NCBI GenBank assembly: GCA_913061265.1
Contig: CAJXVS010000009.1
Location: forward strand, 62,001-126,000
Source: an uncultured Halobacteriovorax sp.
Lineage (GTDB): Bacteria; Bdellovibrionota; Bacteriovoracia; Bacteriovoracales; Bacteriovoracaceae
Reading direction: 5' to 3'
DNA length: 64,000 bases
Made by a program: the position numbers and the translations under genes. Numbering within the stretch: the stretch's first letter is position 1; the number at the start of each line of letters is the position of its first letter. The notes below the pieces were generated by a model. That model had not been told where the DNA came from and made no database searches. It saw only the letters and a program-made list of their open reading frames with translations. This document shows, in pieces, positions 1-64,000 of the stretch.

Positions 1-2
1 CG

Positions 3-3000
3 AATAAAGACTTAGGCTATGGTGGAAACCTTGGGCTTCCTAAGAAAAAGAATACTGATACTGCTCAAGATAATAATAGTAATGACAATAAGATAAACAC
101 CAACGGTGGAACAGGTGAATCATCACCTACTGTAACCGGTACGGTTCCAGCTCTTTTAGGATCGATTGCCAAAATACCAAGCTTTCAAATTCTTGGTTCA
201 GCTCAGGCAGCCGTATGTACTACCCCTTCAGTTCAGATCTTTGATCTTGAGAGTATGACGGTCTTAGCTGACAATCCTATTGGGGCTGAAGGTCTTGATG
301 CCACCACTAAGTTCACTTTTGATCCCTCAGCAATTGGTATCGATCTCACAACTCCTACAAGGTATATGCTTCGGACTACTGGTTGTTCAGTTAACTTTGA
401 AAGGATTATTACTAGTTTCTATACAAATCAAGCAATGGGCCCGGCGACGACTCTTATCTCTAATACTATCTATGCCGCCATCTCAATTCCCTATGCGGAT
501 ATTGATACGGCCAAGTTTGCAGCGGCCACGGTCATCTTAGAGTCTGTGACTAGTGACACTGATAATCTAGATCAAGTCTATGCAAGTTTAACAGCCTCTA
601 CTGAAGCAACCACTAAGTTTAATGAAGCCTTTGGAGTAACGCCGCCAGTTCTAGCAGAGTCTGCTCCTAAGATCTCAAACAATTCGATCCCAACGTCACT
701 CCAAGAAAAAACAGCTGGAAGCTTCTCTGTCTCGGCCGCTCACTGGAAACCAACCTACACAGTGGCTTATGAGTGGTATGTCGATAGTGTTCTTATCTCA
801 AATCTTTCGACAGCCAGTTTTACTCCAAGCGCTAATTCAAAAGCGACAGTAAGCCTGGATGTTTATGTCGGGATGAAAAATGGTGGCGATTCAAATGTAA
901 ATAGATCAAAGCCATATCATAACTTTTCAGTTACCATTCCTGTCACTAATGATTTTCCAGCAACGGCCATGCCTTATGTTTTAAATGCTGGAACAACAAA
1001 CCCAACTAATACTTTAGCGATCAACTTAGATCTAACGACGGGGACTCTTGGCGGCGGGGTCTATTCAAATTGTGAAAGCTTTACTAACTTTGCCATCACT
1101 GAAAATGGAACCTCTCCCGTTTCTGGAGATTTTACCAATACATGCTCAAGCGCTACCCCTCAGGTCTTTCCACACACCTTAGTTAATACTGCTGATGGAC
1201 CAATCACTATAAAGATATGGGGGAAGGATGAGAGAGGCTTGCAATCTTCTTCTGAAGATCTTGTCATAACTCTCGATAGAACCGATCCTGTTATTTCATA
1301 CGCTGGGCTTCAGGCCAATTATAGATCCGATAGAAGTACGACCTTCAATTGGACCTTAACTGAAGTCAATGCAGGTGGAAGTCAAAACTTTAACCTGCAA
1401 TTCTATGATGGAACTTCTTGGAGCGCTCTTCCTAATGTGTCAGTCACTGATGGAGTTAACTCAGGGACAGCCTATTCCACTACTTTTACACTACCGAACC
1501 TCAATACGACATCTGCTAAGTTGAGGATTGCTTATACTGACTTAGCTGGCAACGCCATCACTCAAGACTCAGCAGACTTTGGAATTCAAGCTCCTATTCT
1601 AGGGATAACTCCTAGTCCTCATAACTATGGATCTGTTTTTAATAAGGCCAATAGCGCGGATACAAACTTTACAGTTTCTAACTCAGGAGTTGTAGCAGCC
1701 GATAGCTGTACAATAGCAAGCTTATCAGGGGCCAATGTTTCAGAATTTAGTATATCAACAGATAATTGTGGAACTAACGACCTGGCAGCCTCAGGAAGTT
1801 GTAGCATCTTAGTCAAGGCCATTCCTACGACTAAGGGAGCGAAGACAGCTAGCCTCAATTGGACTTGTGGCTCTGATTCAATAAGTTCGAGCCTAAGTTA
1901 TACTTCAATCAATAATCAGCCTACTTCCGCCGGAACAGAATCTTTTATCACAAACGAAGATACTGCCCTTAATTTTAATATAGCTGCAGGAAATGATATT
2001 GATGGAGACACAATAACCTATTCAATTGTCTCTAATCCTTCTAATGGTGTTCTTAGTAATTGTATGGCCTCTAATGGTGATCTCAATTGTGACTACGCAC
2101 CAAATACTAACTATAACGGAAGTGATAGTTTTATCTATAGAGTCCATGATGGATCTGCTTATAGTGTCGCTAATACAACAGTTAATTTCACAGTCAATTC
2201 AATCAATGATGCTCCAACCGTTCCTACCACTCAATCAGTGGGAACAAGTGAAGACACCGCTGTTAATTTTAACTTGAATGCGGGCTCTGATGTTGATGCT
2301 GATACTCTTAGTTATATCATCGTCACTTCAACATCAAACGGATCTTTAAGCTGTACAGGTGGAACCTCAACGGCCTGTACCTACACTCCTAATTTAAACT
2401 TCAATGGCGTTGATAACTTCACTTATAAAGTTAACGACGGAACCGTTGATTCAAATACGGCAGCAGTAACAATTAGTATTTCTTCAACGAATGATGCTCC
2501 GGTTATGGCATCAAATCAGTTCGAAACAACAAATGAAGATACTCTTGTTAGTTTTACTCTAGGCGGCGCCACAGATATTGATGTCCCTTCTCAAACAATA
2601 AGCTATAAGGTTATCACGGCTCCTACAAATGGAACCCTTACTAATTGTATTACCACTGGTGGCTATTCTTCTGATGTGACTTGTGATTACACACCAAACG
2701 CTAACTATAATGGAAGTGACAGCTTTACATACAAATCTTATGACGGAATTGTTGAATCTTCAACAGCAGCAACAGTTAGTTTTTCAATTGCTGCCATTAA
2801 TGATGCCCCAACCGTAACCACTCCTCAGGCGCAAGTCACTAATGAAGATACGGCCTTAAACTTTAACCTCGGAACTGGGGTCGACATAGAAGGCTCTACC
2901 CTAACTTATTCTGTGATTGCTACTACAACAAGTGGGGCTCTTTCTTGTACCGGTGGAACTTCAACCGCTTGTACTTATACGCCAAGTGCTAACTTCAATG

Positions 3001-6000
3001 GCGCTGACTCTTTCACTTATAAAACAAATGATGGTTCACTAGATTCAAATACGGCCACAGTAAATATCACAGTTAATTCAATCAATGATGTCCCTACTCT
3101 TGTAGGCCCTCAAGCAGAAAGCACTAATGAAGACATTGTCCTTAATTTTAATTTGGATGCTGGAACAGATCTAGATGGTGATACCTTAAGCTATATTATC
3201 GTAGGCGCCGTTAGTAATGGTGGACTTAGTTGTACTGGCGGAACTTCAAGAGCTTGTGTCTACACACCTAACGCTAATTTTAATGGAAGTGATAGTTTTA
3301 CTTATAAAGTAAATGACGGAACGGCAGATTCAAATACAATCACCGTCAATATAACTGTTAATTCTATTAATGATAGCCCCATATTAACAGGACCACAGTC
3401 TCAGTCAGTTAACGAAGATATCCTTCTTAGCTTTAACTTAGATGCGGCCACTGATGTTGATCTCGACGCTCAAACCTATAGCGTTGTCTCAAATGTCTCT
3501 AATGGCGTCTTAACTTGTACTGGTGGAGCTTCAAGAGCTTGTACTTATCAAGGGAATGCTAATTTTAATGGGGCTGACTCTTTTACTTATAAATCTAATG
3601 ATGGAACTGTTGATTCAAATACAGTCACAGTTAATATCACTGTCAATTCAATCAATGATGCTCCCGTTCTTGCAACTCCTCAAGCCCAGTCAACAAATGA
3701 AGATATCGTCTTAAACTTTAGCCTTGGGTCGGCAACAGACGTTGATGGAGATGCTCAAACTTATTCAGTTGTCAGCACAACATCAAACGGATCTCTAAGC
3801 TGTACCGGTGGCGCCTCAACGAGCTGTACCTATACTCCTGGTGCTAACTTCTTTGGATCAGATTCTTTTACTTATAAATCAAATGATGGAACTGTTGATT
3901 CTAATACGGCAACTGTAAATATAACGGTCAACTCGATCAACGATGCTCCTGTTCTAACCGGACCTCAGTCTCAGAGCACAAATGAAGACATCGTCCTTAA
4001 TTTTAACCTCGGTACTGCAGCTGACGTTGACGGTGATACTCAGTCTTATAGTGTTGTTTCAACAACATCTAATGGTAGCTTAAGCTGTACCGGTGGAGCT
4101 TCAACAAGTTGCTCTTATACGCCAAGTGCCAATTTCAATGGCGCTGACTCTTTTACCTATAAATCAAACGACGGAACTGTTGATTCAAATACAGTAACTG
4201 TGAATATAACAGTAAACGCCGTAAACGACGCCCCTACTCTTGCAACTCCTCAAGCCCAGTCAACTAACGAAGACATTGTCTTAAACTTTAATCTTGGAAC
4301 GGCCACAGACGTTGACGGAGACGCGCAAACCTATTCAGTAGTTAGTACCACCTCAAATGGCGCTTTAAGTTGTACCGGAGGAGCTTCGACAAGTTGTACT
4401 TATACTCCTAGTGCAAATTTCTTTGGCTCTGATTCATTTACTTACAAATCAAACGATGGAACCGTTGATTCAAATACGGCAACAGTTAATATCACCGTCA
4501 ACTCAGTCAACGACGCTCCAGTCCTCACGGGACCTCAGGCACAAAGCACTAACGAAGATATTGTTCTTAACTTCAACCTAGGTGTGGCCACTGATGTTGA
4601 CGGAGACACTCAATCTTATAGTGTTGTTTCAACATCTACTAATGGAAGCTTAAGCTGTACTGGCGGAGCTTCAACAAGTTGTTCGTACACGCCTAACGCG
4701 AATTTTAATGGCTCTGATTCTTTTACTTATAAATCAAATGACGGAACAGTTGATTCAAATACAGTCACTATTAATATAACCGTTAACGCTATTAATGATG
4801 CTCCGACGCTAGTTAGCACTCAATCAGAAACAACTAATGAAGATACCAATAAGATCTTCCTCCTAGGGATTGGCTCAGACATTGAAGGCGATACTCTAAG
4901 CTATATTGTTGTTTCGACACCAACTAATGGTGGAATCAGTTGTGTTGGCGGAACTTCAAGAACTTGTACTTACACTCCAAACTTAAATTATAATGGAACT
5001 GACACATTTACCTATAAAGTGAATGATGGAAGCTTAGATTCAAATATTGCTACTGTAACCATGACTATTGATGCGGTTAATGATGCTCCTGTTCTAAGCA
5101 CACCTCAGGCCCAATCGACTAATGAAGATATCGCTCTAAACTTTAACTTAGGATCGGCAACAGACGTCGATGCTGACGCTCAAACTTATTCAGTAGTAAG
5201 CACGACAACGAACGGAGCTCTTAGCTGTACTGGCGGCGCTTCAACAAGTTGTACCTATACACCTAACCTTAACTTTAACGGCGCTGATTCATTTACCTAT
5301 AAATCTAATGACGGAACTGTTGATTCAAATACAGCGACTGTTAATATTACTGTCAACGCAGTTAACGACGCTCCAACACTAGCGGCAACTCAAAGCGTTT
5401 CAACCAATGAAGATACTGTGCTTAACTTTAGTTTAACTGCTGGAGCTGATGTTGAAGGCTCAAGCCTAACTTATACAACACTTTCTTCTCCAATTAATGG
5501 AGGCCTCAGTTGTACTGGTGGAACTTCAAGAGCCTGTGTTTATACTCCTGATGCGAATTACAATGGGACAGATACTTTTACTTATAAAGTTAATGATGGC
5601 GCTCTTGATTCAACAACGGCCACTGTCACTATCACCATAAACCCAGTCAACGACGCTCCTGTATTAGCTTCTCCTCAATCAGGTTCTACTAATGAAGATG
5701 TTGTTCTTAACTTTAACTTTGCTGCAGCCAGTGATCTTGAAGGCGACTCTCAAACCTATACTGTAGTAAGCACAACAACAAATGGATCTTTAAGTTGCAC
5801 TGGTGGCGCCTCTACCGCTTGTACATATACTCCAAACGCTAACTACAATGGATCCGACTCATTTACTTATAAATCTAATGATGGCGCTCTTGATTCAAAT
5901 ACAGCGACTTTTAACCTAACAATAAATGCTATTAACGACGCCCCTGTCATGGTGGCCGATCAAAGCCTTAGTGTTAACGATAATACGGCCACTAACTTTA

Positions 6001-9000
6001 GCCTCTCGGGGGCAACTGATATTGATGTGCCAGCGCAGACTCTTACTTATAAAGTCATCTCAGCTCCAACAAATGGAACTCTAACTAATTGTATAACCAC
6101 TGGCGGTTATTCTTCAGACGTGACTTGTACCTATACCGCCAATACTAATTATAATGGTAGTGATAGTTTTACCTATTTGGCCAACGACGGGGTTGTAGAT
6201 TCAATTGCAACAAAGACTGTTAGCTTTACTGTAACTGACGTGACTCCTCCGAGCGCTCCTTCAGTTACCCTTGCTAGTGCTCAGTATACAAGTGCTCAGG
6301 CTTCAACTTATACAGCCAGCACTTGTACGGATAATCCTTTTATTTATTTTAACGAAGGAACAGCTCCTGCTGCTGGCGCAGCCGGATGGCAGGCCTGTTC
6401 AACGACAGCGGCTGCTCTAACTTATACTCTTAGTGCCAGTGATGCTGTAAAAGCGGTCAAGGTATGGTCAAAAGATCCAAACGGGAATGTCTCTACAGCC
6501 GCTACTACTGTAAATGTTAATTACGATACAACTAACCCAGCTTTTGGAATTACCACTCCTACTATTGTTCAAGGTGGGGCCAGCTATAACTTTAACTGGA
6601 CTCTTACTGATGCTAGTACCAGTTCTGCTCAAAGCTTTTCCATTGATTATTATAATGGTTCAGCCTGGTCAAACGCTGTTGCCACACAGACCGCTTCAAA
6701 TGGTCCTTTAACAACAGCTGCCTTTAGCCAAAATTATACAGTCTCAAGTGTGAACACTACGGCAGCAAGATTCAGAGTTAACTTTACCGATCTTGCTGGA
6801 AACTCTAACTCTATCCAGTCAGGAACCTTTGAGATTGATTCAATCGCTCCGGCCATTGCGATCTCTACTCCAGCCGCAAGTTCATACCATCAATCAAGTT
6901 TAACTATGACGGGAACTTGTGAAACCGGCGCAGATGTTAACTTCTCTGGAGATATCCAAGCCGCCTTCTCACTCACTTGTGCTGGTGGAGCTTTTTCTCA
7001 GTTATTAAACCTTTCTGATAATGATGGAAATAAAACAATTACTCTGACTCATACAGACCCTGCTGGAAATCAAAGCACAACCAATAGAACCTTTATCCGT
7101 GATGAAGTTCCTCCTTCAATGGCCAAGACAACTGGGGCCAACCCAGGTTTTACAGGGGCGAATAACTTCTCATGGGGCGGAACTTGTGAAGGCAATTATA
7201 CTATTAATGTAACTGGAGACGAGACCACAAGCTTTGCTTGTAGCGCTGGATCTTGGTCATGGACAACGGCTGATAAATTAGTTGATGGAACCTTTAATTA
7301 TAGCCTCTCTCAAACTGATGGTGCCGGAAATACTTCAACTCCTTTTTCATTAAGTTGGGAAAGAGATGGAACTCCTCCTCCTTTTACTATTTCATCTCCT
7401 ATTACAGTGGCTTCCTCAGGAACTGGGGCCTTAACCAATAACTCAGACTCTATTGTCATCTCTGGTAACTGCGAAGGAACAAACTCTATTGCTATTACTG
7501 GAATTGTTACCACGGCCACAAGTTGTTCATCTGGTTCATGGTCATACACAACCCCAACTGTTTCAACTGATGCCACTCGCGGCTATACCTTTACTCAATC
7601 TGATAGCGCCTCAAATACTTCTTTTGTGATTGTTAACTGGACTAGAGATACGACAGGACCTGCTCTAACTCTTACTTCTAATTTAGAAAAAAGTAACACA
7701 GGCACAGTTAGTTTTGGTGGCGGTTGTGAAGATGGACTCTCCATTGTTGTATCAGGATCTGAGGCTTCATCAGCTACTTGTAATACAGGTGCTTGGACTT
7801 GGACCACAGCCTCTCAATCAGTTGATGCTACCAGGAGCTATACCTTTACCCAAACAAATGCTGTTCCTAACTCAACTGTCATTAGTGCTGATTGGATTAG
7901 AGAAACTGATGCACCAACTATTTCCGCCTTCTCAACCTCTGCCGCCAATCCAACTAAGAACGCAAATGTTCCTATAAGCATGACGGCAACTAGTCAAAAT
8001 ACTGCAGTAAACTTATCGCATATCTGTATTAAAACGAATGATAATGTACAGCCAATTGATACAGATACTTGCTGGGTTACTATCAACGGTCCAGCAGTAG
8101 GTTTACCTCTAGCTCAAACCCTAAATCTAAGTGAACAGTATTTTCATCTTTTAGGCTGGACTCCTAATACAACTCTTTCAGCTACGGCCTGGGTTAAGGA
8201 TGAGGCTAAGAATATTTCAAACTTAACAAATGCAAGCCTTGGAACTGATGGTGTTGATAAATTTGACCGCATTTATGATCCAGGTTCTCCGCCACTAGTT
8301 TCAGATGTCATTGCTGCTAATATTCCTAATGCACCAAACCCTCCCACAAGAGCGCAAGCGGAAGTGGCTGCAGGATCTGATGTTTATATTAGATGGATCG
8401 CTACTGATGACGTTGCCTTCCCTGCTGGAACCGTCTCACTTTATTATTCTACTGATGAGATTAACTTTACTCAAATTGGAGGGGCTGAATCCCTTAACCA
8501 TTTAACTAATTACGGCTGTACTGGATATACCTTACAGGCCAATGAAGGTTGTTTTAAATGGACTGGTGGATCTCCTTTAAATACTAGTTATAAGATTAGA
8601 GTTAAAGCAACTGACTCAACGGCTATTAGTTCGCAAATGATTTCTAATCCGCTGAACTCAGGGCTTATCAAGATTATCGCTGGAAACACAGAAGCTGGTC
8701 TTGGTGGATCAGCAGTAACGGCCATGTTTTTTACAAGAAAGTCAGGATCTGAGTCAGATCCAGGAACCTTAGTTGTGGCCAATGATGGACGAATCTTCTT
8801 TAACGATTATAAACGAGGGATCCTTCAAGTTGATCCTAACGATGGCAAGCAAAAGATCTTCATTGCTAATACGGGAACCAGCACAGGTGATGGTGGTCCA
8901 GCCGTCAATGCGACTCTTAACTATGGAGTTAAGATGGCCCTTGATTTTCAAAACCGTCTTTTAATTATGGATAGAAACCGAATTAGGCGAGTAGACCTCA

Positions 9001-10784
9001 ATGTCCCTACTCCGAATATTGAAACCATTATTGGTGGTGGCGCTCAGACTGGAGACACTGTTGTTAACCCTCTTGATCTCTCTATTTATAGTCATTCAAC
9101 TAATTCTTGGACTGCTAGAGGGATGACTTTCTTTGCTACTCCTAATGGTGATATCTATTTTCATTCTGATTACGCTTTAAAGAACAACACTGATCCAACT
9201 TATAGACTTAGAAAATTTAATGCTGCTACCGGACAGATTGAATCTAAGTACCTTACAGGAAATGGTCATGGATGGATCTCAACTCAAGACCTCTCAAAAT
9301 GCCGAATGATGAGCCCCGGTCTAAGGTACGATCCTACGAACTCTCAGATTACGGGAGTTACTGCAATAACGAGAAATGCTTCAAGCTACCCTGGCTGTGA
9401 AACCACAACTGAAAGGTACTCAAGAAGTTATTTTGACCCAACGACGTTTGCGACTCTCCCTACTCAGTTAGATGATTCTTACCGCTACTATAGATACTTT
9501 CATATGAATGGTATGGACGGAAATGTTTATGTCATCGTTGATAGAAACTATATCAATAGAGTTAACTTTGATGGCTCTTATACGAGAGTTTTAGGACAAG
9601 GAACAAGAGGACACTGTGAAGATGGTGTTGCTAACCTTTCTTGTAAGATGGATATTCAAGATCTCTTTGTTACATCCACTGGTAAGTTCTATTTTACAGA
9701 TAGAGGACAGATCAGAACTATTGATAGTAGTGGAAACGTAGTCACTCTCTTTGGGCAAAACCCTGGTTATGGAAATGGCGTCAATGCACTTAACTCGAGG
9801 TTTGATTCAATCAATACCTTAGCGCGATTAAACAATGGAAAGATCATTGTTGGCGATGCTACTTCTTATTATATTAAAGAATTTACTGTCGAAGGAAATA
9901 TCGACATCATTGCTGGAAATGGAAACTATCAAACTCAAGACACAACGACTCTGGCCACTGCTCAAGGTTTCTCAGACGCGACTTGGTGGCTAGCAGATAA
10001 AGCCACTGGAGAAATTTTTGTAAGGCGAAACTCAGAAGCCCGAATTGTAAAACTAAACCGTAGTACAAATAAATGGGATCCTATAACCGGTGGTGGTGCT
10101 AATGAGTTCTGGAATAATGATGGTCAGCTAGGAACAAGTAGAAGATCAAGTTCCAATCAAGGTCACTCACTTCCTATTGGCTATGATACTGCTACTAAGA
10201 AGCTATTAACCTCTAACATGAAATACAATTCAGCCGAAGCTCATTGGGAAGATTTTATGCTCAAGGAGTATGATGGAAATGATAGTTACAGACAATCTCA
10301 TATAGCCGGGACAAATGTTCCTGCGGAAACTTATGTGGGTGGTTACAATAGTATTTGCGCTGATGGTTCCGCCACTATTAACTGTAAGATGCCATATTGG
10401 GATAGTTGGGGCTTAAATAATTACTGGGATGCTGCTAATAACCGCTGGATAATGATGGCCATGTCACGAAATCCAGAGCGTGAGGTCTACTCAGTAACGC
10501 CTGGCGGGACGACTGATATTATTGCTAATTTTCCAAGAAATGTTGATGCTTCTGCCTTATGGGTCAAAGAAGGTGGAACCACTGATGTGGCCTATTATTG
10601 TTATGGTGCTAGGATCTACAAGCATAATATTACGACTAATACAGACCTTGGCGCTCTGCCTTGGCAGATGTCGAACCTCTCTTGCAAGGGCTATAAGATT
10701 GACTATAACCCAACCAATAATTCACTGATCTTTCCATTTGAACAAAATGGGTTGTATGGAGTTGGTGAGTACTTCCTACCTTAA
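3..10784 (+). CDS. Giant surface/adhesin-like repeat protein, 5' end outside window
   Basis: The frame is open from base 3, so the ATG at 255 is internal and the true start lies upstream. The visible part is about 3593 residues. Order: a low-complexity Asn/Gly/Thr linker (3-130); Ig-like modules; a choice-of-anchor-D/ASH-like module (about 1600-1870); 15 tandem cadherin/VCBS-like repeats (1917-6250); an Ig-like module resembling one before the array; four Cys-containing Ig-like modules with GTCE-type motifs (about 6840-7920); and a C-terminal NHL-type beta-propeller (about 8650-10770). Each central repeat has an NED[TI] start, a CTGG..C pair and a TVNITVN.INDAP end. Such proteins are usually secreted and serve adhesion or cell contact; the substrate cannot be read. 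The stop overlaps the convergent RNase G stop. No C-terminal membrane anchor is visible, so attachment, if any, would be N-terminal. Confidence 0.9.
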   Translation, partial: NKDLGYGGNLGLPKKKNTDTAQDNNSNDNKINTNGGTGESSPTVTGTVPALLGSIAKIPSFQILGSAQAAVCTTPSVQIFDLESMTVLADNPIGAEGLDATTKFTFDPSAIGIDLTTPTRYMLRTTGCSVNFERIITSFYTNQAMGPATTLISNTIYAAISIPYADIDTAKFAAATVILESVTSDTDNLDQVYASLTASTEATTKFNEAFGVTPPVLAESAPKISNNSIPTSLQEKTAGSFSVSAAHWKPTYTVAYEWYVDSVLISNLSTASFTPSANSKATVSLDVYVGMKNGGDSNVNRSKPYHNFSVTIPVTNDFPATAMPYVLNAGTTNPTNTLAINLDLTTGTLGGGVYSNCESFTNFAITENGTSPVSGDFTNTCSSATPQVFPHTLVNTADGPITIKIWGKDERGLQSSSEDLVITLDRTDPVISYAGLQANYRSDRSTTFNWTLTEVNAGGSQNFNLQFYDGTSWSALPNVSVTDGVNSGTAYSTTFTLPNLNTTSAKLRIAYTDLAGNAITQDSADFGIQAPILGITPSPHNYGSVFNKANSADTNFTVSNSGVVAADSCTIASLSGANVSEFSISTDNCGTNDLAASGSCSILVKAIPTTKGAKTASLNWTCGSDSISSSLSYTSINNQPTSAGTESFITNEDTALNFNIAAGNDIDGDTITYSIVSNPSNGVLSNCMASNGDLNCDYAPNTNYNGSDSFIYRVHDGSAYSVANTTVNFTVNSINDAPTVPTTQSVGTSEDTAVNFNLNAGSDVDADTLSYIIVTSTSNGSLSCTGGTSTACTYTPNLNFNGVDNFTYKVNDGTVDSNTAAVTISISSTNDAPVMASNQFETTNEDTLVSFTLGGATDIDVPSQTISYKVITAPTNGTLTNCITTGGYSSDVTCDYTPNANYNGSDSFTYKSYDGIVESSTAATVSFSIAAINDAPTVTTPQAQVTNEDTALNFNLGTGVDIEGSTLTYSVIATTTSGALSCTGGTSTACTYTPSANFNGADSFTYKTNDGSLDSNTATVNITVNSINDVPTLVGPQAESTNEDIVLNFNLDAGTDLDGDTLSYIIVGAVSNGGLSCTGGTSRACVYTPNANFNGSDSFTYKVNDGTADSNTITVNITVNSINDSPILTGPQSQSVNEDILLSFNLDAATDVDLDAQTYSVVSNVSNGVLTCTGGASRACTYQGNANFNGADSFTYKSNDGTVDSNTVTVNITVNSINDAPVLATPQAQSTNEDIVLNFSLGSATDVDGDAQTYSVVSTTSNGSLSCTGGASTSCTYTPGANFFGSDSFTYKSNDGTVDSNTATVNITVNSINDAPVLTGPQSQSTNEDIVLNFNLGTAADVDGDTQSYSVVSTTSNGSLSCTGGASTSCSYTPSANFNGADSFTYKSNDGTVDSNTVTVNITVNAVNDAPTLATPQAQSTNEDIVLNFNLGTATDVDGDAQTYSVVSTTSNGALSCTGGASTSCTYTPSANFFGSDSFTYKSNDGTVDSNTATVNITVNSVNDAPVLTGPQAQSTNEDIVLNFNLGVATDVDGDTQSYSVVSTSTNGSLSCTGGASTSCSYTPNANFNGSDSFTYKSNDGTVDSNTVTINITVNAINDAPTLVSTQSETTNEDTNKIFLLGIGSDIEGDTLSYIVVSTPTNGGISCVGGTSRTCTYTPNLNYNGTDTFTYKVNDGSLDSNIATVTMTIDAVNDAPVLSTPQAQSTNEDIALNFNLGSATDVDADAQTYSVVSTTTNGALSCTGGASTSCTYTPNLNFNGADSFTYKSNDGTVDSNTATVNITVNAVNDAPTLAATQSVSTNEDTVLNFSLTAGADVEGSSLTYTTLSSPINGGLSCTGGTSRACVYTPDANYNGTDTFTYKVNDGALDSTTATVTITINPVNDAPVLASPQSGSTNEDVVLNFNFAAASDLEGDSQTYTVVSTTTNGSLSCTGGASTACTYTPNANYNGSDSFTYKSNDGALDSNTATFNLTINAINDAPVMVADQSLSVNDNTATNFSLSGATDIDVPAQTLTYKVISAPTNGTLTNCITTGGYSSDVTCTYTANTNYNGSDSFTYLANDGVVDSIATKTVSFTVTDVTPPSAPSVTLASAQYTSAQASTYTASTCTDNPFIYFNEGTAPAAGAAGWQACSTTAAALTYTLSASDAVKAVKVWSKDPNGNVSTAATTVNVNYDTTNPAFGITTPTIVQGGASYNFNWTLTDASTSSAQSFSIDYYNGSAWSNAVATQTASNGPLTTAAFSQNYTVSSVNTTAARFRVNFTDLAGNSNSIQSGTFEIDSIAPAIAISTPAASSYHQSSLTMTGTCETGADVNFSGDIQAAFSLTCAGGAFSQLLNLSDNDGNKTITLTHTDPAGNQSTTNRTFIRDEVPPSMAKTTGANPGFTGANNFSWGGTCEGNYTINVTGDETTSFACSAGSWSWTTADKLVDGTFNYSLSQTDGAGNTSTPFSLSWERDGTPPPFTISSPITVASSGTGALTNNSDSIVISGNCEGTNSIAITGIVTTATSCSSGSWSYTTPTVSTDATRGYTFTQSDSASNTSFVIVNWTRDTTGPALTLTSNLEKSNTGTVSFGGGCEDGLSIVVSGSEASSATCNTGAWTWTTASQSVDATRSYTFTQTNAVPNSTVISADWIRETDAPTISAFSTSAANPTKNANVPISMTATSQNTAVNLSHICIKTNDNVQPIDTDTCWVTINGPAVGLPLAQTLNLSEQYFHLLGWTPNTTLSATAWVKDEAKNISNLTNASLGTDGVDKFDRIYDPGSPPLVSDVIAANIPNAPNPPTRAQAEVAAGSDVYIRWIATDDVAFPAGTVSLYYSTDEINFTQIGGAESLNHLTNYGCTGYTLQANEGCFKWTGGSPLNTSYKIRVKATDSTAISSQMISNPLNSGLIKIIAGNTEAGLGGSAVTAMFFTRKSGSESDPGTLVVANDGRIFFNDYKRGILQVDPNDGKQKIFIANTGTSTGDGGPAVNATLNYGVKMALDFQNRLLIMDRNRIRRVDLNVPTPNIETIIGGGAQTGDTVVNPLDLSIYSHSTNSWTARGMTFFATPNGDIYFHSDYALKNNTDPTYRLRKFNAATGQIESKYLTGNGHGWISTQDLSKCRMMSPGLRYDPTNSQITGVTAITRNASSYPGCETTTERYSRSYFDPTTFATLPTQLDDSYRYYRYFHMNGMDGNVYVIVDRNYINRVNFDGSYTRVLGQGTRGHCEDGVANLSCKMDIQDLFVTSTGKFYFTDRGQIRTIDSSGNVVTLFGQNPGYGNGVNALNSRFDSINTLARLNNGKIIVGDATSYYIKEFTVEGNIDIIAGNGNYQTQDTTTLATAQGFSDATWWLADKATGEIFVRRNSEARIVKLNRSTNKWDPITGGGANEFWNNDGQLGTSRRSSSNQGHSLPIGYDTATKKLLTSNMKYNSAEAHWEDFMLKEYDGNDSYRQSHIAGTNVPAETYVGGYNSICADGSATINCKMPYWDSWGLNNYWDAANNRWIMMAMSRNPEREVYSVTPGGTTDIIANFPRNVDASALWVKEGGTTDVAYYCYGARIYKHNITTNTDLGALPWQMSNLSCKGYKIDYNPTNNSLIFPFEQNGLYGVGEYFLP
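1917..6250 (+). repeat. 15 tandem ~95-residue cadherin/VCBS-like repeats inside the giant protein gene
   Basis: Fifteen in-frame units of about 285-310 bp. Most keep NED[TI], a CTGG[TA]S..C pair, YTP.[AL]N[FY].G.D.FTYK and a closing INDAP-like motif. Units 7 and 9 are nearly identical, as are 8 and 10, so a two-unit block has been duplicated. Units 3 and 15 share a longer variant with NCITTGGYSSDVTC. This is coding repeat, not CRISPR. The high nucleotide identity between units should make the array prone to copy-number change and assembly collapse. Confidence 0.9.
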
Positions 10785-12367
10785 TATTCTTGAGGGAAGA
10801 TCTCGTACTGCTCGACATGATAATTATTTTCTGAGCGGATAAGAAGAGATTTACCAAAGGTCTCCTCTAGCGTTTCAATCATATCAAGATCATCACCACA
10901 AAGCTGGGCGGTCACTTCAGGGTGAGCGTAGATAAAGACCTTACTCCCCTTCGCGTTCTTTAAGACTTTCGTTAGCTGTCTTACTAATTCATAACAAACA
11001 GTTAGGATTGATTTAACAGTCCCCGTTCCTTCACAGTATGGGCAGGCCTCACACATGACTCTCGTTAGAGTGTCGCGGGTTCTCTTTCTTGTCATCTCAA
11101 CAAGACCAAGGCCAGAGATAGGCATAACATTTGTTTTAGAGCGGTCTTTCTTAAGAGCGTCAACAAGGGCGTTATAAACAGCGTCTCTGTTTTCTTCTCG
11201 CTCCATATCGATAAAGTCGATGATGATGATCCCGCCACAATTTCGGAGTCTCAATTGATAGGCGATCTCTTTAACGGCTTCTAAGTTATTTCTAAGGATG
11301 GTCTCTTCAAGGGTCTTTCTCCCTACAAATTTACCAGTATTAACATCAACAGAAACCAAGGCTTCAGTCTGATCAATATTTAGCGATCCACCAGAGCGAA
11401 GATAAACTTTATTTGAAATACCACGCTCGATTTCAGTATCAATGCCGTTCTTTTCAAAAAGAGGAATCTCTTCCGTATAAAGCTGAGCTTTTCCTTTTAA
11501 CGAAGGAAGATACTTACCAACAAACTTCTCTACTTCTTTTAAGTTATCTTTATCATCAACTGAGATCTCTTCGACGTCTTCGTCAGTGATATCTCTAAGG
11601 ATTCTTTGAATAAAGGTTAAGTCTTTATGCAGAAGGTTTGGGGCCTTGACTCGGTCAGATTTCTTCATGACCTCTTTCCAAAGCTTAACCAGCATACTGT
11701 AGTCTGCTTTTAATAATTTGGAACTCGCCCCTTCTGCTGCGGTTCTGGCAATGATGCCTTTTCCTTCAGGGCGGATCTTATCAAGGATGTCTTTTAAACG
11801 GTCTCTCTCTTCGTCTTTTTCAATTCGTCTTGAGACACCTGTATGTTCGATAAAGGGCATAAAAACGACATGTCGACCGGCTAAGGTTACATGTCTTGTG
11901 ATCCTAGGACCCTTTGTTGATATAGGCTCTTTAGCCACTTGGATGAGGATCTCGTCCCCTTCTTTTAAGAAACTCTCGATGGTCACTTCAGCTGGGCGAA
12001 GCTTCATGTTCACGGCTTCACTAAGAGTTGAGAATTCATCCGGGATGATCTCTCCAACTTTTACTCGGGCTCTTTCTTCTTCAAGCTTCTTAGCCTTCTT
12101 GGCCATTTCTCTCTGCTCATCAAGGCTCGGAAGATAGGCATCATCAACATAAAGAAAGGCGGCTTTTTCATAACCAATATCAACAAAGGCCGATTGCATT
12201 CCAGGAAGAACACGAAGGACTTTCCCTTTGTAGATATTTCCTACATGAGGGTGGTTGCTTCGGTCATCCGTCTTTCTATCCATGAGGAAATCTAAGATTT
12301 CTCCAGACTCGACGAGTGCTGCGCGGCATTCATTTAATGTTTGATTTATTAGTAAGCTCTTTGCCAT
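10781..12367 (-). CDS. rng: Ribonuclease G/E family endoribonuclease
   Basis: Single-strand-specific endoribonuclease for rRNA maturation and mRNA decay. It has an N-terminal S1 RNA-binding domain (about residues 39-130, with GNIYKGKV and AFVDIG). The catalytic core holds the metal-binding aspartates in VSVDVNTGK (about 341) and IIIDFIDM (about 384). The Zn-link is CPYCEGTG at about 442-449. At 528 residues with no long disordered C-terminus it fits RNase G rather than RNase E. No clear Shine-Dalgarno precedes the ATG. The stop codon shares a TTAA with the convergent giant-protein gene, leaving no room for a terminator between them. A hairpin sits in its presumed 5' leader. Confidence 0.95.
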   Translation of the reverse strand: MAKSLLINQTLNECRAALVESGEILDFLMDRKTDDRSNHPHVGNIYKGKVLRVLPGMQSAFVDIGYEKAAFLYVDDAYLPSLDEQREMAKKAKKLEEERARVKVGEIIPDEFSTLSEAVNMKLRPAEVTIESFLKEGDEILIQVAKEPISTKGPRITRHVTLAGRHVVFMPFIEHTGVSRRIEKDEERDRLKDILDKIRPEGKGIIARTAAEGASSKLLKADYSMLVKLWKEVMKKSDRVKAPNLLHKDLTFIQRILRDITDEDVEEISVDDKDNLKEVEKFVGKYLPSLKGKAQLYTEEIPLFEKNGIDTEIERGISNKVYLRSGGSLNIDQTEALVSVDVNTGKFVGRKTLEETILRNNLEAVKEIAYQLRLRNCGGIIIIDFIDMEREENRDAVYNALVDALKKDRSKTNVMPISGLGLVEMTRKRTRDTLTRVMCEACPYCEGTGTVKSILTVCYELVRQLTKVLKNAKGSKVFIYAHPEVTAQLCGDDLDMIETLEETFGKSLLIRSENNYHVEQYEIFPQEY

Positions 12368-12383
12368 GACGAATAGATTAAGG

Positions 12384-12407
12384 TGCCTAGAGAATTAAGT
12401 CTAGGCA
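12384..12407. other. Inverted repeat between nupC and rng
   Basis: Perfect 8-bp stem (TGCCTAGA / TCTAGGCA) with an 8-nt loop, in the 53-bp gap after the nucleoside-transporter stop and before the RNase G start. No uridine run follows on the minus strand, so it is a poor intrinsic terminator. It could be a leader structure for rng. Confidence 0.45.
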
Positions 12408-12420
12408 TCCCCCATTATTC

Positions 12421-13641
12421 CTAAATAAATATTCCTGCAATACAGGCCGTCATAAAGCACGCTAAGGTACCGCCAATTAAGGACTTAATGCCAAGCTTGG
12501 CCAGATCCTGCTTTCTATCAGGGGCGATGGTCCCGATACCACCGATCTGAATGGCGATTGAAGAGAAGTTAGCAAAACCACAAAGGGCGTAGGTTGAAAT
12601 AGTTATGGCGCGCTGTGAAATCTCACCATTCTTTATCATGGCCTGAAGGTCAAGATAGGCCACAAATTCGTTAACCACTAATTTCTTTCCTAAGAGAGTT
12701 CCCACTAAGAAAGAATCGCTCCATGGAACTCCCATGAGCCAAGCGATTGGAGAAAAAAGATACCCAAGCATTAACTCAAGGCTTAATTGCTCAAATCCAA
12801 AAAGACCACCGGCCCAGCTAAGCCCGCCGTTAACCATAGCGATCAAAGCGATAAAAGCTAAGAGCATTCCGCCCACGTTCATCGCAAGTTTTAGACCCTC
12901 TCCTGCGCCACCAGCGGCAGCGTCAATTAAGTTAACAGTGGTCCTAGGAAGATCAACGTTCACCATGCCTTTTGTTTGAGACTCTTCAGTTTCAGGGACA
13001 AGTAATTTGGCGCATACTAAAGCGGCCGGAGCCGACATAACTGAGGCGGCCAATAAGTGACCAGCATCAACACCCATTCCAACATAAGCAGCTAGAACTC
13101 CCCCAGCCACGGTGGCCATACCACCAGTCATAAGGGCCATGATCTCTGATTTTGTCATTGAAGTGATATAAGGTTTTACAACAAGAGGGGCTTCCGTTTG
13201 CCCAGCAAAGATATTTGCAGCAGCTGAAAGTGATTCTGCTCCAGAAGTTCCCATGACTTTCATCATGACCCAAGCAGCGGCCTTGATTACATGTTGCATA
13301 ATTCCTACGTGGTAGAGAACACTCATTAAAGAACTCATAAAGATAATCGTAGGAAGAACCATAACGAAAAAGATAAAACCAAACTTTGGAATATTTGTAA
13401 GTGGTCCAAAGATAAAGGCAGAGCCTTCATTGGTATAACTTAGGATCCCGTTGAAGAATACTTTTGCCCCTTCAAAGACCCCGCGCCCTGCATCTGTTTT
13501 TAGAATCAACAGACCAAAGAGGATTTGCATAGCGATGCCAGTTCCTACCGTCTTCCAATTTATTGATTTACGATCTGAACTTAGACCAAAAGCGATGGCG
13601 ACCATTGTAAAAAGGCCTACTAATGAGATGAGTTTTTCCAT
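12421..13641 (-). CDS. nupC: Concentrative nucleoside transporter (NupC/CNT family)
   Basis: Inner-membrane cation/nucleoside symporter of 406 residues, the usual NupC size, with multiple hydrophobic segments. Family signatures are visible: a Gly-rich pore region with AGQTEAPLVVKPY (about residues 165-180), the VVNEFVAY motif, and a C-terminal YALCGFANFSSI. A possible SD (CAGGA) lies about 10 nt before the ATG. It lies near the plus-strand nucleoside phosphorylase/cytidine deaminase operon, separated by one small gene, which supports joint uptake and breakdown of nucleosides. Whether the coupling ion is Na+ or H+ cannot be told. Confidence 0.95.
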   Translation of the reverse strand: MEKLISLVGLFTMVAIAFGLSSDRKSINWKTVGTGIAMQILFGLLILKTDAGRGVFEGAKVFFNGILSYTNEGSAFIFGPLTNIPKFGFIFFVMVLPTIIFMSSLMSVLYHVGIMQHVIKAAAWVMMKVMGTSGAESLSAAANIFAGQTEAPLVVKPYITSMTKSEIMALMTGGMATVAGGVLAAYVGMGVDAGHLLAASVMSAPAALVCAKLLVPETEESQTKGMVNVDLPRTTVNLIDAAAGGAGEGLKLAMNVGGMLLAFIALIAMVNGGLSWAGGLFGFEQLSLELMLGYLFSPIAWLMGVPWSDSFLVGTLLGKKLVVNEFVAYLDLQAMIKNGEISQRAITISTYALCGFANFSSIAIQIGGIGTIAPDRKQDLAKLGIKSLIGGTLACFMTACIAGIFI

Positions 13642-13664
13642 TTTATTTTATCCTGTGATCTAAA

Positions 13665-14105
13665 TTAAAAGGTAAATTGATAGCCAACCATTGAAGGCGA
13701 AGCAGCTTTTTTATTATTGCTATTATGTTTAGCAAAGTGCCACTGCGTCCTAGTTGTTGTTGCAAATTTTTGGTCATCACTTGGTTTTAAAAGTGAAGCC
13801 CCTTCAACAGCGTTCTTTCCTTTCGAAGCGGCCATATAAGCCACTAAACCTACACCAACAATGATCCCAACGGCAGAGCCGATAACGATATTTTTTAAGT
13901 GATCCCCTGGCTCGTCAACAAAGCTCAAAGTAGAAAGACCAAGAACGGCCCCGCCAACTGCAGTTGCCCCGACGATCGAAATATCGCGGAATGAGTCTTC
14001 AAAATAGGTACTATCTCCGCCAGCAGGTGCCTCTTGGGCCATAAGTGGTGAAGATACTAAAATTAGAGAAAATACAGAAAAGAGGATAGTAAGTTTCGAT
14101 TTCAT
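13665..14105 (-). CDS. Small secreted or envelope protein, glycine-zipper type
   Basis: 146 residues, not recognised. It has a signal peptide (cut after about residue 23, SSPLMAQ). A central hydrophobic stretch rich in Gly/Ala (ATAVGGAVLG and GSAVGIIVGVG) looks like a glycine zipper and could insert in a membrane. The chain ends in YQFTF, an aromatic-rich terminus like that of outer-membrane beta-barrel proteins, though the protein is too short for a typical barrel. It sits 23 bp upstream of nupC on the same strand, so the two could be cotranscribed. Function unknown. Confidence 0.7.
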   Translation of the reverse strand: MKSKLTILFSVFSLILVSSPLMAQEAPAGGDSTYFEDSFRDISIVGATAVGGAVLGLSTLSFVDEPGDHLKNIVIGSAVGIIVGVGLVAYMAASKGKNAVEGASLLKPSDDQKFATTTRTQWHFAKHNSNNKKAASPSMVGYQFTF

Positions 14106-14284
14106 ATTTAATTCCGATAGCTTAACGTTTCGCGCATGATCAAAAAGCTTTGCTTTATGCAGCCCCAGAGCCTATTATGAGCCCTTTAAAAGCTAGATGA
14201 GAGCCATTTCCCCTTTGGGCGAATAAGTTTCATCTTTATAGCTTCTCCTATAACGATGCTTTGTTTTTCGGGAGGAGTCAAGGA

Positions 14285-15622
14285 TTGCGGGGTGTTATGA
14301 GCTTGAGCGCTTATCAAATTTTATATAAGAAACGCGAAGGCGAAGCTCTTACTAAAGAGGAAATAAAGTGGTTCGTAGACGGCTTTACTGAAGGCTCCGT
14401 AGCAGACTATCAAATGGCCGCCTTTCTCATGGCCGTCTGTACTAAGGGCATGAATGTGGATGAAACCGCATCTCTTACTGATGCCATGCTCTATTCTGGG
14501 GACGTCCTAGAATTTGAAGAGGCTTCCGTGGTCGACAAGCACTCAACTGGTGGTGTTGGCGATAAGACTTCATTTATCCTAGCCCCTCTTGCAGCAGCTT
14601 GCGGCATAACTGTTCCCATGATTGCAGGCCGAGGCCTAGGTCACACCGGCGGCACAGTTGATAAAGCTGAATCCATCAAAGGCTTTAATACCGAAATTGA
14701 TTTAAAAGAATTTGAAAACTTATTAAGAACTAAGAAACTCGCCATGATCGGTCAGACCCCAGAGATTGCTCCGGCCGATAAAAAAATCTACGCCCTTCGA
14801 GATGTCACGGCCACGATTGAATCAGTACCTCTTATCACTGGTTCCATCATGAGTAAGAAACTCGCTGAAGGGGCGCGCGGGATTGTCATGGACATTAAAG
14901 TTGGAAATGGCGCCTTCATGAAGAATATTGAAGAAGCTAGAGTTCTCGCGCAAAGCCTTATGAATACGGCAGAGCGTTTCGATAGAAATATGATGTGCTT
15001 CTTAACAAATATGAATCAGCCTCTTGGAGATACCATTGGTAACTCTCTTGAGATCATCGAATGCATTGAAGTACTTAAGGGCAAAGGTCCAAAAGACTTA
15101 GCAGATCTTTCTTTGGCCCTAGCTGGCGCCATGGTTCATATAGGCGGGAAGGCCAAAACTCTTGAAGAAGGTATCGAGCAAGTTACTACAGTGATGAATA
15201 ACGGCGAAGGCCTTAAGAAGTTTAGAGAAATGTTAGAGAATCAAGGTGGCTTAGGAGATGTTATTGACGACTATAGCCTTCTTCCTATGGCAGCTCTAAC
15301 AACCGAAGTTCCTGCTCCGCAAGACGGATATGTAGAATCCATGGATACCACCAGTATTGGTCTTCATTGTGTAGACTTAGGCGGAGGTCGCCACGTAGCT
15401 ACAGATAAGATTGATTTTGGAGTTGGTTTTACTATTCATAAAAAAGTTGGAGACCAGGTTAAAAAGGGTGAAAGTCTTTTAACTATCCACCATAATGAAG
15501 ATCAAAAAAGTATCGTTGAACGGCTAATCACAGAATTTAGCCAAAAAGACTATAAATTCTCAAACGAACAAACAAAGAGTGATCCCCTCATTTATGAGCA
15601 GGACATTCGTTGGAGCAAATAA
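14285..15622 (+). CDS. pdp: Pyrimidine-nucleoside (thymidine) phosphorylase
   Basis: Phosphorolysis of thymidine/uridine to base plus (deoxy)ribose-1-phosphate. Hallmarks: VDKHSTGGVGDKTS, the phosphate-binding SGRGLGHTGGT-like motif (AGRGLGHTGGTVDK), DKKIYALRDVT and SIMSKK; a C-terminal lipoyl-like lobe ends the protein. It resembles Bacillus Pdp more than E. coli DeoA, so the substrate may be both uridine and thymidine. Start: a GGAGGAG at 14271 sits 7 nt before a TTG at 14285, which I prefer. The ATG at 14297 has a poorer SD but fits the family N-terminus well. It opens an operon with the purine nucleoside phosphorylase and cytidine deaminase genes. Confidence 0.93.
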   Translation: MRGVMSLSAYQILYKKREGEALTKEEIKWFVDGFTEGSVADYQMAAFLMAVCTKGMNVDETASLTDAMLYSGDVLEFEEASVVDKHSTGGVGDKTSFILAPLAAACGITVPMIAGRGLGHTGGTVDKAESIKGFNTEIDLKEFENLLRTKKLAMIGQTPEIAPADKKIYALRDVTATIESVPLITGSIMSKKLAEGARGIVMDIKVGNGAFMKNIEEARVLAQSLMNTAERFDRNMMCFLTNMNQPLGDTIGNSLEIIECIEVLKGKGPKDLADLSLALAGAMVHIGGKAKTLEEGIEQVTTVMNNGEGLKKFREMLENQGGLGDVIDDYSLLPMAALTTEVPAPQDGYVESMDTTSIGLHCVDLGGGRHVATDKIDFGVGFTIHKKVGDQVKKGESLLTIHHNEDQKSIVERLITEFSQKDYKFSNEQTKSDPLIYEQDIRWSK

Positions 15623-15623
15623 A

Positions 15624-16439
15624 ATGTACGAAAAACTTGGCGCGGCAGCAAAACATATTGGAACCTTTAAAGACACTCCTCCTAGAGTTGGCATAATTTT
15701 AGGTTCAGGACTTGGTGCTTTTGTTGATAGTGTTGAAAATCAAATTCATATTCCTTATCAAGAAATCCCTCATTTTAGAGACTGCACTGTTGAAGGTCAT
15801 CAAGGACGTTTGATTCTTGGCACAGTAAACGATGTTGATGTTGCGATCCTTCAAGGAAGGCTTCATGCTTATGAAGGTCTTCCCATGGAAGAGGTTGTTT
15901 TTCCAACAAGAGTTCTCGCTACATTAGGAGTTGAAAAACTTATCCTAACCAATGCTGCTGGTGGAATTAATCAAGATTATATTCCAGGTGATATTGTTTG
16001 TATTAGTGATCATATAAATATGATGGCCGCCAATCCTTTGATTGGACCAAATATTAATGAACTAGGTCCACGCTTTCCTGATATGACTCAAGCTTATAAT
16101 CCTGAGCTTCAAGATGCTTTTAAAGCGGCTGCAAAGGACATGGGTTATAACCTAAAAACCGGGATCTATGCCGGTGTCTTAGGTCCAACTTATGAAACTC
16201 CAGCGGAAGTAAGAATGCTAGGGATCATCGGCGCCGATATGGTGGGAATGAGTACTGTTCCTGAAAGTATCGCTGCTAATCATCTAGGTATTCAAGTTTG
16301 TGGTCTTTCATGTATTACAAATATGGCTGCGGGGATTTCAAAAAGTAAGCTTGATCACTCTGAAGTTAAAGAACAAGCCCTTAAAGTGATGAAGACTTTT
16401 AGTGATCTTCTAACCACGGCCATTGGAAAATTTAAATGA
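15624..16439 (+). CDS. punA: Purine nucleoside phosphorylase (trimeric PNP type)
   Basis: Converts inosine/guanosine (and deoxy forms) plus phosphate to base plus ribose-1-phosphate. Motifs of the trimeric NP-II class: GIILGSGLGAFVD, VEGHQGRL, QGRLHAYEG, LTNAAGGIN and the base-binding AEVRMLGIIGADMVGMST followed by NMAAGIS. The ATG is one base after the preceding stop, with GGAG 8 nt upstream inside the end of that gene, indicating translational coupling. The stop overlaps the cdd start as ATGA. A substrate preference for guanosine/inosine over adenosine is likely from the class, not proven. Confidence 0.93.
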   Translation: MYEKLGAAAKHIGTFKDTPPRVGIILGSGLGAFVDSVENQIHIPYQEIPHFRDCTVEGHQGRLILGTVNDVDVAILQGRLHAYEGLPMEEVVFPTRVLATLGVEKLILTNAAGGINQDYIPGDIVCISDHINMMAANPLIGPNINELGPRFPDMTQAYNPELQDAFKAAAKDMGYNLKTGIYAGVLGPTYETPAEVRMLGIIGADMVGMSTVPESIAANHLGIQVCGLSCITNMAAGISKSKLDHSEVKEQALKVMKTFSDLLTTAIGKFK

Positions 16440-16822
16440 GCCTTGAATTAAGAGATGCTGCTATTGCTGCCAGTAAGATGGCCCACTCCCCTTATTCAAA
16501 AGTTAATGTGGGTTCGGCCCTTTTAACTGAATCAGGAGAAATCATAAGCGGCTGTAATATTGAAAACTCTAGTTTTGGCGGAACAGTTTGCGCTGAGAGA
16601 GTGGCCATGTGGAAAGCCGTTAGTGAAGGCAATCTGAAATGGTCAAGTATCTATGTCTATACTAAGGAAGGCTGGTCACCATGCGGTTTTTGCCGGCAGG
16701 TAATGGTTGAGTTTGCGCCTAAGAATTTAAAGATTATAATTGGTAATGAAAAAGGCGTTGAAACAGAGCATCTTCTTGAAGATCTTCTTCCGTTAGCGTT
16801 CTCACCTAAAGATATGAATTAG
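16436..16822 (+). CDS. cdd: Cytidine deaminase
   Basis: Zn-dependent deamination of (deoxy)cytidine to (deoxy)uridine, the step feeding pyrimidine nucleoside phosphorylase. 128 residues match the short homotetrameric class. Zinc/catalytic motifs: TVCAERVA (Cys-Ala-Glu) and PCGFCRQ; the substrate-binding SPYSKVNVGSAL and GCNIENSS are also present. ATGA overlap with the preceding phosphorylase gene. Confidence 0.95.
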   Translation: MSLELRDAAIAASKMAHSPYSKVNVGSALLTESGEIISGCNIENSSFGGTVCAERVAMWKAVSEGNLKWSSIYVYTKEGWSPCGFCRQVMVEFAPKNLKIIIGNEKGVETEHLLEDLLPLAFSPKDMN

Positions 16823-16860
16823 ACCAATAATTGCGAGTGGATACTCGAATTGGAAAAAAA

Positions 16861-18207
16861 ATGACAAATAAAGAACCCGCATCAGTTTCAGATGAAATTC
16901 AAAATATGAGTTTCTGTGTTTTCGACCTCGAAACCACAGGTGGTAATCATAAGAATGATAAGATCATTGAGATCGGAATGGTTAGGATTGAGAACCTAAA
17001 AGTTGTCAAAGAAGCTTCCTACTTAATTCAGCCCGAGATTCATATTCCAGAGTTTATTCAAAAACTAACTTCTATCACACCAGACGATGTGGCAGACTCC
17101 CCTAAGATTGAAGATGTTGTTGAAGAGATCTTAGAGTTTATGGGTGACAGTATCTTAGTCGCTCACAATACTAGCTTTGATGTTCCCTTCTTTAATTCAG
17201 TCTTAAGAAGATTAAAAAAGCCAGAATTAACCAATAGAAGTCTTTGTACCAACTTGATGACAAAGTACTTAATCCCTAATCTCATGAATTCAAACTTAAA
17301 CTACATGAGTAAGATCTTTGATATCCAACATAGAAAAGCTCATAGGGCCCTAGATGATGCTTCGGCCACAGCGGAACTGCTCTTAAATTATTTACAGATC
17401 TTTATTGATAAGAATATTCAAAAGGTAAATCACCTCTATTATCCTAGAAATAGATACGAGCTCGACCGCATTCATTTTAAGAATGATGAATCAAAAGAAG
17501 TCATTAAAAAGAAGCTCGCGAGTATGAGAACTCCAGGTCTTATTACTTTTAAAGGGGAAAATGGGGTCATCCTTTTTGCCCTCCCCTTAAGAAATAGCAC
17601 CAAAGAAAAAGAATTCATTTCCGAACAGATCGATAAGATTGACTGGGAGATGATAACCATAAGAGTCTATGGTCCTTTCCTTGAAAGTCTTGTTCATTTT
17701 TCAAATCTTTTTAGTAAACTTGATACGCCCATTAGAATGGATGTTTTAAAGTTCTTATGGGAAGAGCACCTCCCTAGTTTAAAGATGCCTGCAAAGATAA
17801 CGGATGAAGATGCTGCTTCTACAGGCCCTATCTTAGAGAGAGGTTTTGGAGACTTTGTGATAACAAATCATTTAGTCCCAGAGCAGATGATCATCTTTCC
17901 TATCTCTGCTCTACACCAAAAGTCCGGGCTTATCTTTCGCTACCCTAGTCATAGAAAGAAGTTGATTCAATATATCAATTCAAAGTCTAGTAGGATGACT
18001 AATAACAAGCTCAAGAAGATACATATTCATCCGACTCTAAAGATCTTTATTGATACTTATTTGAAAAATTCAAAAGATAATAAATCAGATCTTTTTATCT
18101 TTAGTAAGAATATTCCACAAAAGAATCCTGATCAATTCGTCTCCGAGCTCGAAGACTTCTTAGCGAATAATCCCAATACCTATAATTATCCCAAGGAATA
18201 TATTTAA
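16861..18207 (+). CDS. DnaQ-like 3'-5' exonuclease with long C-terminal extension
   Basis: DEDDh exonuclease domain in about the first 180 residues: VFDLETTG (Exo I Asp/Glu), SILVAHNTSFDVPFF (Exo II Asp) and HRALDDASATAEL (Exo III His/Asp). This is the fold of the PolIII epsilon subunit and RNase T. The following ~260 residues match nothing I recognise and contain no UvrC GIY-YIG motif. Start: the open frame extends to TTG 16831, but ATG 16861 fits better, with TTGGAA upstream. It lies 38 bp after cdd and probably shares its transcript. The last 48 bases overlap crcB on the other strand. DNA repair or degradation of foreign DNA are both possible roles. Confidence 0.8.
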   Translation: MTNKEPASVSDEIQNMSFCVFDLETTGGNHKNDKIIEIGMVRIENLKVVKEASYLIQPEIHIPEFIQKLTSITPDDVADSPKIEDVVEEILEFMGDSILVAHNTSFDVPFFNSVLRRLKKPELTNRSLCTNLMTKYLIPNLMNSNLNYMSKIFDIQHRKAHRALDDASATAELLLNYLQIFIDKNIQKVNHLYYPRNRYELDRIHFKNDESKEVIKKKLASMRTPGLITFKGENGVILFALPLRNSTKEKEFISEQIDKIDWEMITIRVYGPFLESLVHFSNLFSKLDTPIRMDVLKFLWEEHLPSLKMPAKITDEDAASTGPILERGFGDFVITNHLVPEQMIIFPISALHQKSGLIFRYPSHRKKLIQYINSKSSRMTNNKLKKIHIHPTLKIFIDTYLKNSKDNKSDLFIFSKNIPQKNPDQFVSELEDFLANNPNTYNYPKEYI

Positions 18208-18516
18208 AGAGAATACGAGGAGGGCTTCGGTAAGCCTTCCTGCTTTTATTAGAGTCACGACTTCATAAGAAAATGTCGAGAAGGTAGTAAGACTCCCTAG
18301 AAGCCCTGTTTTAAAAACTAGCTCTAATTCTTTATTACTCGGCTGATACCTCGAAACTAAAAAGAAAATCAAACAACCAATTAGATTAACAACAAGTGTA
18401 CCGCTCCACATCTTTCCTGTTAATTTATTCGCAAAGTGACTCGTGATCCAGCGAAGGTTTGCCCCAAGGCCACCGGCCATAAAGATACAAAAGAATAATT
18501 TATAACTAATGCCCAT
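18160..18516 (-). CDS. crcB: Fluoride channel CrcB/Fluc
   Basis: Dual-topology fluoride channel of the inner membrane that exports toxic fluoride. About 118 residues with four hydrophobic helices. Family signatures: MAGGLGANLRW, GTLVVNLIGC and the Phe-box region GLLGSLTTFSTFS. Start: ATG 18516 with AGAAGAA upstream; a GTG at 18540 is also possible. It overlaps or abuts the end of the histidine-kinase-like gene, so it is the last gene of the long minus-strand run. No fluoride riboswitch could act on it alone, because there is no leader. Its 3' end overlaps the convergent exonuclease by 48 bp. Confidence 0.93.
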   Translation of the reverse strand: MGISYKLFFCIFMAGGLGANLRWITSHFANKLTGKMWSGTLVVNLIGCLIFFLVSRYQPSNKELELVFKTGLLGSLTTFSTFSYEVVTLIKAGRLTEALLVFSLNIFLGIIIGIGIIR

Positions 18517-18524
18517 ATTTTCTT

Positions 18525-20255
18525 CTAGGTTAAGGTCCACTCACTCAAGATAATCTTTTTATCTTCGACTTGTAGGGAAATACCTAAGAGATCGAGAAGG
18601 TGCTGAATCAACTTTGATTCATCAAGCCCTTTTTGAAATCTAAAGCCTTTTTCCATTTCAATTATAATCTTACTAGGGTGCTCATGAAAGTGACCTTTCA
18701 ATACATTATCTTCTGCCCCAGAAACCAATTTATGATGACTAAAACTAGTTAGGATTTCATTAAGTATCAAATAGAACATCATAGAGACAACAGATGTATT
18801 AAGCTCCCTCTTAAAAGCAGAACTTCCTTTATGATGAGAAAATTCAAACCTAACATTTGATTCAATTGTTCTAAATCTTATGAGTTCAAGAGACTTTAAA
18901 AAGTTCTCATTGATCTCATCGGTCTCTCCAGCATTGGGAAAGGCCTTTGAGAAACCAAGAAAGATCTCTATTAAGTCCTTACAGCGTCTTCCACTTTGTT
19001 TCATTTCAAGAAGACCTTGAGTAACTTCAGCGTCCTCAAGCCATTCGTCCTCTAGCTCTAAGACAGAGATAGTTGCGAGTATTCCAGCAAGAGGGTTATT
19101 TAATTCGTGGGCGATTGACGATGAAATGATACCTAGTTCTTCAGAAGAGCCTGAGTTCTTTTCAATCTTAGAATTATCAGACATCAACATAAGGATTGAT
19201 TGCTGCTGCTCTCCCCTATTGATCTCTAGCCTATTCATCTCAAAGACAGTCCCTTGAGATTCTATCTTTTCTTGATTCGATAGCTTTGAAAGAACAACCG
19301 GTGAGAGGCTTAGTTTTGAAAAGGAAGGGTTATGAAGAATCAACTCTCCCGTCTGAGTGACCATGGCACAAGGAAAAGGAAACCTTGAAAAAGCTTCTTC
19401 CCATAGGGCATTTTCCGCGTCAGCATTCCTTGGATAGACCTTGGCGAAAGAAATACAAACCATTGAATGAAGAAAGTAAGTATAGAATGGGGTTATCGGT
19501 GTAATCTTTTTAGGAAATCGATACAGCGCAAAGGCAGATTTATCGCCATGAACAAGAGGAAGAATCATGCCTCCCCCCATGTCATCACTTAAAAGTTGAT
19601 CAAAATCTTCATAGATCTGAATCGACTTGATTAACTTTTCCTTTCCTATCACTTTTTTTAAGAGCCTATCTAATTCCTCAAAGTCTTCCGTGGTATGAAA
19701 CTCACCATAGAGTTGATAAATGCCCTCCATAACCTCTAAAGCACTTTCTCCTAAAGGGCCTAGGCCTTCACCACGACTTTTAAAAGAGTCTTGAAGTTCT
19801 TCTAGAAAGCTAACCGACTCTTTACCTAGAACTTGAAAGTTCTTAAGGGCATTCTTAGCCAGTTGTTTTTTCTTCTGTTGGCAGAACTCTTCATTAATAA
19901 GTTCTAACAAAGCAGGAATCTGCTCTCTCGTATTCTTATCCAAAACAATAAGGTTATCTGTATCAGGGTAATCCTTCCCTACATTATCGACTAACAGAAA
20001 AAACCAAGAGTTCTTCCACTTTGGAATTTTCTTCTTAAGCAGCTCAAATTCACTTTGGGTTAAAAAGAAAACCTTACCGTTATCAGGCTGGTTTTTCTCA
20101 TTGGCTGCTGACTTTAGGTTCACAATATTAAAAAGATAAGGAAGCCTCTCTATTACTTTTAAAAGCTCACCATTTTCATTTGAATTAAATGTCTCCGCCA
20201 ACCTTATCTCAAGAAGATCCGGTGCCTGTGTTAATGGTAGAGACTGTTCTCTCAC
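18525..20255 (-). CDS. Histidine-kinase-like protein with degenerate ATPase domain
   Basis: 576 residues, apparently cytoplasmic (no signal peptide or membrane helix seen). A dimerisation/phosphoacceptor region is clear, with SSIAHELNNPLAG (H-box). The C-terminal ATPase part is short. It keeps something like an N-box (LILNEILTSF) but shows no recognisable DxGxG or GxGxG motifs before the end, so ATP binding is doubtful. The N-terminal ~350 residues may be a sensor with a PAS-like segment before the H-box; this is unassigned. Start GTG directly after the preceding stop, with AGGGGAA upstream. No response regulator is adjacent. It may act as a phosphotransfer or scaffold protein. Confidence 0.7.
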   Translation of the reverse strand: MREQSLPLTQAPDLLEIRLAETFNSNENGELLKVIERLPYLFNIVNLKSAANEKNQPDNGKVFFLTQSEFELLKKKIPKWKNSWFFLLVDNVGKDYPDTDNLIVLDKNTREQIPALLELINEEFCQQKKKQLAKNALKNFQVLGKESVSFLEELQDSFKSRGEGLGPLGESALEVMEGIYQLYGEFHTTEDFEELDRLLKKVIGKEKLIKSIQIYEDFDQLLSDDMGGGMILPLVHGDKSAFALYRFPKKITPITPFYTYFLHSMVCISFAKVYPRNADAENALWEEAFSRFPFPCAMVTQTGELILHNPSFSKLSLSPVVLSKLSNQEKIESQGTVFEMNRLEINRGEQQQSILMLMSDNSKIEKNSGSSEELGIISSSIAHELNNPLAGILATISVLELEDEWLEDAEVTQGLLEMKQSGRRCKDLIEIFLGFSKAFPNAGETDEINENFLKSLELIRFRTIESNVRFEFSHHKGSSAFKRELNTSVVSMMFYLILNEILTSFSHHKLVSGAEDNVLKGHFHEHPSKIIIEMEKGFRFQKGLDESKLIQHLLDLLGISLQVEDKKIILSEWTLT

Positions 20256-21149
20256 TTATTCCCCTAACCACTCAGTGGCCCTGACTAAAGAGTCACCTTC
20301 TATCCATTCACCATAGATCTTAATACCCCAGTGTAAATGAGGCCCAGTCACTCTTCCTGTCATTCCCGCAAGACCTAGAAGACTTCCCTTAGGGACAATA
20401 TCCCCTTCAACGACATTAAGTTTACTTAGGTGGCCATAAACCGTGAAGATACTAAGCCCATGATCGATGGTGACTGTATTTCCTGTGTAATAGAGGTCTC
20501 TAGCGACAACAACCTTACCTGCATTAGTAGAATAGATAGGAGTTCCTACTGCAGCTCTATAATCTGTCCCTAGATGCTGACCTTGCTTCTTATTATTATA
20601 AAGCCGCTTAGATCCGTAGATGCTTGTTACATATGAATCAAGGGGTATATCAAACTTCTTTGTAAACAACGGTCTCTTAGGAGAAGAGGCATAGTTCTTA
20701 TTGAGAAATTTTTGCTCTTTGCGAATTCTAATCAGAGCTTTTTTAGGAGGAAAGATCTTTTTCTTAGCTACATTTAACTTCTCTGATGGAAAAACTTTCT
20801 TCTCTACACTTAGATTAGCCACTACAGTCAGTTTGCCTCCCGCAGAAAAGGTACATGAGAATGGTTTCATCTTACTAAAATAAGATTCAGCCACATAGGC
20901 CTCAAGACCATCTTTTCCTAAGTAATGAGGGATGGTTTTCTTACGGCACTTTAGAATGCCAGATCCATTAACTCTTAAATCAGGGAAGCTGATAAAATTT
21001 ACTTCACCAGGTTTAATGACATAAGCATTGGGAACAAAGACCTTATCTGGAAGTTGAGTAATCACTTCCTTCTTAGGGGTTGGCTCTGTTTTATTTTTTA
21101 CGGCGCAAGCGCTTAGTAAAACAAACAAAAGGACTAAATATTTCATCAT
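20256..21149 (-). CDS. M23 (LytM) peptidase lipoprotein
   Basis: Lipoprotein signal with lipobox LSAC at about residues 12-15. The C-terminal third is a LytM/M23 domain with an intact zinc site: HLGTDYRA (His and Asp) and HLHWG, plus VTIDHG and YGHLS. It should therefore be an active peptidoglycan endopeptidase facing the periplasm, in contrast to the inactive EnvC-like protein of the same gene run. ATG overlaps the xseA stop (ATGA) with AAGGAAAA as SD. Length 297. Confidence 0.9.
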   Translation of the reverse strand: MMKYLVLLFVLLSACAVKNKTEPTPKKEVITQLPDKVFVPNAYVIKPGEVNFISFPDLRVNGSGILKCRKKTIPHYLGKDGLEAYVAESYFSKMKPFSCTFSAGGKLTVVANLSVEKKVFPSEKLNVAKKKIFPPKKALIRIRKEQKFLNKNYASSPKRPLFTKKFDIPLDSYVTSIYGSKRLYNNKKQGQHLGTDYRAAVGTPIYSTNAGKVVVARDLYYTGNTVTIDHGLSIFTVYGHLSKLNVVEGDIVPKGSLLGLAGMTGRVTGPHLHWGIKIYGEWIEGDSLVRATEWLGE

Positions 21150-22441
21150 TTTTCCTTTAAAACTTTTGCTTTTCCAGTTCCGTCGGAAAAGGCGATAAGT
21201 ATATTAGATTCATCTTTTAATTTCTTATAATCTTTTGAATTAGTAACAACTAAACCATCTTCGGTTTTAACGTAGGAATAGCCTCTATCGAGGACATTCT
21301 TAGGTCCTAATGCTGTTAGCATTTGATTGTAGCCTTCTAATCTAGAAGCAGCAGCCTGCATCCTTTTTTCTATTGAATGCTTCATCCTAACCCCATATTC
21401 ATCTAAGGCCATAGAAAAATCATGAAAGCCAGTTAGTTCATGGAGCCTATTCTTTATATCAACACCTGAAAGTCTTTTTTGAAGTTCATTGAACTGGGCC
21501 CAGAGTAATTCAACTAGCTTTGATGGGTTTGAGTTTTCAAGAACTTCTCGGGATCTTCCCATGGTAAGTTCCATATGATTCAAGAGCGATCTTCTGCTTT
21601 GTCCTAATTTCTCAATGACCTTGGTTTGAGTTTCAGTCAAGGTCTCTGCCGCAGCAGACGGGGTCTCACAGCGTTGATCAGAGACAAAGTCAGAGATAGA
21701 AAAGTCCACTTGATGCCCTACTGCACTTATGATGGGAATAGGACAATTATAGATTTCCCAGGCCAGGGCTTCATCATTAAAGGCCCAAAGATCTTCTAGT
21801 GATCCGCCTCCTCTGGTTAAGACGATGACATCAATCTGTTTTTCTTTTGGAGCAGCTAAGCTAAACTTGATGGTCGCAATTAAAGCGTTCCTAAGTGAAG
21901 CAGGGGCAGCGTCCCCTTGAACCACAGCAGGAACCAACATAAGATCCATTTGAATGCTTCTTCTTTCATAGATATTGATAAAGTCTTGAAAGGCTGCGGA
22001 GCTACCCGCCGTAATAACGGCCACTCTTTTGGGAAGGCTTGGAATAGGCTTTTTGTTTTCCATATCAAAGAGGCCTTCCGAGGCCAATTTCTTTTTAAGT
22101 TTTTCAAACTCTAATTTTAAGTCACCTTTACCGGCCACTTGAATTTGCTTAATGATGAGTTGAAAGGTTCCTCGTTTTCCATAGACGCCAATGCCGCCAC
22201 TACAGATAACCTTATCTCCATCTTTAAGATTCTTCATGACAGGATTTCTTAAAGCGTCTCCTTTAAAGACCGCTGCAGAAATAGCTGACTGACTATCAGA
22301 GAGAGTTAGATACCAATGCCCACCAGAGCTACAGCTTAGGTTAGAGATTTCTCCTAGGACCATAAGGGAGCGAAAACTCGATTCTAGGTTTTGTTTAATG
22401 GAGGTAACGACTGACGTCACGCTTTGGGATTCGTCTCTCAT
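21146..22441 (-). CDS. xseA: Exodeoxyribonuclease VII large subunit
   Basis: Large catalytic subunit of exonuclease VII, degrading single-stranded DNA. N-terminal OB fold: VLGEISNLSCSSGGHWYLTL and VICSGGIGVYG. Core motifs: AVITAGSSAAFQDF, VIVLTRGGGSLEDLWAFND and SAVGHQVDFSISDFVSD; a coiled-coil region follows and the C-terminus has VLDRGYSYV. Length 431 is normal. The small subunit xseB is not seen in this window. It lies between a glycosyltransferase gene and the M23 lipoprotein gene in the same-strand run. Confidence 0.95.
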   Translation of the reverse strand: MRDESQSVTSVVTSIKQNLESSFRSLMVLGEISNLSCSSGGHWYLTLSDSQSAISAAVFKGDALRNPVMKNLKDGDKVICSGGIGVYGKRGTFQLIIKQIQVAGKGDLKLEFEKLKKKLASEGLFDMENKKPIPSLPKRVAVITAGSSAAFQDFINIYERRSIQMDLMLVPAVVQGDAAPASLRNALIATIKFSLAAPKEKQIDVIVLTRGGGSLEDLWAFNDEALAWEIYNCPIPIISAVGHQVDFSISDFVSDQRCETPSAAAETLTETQTKVIEKLGQSRRSLLNHMELTMGRSREVLENSNPSKLVELLWAQFNELQKRLSGVDIKNRLHELTGFHDFSMALDEYGVRMKHSIEKRMQAAASRLEGYNQMLTALGPKNVLDRGYSYVKTEDGLVVTNSKDYKKLKDESNILIAFSDGTGKAKVLKEK

Positions 22442-22472
22442 TTGCGTGATTATTTTAACAAAGGGCTGGCCT

Positions 22473-23510
22473 CTATCGCCCTACGCATCGCGATAGGTAA
22501 TCAGAGATAATCCGCCCCCAAGAAAAGGGATTCCCCTCTTCAGATCGGCCAAAGTCCCCTTGGACAAGGGCTTTGAGAGATTCACTGTATTCTTCTATGG
22601 TTTTAGTGAAGTGAATATTTTTACAAGATAATAATTCCTTCTCTGTATGAGAGGAATAATTCGTTAAAACCTGACAACCTAGTTCAACTCCTGCCAAGAG
22701 TGAGCCTCTTCGAAGCGTTGCGCCATCAATAAAATAAGTCAGAAGAACCTTACAATTTGAGAGGATCTCAGCCACTTCTCTATCTTCAAGAAAGCCCGTT
22801 TTAACAATATTCAAGGAACCATTATATTTTATTTTTTGATAATCATTCTCGGTCACTCCGATATGAACCACTTGGATATCAAGGGATTCTAAGGCCTCTA
22901 AGATAAGTTCATTTCTCTTACTTGAATGAAAAGAGCCAAAGAGACAAACATACTCCCCGGCTTTAAGATTTAACTTTTGGAGCATATGCTCTGAGATATC
23001 ATCTTTTAAGATATTACTTCCCACTGGTAAATGAGAGACCGGGTTTAGAGATTTAGGACCTAAGAGTTCGACAAAAGATTCTGTGCTACAGAAAACTTGA
23101 TCAGAGGACAAGAGCATCAGCTTTCCCATTAGGTTATGTAGGGAAAATAAGATTAATGATTTAAGATTTCCTAAATAAGGGTAATTGTATTCATGAACCA
23201 TAAGTTCAATCTTTTTTCTTTTAAAAAGAGAATAAACAAAAAGAAGGATTGGAAACTGAAGGTTGATACCCCTCTTACCGTACATATAGGGAACGTATTG
23301 AATGAGAACTGTATCTGCGTCACTACGAATTAGTCTTAAGAATCTTAAAAGGAGCTTTAACCCCTTCCAGTCACCAGGATCTGATCCAAAGAGAAATTCG
23401 ACTCTTGTATGTTTCTTAAGTTCATTTGAGAACTGAAAGCTATAATCACTTAAGCCACTTCTATAAGGGGGAAGATAAGGCGAAACGAAGAGGGTCGAGC
23501 CCTTATTCAT
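22473..23510 (-). CDS. Glycosyltransferase, GT4-like
   Basis: About 345 residues. The N-terminus (TLFVSPYLPPYRSGLSDYS) is typical of the GT-B acceptor domain, and VCLFGSFHSSKRNELILEAL resembles the start of the donor domain. GCQVLTN is near the usual E-x7-E region, but the pattern is weak. Likely transfers a sugar to an envelope polysaccharide or lipid; donor and acceptor unknown. Start ATG 23510, or ATG 23522, both weak SD. It overlaps the methyltransferase gene end by 8 bp. Confidence 0.75.
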   Translation of the reverse strand: MNKGSTLFVSPYLPPYRSGLSDYSFQFSNELKKHTRVEFLFGSDPGDWKGLKLLLRFLRLIRSDADTVLIQYVPYMYGKRGINLQFPILLFVYSLFKRKKIELMVHEYNYPYLGNLKSLILFSLHNLMGKLMLLSSDQVFCSTESFVELLGPKSLNPVSHLPVGSNILKDDISEHMLQKLNLKAGEYVCLFGSFHSSKRNELILEALESLDIQVVHIGVTENDYQKIKYNGSLNIVKTGFLEDREVAEILSNCKVLLTYFIDGATLRRGSLLAGVELGCQVLTNYSSHTEKELLSCKNIHFTKTIEEYSESLKALVQGDFGRSEEGNPFSWGRIISDYLSRCVGR

Positions 23511-24672
23511 CTTTATTACCATAGGCTAGGACAAGTCCTCCCCATCTTTTTAAGAAGGGAATCTTAGGCGCTATCTTTTCAAAACGAAATTTCTTTAAAT
23601 GAGTGAATCTTGTGGTGAGGACCTTAGTATTTCTAAAATACTTCTTAAACATTCGCCCATAACCTTTAAAACTAAAAGCATAGTGAACAATAGGAAGATC
23701 AGTTAAAGGCTGCCAAAGATTATGAAAGGTTGGCAGAAGTTTTTCAGAAAAAACGCTAAGAAAACCCCATAGATAGGTCATCGGATTATTGCTTAAGAAT
23801 TCGTAATGCAAACTTGGAGCTGTAATGATAAAGGCGCCTCTCGGCTTTAAGACTTTATAAGCCCCCTCTATCATCTCTTCAGGCCTTACAAGATGTTCAA
23901 TGACTTCTGTGCTTAGGACCGCATCAAAGCTATTGGCCTCAAAGGATTGATCTTCAACTGAAGCGAGTGAGATTATTTGAGTCCTTGGATCTTTCTTAAC
24001 AGCTCCAACAACTCCCCACTCACCAAAGATATTTGTCGCTAATAACTCAGCCTCAGGGAAGTGTTGCCTAAGAACCCAAAGTAATCTTCCATCACCACAG
24101 CCGTATTCTAAGATTCGGTACTTTCCATCTTCACGATAGGGAATGATCTTCTTAAGTAAGTCTGCTACTTCTCTATGAGAATCTAAGTGAACATCGTAAT
24201 GCCCCACTTCTTCGTCAGGAGGGTTGGCTATATGACAGGCCTTATAATAATCCACTCCATTTCTTTCTAGTTCGATGATCTCTTCAGTAGATGCCTTATT
24301 AAAGACTTCCCTAGAGCGCTTATACTCTTCTTCAGCGAGTTCTCTCCAAGAGATCAGTATGTCTTTTTCTTCATGGTTTAATAGGCAATCAGTTGGTTTC
24401 GCTTTTTTCTGAAGATCAAAGAAACGCGATACGGCAGCCTTTCTTATCTTAAAAAGGGGCAGAGCAACGGTAGGTTTTAAGAAGCTATTTATTCTTGTAG
24501 TAGATGAATCGAGGGGTGAAGGATCTTTTCTTAAGAAATGAAGTTGAACAAAGAGTCGAAACTCTTTATCAATTAAGTATTCAACTCTTGAGTTCGGTGG
24601 GTACTCTGAAGTATAGGTCTTAAGCAACTCTCCTGTTTCTCTTAAGACCTGTTCTGAGTGAAATGACTCCAT
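23503..24672 (-). CDS. Class I SAM-dependent methyltransferase
   Basis: 389 residues. The SAM-binding motif ILEYGCGDGRLLWVL sits near residue 190, followed by SFDAVLSTEVIEHLVRPEEM and VLKPRGAFIITAPS, as in UbiE/Methyltransf_11 enzymes. The N-terminal ~180 residues are charged and unrecognised. SD GAGGG precedes the ATG. Coupled to the downstream glycosyltransferase gene by overlap, so a carbohydrate or lipid target is plausible but not shown. Confidence 0.85.
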   Translation of the reverse strand: MESFHSEQVLRETGELLKTYTSEYPPNSRVEYLIDKEFRLFVQLHFLRKDPSPLDSSTTRINSFLKPTVALPLFKIRKAAVSRFFDLQKKAKPTDCLLNHEEKDILISWRELAEEEYKRSREVFNKASTEEIIELERNGVDYYKACHIANPPDEEVGHYDVHLDSHREVADLLKKIIPYREDGKYRILEYGCGDGRLLWVLRQHFPEAELLATNIFGEWGVVGAVKKDPRTQIISLASVEDQSFEANSFDAVLSTEVIEHLVRPEEMIEGAYKVLKPRGAFIITAPSLHYEFLSNNPMTYLWGFLSVFSEKLLPTFHNLWQPLTDLPIVHYAFSFKGYGRMFKKYFRNTKVLTTRFTHLKKFRFEKIAPKIPFLKRWGGLVLAYGNKDE

Positions 24673-24678
24673 TTACCC

Positions 24679-26070
24679 TCAATTAACCAAGCTTTTAAAG
24701 AGCTTGAATCCTTTAAGATAATTCACGGCTTGCATCACTTGATAGTCCTCATCCGCATTATATTTCTTAAAGAGGTCCTCTTTTTCAGCATCATTATTTT
24801 TCTTTGAAAGCCTCTTTTTCCTTAGGGCCTTTAATCTTTCTTTTCGGGCCTTTCGTTCAGCTTTTTCTGTGACTAGTCTTATTTTCTTTTCATCGTCAGT
24901 TTCGATAGTCGCGGTTAAGTGATTTCGAAGGTCTTTCTCTCGTAAGTATCTTCCTTCAACCTTATTTTCGCCGACCCACTTACCTTCAAAGTCAGAAACT
25001 TCAATGTCAGGCTTTATTCCCACAGCTTGAATCTTTCTTCCACTTGGAGTCATATACTGAGCAATGGTTAATTTTACACCTTGTACATTATCAATCTTGG
25101 CGACCGTTTGAACTGAGCCTTTTCCAAAACTTTGAGTCCCCATAATAATGGCGCGCTTGGAATCCTGAAGAGCACCTGCAACAATCTCTGAAGCACTAGC
25201 ACTAGCTCCATTGATAAGGACCACAACTGGCAATTTTAATTCCTTATGACCGGTCTTTTTAACATATCTAATTTCTTTATGTTTTGGGTCTCGCCCTTCA
25301 GTTGAAACAACTATTCCATCTTTTAAAAAGATACTACTAACATTAACGGCTTCTTCTAAGAGTCCACCTGGATTGGCCCTAAGATCTAGAATCACACCAG
25401 CGAGGTTCTTCGTCTTCTTTCTAAATTTCTTAAGAGCTTTTCTCACTTCTTCACCAGAATTTTTTTGAAACTGGATCAATCTAATATGAGCATATTTCTT
25501 GTCGATCAAGCTTGATTTAACTGACTTGATCTTGATGATCTCTCTTCTGATTTCAAAGTGCTTGATTCCGTCGCTGCCTTCTCTTGATACACCAATATGA
25601 ATCTTTTGATGAAGATCCCCACGCATACGCTCAACGGCCTCTTCTAGAGTAATACCAACAGTAGAGTCATGATTAATCTCAACAATACGATCCCCTGCCT
25701 TGAGGCCAGCTCTAAAAGCCGGAGTATCTTCAATAGGAGTGATGATAACAAGCACACCATCTTTTTGAGTTACTTCTATTCCAAGGCCACCAAACTCACC
25801 TTTGGTGTCTTCTTGCATCTTAGTAAAGACTTCTTTATCTAAAAAAGCGCTATGAGGATCTAAGGTGTTCATCATTCCTCTGATAGCGCCTTGGATAAGT
25901 TTTTCCGTATCTACATCTCTGTAGTATTGAGACTCAACAAGAAAGAGAACCTTATTAAAGAGTTCTAACTTCTCGAAACGAGACTTTCCTTTTTTACTTT
26001 TCGCTGAAAAAGCTGGTAGTGAAAAAATAAGTGTACTCACCCCCAAAAGGGCGATCAAGGTTTTGCGCAT
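24679..26070 (-). CDS. ctpA: C-terminal processing peptidase (S41, CtpA/Prc type)
   Basis: Periplasmic serine protease with Ser-Lys dyad. Signal peptide (SLPAFSA), then the S41 N-terminal helix region (YYRDVDTEKLIQGAIRGM), a PDZ domain (about residues 95-170, with GGLGIEV and AGLKAGDRI), and the catalytic domain with NGASASASEIVAGAL (nucleophile Ser) and GTQSFGKGSVQ (Lys). A lysine/arginine-rich C-terminus follows. Strong SD GGAGG. It directly follows the ftsEX-envC genes, a common arrangement, and may trim peptidoglycan hydrolases or their regulators. Confidence 0.95.
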   Translation of the reverse strand: MRKTLIALLGVSTLIFSLPAFSAKSKKGKSRFEKLELFNKVLFLVESQYYRDVDTEKLIQGAIRGMMNTLDPHSAFLDKEVFTKMQEDTKGEFGGLGIEVTQKDGVLVIITPIEDTPAFRAGLKAGDRIVEINHDSTVGITLEEAVERMRGDLHQKIHIGVSREGSDGIKHFEIRREIIKIKSVKSSLIDKKYAHIRLIQFQKNSGEEVRKALKKFRKKTKNLAGVILDLRANPGGLLEEAVNVSSIFLKDGIVVSTEGRDPKHKEIRYVKKTGHKELKLPVVVLINGASASASEIVAGALQDSKRAIIMGTQSFGKGSVQTVAKIDNVQGVKLTIAQYMTPSGRKIQAVGIKPDIEVSDFEGKWVGENKVEGRYLREKDLRNHLTATIETDDEKKIRLVTEKAERKARKERLKALRKKRLSKKNNDAEKEDLFKKYNADEDYQVMQAVNYLKGFKLFKSLVN

Positions 26071-26088
26071 AGGTCCTCCACCTAAATA

Positions 26089-27117
26089 TTAAAGACGCTG
26101 GCTTTGATTATTGTTCAATGCCTGATTCCTGTCTAGTAATAGGATTGTATTTTGAGCTTTGTTCTTTTTTCTTACTTCAAAGTAGAGCTTCCCTTCGTTC
26201 TTAGCAACATCGAATGTTTTTCCAATGCTAGCTCCGGCCTTTAACTTCTGTCCCTTTTTAACTGTGGGTAAGAATTGGCCTAGGAAAATACTCTTAACTT
26301 CATTACCATGATCCACCATGACAACATTCCCATAGGTCGATAGAGAGCCGGTGTGAATGACTTTACCGGCGCGCGATGACTTAACATTTTGGCGCACATC
26401 AAATTTATAGGTAACGCCTTTTTTCTGATATTCCATATCTGAGATTTTAGCGAGGGGTGCCGTAAACCTCTCGCTGATCATCTTGGTCTTCTTTGATTTT
26501 ACAGCAGAGCGCACAAGCTTCTTAGCTTTGTTTAATTTCAATTTGCCCTGAAGCTTATCTTTTAGTCTCTTTACTTCAACGTAACGAAGAGATTTCTCTC
26601 TCTTAGTCTCTTCCATGTCCTTCATCAGGTTAAGAAGATCTGCTTCAACTTCCCTAACGCTTGTTAGTTTCGATTGAAGAGCTGTCAATTTTGTTCTGAC
26701 TTTGGAGTTATCTTTTAAGAACTTCTCTAGAACAATAGCCTCTTTCTTTAAGCTCTTCTTAAGAAGCCTCAGGTATAAGAGTTCCCCTGGTTTCTGGTTC
26801 TTTCTGAACTTTATGACGAGAAGGTTCTTGATCGATTTTTCTAATTTCTCAACTCTTTGATTAGCCTGTACTTCATTATCTTTAAGCTTTCTTTGAAGGG
26901 TAAAGATAGAATCCTCTACCGTTTCTTTTTCTTTTAGAGTTCTTAGATACTTTTTATTACCCTTTCCTAAGCTCGACTCTAAAGAGTAGATCTCTTTAGT
27001 AATCACTTTTAGTTCTTTCTTTTGATTCTGAAGAACCTGTCTTAAGTTTGGTCGTTTCGGAACAGCAGCGAAGGCCACTGAACTTAAAAGAAAAAGAGTA
27101 AAAAGAAGTTTCTTCAA
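26089..27117 (-). CDS. envC: EnvC-like murein hydrolase activator with degenerate LytM domain
   Basis: Signal peptide (cut after about SSVAFA), a long coiled coil (about residues 25-220), then a C-terminal LytM fold. The zinc ligands of active M23 enzymes are gone: KGVTYKFD replaces HxG(x)D, FLGQF replaces the YGH motif, and LYFEVR replaces HLHxE. This is the state of EnvC, which activates amidases rather than cutting peptidoglycan. It lies directly downstream of ftsX. I prefer TTG 27117 (LKKLLFTLFLL, TTGA overlap with the ftsX stop); TTG 27129 is also open. Confidence 0.88.
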   Translation of the reverse strand: MKKLLFTLFLLSSVAFAAVPKRPNLRQVLQNQKKELKVITKEIYSLESSLGKGNKKYLRTLKEKETVEDSIFTLQRKLKDNEVQANQRVEKLEKSIKNLLVIKFRKNQKPGELLYLRLLKKSLKKEAIVLEKFLKDNSKVRTKLTALQSKLTSVREVEADLLNLMKDMEETKREKSLRYVEVKRLKDKLQGKLKLNKAKKLVRSAVKSKKTKMISERFTAPLAKISDMEYQKKGVTYKFDVRQNVKSSRAGKVIHTGSLSTYGNVVMVDHGNEVKSIFLGQFLPTVKKGQKLKAGASIGKTFDVAKNEGKLYFEVRKKNKAQNTILLLDRNQALNNNQSQRL

Positions 27118-27908
27118 GCTGTTTTCCAACCTCTCGTTGATGTCACAAAGAAAAAGATAAGGCTAAGTGATGCAAAGATTAAGACACCTGCTAAGTTTAC
27201 TTTCCCAAAGATAAAGACGGGAATGAGCATAAGTGCAGCTGAAGCTAAATAGCCAAGAGCCGCTGAGACTTTAACAACATTCTTACGGCGGCTAAAACGC
27301 TCAACGAGGTAGGCTTCCCTACCGAGTTCTGAGCCTAAGCTCAGGCCAAAGACTAGATAGAGAAGAGCGGCTAGTAAAACAAGAAGCCCTCCTACTTTCA
27401 ATTTTAATGAGCTTTTAAATGAATTTATCCAATCAGTTGTCTTCTTCTGACTTCCAATAGTTGGCCCTAGAGTTACTTCCTCTTCGCCTGTCAGGCGGGC
27501 CAAGTATTTCTTAATTAATTTTTGGCTTCTCGCTTCTAATTCAGGCGCGAAAGAGATCTTTAACCCAGAAATACTAGGAGCTACAAAGCTCTCAGGAAGA
27601 TCAATCCCAACATCACCGATGACTTCACCTAACTGAGCCTTGATTTGATCTTTAGAAATATTTCTTACAGCAGAAACTCCAGGGAGCTCCATTAACTTGC
27701 GCCTGATTCCTTCTGAATTTATTTTCTTATCTACTAGAGCGAAAAAATGAGGTGCTTCTCCCATAGAAGGAAGATTACTCATTAAGTTATCTTGAAGCCG
27801 CTCAGATTGGCCTAAGAAAAAGCAAAGAGTAAACCCAGATAAAAAGAAGCCTATGGCCCTTAAAGGGTTCTTAATTAAGACTTCACCAAATAGTTTTAAA
27901 TAAAGCAT
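27114..27908 (-). CDS. ftsX: Cell-division protein FtsX
   Basis: Permease-like partner of FtsE. Four membrane segments: one near the N-terminus (GFFLSGFTLCFFLG) and three in the C-terminal half, with a periplasmic domain between (about 45-170). The large loop contains the pattern VSAVRNISKDQ typical of FtsX. Length 264 is at the short end of the family. Overlaps ftsE by 13 bp and the envC gene by 4 bp, so all three should be translationally coupled. It transmits ATP hydrolysis to EnvC across the inner membrane. Confidence 0.92.
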   Translation of the reverse strand: MLYLKLFGEVLIKNPLRAIGFFLSGFTLCFFLGQSERLQDNLMSNLPSMGEAPHFFALVDKKINSEGIRRKLMELPGVSAVRNISKDQIKAQLGEVIGDVGIDLPESFVAPSISGLKISFAPELEARSQKLIKKYLARLTGEEEVTLGPTIGSQKKTTDWINSFKSSLKLKVGGLLVLLAALLYLVFGLSLGSELGREAYLVERFSRRKNVVKVSAALGYLASAALMLIPVFIFGKVNLAGVLIFASLSLIFFFVTSTRGWKTA

Positions 27909-28606
27909 GCATGCCCCGAATAGACGAGTTTGCCTCGGTCTAAGTGTACGATTCTTCCACTAAACTTCTTAACCAATTCTCTATTATGAGTGGCCCAGAT
28001 AACTGTAAGTCCACGCTTAGAATTATAAAAACTTAGAACATCAAATAACTTTTGGGCGTTCGCTGAGTCTAGTGAGCTAGTCGGCTCATCTAGAACCAAG
28101 ATATCTGGTCTAGTGAGGAGCGCTCTTATAATCGCAATTTTTTGCTTTAATCCACCGTTGGCCTTATCCATTTTCATATCAAGACGATCAGTGATCCCAA
28201 AGACTTTTGCTAATTCATTTAATTCTTTTAAGTATTCTTTTTTTGAGCCATGAACAGAACTGTCATAACTAACCCAGAGGTTGGCTTCACATGTCTTTCT
28301 TTCTAATAATCTTAGATCTTGAAAGACTGGTGCGACAAACTTTACCTTCGGTGGAAGAATAACTTCTCCACTCGTAGGCTCTAACTCTCCTGTTAAGATC
28401 TTAAGAAGTGTTGTCTTCCCCGCGCCACTAGAACCAGTGACAAAAAGAACTTCATTATTATTGATTGAGAGTTGAACATTTCTTAGGCCTTGAATCTTTC
28501 CAAAGTCGACAGTGACGTCTTGTAAGTAAAAACTCTGATCTCTAATCGAATGTTTAATTTTTTGTGATGAAAGGCCTGGGCCTAAACTCTGCTTTTGGGA
28601 TAGCAT
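27896..28606 (-). CDS. ftsE: Cell-division ABC ATPase FtsE with altered signature motif
   Basis: ABC ATPase of 236 residues. Walker A GSSGAGKTT (58-66), Q-loop VFQDLRLL, Walker B ILVLDEPTSSLD, H-loop WATHNREL. The signature motif LSGGQ/E is replaced by ANGGLKQK (about residue 149), losing the serine that contacts ATP in the dimer. A ~25-residue N-terminal tail precedes the normal fold. SD GGAAGAG. It is the first gene of the ten-gene minus-strand run. Confidence 0.9.
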   Translation of the reverse strand: MLSQKQSLGPGLSSQKIKHSIRDQSFYLQDVTVDFGKIQGLRNVQLSINNNEVLFVTGSSGAGKTTLLKILTGELEPTSGEVILPPKVKFVAPVFQDLRLLERKTCEANLWVSYDSSVHGSKKEYLKELNELAKVFGITDRLDMKMDKANGGLKQKIAIIRALLTRPDILVLDEPTSSLDSANAQKLFDVLSFYNSKRGLTVIWATHNRELVKKFSGRIVHLDRGKLVYSGHACFI

Positions 28607-28717
28607 CTGACTCTTCCTTTAAGTCTACTCAAATCATCCTGACTTAAGCCAGAAACACTTTCTATGTTTCTCTTCATTATTATAGCAAAGTGTCTGATTT
28701 TATTCAAAGGAAGGGAA

Positions 28718-28754
28718 CCTGAGAAAAATGTTCCGGTCGGTTATTTTTCTCAGG
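28718..28754 (-). terminator. Hairpin downstream of the subtilase gene
   Basis: Perfect 12-bp stem (CCTGAGAAAAAT / ATTTTTCTCAGG) with a 13-nt loop, 12 bp after the subtilase stop codon and about 110 bp before ftsE. There is no uridine tail after it on either strand; its T-run lies inside the stem. It may act as a terminator or 3'-end stabiliser. Confidence 0.5.
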
Positions 28755-28766
28755 AATATTAGCTAC

Positions 28767-30362
28767 TTAACGAATTTCAAAATCTAACACAAACTCACCG
28801 CCAGCTTCTCCGTCCTGATCTCCATCAAGCTCAAGCCCAAATGGACCTCTAAAGGCTTTTGGATTCATTCTCACTCGATATGAACCAGATCCGGCTTGAA
28901 CCTTAAACCTTAGAATATTTGTCCCTATCTCATACTTATTAAGAGACTTTAATGAACCTTCTAGTAGATCACCTTTAGAGTTCTCTAAGATGATCCCACC
29001 TCTTGTAAGACTTTTAGGGTTTAAAATTCCCTGGATATGAATATTTAACGTCTTGTTTCCATCAGCGTACCAAGCTCTTCTTACTGTTGGAGCTTTTGGT
29101 TTTCCAGATAAAGCCTTAAAAGAATCAATTCTTCCATTTCCTAACTTATGCTTATATTTTTTATTAAGAGGATCAACATCAGTTGAGTTTCTCATAAGAG
29201 TAGCGAGTACTTGCTCTCTTGTATAATCAGGGTGCACAGACCAAATAAGAGCCGCAACACCAGCAGCATTTGGAGCGGCCATCGAAGTCCCACTCATATC
29301 AACATACTTTCCACTTTTACTTGTTGAATAGATAGGATTCCCAGGAGCCGCAACATCAACTCCATAACCGTAGTTTGAAAAACGGCTTCTTAGATCATGC
29401 TTCTTTAGATCTTTTCCTGATTGAGTCGAAGCAACTAAAAGAATCTGAGTATTCTTTGTTCTCGCTGATTGCTCAGCGTTTCCATTACCTGCGCTATTAA
29501 AGACGATAAGCCCTTTGTTATAAGCGTACGCAACAGCTTCTTGATAAATCTTCTTAGCACTCATTCCATCGATATTATAACTAGTCGTGATGATCTTCGC
29601 TCCGTTATCAGCAGCGTATTTGTAAGTCTTAAGAATCATCTCACCAGTCCAAGACTTTGTTCCATAGAACTTAAGCGGCATAACCTTAATCTTCGTCCCG
29701 TGACCTACAACTCCTAGGCCATTATTAAAATCAGCGCCAATGATCCCGGCCACGTGAGTTCCGTGCCCACCATGATAACCAGCCACATCAGGATTATTGG
29801 TCCCTTCATTAAAGTTCCATCCAATCACGTCGTCGATATAACCATTTTCATCGTCATCAATTCCGTTGCCTTCAATCTCTCCGTCATTTTTATAATAGAT
29901 TCCTGATAGGTCTTCATGATCAAGCTTAAAGCCATCATCAGTGGCAGCAACAATAACTTCAGCCACACCTGTTGAGATATCCCAAGCTTTTTCACTTTGA
30001 ATGATCTTATGATGATATTGCTTAGAGAACTCAGGATCATTTGGAGTTGACTCTCTTGGGTCCCCAATGAAAACCGGGTTAGCTTCGGCCCAAAGAATAT
30101 CTTCTCGCTTATTAAGGTCATCAATATACTGACTTGAAATTAGAGTCTGAGGTAACTCTAATTTATAAAGAGCGCCACGCTCTTCAGTTCCAACTGCTAG
30201 TTCATTAAAAGATTTATAAGAAGTTAAGCTAGCTTTTTCAAAGCTTGCACCTTTTTTAAAGGCTACGATAATCTCCGTTGGATGATCGACAACTTCTGAA
30301 AAAACTGAGGGACTTACTAAAAGAAGACCAAAACTAAGTAGGCCTAAGAGACTAGATTTCAT
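28767..30362 (-). CDS. Secreted subtilisin-like serine protease (S8)
   Basis: Exported protease of about 531 residues. Signal peptide (SPSVFS), then an I9-like propeptide (EIIVAFKKG to about residue 90), then the S8 domain with Asp in VAATDDGFKLDH, His in GHGTHVAGIIG and Ser in SGTSMAAPNAAG. A C-terminal ~110-residue beta-rich domain follows. All three catalytic residues are present, so it should be active. The start is ATG 30362 with AGGAGTG upstream; the open frame extends 27 bp further but has no support. Single gene, own promoter region and downstream hairpin. Confidence 0.93.
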   Translation of the reverse strand: MKSSLLGLLSFGLLLVSPSVFSEVVDHPTEIIVAFKKGASFEKASLTSYKSFNELAVGTEERGALYKLELPQTLISSQYIDDLNKREDILWAEANPVFIGDPRESTPNDPEFSKQYHHKIIQSEKAWDISTGVAEVIVAATDDGFKLDHEDLSGIYYKNDGEIEGNGIDDDENGYIDDVIGWNFNEGTNNPDVAGYHGGHGTHVAGIIGADFNNGLGVVGHGTKIKVMPLKFYGTKSWTGEMILKTYKYAADNGAKIITTSYNIDGMSAKKIYQEAVAYAYNKGLIVFNSAGNGNAEQSARTKNTQILLVASTQSGKDLKKHDLRSRFSNYGYGVDVAAPGNPIYSTSKSGKYVDMSGTSMAAPNAAGVAALIWSVHPDYTREQVLATLMRNSTDVDPLNKKYKHKLGNGRIDSFKALSGKPKAPTVRRAWYADGNKTLNIHIQGILNPKSLTRGGIILENSKGDLLEGSLKSLNKYEIGTNILRFKVQAGSGSYRVRMNPKAFRGPFGLELDGDQDGEAGGEFVLDFEIR

Positions 30363-30398
30363 ATTCACTCCTGTGACTAAAACCATCATGGTTAAAAT

Positions 30399-30416
30399 TA
30401 ATCTGATAATAGATTA
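30399..30416. promoter_or_regulatory. Inverted repeat upstream of the subtilase gene
   Basis: TAATCT-GATAAT-AGATTA, a perfect 6-bp inverted repeat with 6-nt spacer, 37 bp upstream of the subtilase start. The minus strand contains TATTAT inside it, a possible -10, so it could be an operator over a promoter. Function inferred only from position. Confidence 0.3.
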
Positions 30417-30482
30417 GTCTTAGGAGTACTCATTTGCAGTTCATGTCAGAAATTAAAAGCCTGACCTAGGAAAACTATCGGA

Positions 30483-31910
30483 TTATTCGATAATGATCCC
30501 TTCTTTGGTCAGTAGTTCAAAGGCAGACTGAGAGCAGAATACGTTAGGAGTATAGTTAGAGCAGTTCTCTAGTCTTGAAATAACCGAGTTTTCAACTTCT
30601 GCAAGAAGTTTGATATCGCCATTTTCATAACTAATTTTTACTGGATCTCTCGTCAGAAGAACATTTCCTCCATTTACTTCCTTCACAATATTCTTTCTTG
30701 ATTGAACAAAGATGATTTGCTTCTTTGGTAGATCAGGAAGAAGCCAATCCGCTGGGCTTCCTTTTTTATCAAGGACCGCCTGCATTTCATCAACCTTGGC
30801 CTGAGCTTTCTTAACAATCTTATCTGAGTCTTGTTGATTATCTTGATCAATAAGAATTTGTTTTAATTCTGGAGACCTTGCGGTTCTCGCGCCACGTTCT
30901 AAGAGAAGAGTATGGGCCATATCTTTAATGCGGGGATCTTTATCTAAGCTTCCATCGATATAACGAGTCTGAACGAGGTTCATAAAGTAGCTATCGTTGA
31001 ATTGATAGAACTTCATAGGATCATTCATGATCATATCTAGTAGTTCTGAATAACGATAGATCCAGCCTTTCTCTAAAAAGAAGTAAGTCAGTTTCTCTGC
31101 AATTGCATCATAACGACTTCCTCTTGGGGAGCGAATGACTTGCGAGTACCAAGCAAAACGCGCCATTAAGAAATCCTCAACACAATGAAGAGCATTATGC
31201 TTAATAGTTAAAATATCATGTCCATCAACACTCATAGGCTGAAAGTGATAGAGAAGATAATCCCTGTCATAGGCTCCATACTTAAGACCAGTATAATGAG
31301 CATCTCTTAAGAGATAATCCATTCGATCACAATCGATCTCAGAATGCAGAATCTGATTGGCCATAACAGAAGGGGCTACTCCCTTTACCAGGTCAGAAAT
31401 ATTTTGAGGATCCTGCCCACCATCTTGTAAGATGCGAGTGATCCCCCCTTCATAATCAGTATTCTTAATGATAAAACTTCCAAGGTTCTCATGATCGTCT
31501 TTGAGTCCCTTTCCATTCTTTGTCGTGGTTGTTTCTCCAAAAGAAATATAAGCCGCTTCTGTTGTATGAGAAAAAGCGAAGGTTCCCATATCGTGCATAA
31601 GAGCGCCTAAGCGAAGGGCCTGATGATAAGTCTTTTCTTTAGAAGTCACAGCAGGATTCATAAGCTCGTCTTGAGTCACGGCCCGACCGCAGGATCTTAG
31701 GATTCGGTCAGCATTATTCATGACACCAATTGAATGCCCAAAACGTGAGTGTTCTGCACCAGGGAAAACATAACTACTAAAGCCTAGCTGCTTAATCCAT
31801 CTTAGCCTTTGATAAAAAGGACTATGAATAATGTCATACTCAAGTTCTGTTAGTTTGATGAAACCGTATATCGGATCGAATACGACTCTTGCTTTTGTTG
31901 GGACATCCAT
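30483..31910 (-). CDS. HD-domain phosphohydrolase (dNTPase-like)
   Basis: 475 residues. The HD metal site is visible: EHSRFGHSIGVM (His), GALMHDMGTFAFSH (His-Asp), and DCDRMDYLLRDA (Asp). This arrangement belongs to the dGTPase/SAMHD1-like branch that hydrolyses dNTPs. The substrate cannot be read and a nucleotide-independent role is possible. SD AGGAAG before the ATG. Not coupled to neighbours: 84 bp with a terminator separates it from the upstream small gene. Confidence 0.85.
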   Translation of the reverse strand: MDVPTKARVVFDPIYGFIKLTELEYDIIHSPFYQRLRWIKQLGFSSYVFPGAEHSRFGHSIGVMNNADRILRSCGRAVTQDELMNPAVTSKEKTYHQALRLGALMHDMGTFAFSHTTEAAYISFGETTTTKNGKGLKDDHENLGSFIIKNTDYEGGITRILQDGGQDPQNISDLVKGVAPSVMANQILHSEIDCDRMDYLLRDAHYTGLKYGAYDRDYLLYHFQPMSVDGHDILTIKHNALHCVEDFLMARFAWYSQVIRSPRGSRYDAIAEKLTYFFLEKGWIYRYSELLDMIMNDPMKFYQFNDSYFMNLVQTRYIDGSLDKDPRIKDMAHTLLLERGARTARSPELKQILIDQDNQQDSDKIVKKAQAKVDEMQAVLDKKGSPADWLLPDLPKKQIIFVQSRKNIVKEVNGGNVLLTRDPVKISYENGDIKLLAEVENSVISRLENCSNYTPNVFCSQSAFELLTKEGIIIE

Positions 31911-31942
31911 GCCTACTTCCTAATTTCTAAGTTCTTCCATGC

Positions 31943-31969
31943 AAAAGGCCAGCATTGAGCTGGCCTTTT
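31943..31969 (-). terminator. Intrinsic terminator after the 69-residue gene
   Basis: Perfect 11-bp stem (AAAAGGCCAGC / GCTGGCCTTTT) with 5-nt loop ATTGA. Read on the minus strand it follows the small gene by 26 bp and ends in TTTT, so it should end that transcript before the HD gene. The A/T ends of the stem make it usable in both directions. Confidence 0.85.
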
Positions 31970-31994
31970 ATTATAGCGTAATTTTTAATATTTT

Positions 31995-32204
31995 TTATTG
32001 AACTTTCTTTCTTCCACGTCTCTTTGATTTCTTATTCAGTTCTTTAATTCTCTTTTGAACTGACTCCATAATCATACGAGCTTCGCGTCTAAGACCGTTA
32101 TCGTTAACAAAACGGTAGAACTCTTCAACATCTGTAGAAGTTTTAAAGTTTCTTCCACCTTTTGCCGACTCGGCGCTTCCTTCTGCTTCTATAACTTTTG
32201 CCAT
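31995..32204 (-). CDS. Small basic protein, 69 residues
   Basis: Not recognised. Acidic/Ala-rich start, a middle with TDVEEFYRFVNDNGLRREAR and a C-terminus rich in Lys/Arg (KKSKRRGRKK), suggesting nucleic-acid binding. A perfect SD (GGAGG, 6 nt from ATG) and an own terminator downstream make it a real gene. It is 57 bp below the sigma-54-type regulator gene and may be cotranscribed with it. The ~20-residue core looks helical. Function unknown. Confidence 0.75.
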   Translation of the reverse strand: MAKVIEAEGSAESAKGGRNFKTSTDVEEFYRFVNDNGLRREARMIMESVQKRIKELNKKSKRRGRKKVQ

Positions 32205-32261
32205 TTTATCCTCCGAAATTCTTAATTACTTTACCGTATGTTTAACCGCTTTAACCAGTGT

Positions 32262-33809
32262 TTATGCCTCTTTTGGAGCAATCATTCCATAACTATGCAG
32301 CTTGTTATAGAGAGTCTTCACTGTAATCCCAAGGATTCTAGCTGTTTTAGTTTTGTTTCCACCTAGGTGATCTAGAGTTAAGCAGATATGTCTTTTCTCT
32401 AATTCGTCTAGTGTCATCTCTGTGAAGTCAAAAGAGAGAACATCTTCTTCTTCTACATCTTCTTCAACTTTATGAACTGAGTCAGCAAGGTGATCTCTTT
32501 CAACAATGATTCCGTCAGAAAGAATATAAGCTCTCTCCATAACATTTTGAAGCTCACGAACATTTCCTGGCCAGTTGTACTCTTTAAGCGCCTTGATAAC
32601 ACATGGAGAAAGTGACTTTTGTTGCTCGCGTCCTTTTCCTAAGTTTAGGAAGTAGTTTGAAAGAGCTTCCATATCATCAAGTCTATTTTTAAGAGCTGGA
32701 ACTTCAAGACTCATAGTATTCACTGAGTAATAAAGGTCTTCTCTGAATTCACCATTTTCAATTAGCTCTTCAATATTCTTTGAAGAAGCAACTATAAGAC
32801 GAACATCTGATTTATAAGGCATTTGTCCATTTACTCTAAAAGTCATTCCTTCAGTTAAGAAACGAACTAGTTTTGATTGAAGACCAGGAGTTAATTTATC
32901 AATATTGTTAATAAAAAGTGTTCCACCGTTAGCGGCTTCAATAAGACCGTGCTTAAGTTTTGATTCTGTAAAATCTCCAGACTCTTCACCAAAGATTTCT
33001 GCTTCTAATCTAATCTCTGGAAGAGCTGTACAATCGATGCTTACAAATGACTTAGCACCACGCTCACTTCTACAGTGAATACGTCTCGCTACCATTTGTT
33101 TACCAACACCTTTCTCACCTTCGATCAAGACATTAACAGAACTTTGACTTACTCTATCAGAGATAGAAAGAAGTCTTTTCATCGCATCAGAGTTTCCAAT
33201 GATTTGTTTTTCTTGAATTCTATAAGTATCGGCCATTTGAAGGCCTGTTTTATTTTCTTGGATTTCTTTTTCTTTAGACTCAATCTGACGAAGAAGTGAT
33301 TCATTTAAGAACTTCGCTTGAAGATACATCTTAATATTTGAAAGAGGCTTCTTAAGGTCAGCAAGAATTGATAGTGCATTAGTAATATCAACACGCTCGA
33401 ATTCTCTCTCACCCTCTAGAACTTGAAGGTGAAGAGTTGCGATAACAATTCCTTCATGAACAATAGGAAGAGTTAATTCAGCGCTTACGCCCTCTTCAGC
33501 TTCTTTAGCGAAGAGTGGATCTCTTTGAGTACAGTTTGAAAAATATGGTTTCTTTGTTCTAATAACATGTCCTGCAGGTCCGTGACCTTTTTCAAGAACG
33601 ATTGATCCGTCTACTGGTTGACCATTATCACTAATAAGGACAGCTTTTGAATCTTCTTTAACTATAAAGATATTAGCTTTATCAGCTCCAAGCTGAGCCG
33701 CCATAAATTGAGCTAAATGACTGAAGAATTGTGCTTCGTCTAAAGTTGATAAAAGAACTGTCGAAAGGTTTTGGATTTCTGTTGATTGTTTAGCCAGTGA
33801 ATCACTCAT
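32262..33809 (-). CDS. Sigma-54-type (NtrC-family) regulator with altered GAFTGA and Walker B
   Basis: 515 residues: GAF domain (about 10-160), AAA+ domain (about 205-430), Fis-type helix-turn-helix (KTKTARILGITVKTLYNKL) at the end. Walker A is GEKGVGKQ (about 230). Where sigma-54 activators have GAFTGA, this has GDFTES (about 276), and Walker B reads LFINNID instead of LFLDEI (about 300), replacing both acidic residues. Such changes in family members stop sigma-54 contact and ATP hydrolysis. It may therefore bind DNA without activating sigma-54, for example as a repressor. The GAF domain suggests a small-ligand input. Good SD AGGAG. Confidence 0.85.
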   Translation of the reverse strand: MSDSLAKQSTEIQNLSTVLLSTLDEAQFFSHLAQFMAAQLGADKANIFIVKEDSKAVLISDNGQPVDGSIVLEKGHGPAGHVIRTKKPYFSNCTQRDPLFAKEAEEGVSAELTLPIVHEGIVIATLHLQVLEGEREFERVDITNALSILADLKKPLSNIKMYLQAKFLNESLLRQIESKEKEIQENKTGLQMADTYRIQEKQIIGNSDAMKRLLSISDRVSQSSVNVLIEGEKGVGKQMVARRIHCRSERGAKSFVSIDCTALPEIRLEAEIFGEESGDFTESKLKHGLIEAANGGTLFINNIDKLTPGLQSKLVRFLTEGMTFRVNGQMPYKSDVRLIVASSKNIEELIENGEFREDLYYSVNTMSLEVPALKNRLDDMEALSNYFLNLGKGREQQKSLSPCVIKALKEYNWPGNVRELQNVMERAYILSDGIIVERDHLADSVHKVEEDVEEEDVLSFDFTEMTLDELEKRHICLTLDHLGGNKTKTARILGITVKTLYNKLHSYGMIAPKEA

Positions 33810-33953
33810 CGTTTAACTCCTATACACTATATTAAGATCGGTTTTTTGAATAACGCCATGCGTAATTGAATTTAGTGTAATAGATGTATGAATTTTTTAC
33901 AAGACAAAAATGCGCGGGTAATCAAAAAATGGACACCTTAACTGTGATTACAG

Positions 33954-35282
33954 CTACTTAGTCCATCTAGGAGTTATACAATTTCCAAATCCCTTGGTCA
34001 CGGACCCCAAAATCTCCCCATCTCGGTCCATTATGTATATATTTTGGACGGCCTTGGTTCTTGAGAGGACTCTTTGGCTTGAAAAGGCGATAAACTGTCC
34101 ATCATTTGAATAGCTAGGATCTTCGTTTGAGCCAAAGTCCTTCGTTAACCTACTGAGATTATTACCGTCAGCATCAATGCGGAAGATATCGAAGCGATTA
34201 TCGAGCCAAGACGAAAATGCGATCTCACGGCCATCAGGAGAGAACCTAGGCGTCGCATTATATTGACCCACAAAAGAGATCCTTTTCACACTTTTCTCAA
34301 GCCCTGAGGTGTATGAGGTATAGATCATGGCCGCTCCAGGCCTTCCTGAGAGAAAGGCCATCCTAGTGCCATCAACACTTATAGAAGGGTCAACATCAGG
34401 TGAATAATGCTTCGTTAAACGTTTCAAAGAGCCAGATCTAAGGTTCATTATATAAAGCTCAGCGTTCCCTGAATGAGAAAGGGTGAGAACGATCTTGTTT
34501 TCATCATTAGGCATAAAAACGGCCCCAGAGTTGATCCCCTTCCTTTGAGAGATAAGAGTGTCTTTTCCGGTTTTTAAATCAAGCATCCTAAGATTGATAT
34601 TTCTTTTCTTCTTTTCATTCACATTTCTAATCAAACTATAAAGAACGCGGCTTCTATCCTTAGAGATGGCTGGAGAGATAACTGTACCTCCATGAAAGGT
34701 TAACTGCTTTCTGTTGTTTCCATCAAAGTCCATTATATAGAGTTCTTTCTTTGGGTTCTTTCTGCTTCCTGTACGGTCACTAACAAAAAGGATCTTACTT
34801 TGAAAGATTGAGCGCTTTCCCATAATCGTTTGATAGATATAATCTGCCACTTCATGGGCCACGTCCCTAACCTTTCCTATAGGAAGTGTTCCTTTTTCTG
34901 AAACGATCTTAGTCCCGCGGTTTACATCATAAGTTTCTAACTCGTAATTGAGGATCGAAGACTTTGAGAGCTTTACCTGAGTATAAAATGAGATCTTTTT
35001 TTTCTTTAGGGCAGAAATATTAGGTTTCGAAAAACCATTCGCGGCTACATTGTCTTGGGTATTGAATTTCTTTTTATAAAAAGCAAAGTCATTCTTAATA
35101 ATTGAGATGAACTCTTGCCCCGCTTTATTCTCAGCACTATTAAGAGCGCCTGAAATATTAGGAAGCTCTAGGATGAACTTTGAAGTTTCAAGTTCTGCTT
35201 CTCCCACAGCCCCAATTACGAGTTGCGCACTAACTGAAGAACTTAGGAGTAGGCTTATAACTAAGAAGTATTTTTTCATCAT
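33954..35282 (-). CDS. tolB: Tol-Pal system protein TolB
   Basis: Periplasmic protein of 442 residues: signal peptide (SSSVSA), an N-terminal alpha/beta domain, then a C-terminal beta-propeller of PD40-type repeats (RTGSRKNPKKELYIMDFDG, then DRSRVLYS, SPDGREIAFSS, SNDGQFIAFSS). ATGATGA start overlapping the tolA stop. It links Pal to the inner-membrane TolQRA complex in other bacteria. Pal, normally next, is not downstream: a 144-bp gap and then the regulator gene follow. Confidence 0.95.
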   Translation of the reverse strand: MMKKYFLVISLLLSSSVSAQLVIGAVGEAELETSKFILELPNISGALNSAENKAGQEFISIIKNDFAFYKKKFNTQDNVAANGFSKPNISALKKKKISFYTQVKLSKSSILNYELETYDVNRGTKIVSEKGTLPIGKVRDVAHEVADYIYQTIMGKRSIFQSKILFVSDRTGSRKNPKKELYIMDFDGNNRKQLTFHGGTVISPAISKDRSRVLYSLIRNVNEKKKRNINLRMLDLKTGKDTLISQRKGINSGAVFMPNDENKIVLTLSHSGNAELYIMNLRSGSLKRLTKHYSPDVDPSISVDGTRMAFLSGRPGAAMIYTSYTSGLEKSVKRISFVGQYNATPRFSPDGREIAFSSWLDNRFDIFRIDADGNNLSRLTKDFGSNEDPSYSNDGQFIAFSSQRVLSRTKAVQNIYIMDRDGEILGSVTKGFGNCITPRWTK

Positions 35283-36082
35283 AATGGGAATCCTAATAGT
35301 ACATCACCCTTACTTGCCCTGGTTCTTATCTCTTTAGATAAACTAGGAAAAGGTGCTGAGCCTTCAATGGCCTCTATTGCTTTGTTGTCATACTCCGGAT
35401 CACCACTTGATTCGTAAACCTCGGTGCGTAGTAAGTTTCCACTCGCCCCAAGATAGACTCTGATCCTGCATTGTAATTCTTTATTTAAAAGATAACTTGG
35501 AAGCTTCCAATTTTGTTTTACTTGCTCTGTTAATTGCTGAACATAACCTTGAAAGGCAGTAACAGCGCCTGCGCCATTACCAACAGTGCTTGAACCTTGA
35601 CTTAATTTATTTCCTGCAAGGATTAGGTCTCTTAGCTCTTTTTGGCTCTTAGCATTTTGCTTTTTATTCGCTGTTGATGAGCTTCCTTTCTTCTTTTGTT
35701 TTTCTGCTTTTGCTTTTTGCTTGGCCAAGAGCTTCATCTTTTCCATAAAGCTCATAGGCTTCACGCCTTTTTTCTCAAACTCAACCTTACTATCATTCTG
35801 ACTTTCTACCTTTTTAGGCGGCTCACTTACGGCAGAGCCTGCATCAGCCCCAAGATCAAGAGGCTTAATATTACGCAGCTCTTTGATCGTCATCTTAGGC
35901 ATCGCCACCATATCAATACGAACCGAACTCTCCACTAAAACGAGGTTAGATTTTCTTTTATTTTCAAAGGAGATATCGAGCAACTTAGTCACACCTAGAA
36001 ATAGGGCGATAATAGAGAGGTGCAGGAAAATGGAATGACCTAAAAAGTATTTTAAAGGTCTTTGTAAGTAAGAGTTTATCAT
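35279..36082 (-). CDS. tolA: TolA/TonB-like energy-transducing protein
   Basis: One membrane helix near the N-terminus (FLHLSIIALFLGVT), a Lys/Gln-rich middle (KMKLLAKQKAKAEKQKKK) and a C-terminal TonB/TolA-type domain from about residue 180 (TEQVKQNWKLPSYL, CRIRVYLGASGNLL and DNKAIEAI). The position between tolR and tolB supports TolA. Overlaps tolR by 4 bp (ATGA). Length 267 is shorter than E. coli TolA. Confidence 0.9.
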   Translation of the reverse strand: MINSYLQRPLKYFLGHSIFLHLSIIALFLGVTKLLDISFENKRKSNLVLVESSVRIDMVAMPKMTIKELRNIKPLDLGADAGSAVSEPPKKVESQNDSKVEFEKKGVKPMSFMEKMKLLAKQKAKAEKQKKKGSSSTANKKQNAKSQKELRDLILAGNKLSQGSSTVGNGAGAVTAFQGYVQQLTEQVKQNWKLPSYLLNKELQCRIRVYLGASGNLLRTEVYESSGDPEYDNKAIEAIEGSAPFPSLSKEIRTRASKGDVLLGFPL

Positions 36083-36489
36083 CTATCTAATTCAGTCACT
36101 AAGGCGATTTGGCTAATCCCTCCTCGCTTTAGAAAACTCATTAATTTTGCAACCTTTCCGTAAGAAATTCCAAAATCAGCTCGTAGGAAAAGTGTTTGTG
36201 TTTTATTTTTCTTAAAGAGAGATTGAACCTCTCCAATGATTTCTTCATTGAGGATCTTATCCTTACCAAGAAAGAGTTCTTCTTCAAGCGTATAAGAAAG
36301 TACAACTTGAGTCGTATTTAAGTTGAGCGGATTAACTTCTTTAGTCTTTGGTAAATCAAGTTTAATCCCATTGAGCATTAAGGGTGCAGTGATCATAAAG
36401 ATCACCAGTAAGACTAACATCACATCAACTAGTGGAGTGACATTGATCTCTGAGATAGACTTCTTATCTTTTCCAACGTTAAAGGCCAT
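36079..36489 (-). CDS. tolR: TolR/ExbD-family proton-channel subunit
   Basis: 136 residues with one N-terminal membrane helix. The family motif INVTPLVDVMLVLLVIF contains the conserved Asp in the helix used for proton motive force coupling. A periplasmic C-terminal domain follows. 3 bp after tolQ and overlapping tolA. Confidence 0.95.
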   Translation of the reverse strand: MAFNVGKDKKSISEINVTPLVDVMLVLLVIFMITAPLMLNGIKLDLPKTKEVNPLNLNTTQVVLSYTLEEELFLGKDKILNEEIIGEVQSLFKKNKTQTLFLRADFGISYGKVAKLMSFLKRGGISQIALVTELDR

Positions 36490-36492
36490 AGC

Positions 36493-37191
36493 TTATACCA
36501 GTGATCTTTCCACGACATTCAAAAACTCTTGTCCGAAGCTTTCCATGTCTGAATTAAATTTCGCATTTTCTGCGTTGTAGTGATTGTAGAACCACACCGC
36601 TGGGATAGCAGCAGCAAGTCCAATGGCGGTGGCCACGAGGGCTTCAGCAATACCAGGGGCGACAGCATCGAGAGTAGCTCCCCCACCAGCGATCCCAGTA
36701 AAAGAATCGATGATTCCCCAAACCGTTCCAAAAAGACCAACAAAAGGAGAGATTGAACCAATTGAGGCTAAGACTGAAAGTAGTTTTTCTAATTCATTAT
36801 TAGTTTCGTTCACCCCTTGCTTAAGAGCACGTTCAATCATGCCAAGCCCAAAGCCTTCAAAGTGTTTCTTTAGATGTGCATTCTCTCCATCTTCAGATCC
36901 ATTATTCCCACGAGCCTTTTGCAACTCGTTGTAGCCATGTTCAAAAAGAGACTTATAAGGAGAAAAAGGAAGAGACTGGCTCTTTTCATAAACTTCGCTG
37001 AGCTTAGTTGAGCTCTTATAAAGATCCATAAAGATCTTATTATTCTTTTCAGCGGCTTTAACTAGAGAGCGCTTCTTAAAAACAATCGCCCAAGAAACAA
37101 ATGATGCTAAGATCAAGATTCCAAGAACAGACTTAACGACAAGCCCACTCTCCAAAATTATCTGAAACATATCTAACTGTGTTGATTCCAT
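36493..37191 (-). CDS. tolQ: TolQ/ExbB-family proton-channel subunit
   Basis: 232 residues, three membrane segments. The C-terminal pair holds SPFVGLFGTVWGIIDSF and ALVATAIGLAAAIPAV, the MotA/TolQ/ExbB signature. Start: ATG 37191 (MESTQLD) has GAGG 6 nt upstream; ATG 37197 is also open. It begins the Tol set tolQ-tolR-tolA-tolB and lies 23-30 bp below the preceding membrane protein gene, so it is likely on the same transcript. Confidence 0.95.
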   Translation of the reverse strand: MESTQLDMFQIILESGLVVKSVLGILILASFVSWAIVFKKRSLVKAAEKNNKIFMDLYKSSTKLSEVYEKSQSLPFSPYKSLFEHGYNELQKARGNNGSEDGENAHLKKHFEGFGLGMIERALKQGVNETNNELEKLLSVLASIGSISPFVGLFGTVWGIIDSFTGIAGGGATLDAVAPGIAEALVATAIGLAAAIPAVWFYNHYNAENAKFNSDMESFGQEFLNVVERSLV

Positions 37192-37220
37192 AATCATCCT
37201 CGATATTATTAGTGAATCTA

Positions 37221-38060
37221 TTATAACCGATTAAATCTTCTTTGATTCTTATAGAAGAAATATCCGAGGCTAACTATGACAATTAGACTCAAGTTTAAAG
37301 GTCCTATAGGACGGGATAAAACTAACGGCGTAAAACTAGCTTTCCAAATGGGGTCAAATCCCAAGAGGGCCCCTAAAGGCGCTATACAAGTGATTAAGAA
37401 GAATGCCGTTAAAGTCCAATTGCTCCTCTTCCAGTCTGATAAGAAGAAACTGATAAAACCAATGAGGTATATATTAAAGCTTATATCGAGCCCATAAAGA
37501 AAGGTGCCCTTGCTAGAGGCGTAAAGAATTGACGAAAAAATTACATAAGCAGACCATTTTTCAACCCTAGTAAACGGATGAATTGATTTTAACCCGTTAA
37601 AAACCATCACATCGCATAAATAAAAGATGATCAATCCCCAGTATGAGGTAAGAGGTTTGTAAAACTCTAGAGAGACAAGATGACCTTTTGTCGGTCCACC
37701 AATCCCAATGATTAATAAGATAAAGAAGATGACAAAAACGACGGTCTCTTTCTCTGGTATTAAGAACCCTTTCACAAAGATCTCTCTTACAGGATTTCGA
37801 GAATCAGACTTTATGCTTATGAATTTTAGAATTAACCAAGAACATGAGAGCTTAGTAAGAATGATGATTTCCCAAGCCTTTTCAAAGATCCAATCCTCAA
37901 TAGTTCCAAGTGAATGATCTAATTGGAAATGAAAAAAAGCTGCTGTCGAAATGAGGATATGGTGAACGATGAGGATTAAGAGACTGTAAGAACAGTAGTA
38001 AACCACGTTTTTAAAAAGAGAGGTGTAGTAGACCTTTCTGAATAACTCGAGAATACTCAT
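37221..38060 (-). CDS. Polytopic membrane protein, unknown
   Basis: 279 residues with about seven or eight hydrophobic segments, starting with VVYYCSYSLLILIVHHI. No motif recognised. Position between the secreted 290-residue protein and tolQ in a closely spaced run suggests an envelope role. No catalytic pattern seen. Confidence 0.7.
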   Translation of the reverse strand: MSILELFRKVYYTSLFKNVVYYCSYSLLILIVHHILISTAAFFHFQLDHSLGTIEDWIFEKAWEIIILTKLSCSWLILKFISIKSDSRNPVREIFVKGFLIPEKETVVFVIFFILLIIGIGGPTKGHLVSLEFYKPLTSYWGLIIFYLCDVMVFNGLKSIHPFTRVEKWSAYVIFSSILYASSKGTFLYGLDISFNIYLIGFISFFLSDWKRSNWTLTAFFLITCIAPLGALLGFDPIWKASFTPLVLSRPIGPLNLSLIVIVSLGYFFYKNQRRFNRL

Positions 38061-38063
38061 GCT

Positions 38064-38936
38064 TTAACGGATAGTCTTTTTCGGCCTAAGCCAGTTCATC
38101 TGCAATTCAGGTGAAGGATAGATCTGGTTGTACTTTGTATAAAGAACATTAGATTTAACAAGGTCATCAACCTTTTGCAGCATCTTATAATAAAGGTTCC
38201 AGAGTTGAAGGTCAGTCTTTAGGATATGATCCATCTTCTTTGTAATGGCGAACTGTTGTTGAAAATTAAAGCCTTTATCAAAGATGATCTCATCATATTT
38301 TTTTTCTAAATTCTTTAGGGTCTTTAAGTTTACCTTTTTACCATAGAAGTTCTTCCCAATAAGTTCTCTAAGTTCATCAGTGCTAACGGCCTTCACAAAG
38401 TAGCCGTTATCAGCGCGAAGCATGTCTTCAAATAAAAGAAGAGATATTTCAAGTTTTGTCAGATCAAGGGTTCTAATAAAAGGAACTGAAATGATAAATA
38501 CATACTCATTAGGATTTGCTGGTAGGGCAAAATGAGTAATATTTGGCGTGTTAACCATTAAGATTCTAAATCTCTTTTCATAAAACCCAAGCTTCTCAAG
38601 AAAGTATTTAAAGCTATCATCAAGGGCATAATCAGGTTTCTCAAAATCCCATTTTAAGATGGTGGCATTCTTAACAAGCCAATATTCAGAAAAGAATGTC
38701 CAAAAATCAGATCTATCAGGAGCGTTGTAGAGGCCTTCTTTTTTCTTCCTCGCCGCTTCATTCTTCTCTAATTCACCAGCTCTATTCTTTCTGGCCTCTT
38801 CCGTTAAGAAATCATTTTTAAGAACGGACTTGATAGAATCAAAGTTTAAGTGAGATCCTTTTTTAGTATCTTTGTCCTCTGCAAATAAAAAGCTCGCGGA
38901 TCCTAAGATGAAAAGAATCATTATCATTTTTTTCAT
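38064..38936 (-). CDS. Secreted protein, possibly degenerate M48-like peptidase
   Basis: 290 residues with a signal peptide (ASFLFA). The segment HFALPANPNEYVFIISVPFI, followed by LTKLEISLLLFEDMLRADNG, has the layout of M48 metalloproteases (ALPGG.I.V..GL then a helix with HExxH), but the zinc motif is absent: the helix reads FEDML. So, if related, it is inactive. This resemblance is my inference and could be chance. It shares a TAATG junction with the upstream SH3-like gene and is 3 bp from the next gene. Confidence 0.6.
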   Translation of the reverse strand: MKKMIMILFILGSASFLFAEDKDTKKGSHLNFDSIKSVLKNDFLTEEARKNRAGELEKNEAARKKKEGLYNAPDRSDFWTFFSEYWLVKNATILKWDFEKPDYALDDSFKYFLEKLGFYEKRFRILMVNTPNITHFALPANPNEYVFIISVPFIRTLDLTKLEISLLLFEDMLRADNGYFVKAVSTDELRELIGKNFYGKKVNLKTLKNLEKKYDEIIFDKGFNFQQQFAITKKMDHILKTDLQLWNLYYKMLQKVDDLVKSNVLYTKYNQIYPSPELQMNWLRPKKTIR

Positions 38937-39355
38937 TACTTAACCCTCGACTTACCAAAGACATATTGATCATAAAGGCGACCCCAGTAATAGAGCTCTG
39001 TTAAATCTAACTCAAGAGCATCAAAGTATTTGGGGTATCTATCTTGAAAGCAATTCGGCTTCTTTTCTTTTAAGTACTTCCCATCAATATAACCTTCATA
39101 AGGTCCTACCTTGACGAAGTGCCAAACCTTATTAAAGACAGTGACCGGCCTTCCCTTCGCAGGAACCAACTTAAGAACTTTGATAGGATGACCACAACTA
39201 ATCGTAGTTAAAGAACTCGAATAGCGAGAAGGGTTTCTATGAACATGACCAAAGATAGGCCTAAAGTAAGCCACTCTAAGGATTTCTTTTTTCGGTGCAG
39301 CCCTAAGAGGAAGTGGTCCTAAAAGAGCAAAGATCATAAGCCATCTTTTTATCAT
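38936..39355 (-). CDS. Secreted SH3-like domain protein
   Basis: 139 residues. Signal peptide (LPLRAAP). The middle (GHVHRNPSRYSSSLTTISCG to VWHFVKVGPYEGYIDGKYL) fits a bacterial SH3 (SH3_3) fold, typical of proteins that bind peptidoglycan or partners in the periplasm. The C-terminus is helical and acidic, ending in VFGKSRVK. Start: ATG 39355 with AGGTGG 5 nt upstream and ATGA overlap with lapB; the open frame extends to GTG 39364. Confidence 0.7.
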   Translation of the reverse strand: MIKRWLMIFALLGPLPLRAAPKKEILRVAYFRPIFGHVHRNPSRYSSSLTTISCGHPIKVLKLVPAKGRPVTVFNKVWHFVKVGPYEGYIDGKYLKEKKPNCFQDRYPKYFDALELDLTELYYWGRLYDQYVFGKSRVK

Positions 39356-40581
39356 ACTTTCCACCTAAACTTGATCGTCTCCCACTCATGGCATTGTGGA
39401 CATCTCCAAAAAATACTGTCGGAGTTATACCCGCATTGACTACAAAAGTGTTTCGTCAGTGATTGATGTAAATTGTCTAAAAGATCTTTTGTATTCTCTA
39501 CAGCTTCTTCAAACATTTCAAGATCGATAAGAAGCTTAATATATTCGGCCTTCATGACTTCTGTGTTACCGCCATGCTCACCCATCCAAGCTTTTAGAAT
39601 TTCATGAGCACTAATTGAGCGTCCACTTTCCTTAAGAAGCCTAACCTTAGAGAGAATAACTGAAGGAATTTCAATCAGCTCTTTATCATCTAGGTCTAAG
39701 AAGAAATCTCTGAGCATCGCCAGCCTAGCTTTATAGCCAGTGGTCGTATTCTCATCTCCTTTAAAACCTTCTTCAAGGGAGACAAAGATAAAAGAAGCAT
39801 ACATGGGATGCTCTTTTAAAAGTTCTATCAATAATGTCTTAGCGCCTTCAAGATCACCGTCGGCCAAGAATAATTTAAGCCTAAGAATCTTTCCAGATAC
39901 TGAAGGAGCAAATCTAAAGGCATCATCTAAGTCTTCATGACAACGCTTAAAGTCTCCTTCTTCAAAAGCAATCTTCGCCTTTTGAACTAAGATATGTGAG
40001 ATGGTCTCCGCTTGGTTTTCATGACCAACTTTAGATAACATGATTCGGTAATTATAGGCCTGTCCCCAGTCCTCTAGGTCTTCATAGATCCTACAAAGAG
40101 ATTGAATCACTTCGTATTGGTCTCTATTAATCTTTAAGACGTCTCTATAAGTTTCAATTGCTTTTTCAAGAAACCCACCTTTATCAAAATCTAAGGCCAA
40201 TTCTTTAAGAGCGCGAAGCCTAACGGATTCAGAAATATTCTCTCTGGCGATCAGGCTTCTATGGATACTAATCGCCTTTTCAATCTCTCCGTTAGAACGA
40301 AAGAGACCACCTAAGGCAAAGTAAGTATCAATTGTTTCTCTATTAATATCCACGGCACTTAGGAATTCCCTAATGGCTAAGTCTTTATTTCCAGAGATTA
40401 AGTATTGAGTCGCATTCAAGAATACTTTTGATTGGGCTTCGAAGATTGAATTTCTATAGCGCTTTGAAAGCTTTACACCAGTGTCTCTTTCAATCAGATA
40501 GTGATAGATCAACACCACTGTCAAAAGAACAGCAACAACTGCAAGTAAATGATCCTGAAACCAGACTATGTATAAATCCAT
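39352..40581 (-). CDS. lapB: LPS assembly protein LapB (YciM)
   Basis: 409 residues: N-terminal membrane anchor (LLAVVAVLLTVVLIYHYL), a series of TPR helices, and a C-terminal rubredoxin-like metal knuckle, FCSQCGYNSD followed by FWRCPQCHEW. That combination is characteristic of LapB, which controls LpxC stability and LPS supply. It lies 3 bp after sppA and overlaps the SH3-like gene. The co-location with tolQRAB joins LPS and outer-membrane constriction functions. Confidence 0.93.
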   Translation of the reverse strand: MDLYIVWFQDHLLAVVAVLLTVVLIYHYLIERDTGVKLSKRYRNSIFEAQSKVFLNATQYLISGNKDLAIREFLSAVDINRETIDTYFALGGLFRSNGEIEKAISIHRSLIARENISESVRLRALKELALDFDKGGFLEKAIETYRDVLKINRDQYEVIQSLCRIYEDLEDWGQAYNYRIMLSKVGHENQAETISHILVQKAKIAFEEGDFKRCHEDLDDAFRFAPSVSGKILRLKLFLADGDLEGAKTLLIELLKEHPMYASFIFVSLEEGFKGDENTTTGYKARLAMLRDFFLDLDDKELIEIPSVILSKVRLLKESGRSISAHEILKAWMGEHGGNTEVMKAEYIKLLIDLEMFEEAVENTKDLLDNLHQSLTKHFCSQCGYNSDSIFWRCPQCHEWETIKFRWKV

Positions 40582-40584
40582 AAA

Positions 40585-41568
40585 TTAGTATTTCATCTTC
40601 GCCATTAAAAATGGAACTTTGTTAAAGATTGTATTTAAACTTAAGTTAGTAGCTGCGCTCTCAAGGCTATCCATGAATTCCCAAACACTAACTTTCTTCT
40701 TTTTCTTAATATACTTCATGGTCATCTCGCCTTCGAGGTTCATCTCTTCATGAATTTCTCTAGCGGCCGTCCATAAAGACCCCATTCTATCAACAAGACC
40801 ATATTCAAGAGCTTGCTCACCAGAGAAGATTTGCCCCTGAGCAAGTTCAGTTAAATCTCGCTTTAATTTCTTAGCGCGAGGCCCAGAGATATGATCGCGA
40901 AACTGCTTATGAACACCAGCTATAAGATCGGTGAGCATCTTGCGCTCTTCAGCCGTCATAGGACGATCAGGATGACCTGCGTCTTTGTAACGACCAGCTT
41001 TAATGGTTTCTTGTTTTACTCTTGCTAGCTCATAGAGCTTAGACATATCCATGAACTGCATGATGACCCCGATTGAGCCAGTAAGAGTTCCAGGGTTTGA
41101 ATAGATTCTTCTAGCAGCAGCCCCAATATAATAACCACCACTAGCGGCCATAGTTCCAAAACTTGCATAGATTGGTTTTCCATAGACAACTTCATCAGAG
41201 TCTTTCTTCTTGCCGTCTTTGTCTTCTTTCATTCTGGCATCGTAAGCTAGATCAATTCTTCTAATCTCTTCATAGATTTCTTGAGAAGGACCAACTGCCC
41301 CCCCTGGAGAATTGATTCTTAGAATGATGGCCTCAACAGATTTATCTTTTTCAGCTCTGTGAAGAAGTTCGATAGTATCTTTGGAATCCATGATGACCCC
41401 TTGAACCTCAATAACTCCGATTTTCCCCTTAGAACGCGAAGCAGTAATTCCGCTACTTTCGTCTTGAAGGACCTGCATTGTGTAGGTGGCAAAGATCATC
41501 AAGATTATAAAGAAAAGAAAAACAAGAAATAGCACGCCAAAGACGGCCCTATTTTTGGACTTACTCAC
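40585..41568 (-). CDS. sppA: Signal peptide peptidase SppA, short (67K-less) type
   Basis: 327 residues, single-domain S49 peptidase anchored by an N-terminal helix (VFLFFIILMIFATYTM). Catalytic Ser in TMAASGGYYIG and Lys in IKAGRYKDAG, with SPGGAVGPSQEI upstream. Start GTG 41568 with GGAG 6 nt away. It is the first gene of the sppA-lapB-...-tolB run. A perfect TGGGA-TATTG-TCCCA inverted repeat at 41626-41640 lies in its upstream region and could be an operator. Confidence 0.93.
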   Translation of the reverse strand: MSKSKNRAVFGVLFLVFLFFIILMIFATYTMQVLQDESSGITASRSKGKIGVIEVQGVIMDSKDTIELLHRAEKDKSVEAIILRINSPGGAVGPSQEIYEEIRRIDLAYDARMKEDKDGKKKDSDEVVYGKPIYASFGTMAASGGYYIGAAARRIYSNPGTLTGSIGVIMQFMDMSKLYELARVKQETIKAGRYKDAGHPDRPMTAEERKMLTDLIAGVHKQFRDHISGPRAKKLKRDLTELAQGQIFSGEQALEYGLVDRMGSLWTAAREIHEEMNLEGEMTMKYIKKKKKVSVWEFMDSLESAATNLSLNTIFNKVPFLMAKMKY

Positions 41569-41696
41569 ATCAACTCCAGTGATTACGATGAGTTATGGTA
41601 CTCATAAAAACCTTTTCCATGGTTCTGGGATATTGTCCCAAATTCGCCTCACTCCTTCAAGATTTTAGGCCTCAAATACGCGAAAATTCGTAGGTC

Positions 41697-41724
41697 TCAA
41701 GCTATTTCATGGAATAGCCGAAAA
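41697..41724 (+). promoter_or_regulatory. Candidate FliA-like promoter for the 94-residue secreted protein
   Basis: TCAA-N16-GCCGAAAA, with 7 of 8 matches to the sigma-28 -10 consensus GCCGATAA and 3 of 4 to TAAA. It ends 19 nt before the ATG, and the leader carries AACGGAG, like the leader of the 2516-residue peptidase gene. Weaker than the two giant-gene promoters. Confidence 0.4.
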
Positions 41725-41743
41725 GCTATTAACGGAGTGAATT

Positions 41744-42028
41744 ATGAAATCAATGTTAGCTCTCCTTATTTTGGTCAGTTTGTCTGCCGGAGCCGAAGAA
41801 TACAAGGCCCCAAAAGTTAAACTAGGTCTTCACCCTCATAGCGAGCCTACAGTTAAAGGCTCAACTAAATGGGAAGAAGATCATTACAAAGTACAGGAAA
41901 CCCAAGAAAAAGAACGTGCCCTAGCTTCTGAAGAAGAAGATGATTCCACAATGCTTGGAAGAAATCCTTCATCGAAAGACAAAGGTGCTATTGAAAATGA
42001 AGTTATGTTTTGGAAGTGGGAAAAGTAA
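41744..42028 (+). CDS. Small secreted acidic protein, 94 residues
   Basis: Signal peptide (ALLILVSLSAGA), then a charged, probably unstructured chain with an EEEDDS cluster and a C-terminal FWKWEK. Not recognised. Strong SD (CGGAG, 8 nt from ATG). Single gene, with a FliA-like promoter candidate upstream and a shared convergent terminator with rlmN downstream. Confidence 0.75.
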   Translation: MKSMLALLILVSLSAGAEEYKAPKVKLGLHPHSEPTVKGSTKWEEDHYKVQETQEKERALASEEEDDSTMLGRNPSSKDKGAIENEVMFWKWEK

Positions 42029-42058
42029 ATTAAATCTTTGTTACCAAAGATTTAATTT
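42027..42058. terminator. Bidirectional terminator, loop made by the rlmN stop codon
   Basis: Perfect 14-bp stem (AAATTAAATCTTTG / CAAAGATTTAATTT), loop TTAC. The left arm begins at the stop of the 94-residue gene. The rlmN stop is the TTA in the loop, and the right arm is the coding end of rlmN. AT-rich ends give T-runs in both directions, so it can terminate both genes. Confidence 0.75.
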
Positions 42059-43105
42059 ACCCTCTTCAGAATGACTTTTTAGTTGTCCACAAGCAGCGAG
42101 GATATCGTCGCCCTTCGTCGCGCGAACAGTAGTAACAATCCCTCTACGATTCATCTCATCCATAAACCATTTTATAGTTTCATTAGACGGTCTCTTAAAC
42201 TCAGACTCAGGATACTCGTTAAAAGGAATGATATTCATCTTTGATTCTTTCTTAGGCAGTAACTTAACAAGAGCATCAATATCTTCAGGTCGATCATTAA
42301 GATCTTTAATCAGAATATACTCGTAAGTAATTCTTCTATGCGCCTTCAAAGGTATTGTTTTAATCGCAGCAAAGAGCTTTGTTAAATCGTACCTCTTATT
42401 GATAGGCATTAACTCTGTTCTAATATCATCATGAGCGGCGTGAAGAGAAATGGCGATATTCACTGGAGGAAATTCCATTAATCTTTCAATGGCAGGAATC
42501 AATCCAGAAGTAGAAAGAGTTACTTTTCTCTGACTAAGCCCTAAGCCTTTTGGCTCAATGAAAACTTCAGCAGAAGCTTTAACATTTTCAAAATTATGAA
42601 GCGGCTCCCCTTGTCCCATATAAACGATATTAGAAAGACGAGGCTCATCTTTTTCATGAAGAAACTTTTGTACCGCTAAGTACTGACCTACAATCTCTCC
42701 ACCTTGAAGATGACGAGTCAGGCCCATGGTTCCTGTATGACAAAAGGTGCAACCAATAGCGCAGCCTACTTGCGAAGAGATACAAAGAGTCAGGCGGTCC
42801 CTTGCAGGAATGGCAACGGCCTCAACTGTCTTAGAATCATTCATGGCCAAGAGAAACTTTCTTGTTCCATCTTTAGAAAGACCATTCCAAACAATCTTTG
42901 GAATAGAAGTATCAAAGTTCTCTTCTATAAAAGCCAGAGTCTTCTTTCCAATATTGGTCCATTCAATAGGATCAAACTTAAAGTTCCTATAGGCCCAGTT
43001 AAAGATCTGATCTGCATTGAATTTAGGCAGTTTATTATCTTCTAAGACTTGTCTTAAAAGCGGCAATGGATAGCCGTAAATATTAGGTTTGATATCTGTT
43101 TTCAT
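42041..43105 (-). CDS. rlmN: 23S rRNA/tRNA adenine-C2 methyltransferase RlmN
   Basis: Radical SAM enzyme methylating A2503 of 23S rRNA and A37 of some tRNAs. Cluster-binding cysteines are in CAIGCTFCHTG (CxxxCxxC), and the methyl-carrying cysteine is in AACGQL near the C-terminus. Other family signatures: NIVYMGQGEPLHN, RKVTLSTSGL and ISLHAAHD. 354 residues is normal. Converges with the 94-residue secreted protein gene, whose terminator overlaps its last codons. Confidence 0.96.
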   Translation of the reverse strand: MKTDIKPNIYGYPLPLLRQVLEDNKLPKFNADQIFNWAYRNFKFDPIEWTNIGKKTLAFIEENFDTSIPKIVWNGLSKDGTRKFLLAMNDSKTVEAVAIPARDRLTLCISSQVGCAIGCTFCHTGTMGLTRHLQGGEIVGQYLAVQKFLHEKDEPRLSNIVYMGQGEPLHNFENVKASAEVFIEPKGLGLSQRKVTLSTSGLIPAIERLMEFPPVNIAISLHAAHDDIRTELMPINKRYDLTKLFAAIKTIPLKAHRRITYEYILIKDLNDRPEDIDALVKLLPKKESKMNIIPFNEYPESEFKRPSNETIKWFMDEMNRRGIVTTVRATKGDDILAACGQLKSHSEEGKLNLW

Positions 43106-43184
43106 ATTAACCGGAATTTAGCTATTTAGGGCCGCTCTGACAAGCGGGTGTGCAGTTAATACAACCTAGTTAAGTGGCTGATAA

Positions 43185-46100
43185 TTAGGCTAGAAACTTC
43201 TTCTGGGCCCTTCTTATTGCCCATCCTAGAACAAAGAGGGTTAAAAGCTCTAAAAGGCCTTCAGGCCAAGATGGACCATTAGATCCAGAGCCGTCATCAG
43301 CTGCTGCTGAACAGCCGCCTCCAGCACCGCCAGCGACTGGGTTAGTTGGAGCAGGAGCTGGTGCAAAAAGAGCAGCTGGAATAGGCATCGAAGGATCACC
43401 AAAGAGCATGGTTGATCTCGTTATATCTTTTGAATAATTATCTGTTCCAAGAGTTATCTTGGTCTCTTGAAGAATCTCTCCAAGAGTTACTCTATGATAA
43501 ACCTTATTGGTCTCTTCAATAACCTTTCCATAAAAAGCTTTAGCAAAATAAGTTTGCGCTGCCGGAGTGGTTTGAGTTGAAGAACCAATAAAAGAGATTG
43601 CGCCACCATTCTTATTGAGAATTAAGGCCTCACCCATACTTCTTGTAAGATTGGTTCTTTCAGGGTCATAAAACTGAGCATTATCACAATTAAGACTCAT
43701 GACAACGGGAAGCTTAGCATTAGTAAGAGAGTCCATATCATTATTAATCATAAAACTTAACGAGCCCCACTGGTTAGGTGCACCATGCCCCATATAAGTC
43801 ATGATAAAAGGAGTCGTGTTGGTAAACCTATCAATAACAGCAGTCTTAGTCGGTGCGTTTCCACCAAGGCTATGCCAATGAAGAGTATCATTAGAAAAAC
43901 GAGAACTAAGGCTAGTGAGTTCAGCAATTCTTTCATCAAACTTATCTTCATTAGGATCCGTTACATCTCCTGCTCCATTTTCTTCACCAGAGATAAAGCT
44001 CAACTGCATAAGTCCTTCTTCTGGTGCTGTCGATCCATTTTCATAGAGAAGCATTTTAGAAATATAAGATTCGATCTTAGCCGGATCATTTGTAGGGATT
44101 CTTCCCACAGCTAATTTAGGTAAATAAGAAGAGGCATCGCTGACAAAGTAATTATCAGTAGCATAATCAAAGAACCTAGCTCCCTCGAGAGTCATAGGGA
44201 CATCCCCAGTTTCAACTGTAGTAGAGGAAAGATTCTTCTTTGGATCAAAAGAGCCATCCCCTAAGAGAAGTAAGAACTTAGGATAAGGTGACGTCCAATT
44301 TGTTTGTGTATAGTTAACAAAGTCTTGAATTGCTTTAGCGCTAACTTGGCCATTAGAGAACTCAGCATATACTTGATCAAGAGTGATGACCTTTGTTGTA
44401 AGCCCTTGCCCTTCTCGCTGAGAGACAAGTTCTGTCGTCTTATCAGTTAGGCTCTTATGCCCGATGATTAAAAGATCTGCCCTATTAGCGCCTGCTTTCA
44501 AGGGAAGCTCAAAGCCTGAAGAGAGGCTAAGTCCTGTTGGTTTTAGATAGCTTCCTACTAAACTTGCATAATACTTAGTGCCTAAGCTTTCGCTATTATC
44601 ATTGGCCTCAAAGTCCATCTTAAAAGTGGCGTTTCCATCAGTGCTATAGACAGATCCATTTGAAACAAAGCCTGGTTTTGTTAAATCAGAGATATCCCAA
44701 AGTTCAATTGAGCTTCCACTAAAACCTTCAAGAGTAACCAGTGTATTTGGGTCATCATTAGTAAACTCTACTCTGTCGTTAGTGCTTCCTTTTGAACCAA
44801 AGTAAGTTAGGCTTAGTTTATCAATGGCGACAGTCTCAAGAACACTGACTGCGGCAGCATAAGTCCCTAGGGCCTTAATAACAATTGAGTTCGTTCCTGC
44901 AACAAAGAGGCTATGAGGAAGAGTGAAATCTAAGGTTTGAATTTCTTTAGAACTAAAAGTAAAAGTCTTATCAGCTGTTCCAGACCCATTGATAAAAACT
45001 CCTACATGATGATCATACTCAGTTTCATTCCATCCTAGGCTCTTACCTTTTAAAGTTAAACTTAAAGAAACCTCATCACTAAAGGCATTATTTAAATGGG
45101 GAAGCTCAACGCTCATAGTAAGAGTGTCATAACCGCCAGTCGCCCTAAGAACCTTCCAGATAAAATGATCTTGGTCATCACCAAGGTTTTCGTACATAAG
45201 AATGTCACTATTTTGATCAGCAACAACTGTATAACTTGAATAAGGATTCGCTCCCACTCTGCCTGTCGTTTGAGTTCCATCTATTGACGAGAACCTTGAA
45301 GGATTATCAGCGCTATTATAAATATTTTGAGTGCTAAGAACTCTTTGATTTTTAAGATCATGTTTTGATTCTTCAAAGTCGCCATAGAAATAGATCTTAT
45401 CACCACTATTAAAGACACCATCTCCATCAACAATATGAAGAGGAATCTCGCTATTGCCGTTATAAAGACGAAGATCCGCCGTATTTTGATTCTCAAAAGG
45501 CGCTTCAGTAGAGCTGCTCACCAGGTCATCATAAAGAACTTCAATCATTCCTTTAGAAGAGAAATCTATCCTAAGAGTATTGGCGATAATATTGGCGTTG
45601 TAATCACTTGCATCTGCAGGTGGATCAACTTCCCAACTATTTCCATCGATAGCGATGTCAATAATGGCTGAATCTAATCGGTTAAGATCTTTTGTAACAG
45701 GATTATAGCTTAGAGGATCCACGGTTAACTTAATGAATTTTTTCCCACTAACGCTTAAAAGATTTGTATCTACTGTGACAAAGCTAGAAGGTCTAAACTG
45801 ACTTACATTATAAAAGCTTGTATCCACGGCATAAACAGGCTCTAAAATATTTGACCCGTTAAGAACATAATCGGGAGCTGGTTGAATCGTTTTTGGCCCA
45901 ATAGCAGATTGAGCTTGGGTATTATTTTGTAAAGTAGCACTTGTGGCAAAAGGATAAACTTCGACTAAGAGATTTCTCTTGAGAAGTTCCGGTTTCCCTG
46001 CCACTTGAGTCTTAGCATAACTCGACATGCTTACTTCTTCATATGATCCATTCCATGCACTAGCACTAAAACTTGCTGCAGGAGGAGTTATCTTTATTCT

Positions 46101-49100
46101 TAAATGAGTAGAAGTTTGAGATAGAATTTGAACTCCATCGCCTAGGTCTCTAAAAGAAGGGTTCGCAATACTTCCTGGATCAGTTACATCTGCTTCACCA
46201 TCATCATCATTACTGCCACCATCGTTAACCCCTCCACCAACGGCAGGAGCTGCTCCGTATGTTGCCATAGGTGTTACTGTTCTAGGTCCATGAAGTTCGG
46301 TATTTCCAAATTTATCAATGTCTTGAATATAGTACTGATAGGTTTCCCCATTATCGACATCGTTATCCACAAAACGATACTTACCTTTATAGGAAACTGA
46401 ACTTAGATTATTTCTAATTAAAGTAGGATTGATCTGAAGGAAGTTCTCTCCATCCTCTCCTGCTCTAAAGACATTAAAACCTGAATGATCTTGTTCAAAG
46501 ATAGTCTCCCATTCAAGATCAACAGCATTATTGTAAGGAGTCGCTGTATAACTTAATAAGCTTACTGCGGAGACTGATCCATTAAAGTTAATATTACATG
46601 AGGCCGTACTAACCTTTGTACTTGTATCAAAGGTAGTTGTTTCATCATACCAATCTCCATACCATTCTGTGATATCCATGGTCTGACTTCCGCAACCTGT
46701 TGAAGCTGCTAGTTGATAAGTATCAGTGTTGGCCGGTGTATTTGCTTCCGTTCCAGCACTAGTTTCCCAGTTAATACCAATCTTTGTAGCCGCACTTGGA
46801 ATGCTTCCTGAAGTATTAATCTGCATCACTTTTACTGAAGCATAGGTTGTTGAAAGGCCTGCAAATTGACCACCATCCATATTAGATAAGACTGTAGTTC
46901 CCGCAATCCTTAGACCATTGGTGTCCATATTATCGATAACAAAACCGTCTAAGCTTACTGTTCCTGATGTAGCATTAAAACCAAAGCGCCCCGCCATAGA
47001 GGTCATCTTCGCTTTCTTCGATGTAAAGTTTGAATAGTAACTAGCCGCTTCAGTATTTGGCATGGCCTCAGCCACACCATCAAGAGTAAAGGTGCCTCCA
47101 GAGACAAGGAAAGTTTGAGCACTACCAACCTGAAGCTCTCCTCCACTTTCAATCTTCATAGCAGCAGAGCTTAAAGTTGCCCCGCCAGCTAATTTTAAAA
47201 TCTTTGTATCTTGAACTAAGAATTCAAAACTATTTGACGCTCCAAAGTTGAGACTATTTGTTATCTCTAAAGTTCCTGAACCAATATTAACAATCCCACC
47301 CGCTGTCTTATTAAAGGCGATAGATTCGATAGCAGAGGTAGACTCTATAGTTTGAGTCGTTGCAGTGGCGCCATCATCAGCAAAATTAAAAGTTTGTCCG
47401 TTTTGCGTAAAAGTACCAGTATTGGTAAAGCCACCAAATAAGTTTAAGGTAGCTCCGCCACTCATAGTAAGCGTTCCGTTACCAATAGTTAGAGATTTAC
47501 AATTAGCAGTAATCCCTGCAATCGAAGGATTATTAGCGGCGCTATTAATGATGCAATTTAAAGTTGAAGTAGGTACGCCACCATTCCAGTTTCCACCAGT
47601 GTTCCACGCTGTGCTTGAATCACCTGTCCAAACTGTTGTCGATCCAACAATTGCTCTCGCTGCACCTAAATCAACTGGTGGAGATGCCGCTCCATTAAAA
47701 GAATAAACTTCAGAGTTAACGACATCAGCATTTGAATCAATCTTAATTCCAATCGTTTCACCAGAGGTAGCTAATGAGGCCACATCTAACTCTACATAAA
47801 TACAAACAGTAGGAGGAGTTGTAGCGTGAGCTGGAATAGTTGCCCCAGTAATGCCAGTTATAGTTGCTTTAGCCGGAACTCCACTAAAAGTAGCTGAACC
47901 TAGAAGAGTTCCTCCAGCACTATTACAATCAGTTTCATAATAAGCTTTTACCTGACTAACATCAGCACCATCCCCAGTTCCTGTTAAAGTAAGAGCGAGC
48001 TCAGTAATATCTGTATCGTTAAAAGCTCCGGCCTGAGTTTGTTTAAAAGCATAACGGCCCATAATATAAGTTGAGCCTTGATCCATTCCGCCGGCTGAAG
48101 TGGCGCTTTGAACAATATCTATTGTATTCGTCTGAGTTCCCCAGCTAACGATGTACGTAGGATCATTATCAAAATCCGTTGGCGTATCACCGCCAAGATC
48201 TCCATTCCAATCTGAAATGGATAAAGTTCCAGCAGTTGTTACCGTTTGAATATTAGTGATTGTAGTAGCAGTTGATCCACCTGAATCAAAAGTCATATTA
48301 TTTAAAGCGTCACCTGGGATTTGTCTGTTCAGTCTTAACATTACAGTGCTGTTATTTACTGGGTAAGAAAAAGTACCGTTTTGCATATAGTTCGTTGCAT
48401 CGATAGTCGCTGCAGTATTAATAACCACACCTGTCGTATTTAAATTTGAAAAAGAATAATAACGGGCCTCAATAGTACCAGTCACGGCCATATCCCAATC
48501 TTCAGTTGTTCCTGCGCTTGTAATATTTGCTGATTGTGATGCACTTCCCACCACTTTAATTTTTCCACCGGCTCCAACTGTAATTGAAGAGTTATTGCCC
48601 ATAATTAAAATTGCGCCAGGCTCAACGACAAAGGTTCCGCCATTTATATTAAGGTCACCTGTGATCGTTAAAGTATTTCCCGTAGTAACAACAAACTCAC
48701 CCGTTGTATTTGTAAAGTCTCCAGAAATAGTCCAGTCAGTATTTAACCAAACACTTCCGCCAGTATTAGCAACTTCTACATTTCCAGGGAAAGTTACATC
48801 TGAAGTAATGGATTGATTACCAGTTCCTTTAAAAGCAATTGTACCGTTAACGGCATTATTAAAAGTATAAGGACTTCCTATTGTTAGCGAGCCATAGATA
48901 GACCAAGTTGTAGCAAAGCTACGCCAATCCATTCGTCCACCAGCAGGTAAGGTAGCATTTAAACAAGATCGTTCGGTTGTATTACTAAAGAAAGGGAATG
49001 AGTACCCTTGGCCAATTTGGCAATCGAGAGTTGAGTTAGGAAAACCATTTGCCAACCATTGATTATTTTGAGCATAATTCCCCCCCGTTCCAGGATTACC

Positions 49101-50735
49101 ATTTCCACCATGCCAAACACGAGAGCCTGCACCATTAACTTCTGCTAATCCCCCCTCTAAAGGTGGACCACCTGAAGTTGACCAATCATAATCTAGATCA
49201 TTGACTACATCATCAGTTGAAGCAATTTTAACAGAAAGAGTACTGCCATCTTGAGCAGAGGCTGAAGTTGCCAGTAAAACAAAGATACATTTTTCAGTAG
49301 AATCAATAACAGTAAGATCTCCTGATCCAAAAGTTAGGCTTGCTTCAGCTGGAGATCCGATAGGACTTAAGTTAGATCCTATCTGAGTATCTGTTCCAGC
49401 ATTATAAGTACAATTGGCATTAACATCTTTATAAACTTTCATTACACTTACATCAGCAGCATTATTAACCCCGCCAACAGTAAAAAGAATTGAAGTAATC
49501 TCAGTTGCGCTGACAGCAGTTGCTGTCATAGAAAAACCAAAAGTCATAAACTGAGTGTCAGCTGATCCTGTTCCTATTGTCGCTGGAGGTTCTCCACTTG
49601 CGGATCTATTTACGACTTGAAGCTTTGGAGTAGCTTCTGTTCCCCAAATGATTCTATTATTACCGTCAGTCTCATTAGCGGTATCGCCAAGACCACTCCA
49701 GTTAGTAAAATTAACGTCGGATACATTATACGCTCCAGCATTAACATTTCGTTGAGTGCCTGTTGCCCCTTCTTCGAAAAACCCAACATTATCGAGGGTA
49801 GAAGGTATGACGGCAGCTGCTCCAAAAGTTAAGGCATATCCATTATCATTTATAAAATGAAAGTCTCCATTACGAAGTTTTTGAACAGTCCCTGTAATAT
49901 TTGTTCCAGCTGCATTTGTATGATTGATACTAAAGTATTCAACATTCAAATCCCCTGCAACGTTAAAAGTAAATCTTCCAGAATCATTTGAATCAAGTTT
50001 TGCGATATTCCCAGGCGCTCCCGCTAATTGTAAAACTCCACCTGCAGAGACAGTCAATGTTCTAGCATTTCCTATTTCTAATAATCCACCTGCTTCAACT
50101 TTTAAAACACCAGCGATGGTAAGGTTTCTCAGAACTCTCAAAGTCGCGCCATTTCTAACGACGACGGTTGCTGAAGTTGGTATTGTTACATCTGCTGCCG
50201 TTGTGTCTACAGTAACTGTGTCTGAAATATTAATAATCCCTGCACCGGCATCAATCTGAAATCTATTGACTACTGAAAAACTACCCGTCAGATTAGTCGT
50301 TGTTCCATTACTCAGGCGAAGTCTTCTAATGGGATCGACATTTTGAAACTCTTGTTCAGCTGCTCCACCCATATGAACTTCAAAATTATTGGTACCAATA
50401 ACAAGGGAATTTTTATTTGGGTTTTTAAAATAGTCACCAGTAATTGTAAGAGTTCTATTTCGATCTGCTGTTAATTGACCTGATTGAATATCAACACAAC
50501 CAAGAGTGTAAGTGCTGTTAGGATAAGCAGGAAAAAACCAATCAGCTGTGATGACAGCATTCTCACCAGCAGAGTTTGGTCTATTGGCGGCATTCCAGTT
50601 ATTATTTGTATTCCAATTTGTACTACCAGCATCCGCTTCCCATTGCCGAGTATTTGCTCCACAGGCAGCATGACTTAATTCGATCGTAAAGATCGACAGG
50701 CAAAGCATGAATAGGAATAAACTTTTACTTAGCAA
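43185..50735 (-). CDS. Giant C25 (gingipain-like) peptidase with Cys-containing C-terminal tail
   Basis: 2516 residues. Signal peptide (ELSHA). The N-terminal ~1450 residues are beta-strand-rich modules, with three copies of an NW/GGNW...P.S...C motif, alternating with two copies of a module containing NRSASG and TDTQIG-like strands. An FN3-like domain follows (LEWETIFEQDHSGFNVFRAG), then a long pre-peptidase region. The C25 domain ends the protein: GHGAPNQWG (His 2317) and SLNCDNAQF (Cys 2350), 33 residues apart as in gingipain. The last 52 residues are Gly-run, Cys-Ser, linker, hydrophobic helix, RR..KK. Start TTG 50735 with CGGAGA 9 nt upstream; no ATG is available upstream in frame. A stop lies 18 nt further up. 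Confidence 0.9.
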   Translation of the reverse strand: MLSKSLFLFMLCLSIFTIELSHAACGANTRQWEADAGSTNWNTNNNWNAANRPNSAGENAVITADWFFPAYPNSTYTLGCVDIQSGQLTADRNRTLTITGDYFKNPNKNSLVIGTNNFEVHMGGAAEQEFQNVDPIRRLRLSNGTTTNLTGSFSVVNRFQIDAGAGIINISDTVTVDTTAADVTIPTSATVVVRNGATLRVLRNLTIAGVLKVEAGGLLEIGNARTLTVSAGGVLQLAGAPGNIAKLDSNDSGRFTFNVAGDLNVEYFSINHTNAAGTNITGTVQKLRNGDFHFINDNGYALTFGAAAVIPSTLDNVGFFEEGATGTQRNVNAGAYNVSDVNFTNWSGLGDTANETDGNNRIIWGTEATPKLQVVNRSASGEPPATIGTGSADTQFMTFGFSMTATAVSATEITSILFTVGGVNNAADVSVMKVYKDVNANCTYNAGTDTQIGSNLSPIGSPAEASLTFGSGDLTVIDSTEKCIFVLLATSASAQDGSTLSVKIASTDDVVNDLDYDWSTSGGPPLEGGLAEVNGAGSRVWHGGNGNPGTGGNYAQNNQWLANGFPNSTLDCQIGQGYSFPFFSNTTERSCLNATLPAGGRMDWRSFATTWSIYGSLTIGSPYTFNNAVNGTIAFKGTGNQSITSDVTFPGNVEVANTGGSVWLNTDWTISGDFTNTTGEFVVTTGNTLTITGDLNINGGTFVVEPGAILIMGNNSSITVGAGGKIKVVGSASQSANITSAGTTEDWDMAVTGTIEARYYSFSNLNTTGVVINTAATIDATNYMQNGTFSYPVNNSTVMLRLNRQIPGDALNNMTFDSGGSTATTITNIQTVTTAGTLSISDWNGDLGGDTPTDFDNDPTYIVSWGTQTNTIDIVQSATSAGGMDQGSTYIMGRYAFKQTQAGAFNDTDITELALTLTGTGDGADVSQVKAYYETDCNSAGGTLLGSATFSGVPAKATITGITGATIPAHATTPPTVCIYVELDVASLATSGETIGIKIDSNADVVNSEVYSFNGAASPPVDLGAARAIVGSTTVWTGDSSTAWNTGGNWNGGVPTSTLNCIINSAANNPSIAGITANCKSLTIGNGTLTMSGGATLNLFGGFTNTGTFTQNGQTFNFADDGATATTQTIESTSAIESIAFNKTAGGIVNIGSGTLEITNSLNFGASNSFEFLVQDTKILKLAGGATLSSAAMKIESGGELQVGSAQTFLVSGGTFTLDGVAEAMPNTEAASYYSNFTSKKAKMTSMAGRFGFNATSGTVSLDGFVIDNMDTNGLRIAGTTVLSNMDGGQFAGLSTTYASVKVMQINTSGSIPSAATKIGINWETSAGTEANTPANTDTYQLAASTGCGSQTMDITEWYGDWYDETTTFDTSTKVSTASCNINFNGSVSAVSLLSYTATPYNNAVDLEWETIFEQDHSGFNVFRAGEDGENFLQINPTLIRNNLSSVSYKGKYRFVDNDVDNGETYQYYIQDIDKFGNTELHGPRTVTPMATYGAAPAVGGGVNDGGSNDDDGEADVTDPGSIANPSFRDLGDGVQILSQTSTHLRIKITPPAASFSASAWNGSYEEVSMSSYAKTQVAGKPELLKRNLLVEVYPFATSATLQNNTQAQSAIGPKTIQPAPDYVLNGSNILEPVYAVDTSFYNVSQFRPSSFVTVDTNLLSVSGKKFIKLTVDPLSYNPVTKDLNRLDSAIIDIAIDGNSWEVDPPADASDYNANIIANTLRIDFSSKGMIEVLYDDLVSSSTEAPFENQNTADLRLYNGNSEIPLHIVDGDGVFNSGDKIYFYGDFEESKHDLKNQRVLSTQNIYNSADNPSRFSSIDGTQTTGRVGANPYSSYTVVADQNSDILMYENLGDDQDHFIWKVLRATGGYDTLTMSVELPHLNNAFSDEVSLSLTLKGKSLGWNETEYDHHVGVFINGSGTADKTFTFSSKEIQTLDFTLPHSLFVAGTNSIVIKALGTYAAAVSVLETVAIDKLSLTYFGSKGSTNDRVEFTNDDPNTLVTLEGFSGSSIELWDISDLTKPGFVSNGSVYSTDGNATFKMDFEANDNSESLGTKYYASLVGSYLKPTGLSLSSGFELPLKAGANRADLLIIGHKSLTDKTTELVSQREGQGLTTKVITLDQVYAEFSNGQVSAKAIQDFVNYTQTNWTSPYPKFLLLLGDGSFDPKKNLSSTTVETGDVPMTLEGARFFDYATDNYFVSDASSYLPKLAVGRIPTNDPAKIESYISKMLLYENGSTAPEEGLMQLSFISGEENGAGDVTDPNEDKFDERIAELTSLSSRFSNDTLHWHSLGGNAPTKTAVIDRFTNTTPFIMTYMGHGAPNQWGSLSFMINNDMDSLTNAKLPVVMSLNCDNAQFYDPERTNLTRSMGEALILNKNGGAISFIGSSTQTTPAAQTYFAKAFYGKVIEETNKVYHRVTLGEILQETKITLGTDNYSKDITRSTMLFGDPSMPIPAALFAPAPAPTNPVAGGAGGGCSAAADDGSGSNGPSWPEGLLELLTLFVLGWAIRRAQKKFLA

Positions 50736-50760
50736 AAAACTATCTCTCCGTTGTACTTAT

Positions 50761-50788
50761 TTATCGGTACTTAGCTTCCTCTATTTTA
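50761..50788 (-). promoter_or_regulatory. FliA (sigma-28)-like promoter of the 2516-residue peptidase
   Basis: Minus strand: TAAA-N16-ACCGATAA, 7 of 8 to the sigma-28 -10 GCCGATAA and a full -35 core. The -10 ends 25 nt before the TTG start, leaving a short leader with AACGGAGA as SD. The rest of the 253-bp gap shows only a weak hairpin after the upstream giant gene and no other promoter I trust. Confidence 0.65.
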
Positions 50789-50988
50789 AGTCCAATAGAG
50801 GGAATCTAAGGGTCTTTTTCATAACGAAATCTTCACAATATTCATGATTAAAAACGGCGACTTATAGGGGCTATAAAAAGGGCCATTTTTTACCCGTGGA
50901 GGCTTTTTCCGCTGCTCTAAAAATGCGCAAAAGATCTAAGGCACAACCTGCCTATCCTACTGAAACTGGGAAAATAAATTAAAGTTGA

Positions 50989-53900
50989 TTATCTTGAAAA
51001 TAAGAGTTTTTGACCTTTTCTTACCAAGTATCCAAAAAGAAAAAGAGCAAATATTTCAAGAATTCCTTCAGGCCAAGACTTAGAATTTGATCCATCAGAG
51101 GCCGCTGCTGAACAACCGCCTCCTCCACCGCCGGCTACAGGATTTACATCCACAGGGGCTACAGGAGTCTTAAAGATCGACTTAGGAAGCATGAGTGAAG
51201 GATCTCCTAATAAAAGGATACTATCGATTTGATTGTTATTTAGCCCTGAAGAGACCACTCTCTGGCGAGTGTTCTTAATCACATCTCCAAGCCTTACAGA
51301 CTGATCACCTGAGTCAGCAGTCCTCTCTAATTCTCGGTAAAAGTACTGGGCAAAAACATTCTGATCAGTAGGAGTCAGCATTGTATTGGCAGAGATAACA
51401 CTGATAGCACCGGCTGCATCCTTAAGCAGAAGCTCTTCTCCGAGGCCCTTGTCGGTTGGGTCTGATGAAGCATAGTAATTTGATAAACAGTTAAGGGTTA
51501 ACATTAAAGGAAGCTGGTCATTAGTCATTGAGCTTACATCAGTAGTTTCAAGATAGTTTGTAGAGGTAGAGCCGATAGCGTACTCACTACCATGTCCCAT
51601 AAAATTGACAATAAAGTTATCACTCATTTCACTTTGAAATGTTCCTGCTGCTGAGCTTGAAAGGTTAACAAACCTCTTAGAAAAGCTACTCGCTTCAAGA
51701 GAGTAATTCTCAGAGATCGAATTAAACTCTGCGTAACTATCATCAACGTAGTTAAAAGAGATAGTATTTGAAATACTATCAATCTGATTTCTTTCATAAT
51801 CAATTATCTTTTGAGTGATCGCATTTAGCTCTGCCTCATTGTTCACGGGTAATCGACCAATAGCGAAATCAAAACGGATAGAGCCATCCTTAAGCATCCA
51901 TTGATCAGAAGCATAATCATGATATTTTGAAGAATCCATATAAACAGGACTTCTCTCACTAGTCTGATTTCCTTCGTAATCTCTCGCATCTACTGAGGCA
52001 TCAAGAGCAAATAAGATGTATTTCAACCTATGACTTGGGTAATTATTAACGGCTTTAAAGAAGGCCTTAAAGGCTTCAGGGGACTTTCTTCCAAAGCTGT
52101 AGTGATCATAGATTCTTTTTTCATCAACAAGACTAACCTCTAGTCCCATGTCTCTTTTATGGTTAGCTAAGATCTCAGCTTCATCTTTAAGCTGTGAATT
52201 TGTGATAATGATTAAGTCACTTTCGGCCATTGAATCAAGTAAACTCCCTTCAATAGTTACCCAGCTCAACTGAACAGGACTAAAGAGTTCATTGAGATAG
52301 ACAATATCAAAGCTACTCTCTGAAGAGACAACACCTTGAGTTGTAAAACTAATTTGATTAGCGCTCATTTCAAAGTTCTTATAAAGATAAGAATCCCCCT
52401 GATCTTCATCTTGAAGTAAGAAGAACTCACCTTTTGTATTATCAAAAGGAAGTTCATACCTTGTAGCAAACTCTAAATTCTTTATTCGTTTATTAGTAGT
52501 TGTAGGCTCTGAAGCGTATGAGATATCAAAGCCATTAAAATCTAAGATATAATACTCTGATGGAAGACCAGTAAAAGGCTTGATTGAAAAACAGAGTTCT
52601 TCAGTAGCTGCCGGTGAGAAACTAAAGATATAGTCAGCACTCGTCTCTTGAAGAAGAGGTCCATTTAAAAGGAGGTCTACCTTATTTCCTGTATCAGAGG
52701 AAAAGTAAGCTTCAACCTTAAAGTCTCCAATAATATTAAAGTTACTTCTAGGCGCCGCACTGAGATCAATTTTTAGATCATTCCCTGTAATCCCCTCTAG
52801 ATCGACATTATGACAATAAGTAGAAGCAGCTGGATAAGAAGAGTCCCCAGTCACCAAGTACTTAAACTGCCAGAAATAATGATCCACCCCTGATCCAAGA
52901 GACCTAGAAGTTACAAAGAGGTTTGGGTTATCTTGTTCATAGTTTATCTTTTTATTAAAAGAAACTGTGCCTAGGCTTCCCACGTAGTCGTCATAGACAG
53001 GAATATAGCGAAGCCCTTCAGAGTTTGAATTAATACTTAAAAGAACACTATCAGACATGCTGTATTGAGATTTTTCAAAAGGCGCATAAAAGACAAGGAC
53101 ATCTCCTTGCCCAAAGTACTCATCGTTTTCCTTAATAATATGAAGAGGAAGAGAATTTCCCTTATAGGTTAGTTCAAGCTCTGAATGAGTAATCCCATTA
53201 AAGGGAGAATCTACTCCATTTTGAAAGAGATCATCAAAGCTAACTTTGTAATGACCTTTTTTATTATAGAAAATCCTTGTTCCATTTCTCTCTAAAGAAT
53301 TAAAGAGAACATTAGAGCTTCCCGTAGCAACTTCAGGAGATGCTTCACTATAAGAAATATTAATATAGGTCTCAGTTAGAACTTTAATCGATGAATCGGA
53401 CCCTCTAAAAAGAATCGGATTAACGATAACCTTTATATAATTCTTGCCTTGAATACTTACTGAACTGGTATCCACGGCAACATGGTCAGCTCTTGGATAA
53501 TAGAGGGCCGAAGCATAAGTAGCTGCGTCTGCTGAATAACTTGCGGTTAGATTACCACCAACAAGTGAGTAGCTAGGAGCTGGCACTGGTAAAACATTCT
53601 CATCTCTACTATCTTCTTGTTGAACAACGGCCGTAATATTAGAGGCTAGACTCTCAATAGGAATAAGGATTTCCGTAAACGGAAGAGCTGGCTTATCACT
53701 TACTGATACTTTTACATGAGAAGGGATAGAGAGTTCTTTATACGAAGCATTCCAAGCTGAGTCAGTACTAGTATAGGCCTCAGGCTTAATATGAAGCCTA
53801 AGGTTTCCATCAGGCAGAAGATAGACGTCAGCGCCAGGAGCGACGTTGATAGCATAGTCATTCCTCGCGTTCACAAGATTATCTTCAAAATCGATATTAC

Positions 53901-56900
53901 CTTCGTACTGATTGAGATCATCATTAAAAACAGGAACAGGTCCAAGTAAAGGATCAAGCGAAGCTGAATAAGGCCCGTGCTGAACAAGCTCATCTGAAGT
54001 TGAGATATCTTCAAGCAGATAATGATAGGTCTTCCCTGCTTCGACAGCTGTATCTATAAAACGGTATTCACCAGCAAAGCCAATAGAGAAGATAGAGTTT
54101 AAAACTAATTCGCTATTTATCTTTATATAGCCAGATCCACTGCTATCACTTCTATAAACATTAAAGCCTTTATGTAAGATCTCAGCTGCCGTCTTCCACT
54201 CTAAGACAATGGCATCAGAAAAAGGAGTGATCTGCACTTCGGCCATGGTAATCGGAGAAGCAGAAGGGAGCATGATGATTTCACAAGTAGGTGCATTATG
54301 TTGGCTTTTAATATTACCAAGCTGAGTATAGAAATTTCCATACCATTCATTAAAGGTCATTGTATGCGAGCCTGCTCCACAATTTGTAGGTGCTCTGTAG
54401 GCAAAGTAAGTTCCTGTCGCTGTGTAGTCATTGCCGGGAGCTGCCGGTTCATCAAGAGCAAAATAGGTTGATGTTGCGGGAAAACTTCCTGTCGAGTTAA
54501 AGAGAAATCCTTGTCCGTTAGCTCCGATTGTAGTGTTTGTTAAATGAACTCCATTAAAATTTGATAAAGTAGTTGTACCAAGAACCTGTATTCCATCTTT
54601 ATCGATTCGGTCAATATTGACTCCCGTTAAATCGACGGTTCCAGAGTTTGCTTGAAAAGTAAAAGAGCCCGTTCCAGAAACTGTTCCGATATGAGCTTGA
54701 GCTGTCGTATAGCCTGGGTTAGTTGAGAGACCTGTATCAATAGTTCCGGAAGTTTTTAATGTTCCACCAGAGACCGTTATCGTATTTCCATTTCCAACAT
54801 TTAAGACGCCACCTTGCTTAACTTCAAAGGTTACATTGGAAGGAATATCTAGATCGTCACTAATATCAAAATCAATTCCCGAGTTAAGATTTAATGAGAA
54901 ACTACTTCCCCCTTCAATTTCAATATCATTGGTGGCTATATCAGTAGAGAAGCTAAGAGCCCCTCCTGAAGTTTTAGCCAGCTTTAACAAAGGTATTGCA
55001 GTAGTAGAAGAGAGCACCTGGCTAGTCGTACCGGTATCTCTTAAGGCAAGAGCTCCATCCGTACCCGAAATGGAAGCGGCACCATTTAAAATTACTTGGC
55101 CATAGCCTGCCAATTCAACTGGAGTAACAGAACCATCAATCGTTATTGGCGCTGAAAGGATGATATTTTTACAAGCGGCATTACCAATAGTTCCATCAAT
55201 AACAGGATCATTAGCAAGATTAGTAATTGTACAATCAGAGGTAGAACTTGGGACTCCGTTATCCCAGTTACCAGCTGTGAACCAATCAGTATTAACGGCC
55301 CCAGTCCAATTCGTGGCCGGTGGAGAAGTTGTAACGGTTACTATCTGCCCAGTAGTATATTCACTTGAAGAGTTATAAGCACAAACTCTAAAAGAATATT
55401 GAGTCGATGCTGTCAAAGCAGAGACTTGTTTTGTAATAACATTTCCGGCATTGATTTGAGTTCCACTAGTACAATTTGTAGGTGCTGTTGCCCCCGTTTG
55501 ATAGGCAACTCTAAAGCCAGTAGTGGTACCTCCACCTGAGGTCCAGTCAAGTTTAATGGTAGTAGAATTAAGAGCAACTCCAAGAAGGCCAGAGAGATCA
55601 TTTGCCGCCGCTTCAGCTGGGCTTAAATGAATAACTGCTGAGGCAGATCGTCCTGCTCCTGTATGATTAAAACTCGCCGACTCAGTTTGAGTGGCCGCTG
55701 AAAGAAGCTGACCTGTACCTAAGGTAGATGAGTTTCCGTTTTGGGTATTTCCTAAGGTCCAAGCATTATTAATAGTATAAGTTCCATCGTTGGCCGTCGT
55801 GGCCCCAGCAACTGAGGCACCACCAAGCACGCCACTAATATTAACTCCAATAGGATCAACCCCATCGGAGAAAGTTCCATTCGCATCACTAAATATTGGG
55901 CTTGCTTGATCTACATCTGTAAAAACATTATGAGAGTAATATCGTCTGTTCTGAACACCCTGATCCCAAGTCACGACGAAAGTAGTGCTTGCAGCTGCAA
56001 GGATTTCTGTTTCTTTTAAATACCAAATTTCTACTTTATTAAAATCCGTCGTGCTAAAAGACTTAAGTGAAGACTTAGCATGGGTTAAACTTTGACCACC
56101 ATAAGTGACAGAGATCAAGTCAGCATCAACAGTATCTTCACTTGAGGCAACAAAGATCAACATTCTATTTGATCCCGCATCCATCGTTCTTGTTAGACCT
56201 GTTTGCCAAGTACCAGCGACTGCAACAGTTGGATTAACTCCAGCAGCTCCAGTAGTGCCTGAGTCTGTAAGACCAGTACTATAAACAAAGTTAGCATTGG
56301 CTGAACAGACTCTAAATGAATAGAGAGTACCAGAACTAAGACCATTAACTTGATAAGCGGTGGAGGTACCTACATTAACGGCAGTTCCAGATGAACAATT
56401 AGCCGGAGCAGTTCCTCCTGCTTGATAAGTGACAACATATGAATCAGTTGATCCCCCACCATTAGTCCAGTTAAGAGAAATTTGAGAGTCAGAAACGACC
56501 GTAAGTCCAAGCCCAATGATTTCATTAGGAGCAAGAACGGGAGCATCATCGGTTTGAATTTGAATAACAATACCTGTGCTTAAAGTTCCTTGGGCATTAT
56601 AAGGACACACTCTAATGCCATATTCAGTATCACTCGTAAGACCCGTTATAGAATATACTTCTACGTTAGAGACATCAGTCCCAGCACTACAATCAGCTGG
56701 TGCCATCCCAGCCGCTTGATAAGCTACTCTAAATCCAGTAGTTGTTCCAAGTCCTGAAGTCCAGTCAATATTAATAGTTACATCTGATCTAGAAACCATC
56801 GCCAACCCAACAGGGTCAGTGGCGTTAGCCAGTTTAAAGTGACCACCAACAGTGGATCTATTATCCCCACCGGAGAAAGTCGTGTCGACATTGTCAGTAC

Positions 56901-59433
56901 CTGCAGCACTACTCTCTTTATATGTTGTTACAAAGCCTAGAGCTGTATTTGAGGTGATAATTCCTGTTTCCCAGCCTGCTGTATTGATAGTCGCGACAGA
57001 GTTATTATTTCTTGTCGTAGCGCCAACGATGGAGAGACCACCGACTTCAGTATTTAAAGATAAATTATCAATCGTAGCGTTGACGCCATCATTATTGGTG
57101 TCTGAAAAAAGAGTTGATTGATCTACGTTTGCAAGGACCACACTTGAGTACACCGTATAAGTAGGACCGCCACCAGAGAAAGTGATATCAGCTGATAGAG
57201 GAGCAACAGCAGCACTTATCTCAGATTCACTAAGAGTCCAAATTTCAGTTCTCGCATTATTAAAGTTTCTGTTCACTACTTTAGTCATGGCCTGCCCGCC
57301 AAAATCAACAGAGGCAATGTCAGATCCATTTTCAAAACCAAAGACATAGACAAGAGTTCTATTTTGACCAACTCCAAAGTCAGATCGACTCGCTCCTGTT
57401 TGCCATCCACTCAGAACATGAACATTACTTGAGAGAGAAGCGATTCCTGGAGTTGTAAAAGTTCCTGTTAAACCAGATGAGTAAATGGGTGTTCCGTTAT
57501 AAGCACAGATTCGATAAGAGTATTGAGTCAAAGCACTTAAACTAGTTAACTCATAAGTTGTTCCACCACCCATATCAACTTGAGTATCAGAGGTGCAATC
57601 AACTGGAGCAGTGGCCCCCGTAGTAAAGGCAAGCCTATGTCCAATTGTTCCTCCGCCTCCAGAGACGAGAGAAAAACTAACGGAATCAGGACCATTGATA
57701 GTTAAGTCAACACCAAGAGGATCATTCGGAGGATCAGGAGCGATGGCATCAGTGGTAGCACTTACGAAGGCTCCGTTTGTATAATTAGCTCCTGAATTTG
57801 CACAGACTCTAAAAGAGTATTCTGTTCCAGCGCTAAGACCTGTTACTTGATAAGTTCCAACAGCTCCAGCATTTACAATAGTTCCAAGTTCACAACTTCC
57901 TGGCGCCGTAGCCCCCGCTTGATAAGTCACATAGTAAGTTGGAACAGAAGCTTTCTTCGTCCAAGTTAAATTAACTGAAGTATCTGATGAAGACACTGCC
58001 GTCAGCCCAGTAACAACAGGAAGTACATTTGATCTAAAATGAGCCACAGCTAAAGGCATCCTAAAACTATTCGAATGATTTATAGAAACTGTCTTTGAAT
58101 CCTGATCAGCTCCTTCAATCTCAACGGCCACGGCCTGTGAAGTTGAATTTCCTGATTCATTTACAACGATAGAGAGGTTTGATCCCCAAGTACCAGTGTT
58201 ACCATTTTGAGAAGAGAGAATGGTAAGTCCATCTTGAGCCACAGGAAGTGTTGTCTCTAAGTCAGGAAGTCCCGATTGACCATCATCAGCAGTTGCTGTT
58301 GAAAAGAGAGTGTTGACCTGATCTATTCCTGTATAAACAGCTGAGGCCACATCCGTATGATCGGGAGCCCCGCCAGAAGTGTTCACTGTAATGGTTGTAT
58401 TTGCGGCAGCCGTAATTCCTGCATCTAATAAATAATAAATTCCCGTTTCTGCTTCAAAAGAAGTTCCTGTATCTACCCTTACCGCTTCAGTCAATGTCTG
58501 ACCGCCGTAAGTGACAGAGGTGATATTATTAGTCGTAAGATTATCTTCAAAACCTACCGCTACAATAAGAAGCCTATCGGTTCCAGAGGGTGCAGTAACT
58601 GTTTTAGTCGTTCCAGAAGTCCAATCATCTGCAGGAGTAATGGCCTCGCGCCATTTATTTAAGAGGTAGTTCTTAACCTGAGTTCTTTCAGTATCAGTAA
58701 GTCTTCTGTCATAAATGATAACTTCTGCAGCGTTGATCTGTTGATACTGAGTTCCATAAGCACCAATTTGAAAGTCTTGAGTTCCCCAGTCAATATAATC
58801 AGCTACAGCATCAGAACCAACAAGGGCCCCATCTCGGTAGATGGCCTGATAGTTAGGCGCTCCGTCATCGTTGATAAAGTTCCATGTATGCAAAAAGGAT
58901 GAACTTCCTCCCCAAGGTGCTTGAATACGAGAGGTCCCACAACAAACGCCTACATCAAAATAGACATTGTTATTACTCCAAGGAAAGTGAGTACCAAAAC
59001 GTCGTCCACCTGTAACAGAACCAAAGGCCCAGCCATTAGAAATAGTTCTTGTTCTCGCGACAAAGAAAACTTCCGTCTCAGAGATCCTATCGCCATTTTG
59101 AAAGACGGCACCGCCACCACTTGATCCATCAATATCCATTCGATCAGAAGTAAACTCAATAGCATCAAGCCCACCGTCGTCAACCCATAGAGGGGTTCCT
59201 GAAGCTTGAATAGCATCGTTTCCATTTCCAGATTTATCGGCCCAACAACGAACACTGTCTCCGTGAGCAGAAACTTCATTTCCACCCGTACAACCCGTAT
59301 CAGTGAAGACTGTTTCTGTATCACTAGCATCAAGCCAAAGACGAAGACCAGAATCAATACCAGCAGGCCCTGCTGCAAAAGCAAGGTTTGCAAATAATAC
59401 GCTGATGAATAGAAAAGTCTTTTTACCAATCAA
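50989..59433 (-). CDS. Giant C25 (gingipain-like) peptidase with LamG and FN3 domains
   Basis: 2814 residues, paralogue of the downstream giant gene. Signal peptide (ANLAFA). Order: LamG-like lectin fold (about 25-260), then five FN3 domains interleaved with three copies of a ~200-residue module marked by [SV]xxYGGQxLT, an NW module matching that of the paralogue, an FN3-like domain (LEWKTAAEILHKGFNVYRSD) and the C25 domain. Catalytic residues: GHGSEY (His 2614) and LTLNCLSNYY (Cys 2649). The last 51 residues repeat the Gly-run, Cys-Ser, hydrophobic helix, basic tail. The LamG/FN3 part suggests carbohydrate or protein binding; the target is unknown. TTG start with CGGAGA 8 nt upstream. The ~1000-residue C-terminal half is shared with the paralogue. 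Confidence 0.9.
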   Translation of the reverse strand: MIGKKTFLFISVLFANLAFAAGPAGIDSGLRLWLDASDTETVFTDTGCTGGNEVSAHGDSVRCWADKSGNGNDAIQASGTPLWVDDGGLDAIEFTSDRMDIDGSSGGGAVFQNGDRISETEVFFVARTRTISNGWAFGSVTGGRRFGTHFPWSNNNVYFDVGVCCGTSRIQAPWGGSSSFLHTWNFINDDGAPNYQAIYRDGALVGSDAVADYIDWGTQDFQIGAYGTQYQQINAAEVIIYDRRLTDTERTQVKNYLLNKWREAITPADDWTSGTTKTVTAPSGTDRLLIVAVGFEDNLTTNNITSVTYGGQTLTEAVRVDTGTSFEAETGIYYLLDAGITAAANTTITVNTSGGAPDHTDVASAVYTGIDQVNTLFSTATADDGQSGLPDLETTLPVAQDGLTILSSQNGNTGTWGSNLSIVVNESGNSTSQAVAVEIEGADQDSKTVSINHSNSFRMPLAVAHFRSNVLPVVTGLTAVSSSDTSVNLTWTKKASVPTYYVTYQAGATAPGSCELGTIVNAGAVGTYQVTGLSAGTEYSFRVCANSGANYTNGAFVSATTDAIAPDPPNDPLGVDLTINGPDSVSFSLVSGGGGTIGHRLAFTTGATAPVDCTSDTQVDMGGGTTYELTSLSALTQYSYRICAYNGTPIYSSGLTGTFTTPGIASLSSNVHVLSGWQTGASRSDFGVGQNRTLVYVFGFENGSDIASVDFGGQAMTKVVNRNFNNARTEIWTLSESEISAAVAPLSADITFSGGGPTYTVYSSVVLANVDQSTLFSDTNNDGVNATIDNLSLNTEVGGLSIVGATTRNNNSVATINTAGWETGIITSNTALGFVTTYKESSAAGTDNVDTTFSGGDNRSTVGGHFKLANATDPVGLAMVSRSDVTINIDWTSGLGTTTGFRVAYQAAGMAPADCSAGTDVSNVEVYSITGLTSDTEYGIRVCPYNAQGTLSTGIVIQIQTDDAPVLAPNEIIGLGLTVVSDSQISLNWTNGGGSTDSYVVTYQAGGTAPANCSSGTAVNVGTSTAYQVNGLSSGTLYSFRVCSANANFVYSTGLTDSGTTGAAGVNPTVAVAGTWQTGLTRTMDAGSNRMLIFVASSEDTVDADLISVTYGGQSLTHAKSSLKSFSTTDFNKVEIWYLKETEILAAASTTFVVTWDQGVQNRRYYSHNVFTDVDQASPIFSDANGTFSDGVDPIGVNISGVLGGASVAGATTANDGTYTINNAWTLGNTQNGNSSTLGTGQLLSAATQTESASFNHTGAGRSASAVIHLSPAEAAANDLSGLLGVALNSTTIKLDWTSGGGTTTGFRVAYQTGATAPTNCTSGTQINAGNVITKQVSALTASTQYSFRVCAYNSSSEYTTGQIVTVTTSPPATNWTGAVNTDWFTAGNWDNGVPSSTSDCTITNLANDPVIDGTIGNAACKNIILSAPITIDGSVTPVELAGYGQVILNGAASISGTDGALALRDTGTTSQVLSSTTAIPLLKLAKTSGGALSFSTDIATNDIEIEGGSSFSLNLNSGIDFDISDDLDIPSNVTFEVKQGGVLNVGNGNTITVSGGTLKTSGTIDTGLSTNPGYTTAQAHIGTVSGTGSFTFQANSGTVDLTGVNIDRIDKDGIQVLGTTTLSNFNGVHLTNTTIGANGQGFLFNSTGSFPATSTYFALDEPAAPGNDYTATGTYFAYRAPTNCGAGSHTMTFNEWYGNFYTQLGNIKSQHNAPTCEIIMLPSASPITMAEVQITPFSDAIVLEWKTAAEILHKGFNVYRSDSSGSGYIKINSELVLNSIFSIGFAGEYRFIDTAVEAGKTYHYLLEDISTSDELVQHGPYSASLDPLLGPVPVFNDDLNQYEGNIDFEDNLVNARNDYAINVAPGADVYLLPDGNLRLHIKPEAYTSTDSAWNASYKELSIPSHVKVSVSDKPALPFTEILIPIESLASNITAVVQQEDSRDENVLPVPAPSYSLVGGNLTASYSADAATYASALYYPRADHVAVDTSSVSIQGKNYIKVIVNPILFRGSDSSIKVLTETYINISYSEASPEVATGSSNVLFNSLERNGTRIFYNKKGHYKVSFDDLFQNGVDSPFNGITHSELELTYKGNSLPLHIIKENDEYFGQGDVLVFYAPFEKSQYSMSDSVLLSINSNSEGLRYIPVYDDYVGSLGTVSFNKKINYEQDNPNLFVTSRSLGSGVDHYFWQFKYLVTGDSSYPAASTYCHNVDLEGITGNDLKIDLSAAPRSNFNIIGDFKVEAYFSSDTGNKVDLLLNGPLLQETSADYIFSFSPAATEELCFSIKPFTGLPSEYYILDFNGFDISYASEPTTTNKRIKNLEFATRYELPFDNTKGEFFLLQDEDQGDSYLYKNFEMSANQISFTTQGVVSSESSFDIVYLNELFSPVQLSWVTIEGSLLDSMAESDLIIITNSQLKDEAEILANHKRDMGLEVSLVDEKRIYDHYSFGRKSPEAFKAFFKAVNNYPSHRLKYILFALDASVDARDYEGNQTSERSPVYMDSSKYHDYASDQWMLKDGSIRFDFAIGRLPVNNEAELNAITQKIIDYERNQIDSISNTISFNYVDDSYAEFNSISENYSLEASSFSKRFVNLSSSAAGTFQSEMSDNFIVNFMGHGSEYAIGSTSTNYLETTDVSSMTNDQLPLMLTLNCLSNYYASSDPTDKGLGEELLLKDAAGAISVISANTMLTPTDQNVFAQYFYRELERTADSGDQSVRLGDVIKNTRQRVVSSGLNNNQIDSILLLGDPSLMLPKSIFKTPVAPVDVNPVAGGGGGGCSAAASDGSNSKSWPEGILEIFALFLFGYLVRKGQKLLFSR

Positions 59434-59458
59434 GCTCTGAATCTCCGGTTGCTCTTTC

Positions 59459-59485
59459 TTATCGGTCTTCCTTCTATGTCTTTTA
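59459..59485 (-). promoter_or_regulatory. FliA (sigma-28)-like promoter of the 2814-residue peptidase
   Basis: Minus strand: TAAA-N15-ACCGATAA, the exact spacing of the sigma-28 consensus. The -10 ends 25 nt before the TTG start, as for the paralogue. The flanks also match the paralogue (GGxCTTAAAAT upstream, CAAC-CGGAGA downstream). Of the 365 bp between this gene and the phosphatase gene, the rest holds the phosphatase terminator, the 3'-end duplication and pyrimidine-rich runs; no credible gene is seen. Confidence 0.7.
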
Positions 59486-59630
59486 ATTTTAAGGCCATTT
59501 TTTTTACTTTTTTTGACTATATTTATGAGGAAAAATACATAATTTTGGTGAGTAATATTAAGGACCTAGAAGGCCTATTTGAATTTCAGGAATTTACAGG
59601 TTTTGAGCAGGATCTTGGGCCTAAAAAAGT

Positions 59631-59658
59631 GCAAAAAAAAGAGGGCATAGGCCCTCTT
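59631..59658 (-). terminator. Intrinsic terminator of the minus-strand phosphatase gene
   Basis: Stem AAGAGGGC / GCCCTCTT with loop ATAG, followed on the minus strand by eight T. It ends the transcript of the secreted phosphatase gene to its right. The duplicated 3'-end element lies between that gene's stop and this terminator. Confidence 0.85.
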
Positions 59659-59689
59659 AAGTAACTGGAATTATATAAAGTTGATTTTT

Positions 59690-59722
59690 CTAGTTAATTT
59701 TAAAAACAACTTCCATCGCCTT
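59690..59722 (-). repeat. Displaced second copy of the phosphatase gene 3' end
   Basis: 33 bp matching 59799-59831 at 31 of 33 positions. On the minus strand it encodes KAMEVVFKIN-stop, while the gene itself ends KAMEVVFKVN-stop. The two copies start 109 bp apart. This is a gene-end remnant or target duplication, not a coding gene. Confidence 0.8.
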
Positions 59723-59798
59723 TTGGAGGCGGCATCGGCAGGACAGCCGATGAAGCCGAACAACGCAGAGAGGTCCACGATGGACCGAACAGTGAAGC
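59723..59798. mobile_element. GC-rich hairpin-rich insert between the two 3'-end copies
   Basis: 76 bp, clearly more GC-rich than its neighbours. Three hairpins: CGCC/GGCG (59717-59731, reaching into the left copy), CATCGGC-AGGACA-GCCGATG (59733-59752) and GGTCCA-CGA-TGGACC (59772-59786). GCCGAACA and ACCGAACA occur as near-repeats. It is flanked by the 33-bp direct copies, like a small insertion with target duplication, but no transposase or known element is recognised. Confidence 0.45.
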
Positions 59799-60650
59799 CT
59801 AGTTCACTTTAAAAACAACTTCCATCGCCTTGTGATCAGCACCCTCAAGTTCACCCCAGACAGCCTCACTCTTAAGTTCAAGCCCACGGTAAAAAACATA
59901 ATCAAGAGGAAAACCAAACTTCATCATACGTTGATCATTTTTAAACTTAACTTCTTTTAGATTATTTCTAACGGCCATCATGCGAACAAAGTTAAATTTC
60001 CCAGGAGACCAAGTATTAAAATCCCCGGCGAAAACAACTGGTCCATCATAAGTTTTCATAACTTCTTCAACATCTTTGATCTGTCTTGCGAGACCTTCAG
60101 TTGAGACAAAATTAATGGCGTGAATATTAATCGTGAGAAGATCTTTATCACTTCCCGCTATTGGGTAAGTTGTAAAAAGAACCATCTTTGGGGTATTGAT
60201 CACTGGCTCGCGAACAACTGATTGTTGATAAAAAAGACTGCTCGCCTTTATCTTTGAAGCTGAAGTTACACCTGTTCTGATCTGCCCTTTTCTATAGATA
60301 AAAGAAGTGGCTAAATGGTATTCATGATCAGAATCTTCTTCAAACGAACTCATCATTTTTTCATCTAAATACATCTCTTGAAGAAGAAGAATGTCTCTTT
60401 CTTCTGCTAAAAATTTAAAGTCTTTTTTCCAAGATTCGTTTTGGCCCTTGTACATATTCCAAACAAGAATCTTTATATTATCAGGGTCAAGCTTAGATCT
60501 ATTAGGCTCACCAATAGTTGTCATAATATCTTTATGTTTTGGTACAAAGATATTGAGGCTATCCCAAATGTCTCCACCAAAGTTTTGCGCCATAGAAGCT
60601 TGACTAAAAAGTGTAGCTACCAAAATAGCTAAAATATTTTTCTTGAACAT
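59799..60650 (-). CDS. Secreted endonuclease/exonuclease/phosphatase family protein
   Basis: 283 residues. Signal peptide (SQASMA). EEP-fold motifs: ILVWNMYKG (Asn), ILLLQEMYLD (catalytic Glu), NIHAINF, VVFAGDFNTWS (Asp/Asn), PLDYVFY and ADHKAMEV (Asp-His). All the usual catalytic residues are visible, so it should be an active phosphodiesterase: a nuclease, or a lipid/sphingomyelinase-type enzyme. It is divergent from a 281-residue paralogue. SD AAGGAAAC. The end of the gene is duplicated 109 bp downstream. Confidence 0.9.
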   Translation of the reverse strand: MFKKNILAILVATLFSQASMAQNFGGDIWDSLNIFVPKHKDIMTTIGEPNRSKLDPDNIKILVWNMYKGQNESWKKDFKFLAEERDILLLQEMYLDEKMMSSFEEDSDHEYHLATSFIYRKGQIRTGVTSASKIKASSLFYQQSVVREPVINTPKMVLFTTYPIAGSDKDLLTINIHAINFVSTEGLARQIKDVEEVMKTYDGPVVFAGDFNTWSPGKFNFVRMMAVRNNLKEVKFKNDQRMMKFGFPLDYVFYRGLELKSEAVWGELEGADHKAMEVVFKVN

Positions 60651-60837
60651 GCTTGTTTCCTTTTAAAATGAATATTATTTCTCCTAAAGAATCTCAAAGA
60701 AAACACAGATTTACCAAGTTTTAGGTAATTTTTTACCGGTATCTAACACTCCGGAATTATTCATCACTTTACCCTTTCAATGCCCCGATAAGCTAAGCAA
60801 CAACTATTTAATGATCTCTTTATACTAAGGAAGGAAT
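60651..60837. promoter_or_regulatory. Divergent promoter region of the two phosphatase genes
   Basis: 187 bp between the divergent starts. Minus strand: TAAT-N15-ACCGGTAA (-10 at 60733-60740), a FliA-like candidate. Plus strand: CCCGATAA at 60784-60791 without a matching -35, and TATACT near 60821 as a possible sigma-70 -10. A TTACC/GGTAA inverted repeat sits at about 60711-60728. None is strong. Confidence 0.35.
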
Positions 60838-61683
60838 ATGACTCGATTTACTCGTTTCTCTCTAATTACATGCCTCATCTTCTTGAGCGTAAATGCTAAT
60901 GCTTGGCGCTGGCAGGTTCCAGAAAACGACGAAGTTATGATTAGCATCAATAACGACCGAAAAGAGTTCGTCACTTCAAATACCTTGAATCCAAACGCCA
61001 TCGATATCTTTGTTTGGAATATGTACAAAGGAGATATGCCTGATTGGAAACGGGACTATGAAAACCTAACACCAAAGTACGATGTTCTAATTCTTCAAGA
61101 ACTTTGGCTAGATCATAAAATGCTTGAGACCTTCTATGAAGACAAGCTCTTTAGTTATCATATGGCGACTTCCTTTATAGACACTAAAAAGAGTGACACC
61201 CCTACGGGAGTTGGAACCGCCGCCAAGATCGAACCCCTAAGAACCTTTTGGCAACGCTCTCATTATAGAGAACCCTTTATCAAAACCCCTAAGATGGTCC
61301 TCTTTACTGAGTACGCCTTAGAAGGAACAAGTAAGACTCTTCTTACAGGAAATATTCACGCTATTAATTTTGTAAGCTCAAAGAAGCTTCGCCATCAATT
61401 AAAGAACGTAGCGAAGGTCTTCGCCGCTCATGATGGTCCAGCCGTAATGGCAGGAGACTTCAATACTTGGTCTAAGAAAAAAATGAAGTACCTTCATGAG
61501 TTTGCAAAGGATGCTGGCATGACAGAAGTGAAGTTTGATAATGGTCATGAAAGAATGAAGACCTTTGGAAAGTATCTTGATTATATCTTTGTTAAAGGTG
61601 CCCGTGTTGATGACTCTCATGTCTTTGGAAATATTGAAGGGTCGGATCATAAGGCGATGTCTGTTAAGATTTCGGTTGATTAG
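60838..61683 (+). CDS. Secreted endonuclease/exonuclease/phosphatase family protein, paralogue
   Basis: 281 residues. Signal peptide (SVNANA). Motifs: IFVWNMYKGD, LILQELWLD, GNIHAINFVS, GDFNTWS, LDYIFV and SDHKAM, giving a complete EEP catalytic set. Similar to the divergent gene along its length, so the pair arose by inverted duplication. SD AAGGAAGG, 3 nt from the ATG. An intrinsic terminator follows directly. Substrate unknown. Confidence 0.9.
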   Translation: MTRFTRFSLITCLIFLSVNANAWRWQVPENDEVMISINNDRKEFVTSNTLNPNAIDIFVWNMYKGDMPDWKRDYENLTPKYDVLILQELWLDHKMLETFYEDKLFSYHMATSFIDTKKSDTPTGVGTAAKIEPLRTFWQRSHYREPFIKTPKMVLFTEYALEGTSKTLLTGNIHAINFVSSKKLRHQLKNVAKVFAAHDGPAVMAGDFNTWSKKKMKYLHEFAKDAGMTEVKFDNGHERMKTFGKYLDYIFVKGARVDDSHVFGNIEGSDHKAMSVKISVD

Positions 61684-61689
61684 ACCCCT

Positions 61690-61716
61690 TTACGCCCATA
61701 AAAATGGGCGTAATTT
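61690..61716 (+). terminator. Intrinsic terminator after the plus-strand phosphatase gene
   Basis: Perfect 10-bp stem (TTACGCCCAT / ATGGGCGTAA), loop AAAA, followed by TTTC, 6 bp after the stop codon. The short T-run makes it moderate. Confidence 0.7.
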
Positions 61717-61820
61717 CAGAACCCCTTTTTTGTACCCTTTCGCGAGTTTCTGTAAGCCTCTATTTTTAAAGGTCTAAAAAACTATTTCCTCAAGTTTCTC
61801 AATAAAATCCAACTCGGCAT

Positions 61821-61847
61821 TAAAATTAAACCTAGAAATGACGAAAA
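61821..61847 (+). promoter_or_regulatory. Candidate FliA-like promoter of the GLUG lipoprotein
   Basis: TAAA-N15-GACGAAAA: perfect -35 core and spacing, 6 of 8 at the -10. It ends 25 nt before the ATG, the same distance as for both giant peptidase genes. AT-rich surroundings make chance matches to TAAA common. Confidence 0.35.
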
Positions 61848-61872
61848 GAAGTAGTACTGAGGTCAATTTTAT

Positions 61873-64000
61873 ATGAACTTAAAGAAGCTTTCCCTATTCC
61901 TAATGATCTTTATCCTTGCCGCCTGTGGTGGAAAAGGAACCAAGGTCACCAAAGCAAACCTAGTAATCCTAGGTGGAATTGCTAGTGGGATTCCTGGTAT
62001 GACCGGGGGAACAAAGCTTTATGGTTATAACAATACGACCGGTGAAACATTAAACCTAACCTTTACAGGCCAAGGCGCACTTGAAGTTAATAATGGTGAG
62101 TGGGACTTTGCCGCCATTACTTGGGATGGAACTACCGTTAACGGAACAGGCCAAGTCTTAGAAGGAAACACTCTTTGCGGGACATCTAACACCATGGGTC
62201 TTTTTGGCGGCGAAGTGGCCATCAACCTAACCTTAAGTAATGCCGGATGTAATGATGAGTTCTTTGGAGAACCCGAAACTAAAGAGGCCAATGGGGTACC
62301 AAAGATTTTCAGACCCTTAAAGTGTGTAGATAAAAAACAAGTTCAATACGATGACGCCACTTGTACCCCATCTGTTGCAGAATCTTTTCAAGTGCAGTTA
62401 CCAGATGGCCCTTTTGGAGGCCCAGGATTGACGACTCGTTGTATAGACGCTGATTCACCTACTGGTGTAACAGAGATGGTCGATGCAAACGGAGAACTTA
62501 GAATTCCAATTATAAGCTGGTTTGATAATTCCTTTCCCATTAGAGTTAGGCTTTTCGACGGAGCTGGTTGTAGTGGAACTTCTCAGGATTTAGAGATCAT
62601 CAATGCCTATGCCGGTCAGTCTCAACCCTATGCCGCGAAACTTCAAAGTGGAACCCTTCAAGGTGACGGCAATCCAAACGATGTTAGAATCGACAATGAC
62701 CCTTGCCTTCACGGCGAAGGAAACGCACCTGCTCCTTATTTATCTGGGGGAGATTATCTAATCTGTAATGAAGATCAGTTCGCTGGACCTTCAGGAATAG
62801 AAAGTAATCTAAGCGCTGACTATCATCTTAGAAATGACCTTGATTTCACTATTGCTAGTCCCTTTTCAGAAAGTCTAGTCTCTGGAACCTTTACGGGTCA
62901 ACTTCGAGGAAATGGCCATACGATTTCAAACGTAACAATAGTCGGTGGCTACGGACAACCTTTAGGAATTTTCTCTAGTATCGTCGGCGACTCTGCCTCC
63001 ACTGAAGTAGAGAATCTTAACTTATTAAATATAAGTATTGATGCTACAGATACTGGTGGTGTTGGTGCTTTAGCTGGAAATATCTACCCAGATACATTAA
63101 TCACAAGAGTTCAGGCTGAAAATATTGATATCGATCTGACAAGAACAGCTGGTTCTTATCAAGGAGTCGGCGGCCTAATTGGAATTGGTAATACAGCGAC
63201 TTCTCCAACTGCTATTCAGGTTTTTGCCATTAAATTAACAAACGTAAGTATTACAGTCGATGATCAATACTCAAATATTGGCGGAATCATAGGCCAGATG
63301 GATGATTCAAATTACCTTAGGATTGCAAATATTAATGATATTAGGATTCAATCAAAGTCTTTTACAGATACTGGCGTAAGAGTTGGTGGAGCTGTTGGTT
63401 ATGCTTTTGATAATGACTCTGAACTTTATGGTGTCGTGGTTGAGAATTTAAGTATAGGAGACTCCACTACTGATTTCTCAGATAATTTTGATAAAGTCGG
63501 AGGTTTAGTTGGAGAAGCAAGAACGGTCCGTGTTGTTGATTCAAAAGTAAGTGGAGAAATCTATTCAGCTGGTAGTCAAGTGGGCGGTGTCGTTGGACTT
63601 GCTGTAACAGATGGAGCAGGCTCACTTTTTGATGGAAATGTATCAGTTGTAGATATTTATCAATACTCAGGAACCAATATTGGTGGATTTGCTGGAGAAA
63701 TAAATAATATTACGGCCACGACTTTTGATTTTAATAATAATAGAAGTTTTGGACTAATTGACTGCGCCTCTGATTGCGGCGGTTTTGTAGGAAAAATAAT
63801 GGTCAATAATGCTAGCGCCTTTGTAAATATTAATAACTCCTATTCAAAATCAGACGTTACAAGCCCTAACAGTACGACCTTTGCTCATATCGGTGGTTTT
63901 GCGGGCTTTGCGAACTCCCCTTCAGGGTCACTTTCTATTATTGAGTCTTTTGCTGAAGCTGACGTTTCAGTTCCAAGTGGAGGAAAGGTTGGCGGCTTTA
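61873..64000 (+). CDS. GLUG-motif lipoprotein, 3' end outside window
   Basis: Starts at ATG 61873 with TGAGGTC as SD. Lipobox LAAC at residues 15-18 with Gly at +2, which points to the outer membrane. The first ~300 residues contain several Cys and no recognised domain. From about residue 350 come repeats of the GLUG type: GVGALAGN, GGLIGIG, GGIIGQM, GGAVGYA, GGLVGEA, GGVVGLA, GGFAGEI, GGFVGKI. These form repetitive beta-structures in secreted adhesin-like proteins. The frame stays open to the last base (709 codons), so the protein is longer than seen. Regulated, perhaps, by the FliA-like promoter just upstream. Confidence 0.88.
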   Translation, partial: MNLKKLSLFLMIFILAACGGKGTKVTKANLVILGGIASGIPGMTGGTKLYGYNNTTGETLNLTFTGQGALEVNNGEWDFAAITWDGTTVNGTGQVLEGNTLCGTSNTMGLFGGEVAINLTLSNAGCNDEFFGEPETKEANGVPKIFRPLKCVDKKQVQYDDATCTPSVAESFQVQLPDGPFGGPGLTTRCIDADSPTGVTEMVDANGELRIPIISWFDNSFPIRVRLFDGAGCSGTSQDLEIINAYAGQSQPYAAKLQSGTLQGDGNPNDVRIDNDPCLHGEGNAPAPYLSGGDYLICNEDQFAGPSGIESNLSADYHLRNDLDFTIASPFSESLVSGTFTGQLRGNGHTISNVTIVGGYGQPLGIFSSIVGDSASTEVENLNLLNISIDATDTGGVGALAGNIYPDTLITRVQAENIDIDLTRTAGSYQGVGGLIGIGNTATSPTAIQVFAIKLTNVSITVDDQYSNIGGIIGQMDDSNYLRIANINDIRIQSKSFTDTGVRVGGAVGYAFDNDSELYGVVVENLSIGDSTTDFSDNFDKVGGLVGEARTVRVVDSKVSGEIYSAGSQVGGVVGLAVTDGAGSLFDGNVSVVDIYQYSGTNIGGFAGEINNITATTFDFNNNRSFGLIDCASDCGGFVGKIMVNNASAFVNINNSYSKSDVTSPNSTTFAHIGGFAGFANSPSGSLSIIESFAEADVSVPSGGKVGGF

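Follow-up and report, generated by a model that had tools for sequence, protein, structure and literature searches.

Predicted FliA (sigma-28) promoters precede two adjoining giant C25 peptidase genes in an uncultured Halobacteriovorax

Giant C25 peptidase genes P1 and P2

Two adjoining giant genes, P1 and P2, lie on the minus strand of the window, i.e., the whole stretch of 64,000 nucleotides that was analysed, and both encode peptidases of family C25. Their main features are as follows.

50989..59433, minus strand: P1, a 2814-residue secreted C25 peptidase with a signal-like N-terminus, fn3 domains, and a catalytic domain at the C-terminus
51187..52212, minus strand: Peptidase_C25 domain of P1 (residues 2408–2749), with His2614 in a GHG motif and Cys2649 in an NC motif
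50992..51141, minus strand: C-terminal tail of P1, GGGGGGCSAAASDG followed by a hydrophobic stretch and a basic end, common to the P2 family
43185..50735, minus strand: P2, a 2516-residue C25 peptidase with a C25 propeptide-like domain, conserved within the family at 39–73% identity to five orthologs

The assignment to family C25 is well supported by profile searches. The Peptidase_C25 profile of Pfam matches P1 with 181.4 bits (4e-53) and P2 with 236.2 bits (9e-70), against a cut-off of 23, and the GHG and NC motifs that carry the predicted catalytic His and Cys are invariant among P1, P2, and their relatives and align to PorU. The two proteins share 28% identity over their C-terminal halves. 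Among solved proteins, PorU is closest to the catalytic domain of P1. The family profile of P2 matches PorU, gingipain R, and Lys-gingipain and, in its propeptide-like region, also a Lys-gingipain chain. The first-pass annotation had described P1 as gingipain-like, which holds at the level of family C25 and for the C-terminal domain only; the closest relative is PorU, and the remaining ~2400 residues consist of fn3 and other modules. Among NCBIfam models, the type IX sortase PorU is the nearest, but the scores of P1 (148.6 bits) and P2 (193.7 bits) are far below its 420-bit cut-off. The AlphaFold model of the P1 catalytic domain, built on an alignment of only four sequences, reached a pLDDT of 37 and was set aside.

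P1 and P2 differ from the gingipains and PorU in their size (2516–2814 residues), in their long, repeat-rich N-terminal parts, and in their C-termini, where a hydrophobic tail with a Cys takes the place of a demonstrated type IX signal. No full-length ortholog of P1 was found among 128 other genomes of the family, and its N-terminal two-fifths yielded only short domain matches in these genomes, with no full-length counterpart. The ends of P1 (50992–51141) and P2 carry a matching Gly-rich Cys motif, hydrophobic stretch, and basic tail. This common tail is possibly a so far unrecognised Cys-type sorting or anchoring signal of giant surface proteins in the Bacteriovoracaceae. MYXO-CTERM tails have a tripartite layout (PMC11980579), and the P1 and P2 tails resemble them only in the order of Cys, hydrophobic helix, and basic end; no NCBIfam CTERM model was among the matches at E ≤ 0.1, and the proteins were not assigned to that class of sorted surface proteins.

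The promoter site and its family in the genome

The spacer upstream of P1 contains a sigma-28-type site and a terminator, and a second site of the same type precedes P2.

59459..59485, minus strand: predicted sigma-28 (FliA) promoter of P1 (motif match, genome counts, weight score, conservation), with the −35 element TAAA at 59482–59485, a 15-nt spacer, and the −10 element ACCGATAA at 59459–59466
59443..59446, minus strand: Shine-Dalgarno sequence GGAG, 9 nt before the TTG of P1, read from the sequence
59639..59658, minus strand: intrinsic terminator after the upstream endonuclease/exonuclease/phosphatase gene, separating P1 from upstream transcription
50761..50788, minus strand: predicted sigma-28 promoter of P2, TAAA-N16-ACCGATAA (motif match, genome counts, weight score)

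Read on the minus strand, 59485–59459 is TAAAAGACATAGAAGGAAGACCGATAA, i.e., TAAA-N15-ACCGATAA, and its −10 element ends 25 nt before the TTG start (59433) of the 2814-residue gene, exactly as the first-pass annotation had described. The TTG start is credible because GGAG lies 9 nt before it and the N-terminus, MIGKKTFLFISVLFANLAFA, resembles a signal peptide. The site combines the TAAA −35 element with a −10 element of the GCCGATAA type at the 15–16 nt spacing of sigma-28 promoters, and transcription would be expected to start near 59450–59453. A single mismatch to GCCGATAA had been correctly noted, yet A is the commonest base at that position in this genome: the 20 other sites carry A in 11 cases, G in 6, and C in 3, under a search pattern that allowed A, C, or G. 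The position-weight score of the site is 20.5 bits, whereas the 99.9% null lies at 15.4 bits per 280 nt. This comparison is partly circular, since that very pattern had been used to choose the training sites; the motif search is partly circular as well.

There is more to the locus than first reported, as the neighbouring giant gene P2 carries a like promoter that had been overlooked. The P2 site also lies 25 nt before a TTG start (50735). The TTG starts of both genes could mean modest translation.

The motif recurs throughout the genome (3.97 Mb, 12 contigs; forward and reverse strands). A scan for CCGATAA with TAAA 15–16 nt upstream, which had been suggested as a check on the promoter, returned 25 matches to TAAAN{15,16}VCCGATAA compared to 2 for the reversed pattern, and the T variant of the motif gave 9 matches against 1 for its control. 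Of these 25 sites, 22 are on the right strand and precede a start codon by 0–66 nt, whereas only ~2.3% of strand positions would lie ≤70 nt upstream of an ORF start by chance, as computed in the window. The sigma-28 consensus is also favoured at positions left free in the search, with C before TAAA in 11 of 20 sites, G after TAAA in 10 of 20, and G after the −10 element in 14 of 20. The genes behind these sites include a late flagellar gene, that of flagellin (Flagellin_N, Flagellin_C), with the motif TAAAGTTTTGTTTAGATCTCCCGATAA 56 nt before its ATG, together with an M23-LysM hydrolase, a HAMP-Cache-cyclase sensor protein, several lipoprotein-like and secreted proteins, and both giant genes. 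FliA itself is encoded in the genome (TIGR02479, 265.8 bits; cut-off, 189.6). When 59 genomes of the family were pooled, forward and reverse matches to the motif again exceeded the control; the excess was clear in most genomes and barely visible in a few.

At several predicted FliA promoters (L007, L012, L005, and L004, as well as L064/L097 at the P2 ortholog), the start codon lies 0–13 nt after the −10 element, so that such mRNAs would be leaderless or nearly so. N-terminal hydrophobic segments occur in 22 of 29 genes with a FliA site and in 16 of 29 other window genes, an enrichment that is not significant (p = 0.17). At L019 (G000:C8:1-140), translation of the contig end gives SLIHISEPTRLGMIS, a sequence typical of adapter read-through in short-read assemblies, and this end is likely an assembly artefact.

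Conservation of the promoter block

The promoter region is conserved in a same-genus genome (Halobacteriovorax sp. MAG, PBIO01000011.1). In that genome, the P2 ortholog (73% identity) is preceded by TAAA-N15-TCCGATAA; the P1 gene is missing there, and the endonuclease/exonuclease/phosphatase gene directly adjoins the P2 ortholog. When the spacer between the endonuclease gene and the first giant gene was aligned between the two genomes, two conserved islands emerged: the terminator at 59639–59658, with up to 80% identity, and the promoter block at about 59500–59450, with 70–83% identity. Between them, identity was about 37–60% in most windows of the alignment. According to this block alignment, the promoter before P1 corresponds by position to the promoter before the P2 ortholog in the relative, so that the conservation upstream of P1 is found at an ortholog of P2. 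The promoter copy of P2 in our window is similar to the conserved block but less alike than that of P1.

Beyond the genus, weight-matrix scoring found no convincing site upstream of P2 orthologs of other genera, and the two remaining C25 genes in the present genome also lack such a promoter site. The absence of the site at the other-genera orthologs suggests that the wiring is not ancient. FliA wiring of the giant C25 locus may perhaps be restricted to this genus, for which three genomes, one of them incomplete, could be compared. We give an even chance to a scenario in which the FliA regulon recently captured the locus in this genus: P2 was at first driven by an ancestral FliA promoter beside the endonuclease gene, P1 later originated or inserted behind that promoter, and P2 kept or regained a similar one, leaving a lineage-specific tandem of free-swimming-stage surface proteases formed by promoter inheritance.

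Transcription and possible role of P1 and P2

The proposal that a sigma-28 promoter drives the giant protease is strongly supported by the sequence, through a motif family that includes flagellin, the presence of FliA, and the block conserved in the same-genus genome. Two explanations compete with it at the level of the promoter. P1 could be transcribed mainly by housekeeping sigma-70 or by read-through, with the CCGATAA site incidental or auxiliary, as P1 shares its strand with the upstream gene and TTAACT-N16-TATAAT matches at 59670–59697. However, this only sigma-70-like site is located upstream of the strong terminator at 59639–59658, whose position is kept in the same-genus genome and which would cut off both sources; neither the stretch from the terminator to P1 nor the region before P2 yielded a sigma-70-like site, and it is on the sigma-28 site that the conserved block falls. 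The terminator and the lack of such a site downstream of it leave no strong alternative, and this explanation is improbable. A chance match in an AT-rich spacer is more improbable still. Although a search that tolerates one mismatch would be expected to hit about once per 64-kb window, the exact motif is ~12 times commoner than its control, the site precedes both adjoining giant genes at equal distance from the start, and it is conserved in a relative.

A further alternative accepts FliA dependence and concerns the function of the proteases: the life style would be non-predatory, and they would support motility or the upkeep of the surface instead of an attack on prey. The tie of this organism to Halobacteriovorax is a taxonomic placement only, which leaves room for such a role; on the other hand, its family relatives are predators, and in B. 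bacteriovorus FliA is a mark of attack-phase genes, those of proteases among them (PMC3627812). We consider a non-predatory role rather unlikely.

The site is thus very probably a sigma-28 promoter. P1 and P2 are likely both switched on along with the swimming machinery, and the analogy with Bdellovibrio would place their synthesis in the free-swimming stage. RNA polymerase with FliA would start ~6–9 nt downstream of the −10 element, and a short leader of about 20 nt would retain the GGAG ribosome-binding site on a transcript reading through the secreted 2814-residue peptidase. P2 would be transcribed from its own copy of the promoter, making both giant proteases putative members of the FliA regulon alongside flagellin. 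On the Bdellovibrio model, both would be produced by free-swimming cells and may act at the cell surface during prey contact.

Attack-phase control of P1 and P2 is suggested by published precedent in B. bacteriovorus. In strain HD100, where RNA 5′ ends were mapped, 92 of 140 attack-phase promoters carried TTAAG-N16-CCGATA, those of protease genes included (Karunker et al. 2013, PMC3627812). In the proposal of that study, FliA governs the attack phase globally, acting on flagella, surface proteins, and proteases; its authors noted that a knockout had yet to be made (PMC3627812). In a 2025 reporter study, promoters with the FliA motif were robustly to moderately active in attack phase (PMC12622784). 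The promoter type is alike, with TTAAA-N16-CCGATA at P1, and so is the breadth beyond flagella, which in HD100 covers surface proteins, proteases, and chemotaxis (PMC3627812). The present case differs in its family, the Bacteriovoracaceae, in being known from sequence rather than from an expression map, and in its targets, giant C25 peptidases of which P1 is without a full-length ortholog in the genomes searched. Compared to late flagellar promoters of E. coli (TAAA-N15-GCCGATAA), the −35 and −10 elements and their spacing are alike; in contrast, A or G precedes CCGATAA here, the spacer is 15 or 16 nt, and the downstream genes are mostly non-flagellar.

FliA control of proteases has already been published for Bdellovibrio, a precedent that the first-pass annotation had passed over, and the locus provides a new example of this general wiring, not a new principle. 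If the assignment is correct, two giant surface peptidases of a Halobacteriovorax-like predator are also under the flagellar sigma factor, and the global attack-phase role of FliA, as drawn for Bdellovibrio, extends to a marine family. P1 and P2 would then be concrete candidates for prey-contact proteases, in a large protease locus that joined the flagellar regulon within one genus.

The surroundings of the locus show several other features. No Rfam matches were found in the window. At 59690–59834, the 3′ end of the endonuclease/exonuclease/phosphatase gene recurs as a 36-nt direct repeat (92% identical; copies 109 nt apart) that encloses ~73 nt with short inverted repeats, and the arrangement resembles a very small insertion that duplicated the end of the gene. 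It is present as a single copy in the genome, as is a 141-nt stretch downstream of the endonuclease gene. Two divergent adjoining genes at 59799–60650 (minus strand) and 60838–61683 (plus strand) both belong to the endonuclease/exonuclease/phosphatase family. At the other end of the window, a third giant ORF (3–10784, plus strand) encodes at least 3509 residues with about 15 cadherin-like/Big_9 repeats and runs off the window edge.

Follow-up and report, generated by a model that had tools for sequence, protein, structure and literature searches.

A short, folded and probably mobile element of Bacteriovoracaceae at a duplicated gene end

The window, a 64,000-nt stretch of DNA from an uncultured Halobacteriovorax sp., carries at the 3′ end of a phosphatase gene an insert that is very probably a copy of a short (core of ~75 nt), non-autonomous mobile family of Bacteriovoracaceae, mobilised in trans and targeting the 3′ ends of transcripts. 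This reading is built on sequence comparisons of the window locus, its orthologs and the other copies of the family.

The window locus and its empty counterparts

The features of the locus are listed below with their window coordinates.

59799 to 60650, minus strand: host gene, 283 aa, Endonuclease/Exonuclease/phosphatase family (PF03372), from the open reading frame (ORF) and a domain match.
59799 to 59831, minus strand: proximal repeat, the regenerated 3′ end that now terminates the gene, from the ORF end, the repeat alignment and comparison with orthologs.
59690 to 59722, minus strand: distal repeat, the original 3′ end of the phosphatase gene, pushed away by the insertion and still attached to native downstream DNA, from the repeat alignment and the order in genomes G001 and G002.
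59723 to 59798: inserted stretch as delimited by the repeats, 76 bases.
59720 to 59794, plus strand: element core of two adjacent hairpins, from the covariance model R2 (74.7 bits), blastn matches restricted to the core and absence from the orthologous loci.
59723 to 59763, plus strand: hairpin 1, with a TTG/CAA outer stem, a purine internal loop (GA / GAA), a GC-rich stem and an AGGACA loop, from folds and from 13 pairs, 10 of them compensatory, over 41 copies.
59764 to 59794, plus strand: hairpin 2, with a CGC/GTG outer stem abutting hairpin 1 and an inner stem GGTCC/GGACC, from folds and outer-stem variants in other copies.
59631 to 59658, minus strand: intrinsic terminator native to the host gene (GAGGGC..GCCCTC, then a T-run), retained 3′ of the displaced end, from the inverted repeat here and from an equivalent hairpin and TTTTTTTTGCACTT in G001 and G002.

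According to the initial annotation, the last 33 bp of the phosphatase gene are doubled at a spacing of 109 bp, with 31 of 33 positions identical and both stop codons in frame. Alignment and the ORF bore this out: the TAG stop (CTA on the plus strand) is present in both copies in frame with the minus-strand gene, and lengthening the repeat ungapped to 36 nt leaves 33 of 36 positions identical (92%). Since the open frame starting at 60650 stops at 59799, the gene now uses the proximal copy. The 76 bases in between had been described as GC rich with three hairpins. Two of these lie within the core, which is 60% G+C, but the third (GTGAA..TTCAC) spans the junction with the second repeat and falls outside it. 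When upstream and downstream flanks were compared for 70 copies of the family, the window locus obtained a repeat score of 24, against a median of 9, a 95th percentile of 11 and a maximum of 31 in 60 random flank pairings, this maximum arising because the flank pool includes repeats common to several copies. An open frame of 2814 aa (50989 to 59433, minus strand), secretion-like at its start, takes up much of this end of the window.

The same divergent gene pair is present in G001 and G002, the two other genomes of the genus searched, and the insert is absent from both, as it is from a more distant syntenic pair (G021). The orthologs in G001 and G002 end only once, approximately 26 to 28 nt ahead of a terminator resembling that at 59631 to 59658. 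Because the distal repeat adjoins the native downstream sequence, it corresponds to the old gene end and the proximal repeat to the new one. Judging from these loci, the window insertion is recent and the 33-bp duplication arrived with it, in agreement with the earlier proposal that insertion of a small structured element had duplicated, and so restored, the gene end.

Two other insertion sites gave a similar picture. Between rpmA and obgE, the element is absent from all 19 other genomes printed (36 genomes searched, 30 loci fetched), and between rplS and rnhB the site is empty in all 14 other genomes located, including a species of the same genus with a 94% identical protein (17 loci were supplied, 2 of which were not located by the script). 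At both sites, the terminator exists in relatives without the element. Occupied and empty orthologous sites, the pattern that defines a mobile element, were thus found at three sites (window, rpmA/obgE and rplS/rnhB), in a comparison where many genomes are fragmented drafts. These sites show copies that were acquired lineage by lineage where relatives have just the gene and its terminator.

Distribution and fold of the family

The initial annotation had suspected a dispersed family of structured elements, and this proved right. A blastn search with the core plus its flanks returned matches in other genomes that cover the core alone, and covariance searches found several copies per genome. Three are present in this genome, i.e., in the window, behind rpmA (G000:C4) and behind a gene for a lysine-rich protein (G000:C7). 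The opposite outcome, a core unique in the genome and located at the same position in all relatives, did not occur. At E up to 0.1, the model R2, built from seven copies gathered by sequence similarity alone, matched 57 times in 11 of 59 relatives; across the 129 genomes of the GTDB family Bacteriovoracaceae, it gave 77 matches spread over 21 genomes (E up to 0.01). After retraining on 47 copies, the model (R3) had hits in 26 of the phylum's 368 genomes, at 1 to 11 matches per carrier, and a single weak match (E 0.0024) fell outside the family. With a strict pattern scan, five loci were retrieved from a genome collection of 84,980 species, all titled Bacteriovoracaceae, Bacteriovoracia, Bdellovibrionota or Halobacteriovorax, and none from viral contigs. 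In these searches, the ~75-nt element was almost confined to Bacteriovoracaceae, a family of predatory-type bacteria.

Permissive Rfam scans, run on the window locus plus 10 further loci, yielded nothing over the core at the gathering score. The subthreshold hits (DapZ, snR75, SCARNA7, rli31, rnk_leader, Atu_C8, and Histone3) lay beside the core or touched its edge or the terminator, far under the cutoffs, and were rejected. The family is not described in the accessible parts of the literature searched, which include PMC3733652, PMC2817692, PMC10190682, and PMC6006769 and lie largely outside subscription journals.

Six copies folded singly all yielded two abutting hairpins with a common layout, TTG-[GA]-stem-loop-stem-[GAA]-CAA, followed directly by CGC-A-stem with a GA/GA internal loop-A-GTG. 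On a MAFFT alignment of 41 copies that was not fitted to the model, RNAalifold recovered hairpin 1 with 13 pairs, 10 of which show compensatory change; 96.5% of the alignment cells were paired versus 76.6% after shuffling, and the covariation score was 0.519 versus 0.155 for shuffled and at most 0.138 for slid alignments, all on copies whose collection by a structure-aware model biases them toward structure. Hairpin 2 was not recovered by RNAalifold on this alignment, and by itself its stability exceeds that of shuffles (z below -2) in just 13 of 41 copies. Its outer stem does covary across copies (CGC/GTG, CGC/GCG, CTC/GAG, CCC/GGG, and TTC/GAA). The support for hairpin 2 is weaker than that for hairpin 1 and comes from its recurring shape and these outer-stem changes. 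Among 65 rows, 70 G-U cells were counted against 36 A-C cells in an alignment fitted to the model, a wobble asymmetry that favours the plus-strand fold only modestly.

Copies resemble each other most within genomes. For 25 of 57 copies, against 3.0 expected, the nearest neighbour came from the copy's own genome, and the excess of within-genome identity was equalled in 0 of 2,000 permutations; this set leaves out G032 and two duplicated segments.

Insertion sites and gene-end duplications

Dropping near-duplicates reduced the 77 matches to 74 distinct copies, 71 of which have at least 60 nt of upstream sequence. The hairpin immediately upstream was better than 98% of shuffles in 47 of these 71 copies, and by a fixed score 43 of 71 lie directly 3′ of an intrinsic terminator, compared to 5 of 162 TTTTTG and 1 of 32 TTTTTGG control sites (window and ten loci); the 71 include secondary array copies, for which a preceding terminator is not expected. 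The T-run of the terminator contributes the first bases of the outer stem of the element, and in the copies preceded by a terminator the element has a fixed orientation with respect to that terminator. The window copy departs from this pattern, with no terminator upstream and an orientation antisense to its gene.

In 31 copies, the distance to an ORF stop is at most 65 nt. According to profile matches, the upstream genes encode ribosomal proteins L27, L19, L20, S21, and S1 (twice), HU (three), porin or outer-membrane barrel proteins (three), NrdA (twice), and flagellin, and another was read from its sequence as a probable EF-Tu gene. Nine further copies lie 40 to 80 nt 3′ of a tRNA or tmRNA gene. 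Genes that are usually at the top of transcription precede 25 of these 40 copies, a raw count set only against the general share of such genes, a few percent of a genome. The remaining 15 follow genes without a family match, unscanned genes, or ordinary enzymes.

Such positions raise the question of a functional RNA or DNA module, selected behind highly expressed genes for terminator reinforcement, insulation, or protein titration instead of being selfish. Together with the conserved fold, the location behind terminators of ribosomal protein, HU, porin, tRNA, and tmRNA genes speaks for such a module, as do hairpin loops that frequently read CAGGAWG, which we take to resemble CsrB repeats. We nonetheless judge it improbable, since presence at any single gene is sporadic and an element located 3′ of the T-run would be transcribed only by read-through. 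GGA occurs in only 37 of 65 loops of one hairpin and 27 of 65 of the other, which is not conservation and also led us to reject a CsrA/RsmA-binding RNA (sponge).

Insertion of a mobile element remains our preferred reading. The initial annotation had expected each copy to lie next to a short duplication, which did not hold: a direct-repeat scan of 70 copies revealed no constant target duplication, clean long ones were found in only four, and most copies sit unduplicated in a terminator T-run. The four are the window (33 bp), a tmRNA in G002 (19/19), a tRNA-Met in G096 (21/21), and an imperfect case in G140 (33/47); other high flank-repeat scores correspond to array units or repeats of another kind. 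At the G096 tRNA-Met end, three repeat copies surround two inserts, and the inserts at this gene and at the G002 tmRNA additionally contain a terminator and linker. No such duplication is seen in 7 of the 9 copies behind RNA genes. The likeness to an attachment site at a gene 3′ end, also put forward earlier, thus has parallels in the exact 19-bp tmRNA and 21-bp tRNA-Met 3′-end copies flanking other copies of the element, but does not extend to the majority of copies, which lack a duplication.

The duplicated ends might instead be scars of ordinary tyrosine-recombinase integration at gene 3′ ends, with the core as a passenger. The repeat ends do coincide exactly with CCA or with the stop codon, as such integration would produce. 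In addition, tmRNA 3′ ends in the family have a different downstream sequence in nearly every genome (L198 to L216), which suggests that the tmRNA 3′ end is a general integration hotspot here, and ordinary integrases may for this reason have contributed to the tmRNA and tRNA repeats. As an account of the family, we find this explanation very unlikely: the window insert is just 76 bp and made up of the core, and the terminator-adjacent copies show no such repeats. Separately, the element locus behind the G002 tmRNA (L070, G002:C242) is near-identical to one in G111 (L079, G111:C209), a genome assigned to a different genus, which may reflect either contamination or recent transfer.

Candidate mobilisation routes and related systems

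The enzyme that mobilises the element was not found among the Y1 transposases and RVT_1 matches. Y1 transposases are encoded in 23 of 36 genomes, including element-free ones, and none lies within 30 kb of any copy by match coordinates. One candidate is a REP-like or IS200/IS605-like element that a Y1 (HUH) transposase such as a RAYT moves as single-stranded DNA. It would be compatible with a left-end hairpin beside a T-rich target, the plus-strand fold, the within-genome subfamilies, and the Y1 genes detected in 6 of 9 element-carrying genomes scanned. We nevertheless consider this route unlikely, as a GT[AG]G foot occurs in only 1 of 41 copies, a search of 12 Y1 loci with R2 gave no match (best E 1.5), and the Y1 genes inspected are flanked by other inverted repeats. 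Moreover, Y1 (HUH) transposition is not known to produce a target duplication. The inspected genes (L089, L092, and L103) are RAYT-like, their flanking inverted repeats are unrelated to GTAG REPs, and they are comparable to the TIRYT genes described in the accessible part of PMC3733652.

We also considered a SINE-like retroposon, whose RNA would be reverse transcribed at a nick by a reverse transcriptase acting in trans, leaving target duplications of variable length, a right end that stays constant, and copies truncated on the left. Duplications of 19, 21, 33, and 47 bp are in line with it, as are copies behind usually highly expressed genes, i.e., at the ends of abundant RNAs. In G032 (L054, L055, L056, L019, and L127), the core lies within a ~190-nt repeat whose right end (CAACTAAG) is near-constant in 8 stretches of the loci fetched, 3 or 4 of which are truncated leftward at different points, the pattern expected of copying from a fixed end. 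Neither feature is general, the constant 3′ end with variable 5′ truncation being seen in G032 and the variable duplications in four copies. The majority of copies have no target duplication at all. A partial copy in G011 is cut at hairpin loops on both sides, RVT_1 had no match in this genome, and it was detected in only 3 of 11 element-carrying genomes among the 59 relatives. A retroposon of this kind accordingly seems improbable to us.

With Y1 genes neither adjacent to the copies nor restricted to carriers, and a reverse transcriptase absent here, we therefore favour a structured element mobilised in trans, for which HUH-like single-stranded DNA and RNA-templated chemistries compete. In the mechanism that we propose, the folded strand (single-stranded DNA or RNA) would be recognised by a trans-acting factor, which would join it to the 3′ side of a hairpin and T-run where heavily transcribed units end. 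Alternatively, it could be joined within a gene end, at a site that is staggered or copied, which would yield the duplications of 19 to 47 bp, and at coding or RNA 3′ ends insertions would survive only where the duplication restored that end. A more specific version, to which we give little credence, is that the element targets the 3′ ends of abundant transcripts, i.e., either the mature tRNA/tmRNA end or, at genes for ribosomal proteins, HU, porin, and flagellin, the terminator hairpin with its U/T-run, possibly in an RNA-templated or transcription-coupled manner. If true, such a transcript-end-targeting element would be a bacterial counterpart of SINEs.

Several known systems share features with the element. 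REPs and their RAYTs (REPtron) are, in the accessible parts of PMC3733652 and PMC2817692, short, intergenic, and folded, with genome-specific subfamilies often located at gene 3′ ends. The present element resembles them in each of these respects but differs in lacking the foot, in having two abutting hairpins in fixed order, in its low number of matches per carrier (usually more than 100 for REPs), in its location in terminator T-runs, and in being unlinked to Y1 genes. Group IIC introns insert beside a DNA stem-loop, according to the accessible part of PMC10190682. Insertion next to a stem-loop is common to our element as well. The stem-loops targeted by group IIC introns are often intrinsic terminators. 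A group II intron was rejected, given a length of 75 nt, no Rfam group II match (no ribozyme core), and the RVT_1 result in this genome. MITEs are likewise short non-autonomous repeats dependent on a trans-acting enzyme, but the fold of two separate hairpins, a core on which no terminal inverted repeats were seen, and the lack of a constant short duplication speak against this class. Elements integrating at tRNA/tmRNA 3′ ends also duplicate and restore a gene 3′ end; the present element differs in being far too small for a recombinase gene, mostly unduplicated, and often behind protein genes. Finally, integron attC sites are folded recombination sites behind genes, and this candidate was dismissed because RYYYAAC and GTTRRRY cores 50 to 150 nt apart occur in 0 of 41 copies (shuffled mean, 0.1).

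Small folded repeats are common in bacteria. To our knowledge, group IIC introns are the main known case of an orientation-specific preference for intrinsic-terminator T-runs, and large integrative elements the main known case of a duplication regenerating a gene end. Combining both in 75 nt, together with rich covariation and clean empty sites, this family offers a compact system to address how a non-coding element locates the ends of transcripts and by which enzyme it is moved. For annotation of this clade, it is also a caution that terminators and the 3′ ends of genes can be mosaics of recent origin.

Arrays and mosaics were observed at a few loci. The start of a G031 contig (L128, G031:C54, positions 1 to 156) is a tandem array of element hairpins with a 79-bp unit, 2.0 copies of which are visible, and the array has probably collapsed in assembly. 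Another contig of the same genome (L032) terminates in an element behind an HU gene. In G014 (L052, G014:C61, positions 400 to 1250), tuf and tRNA-Trp are followed by a mosaic in which fragments of tRNA ends alternate with degenerate element copies.
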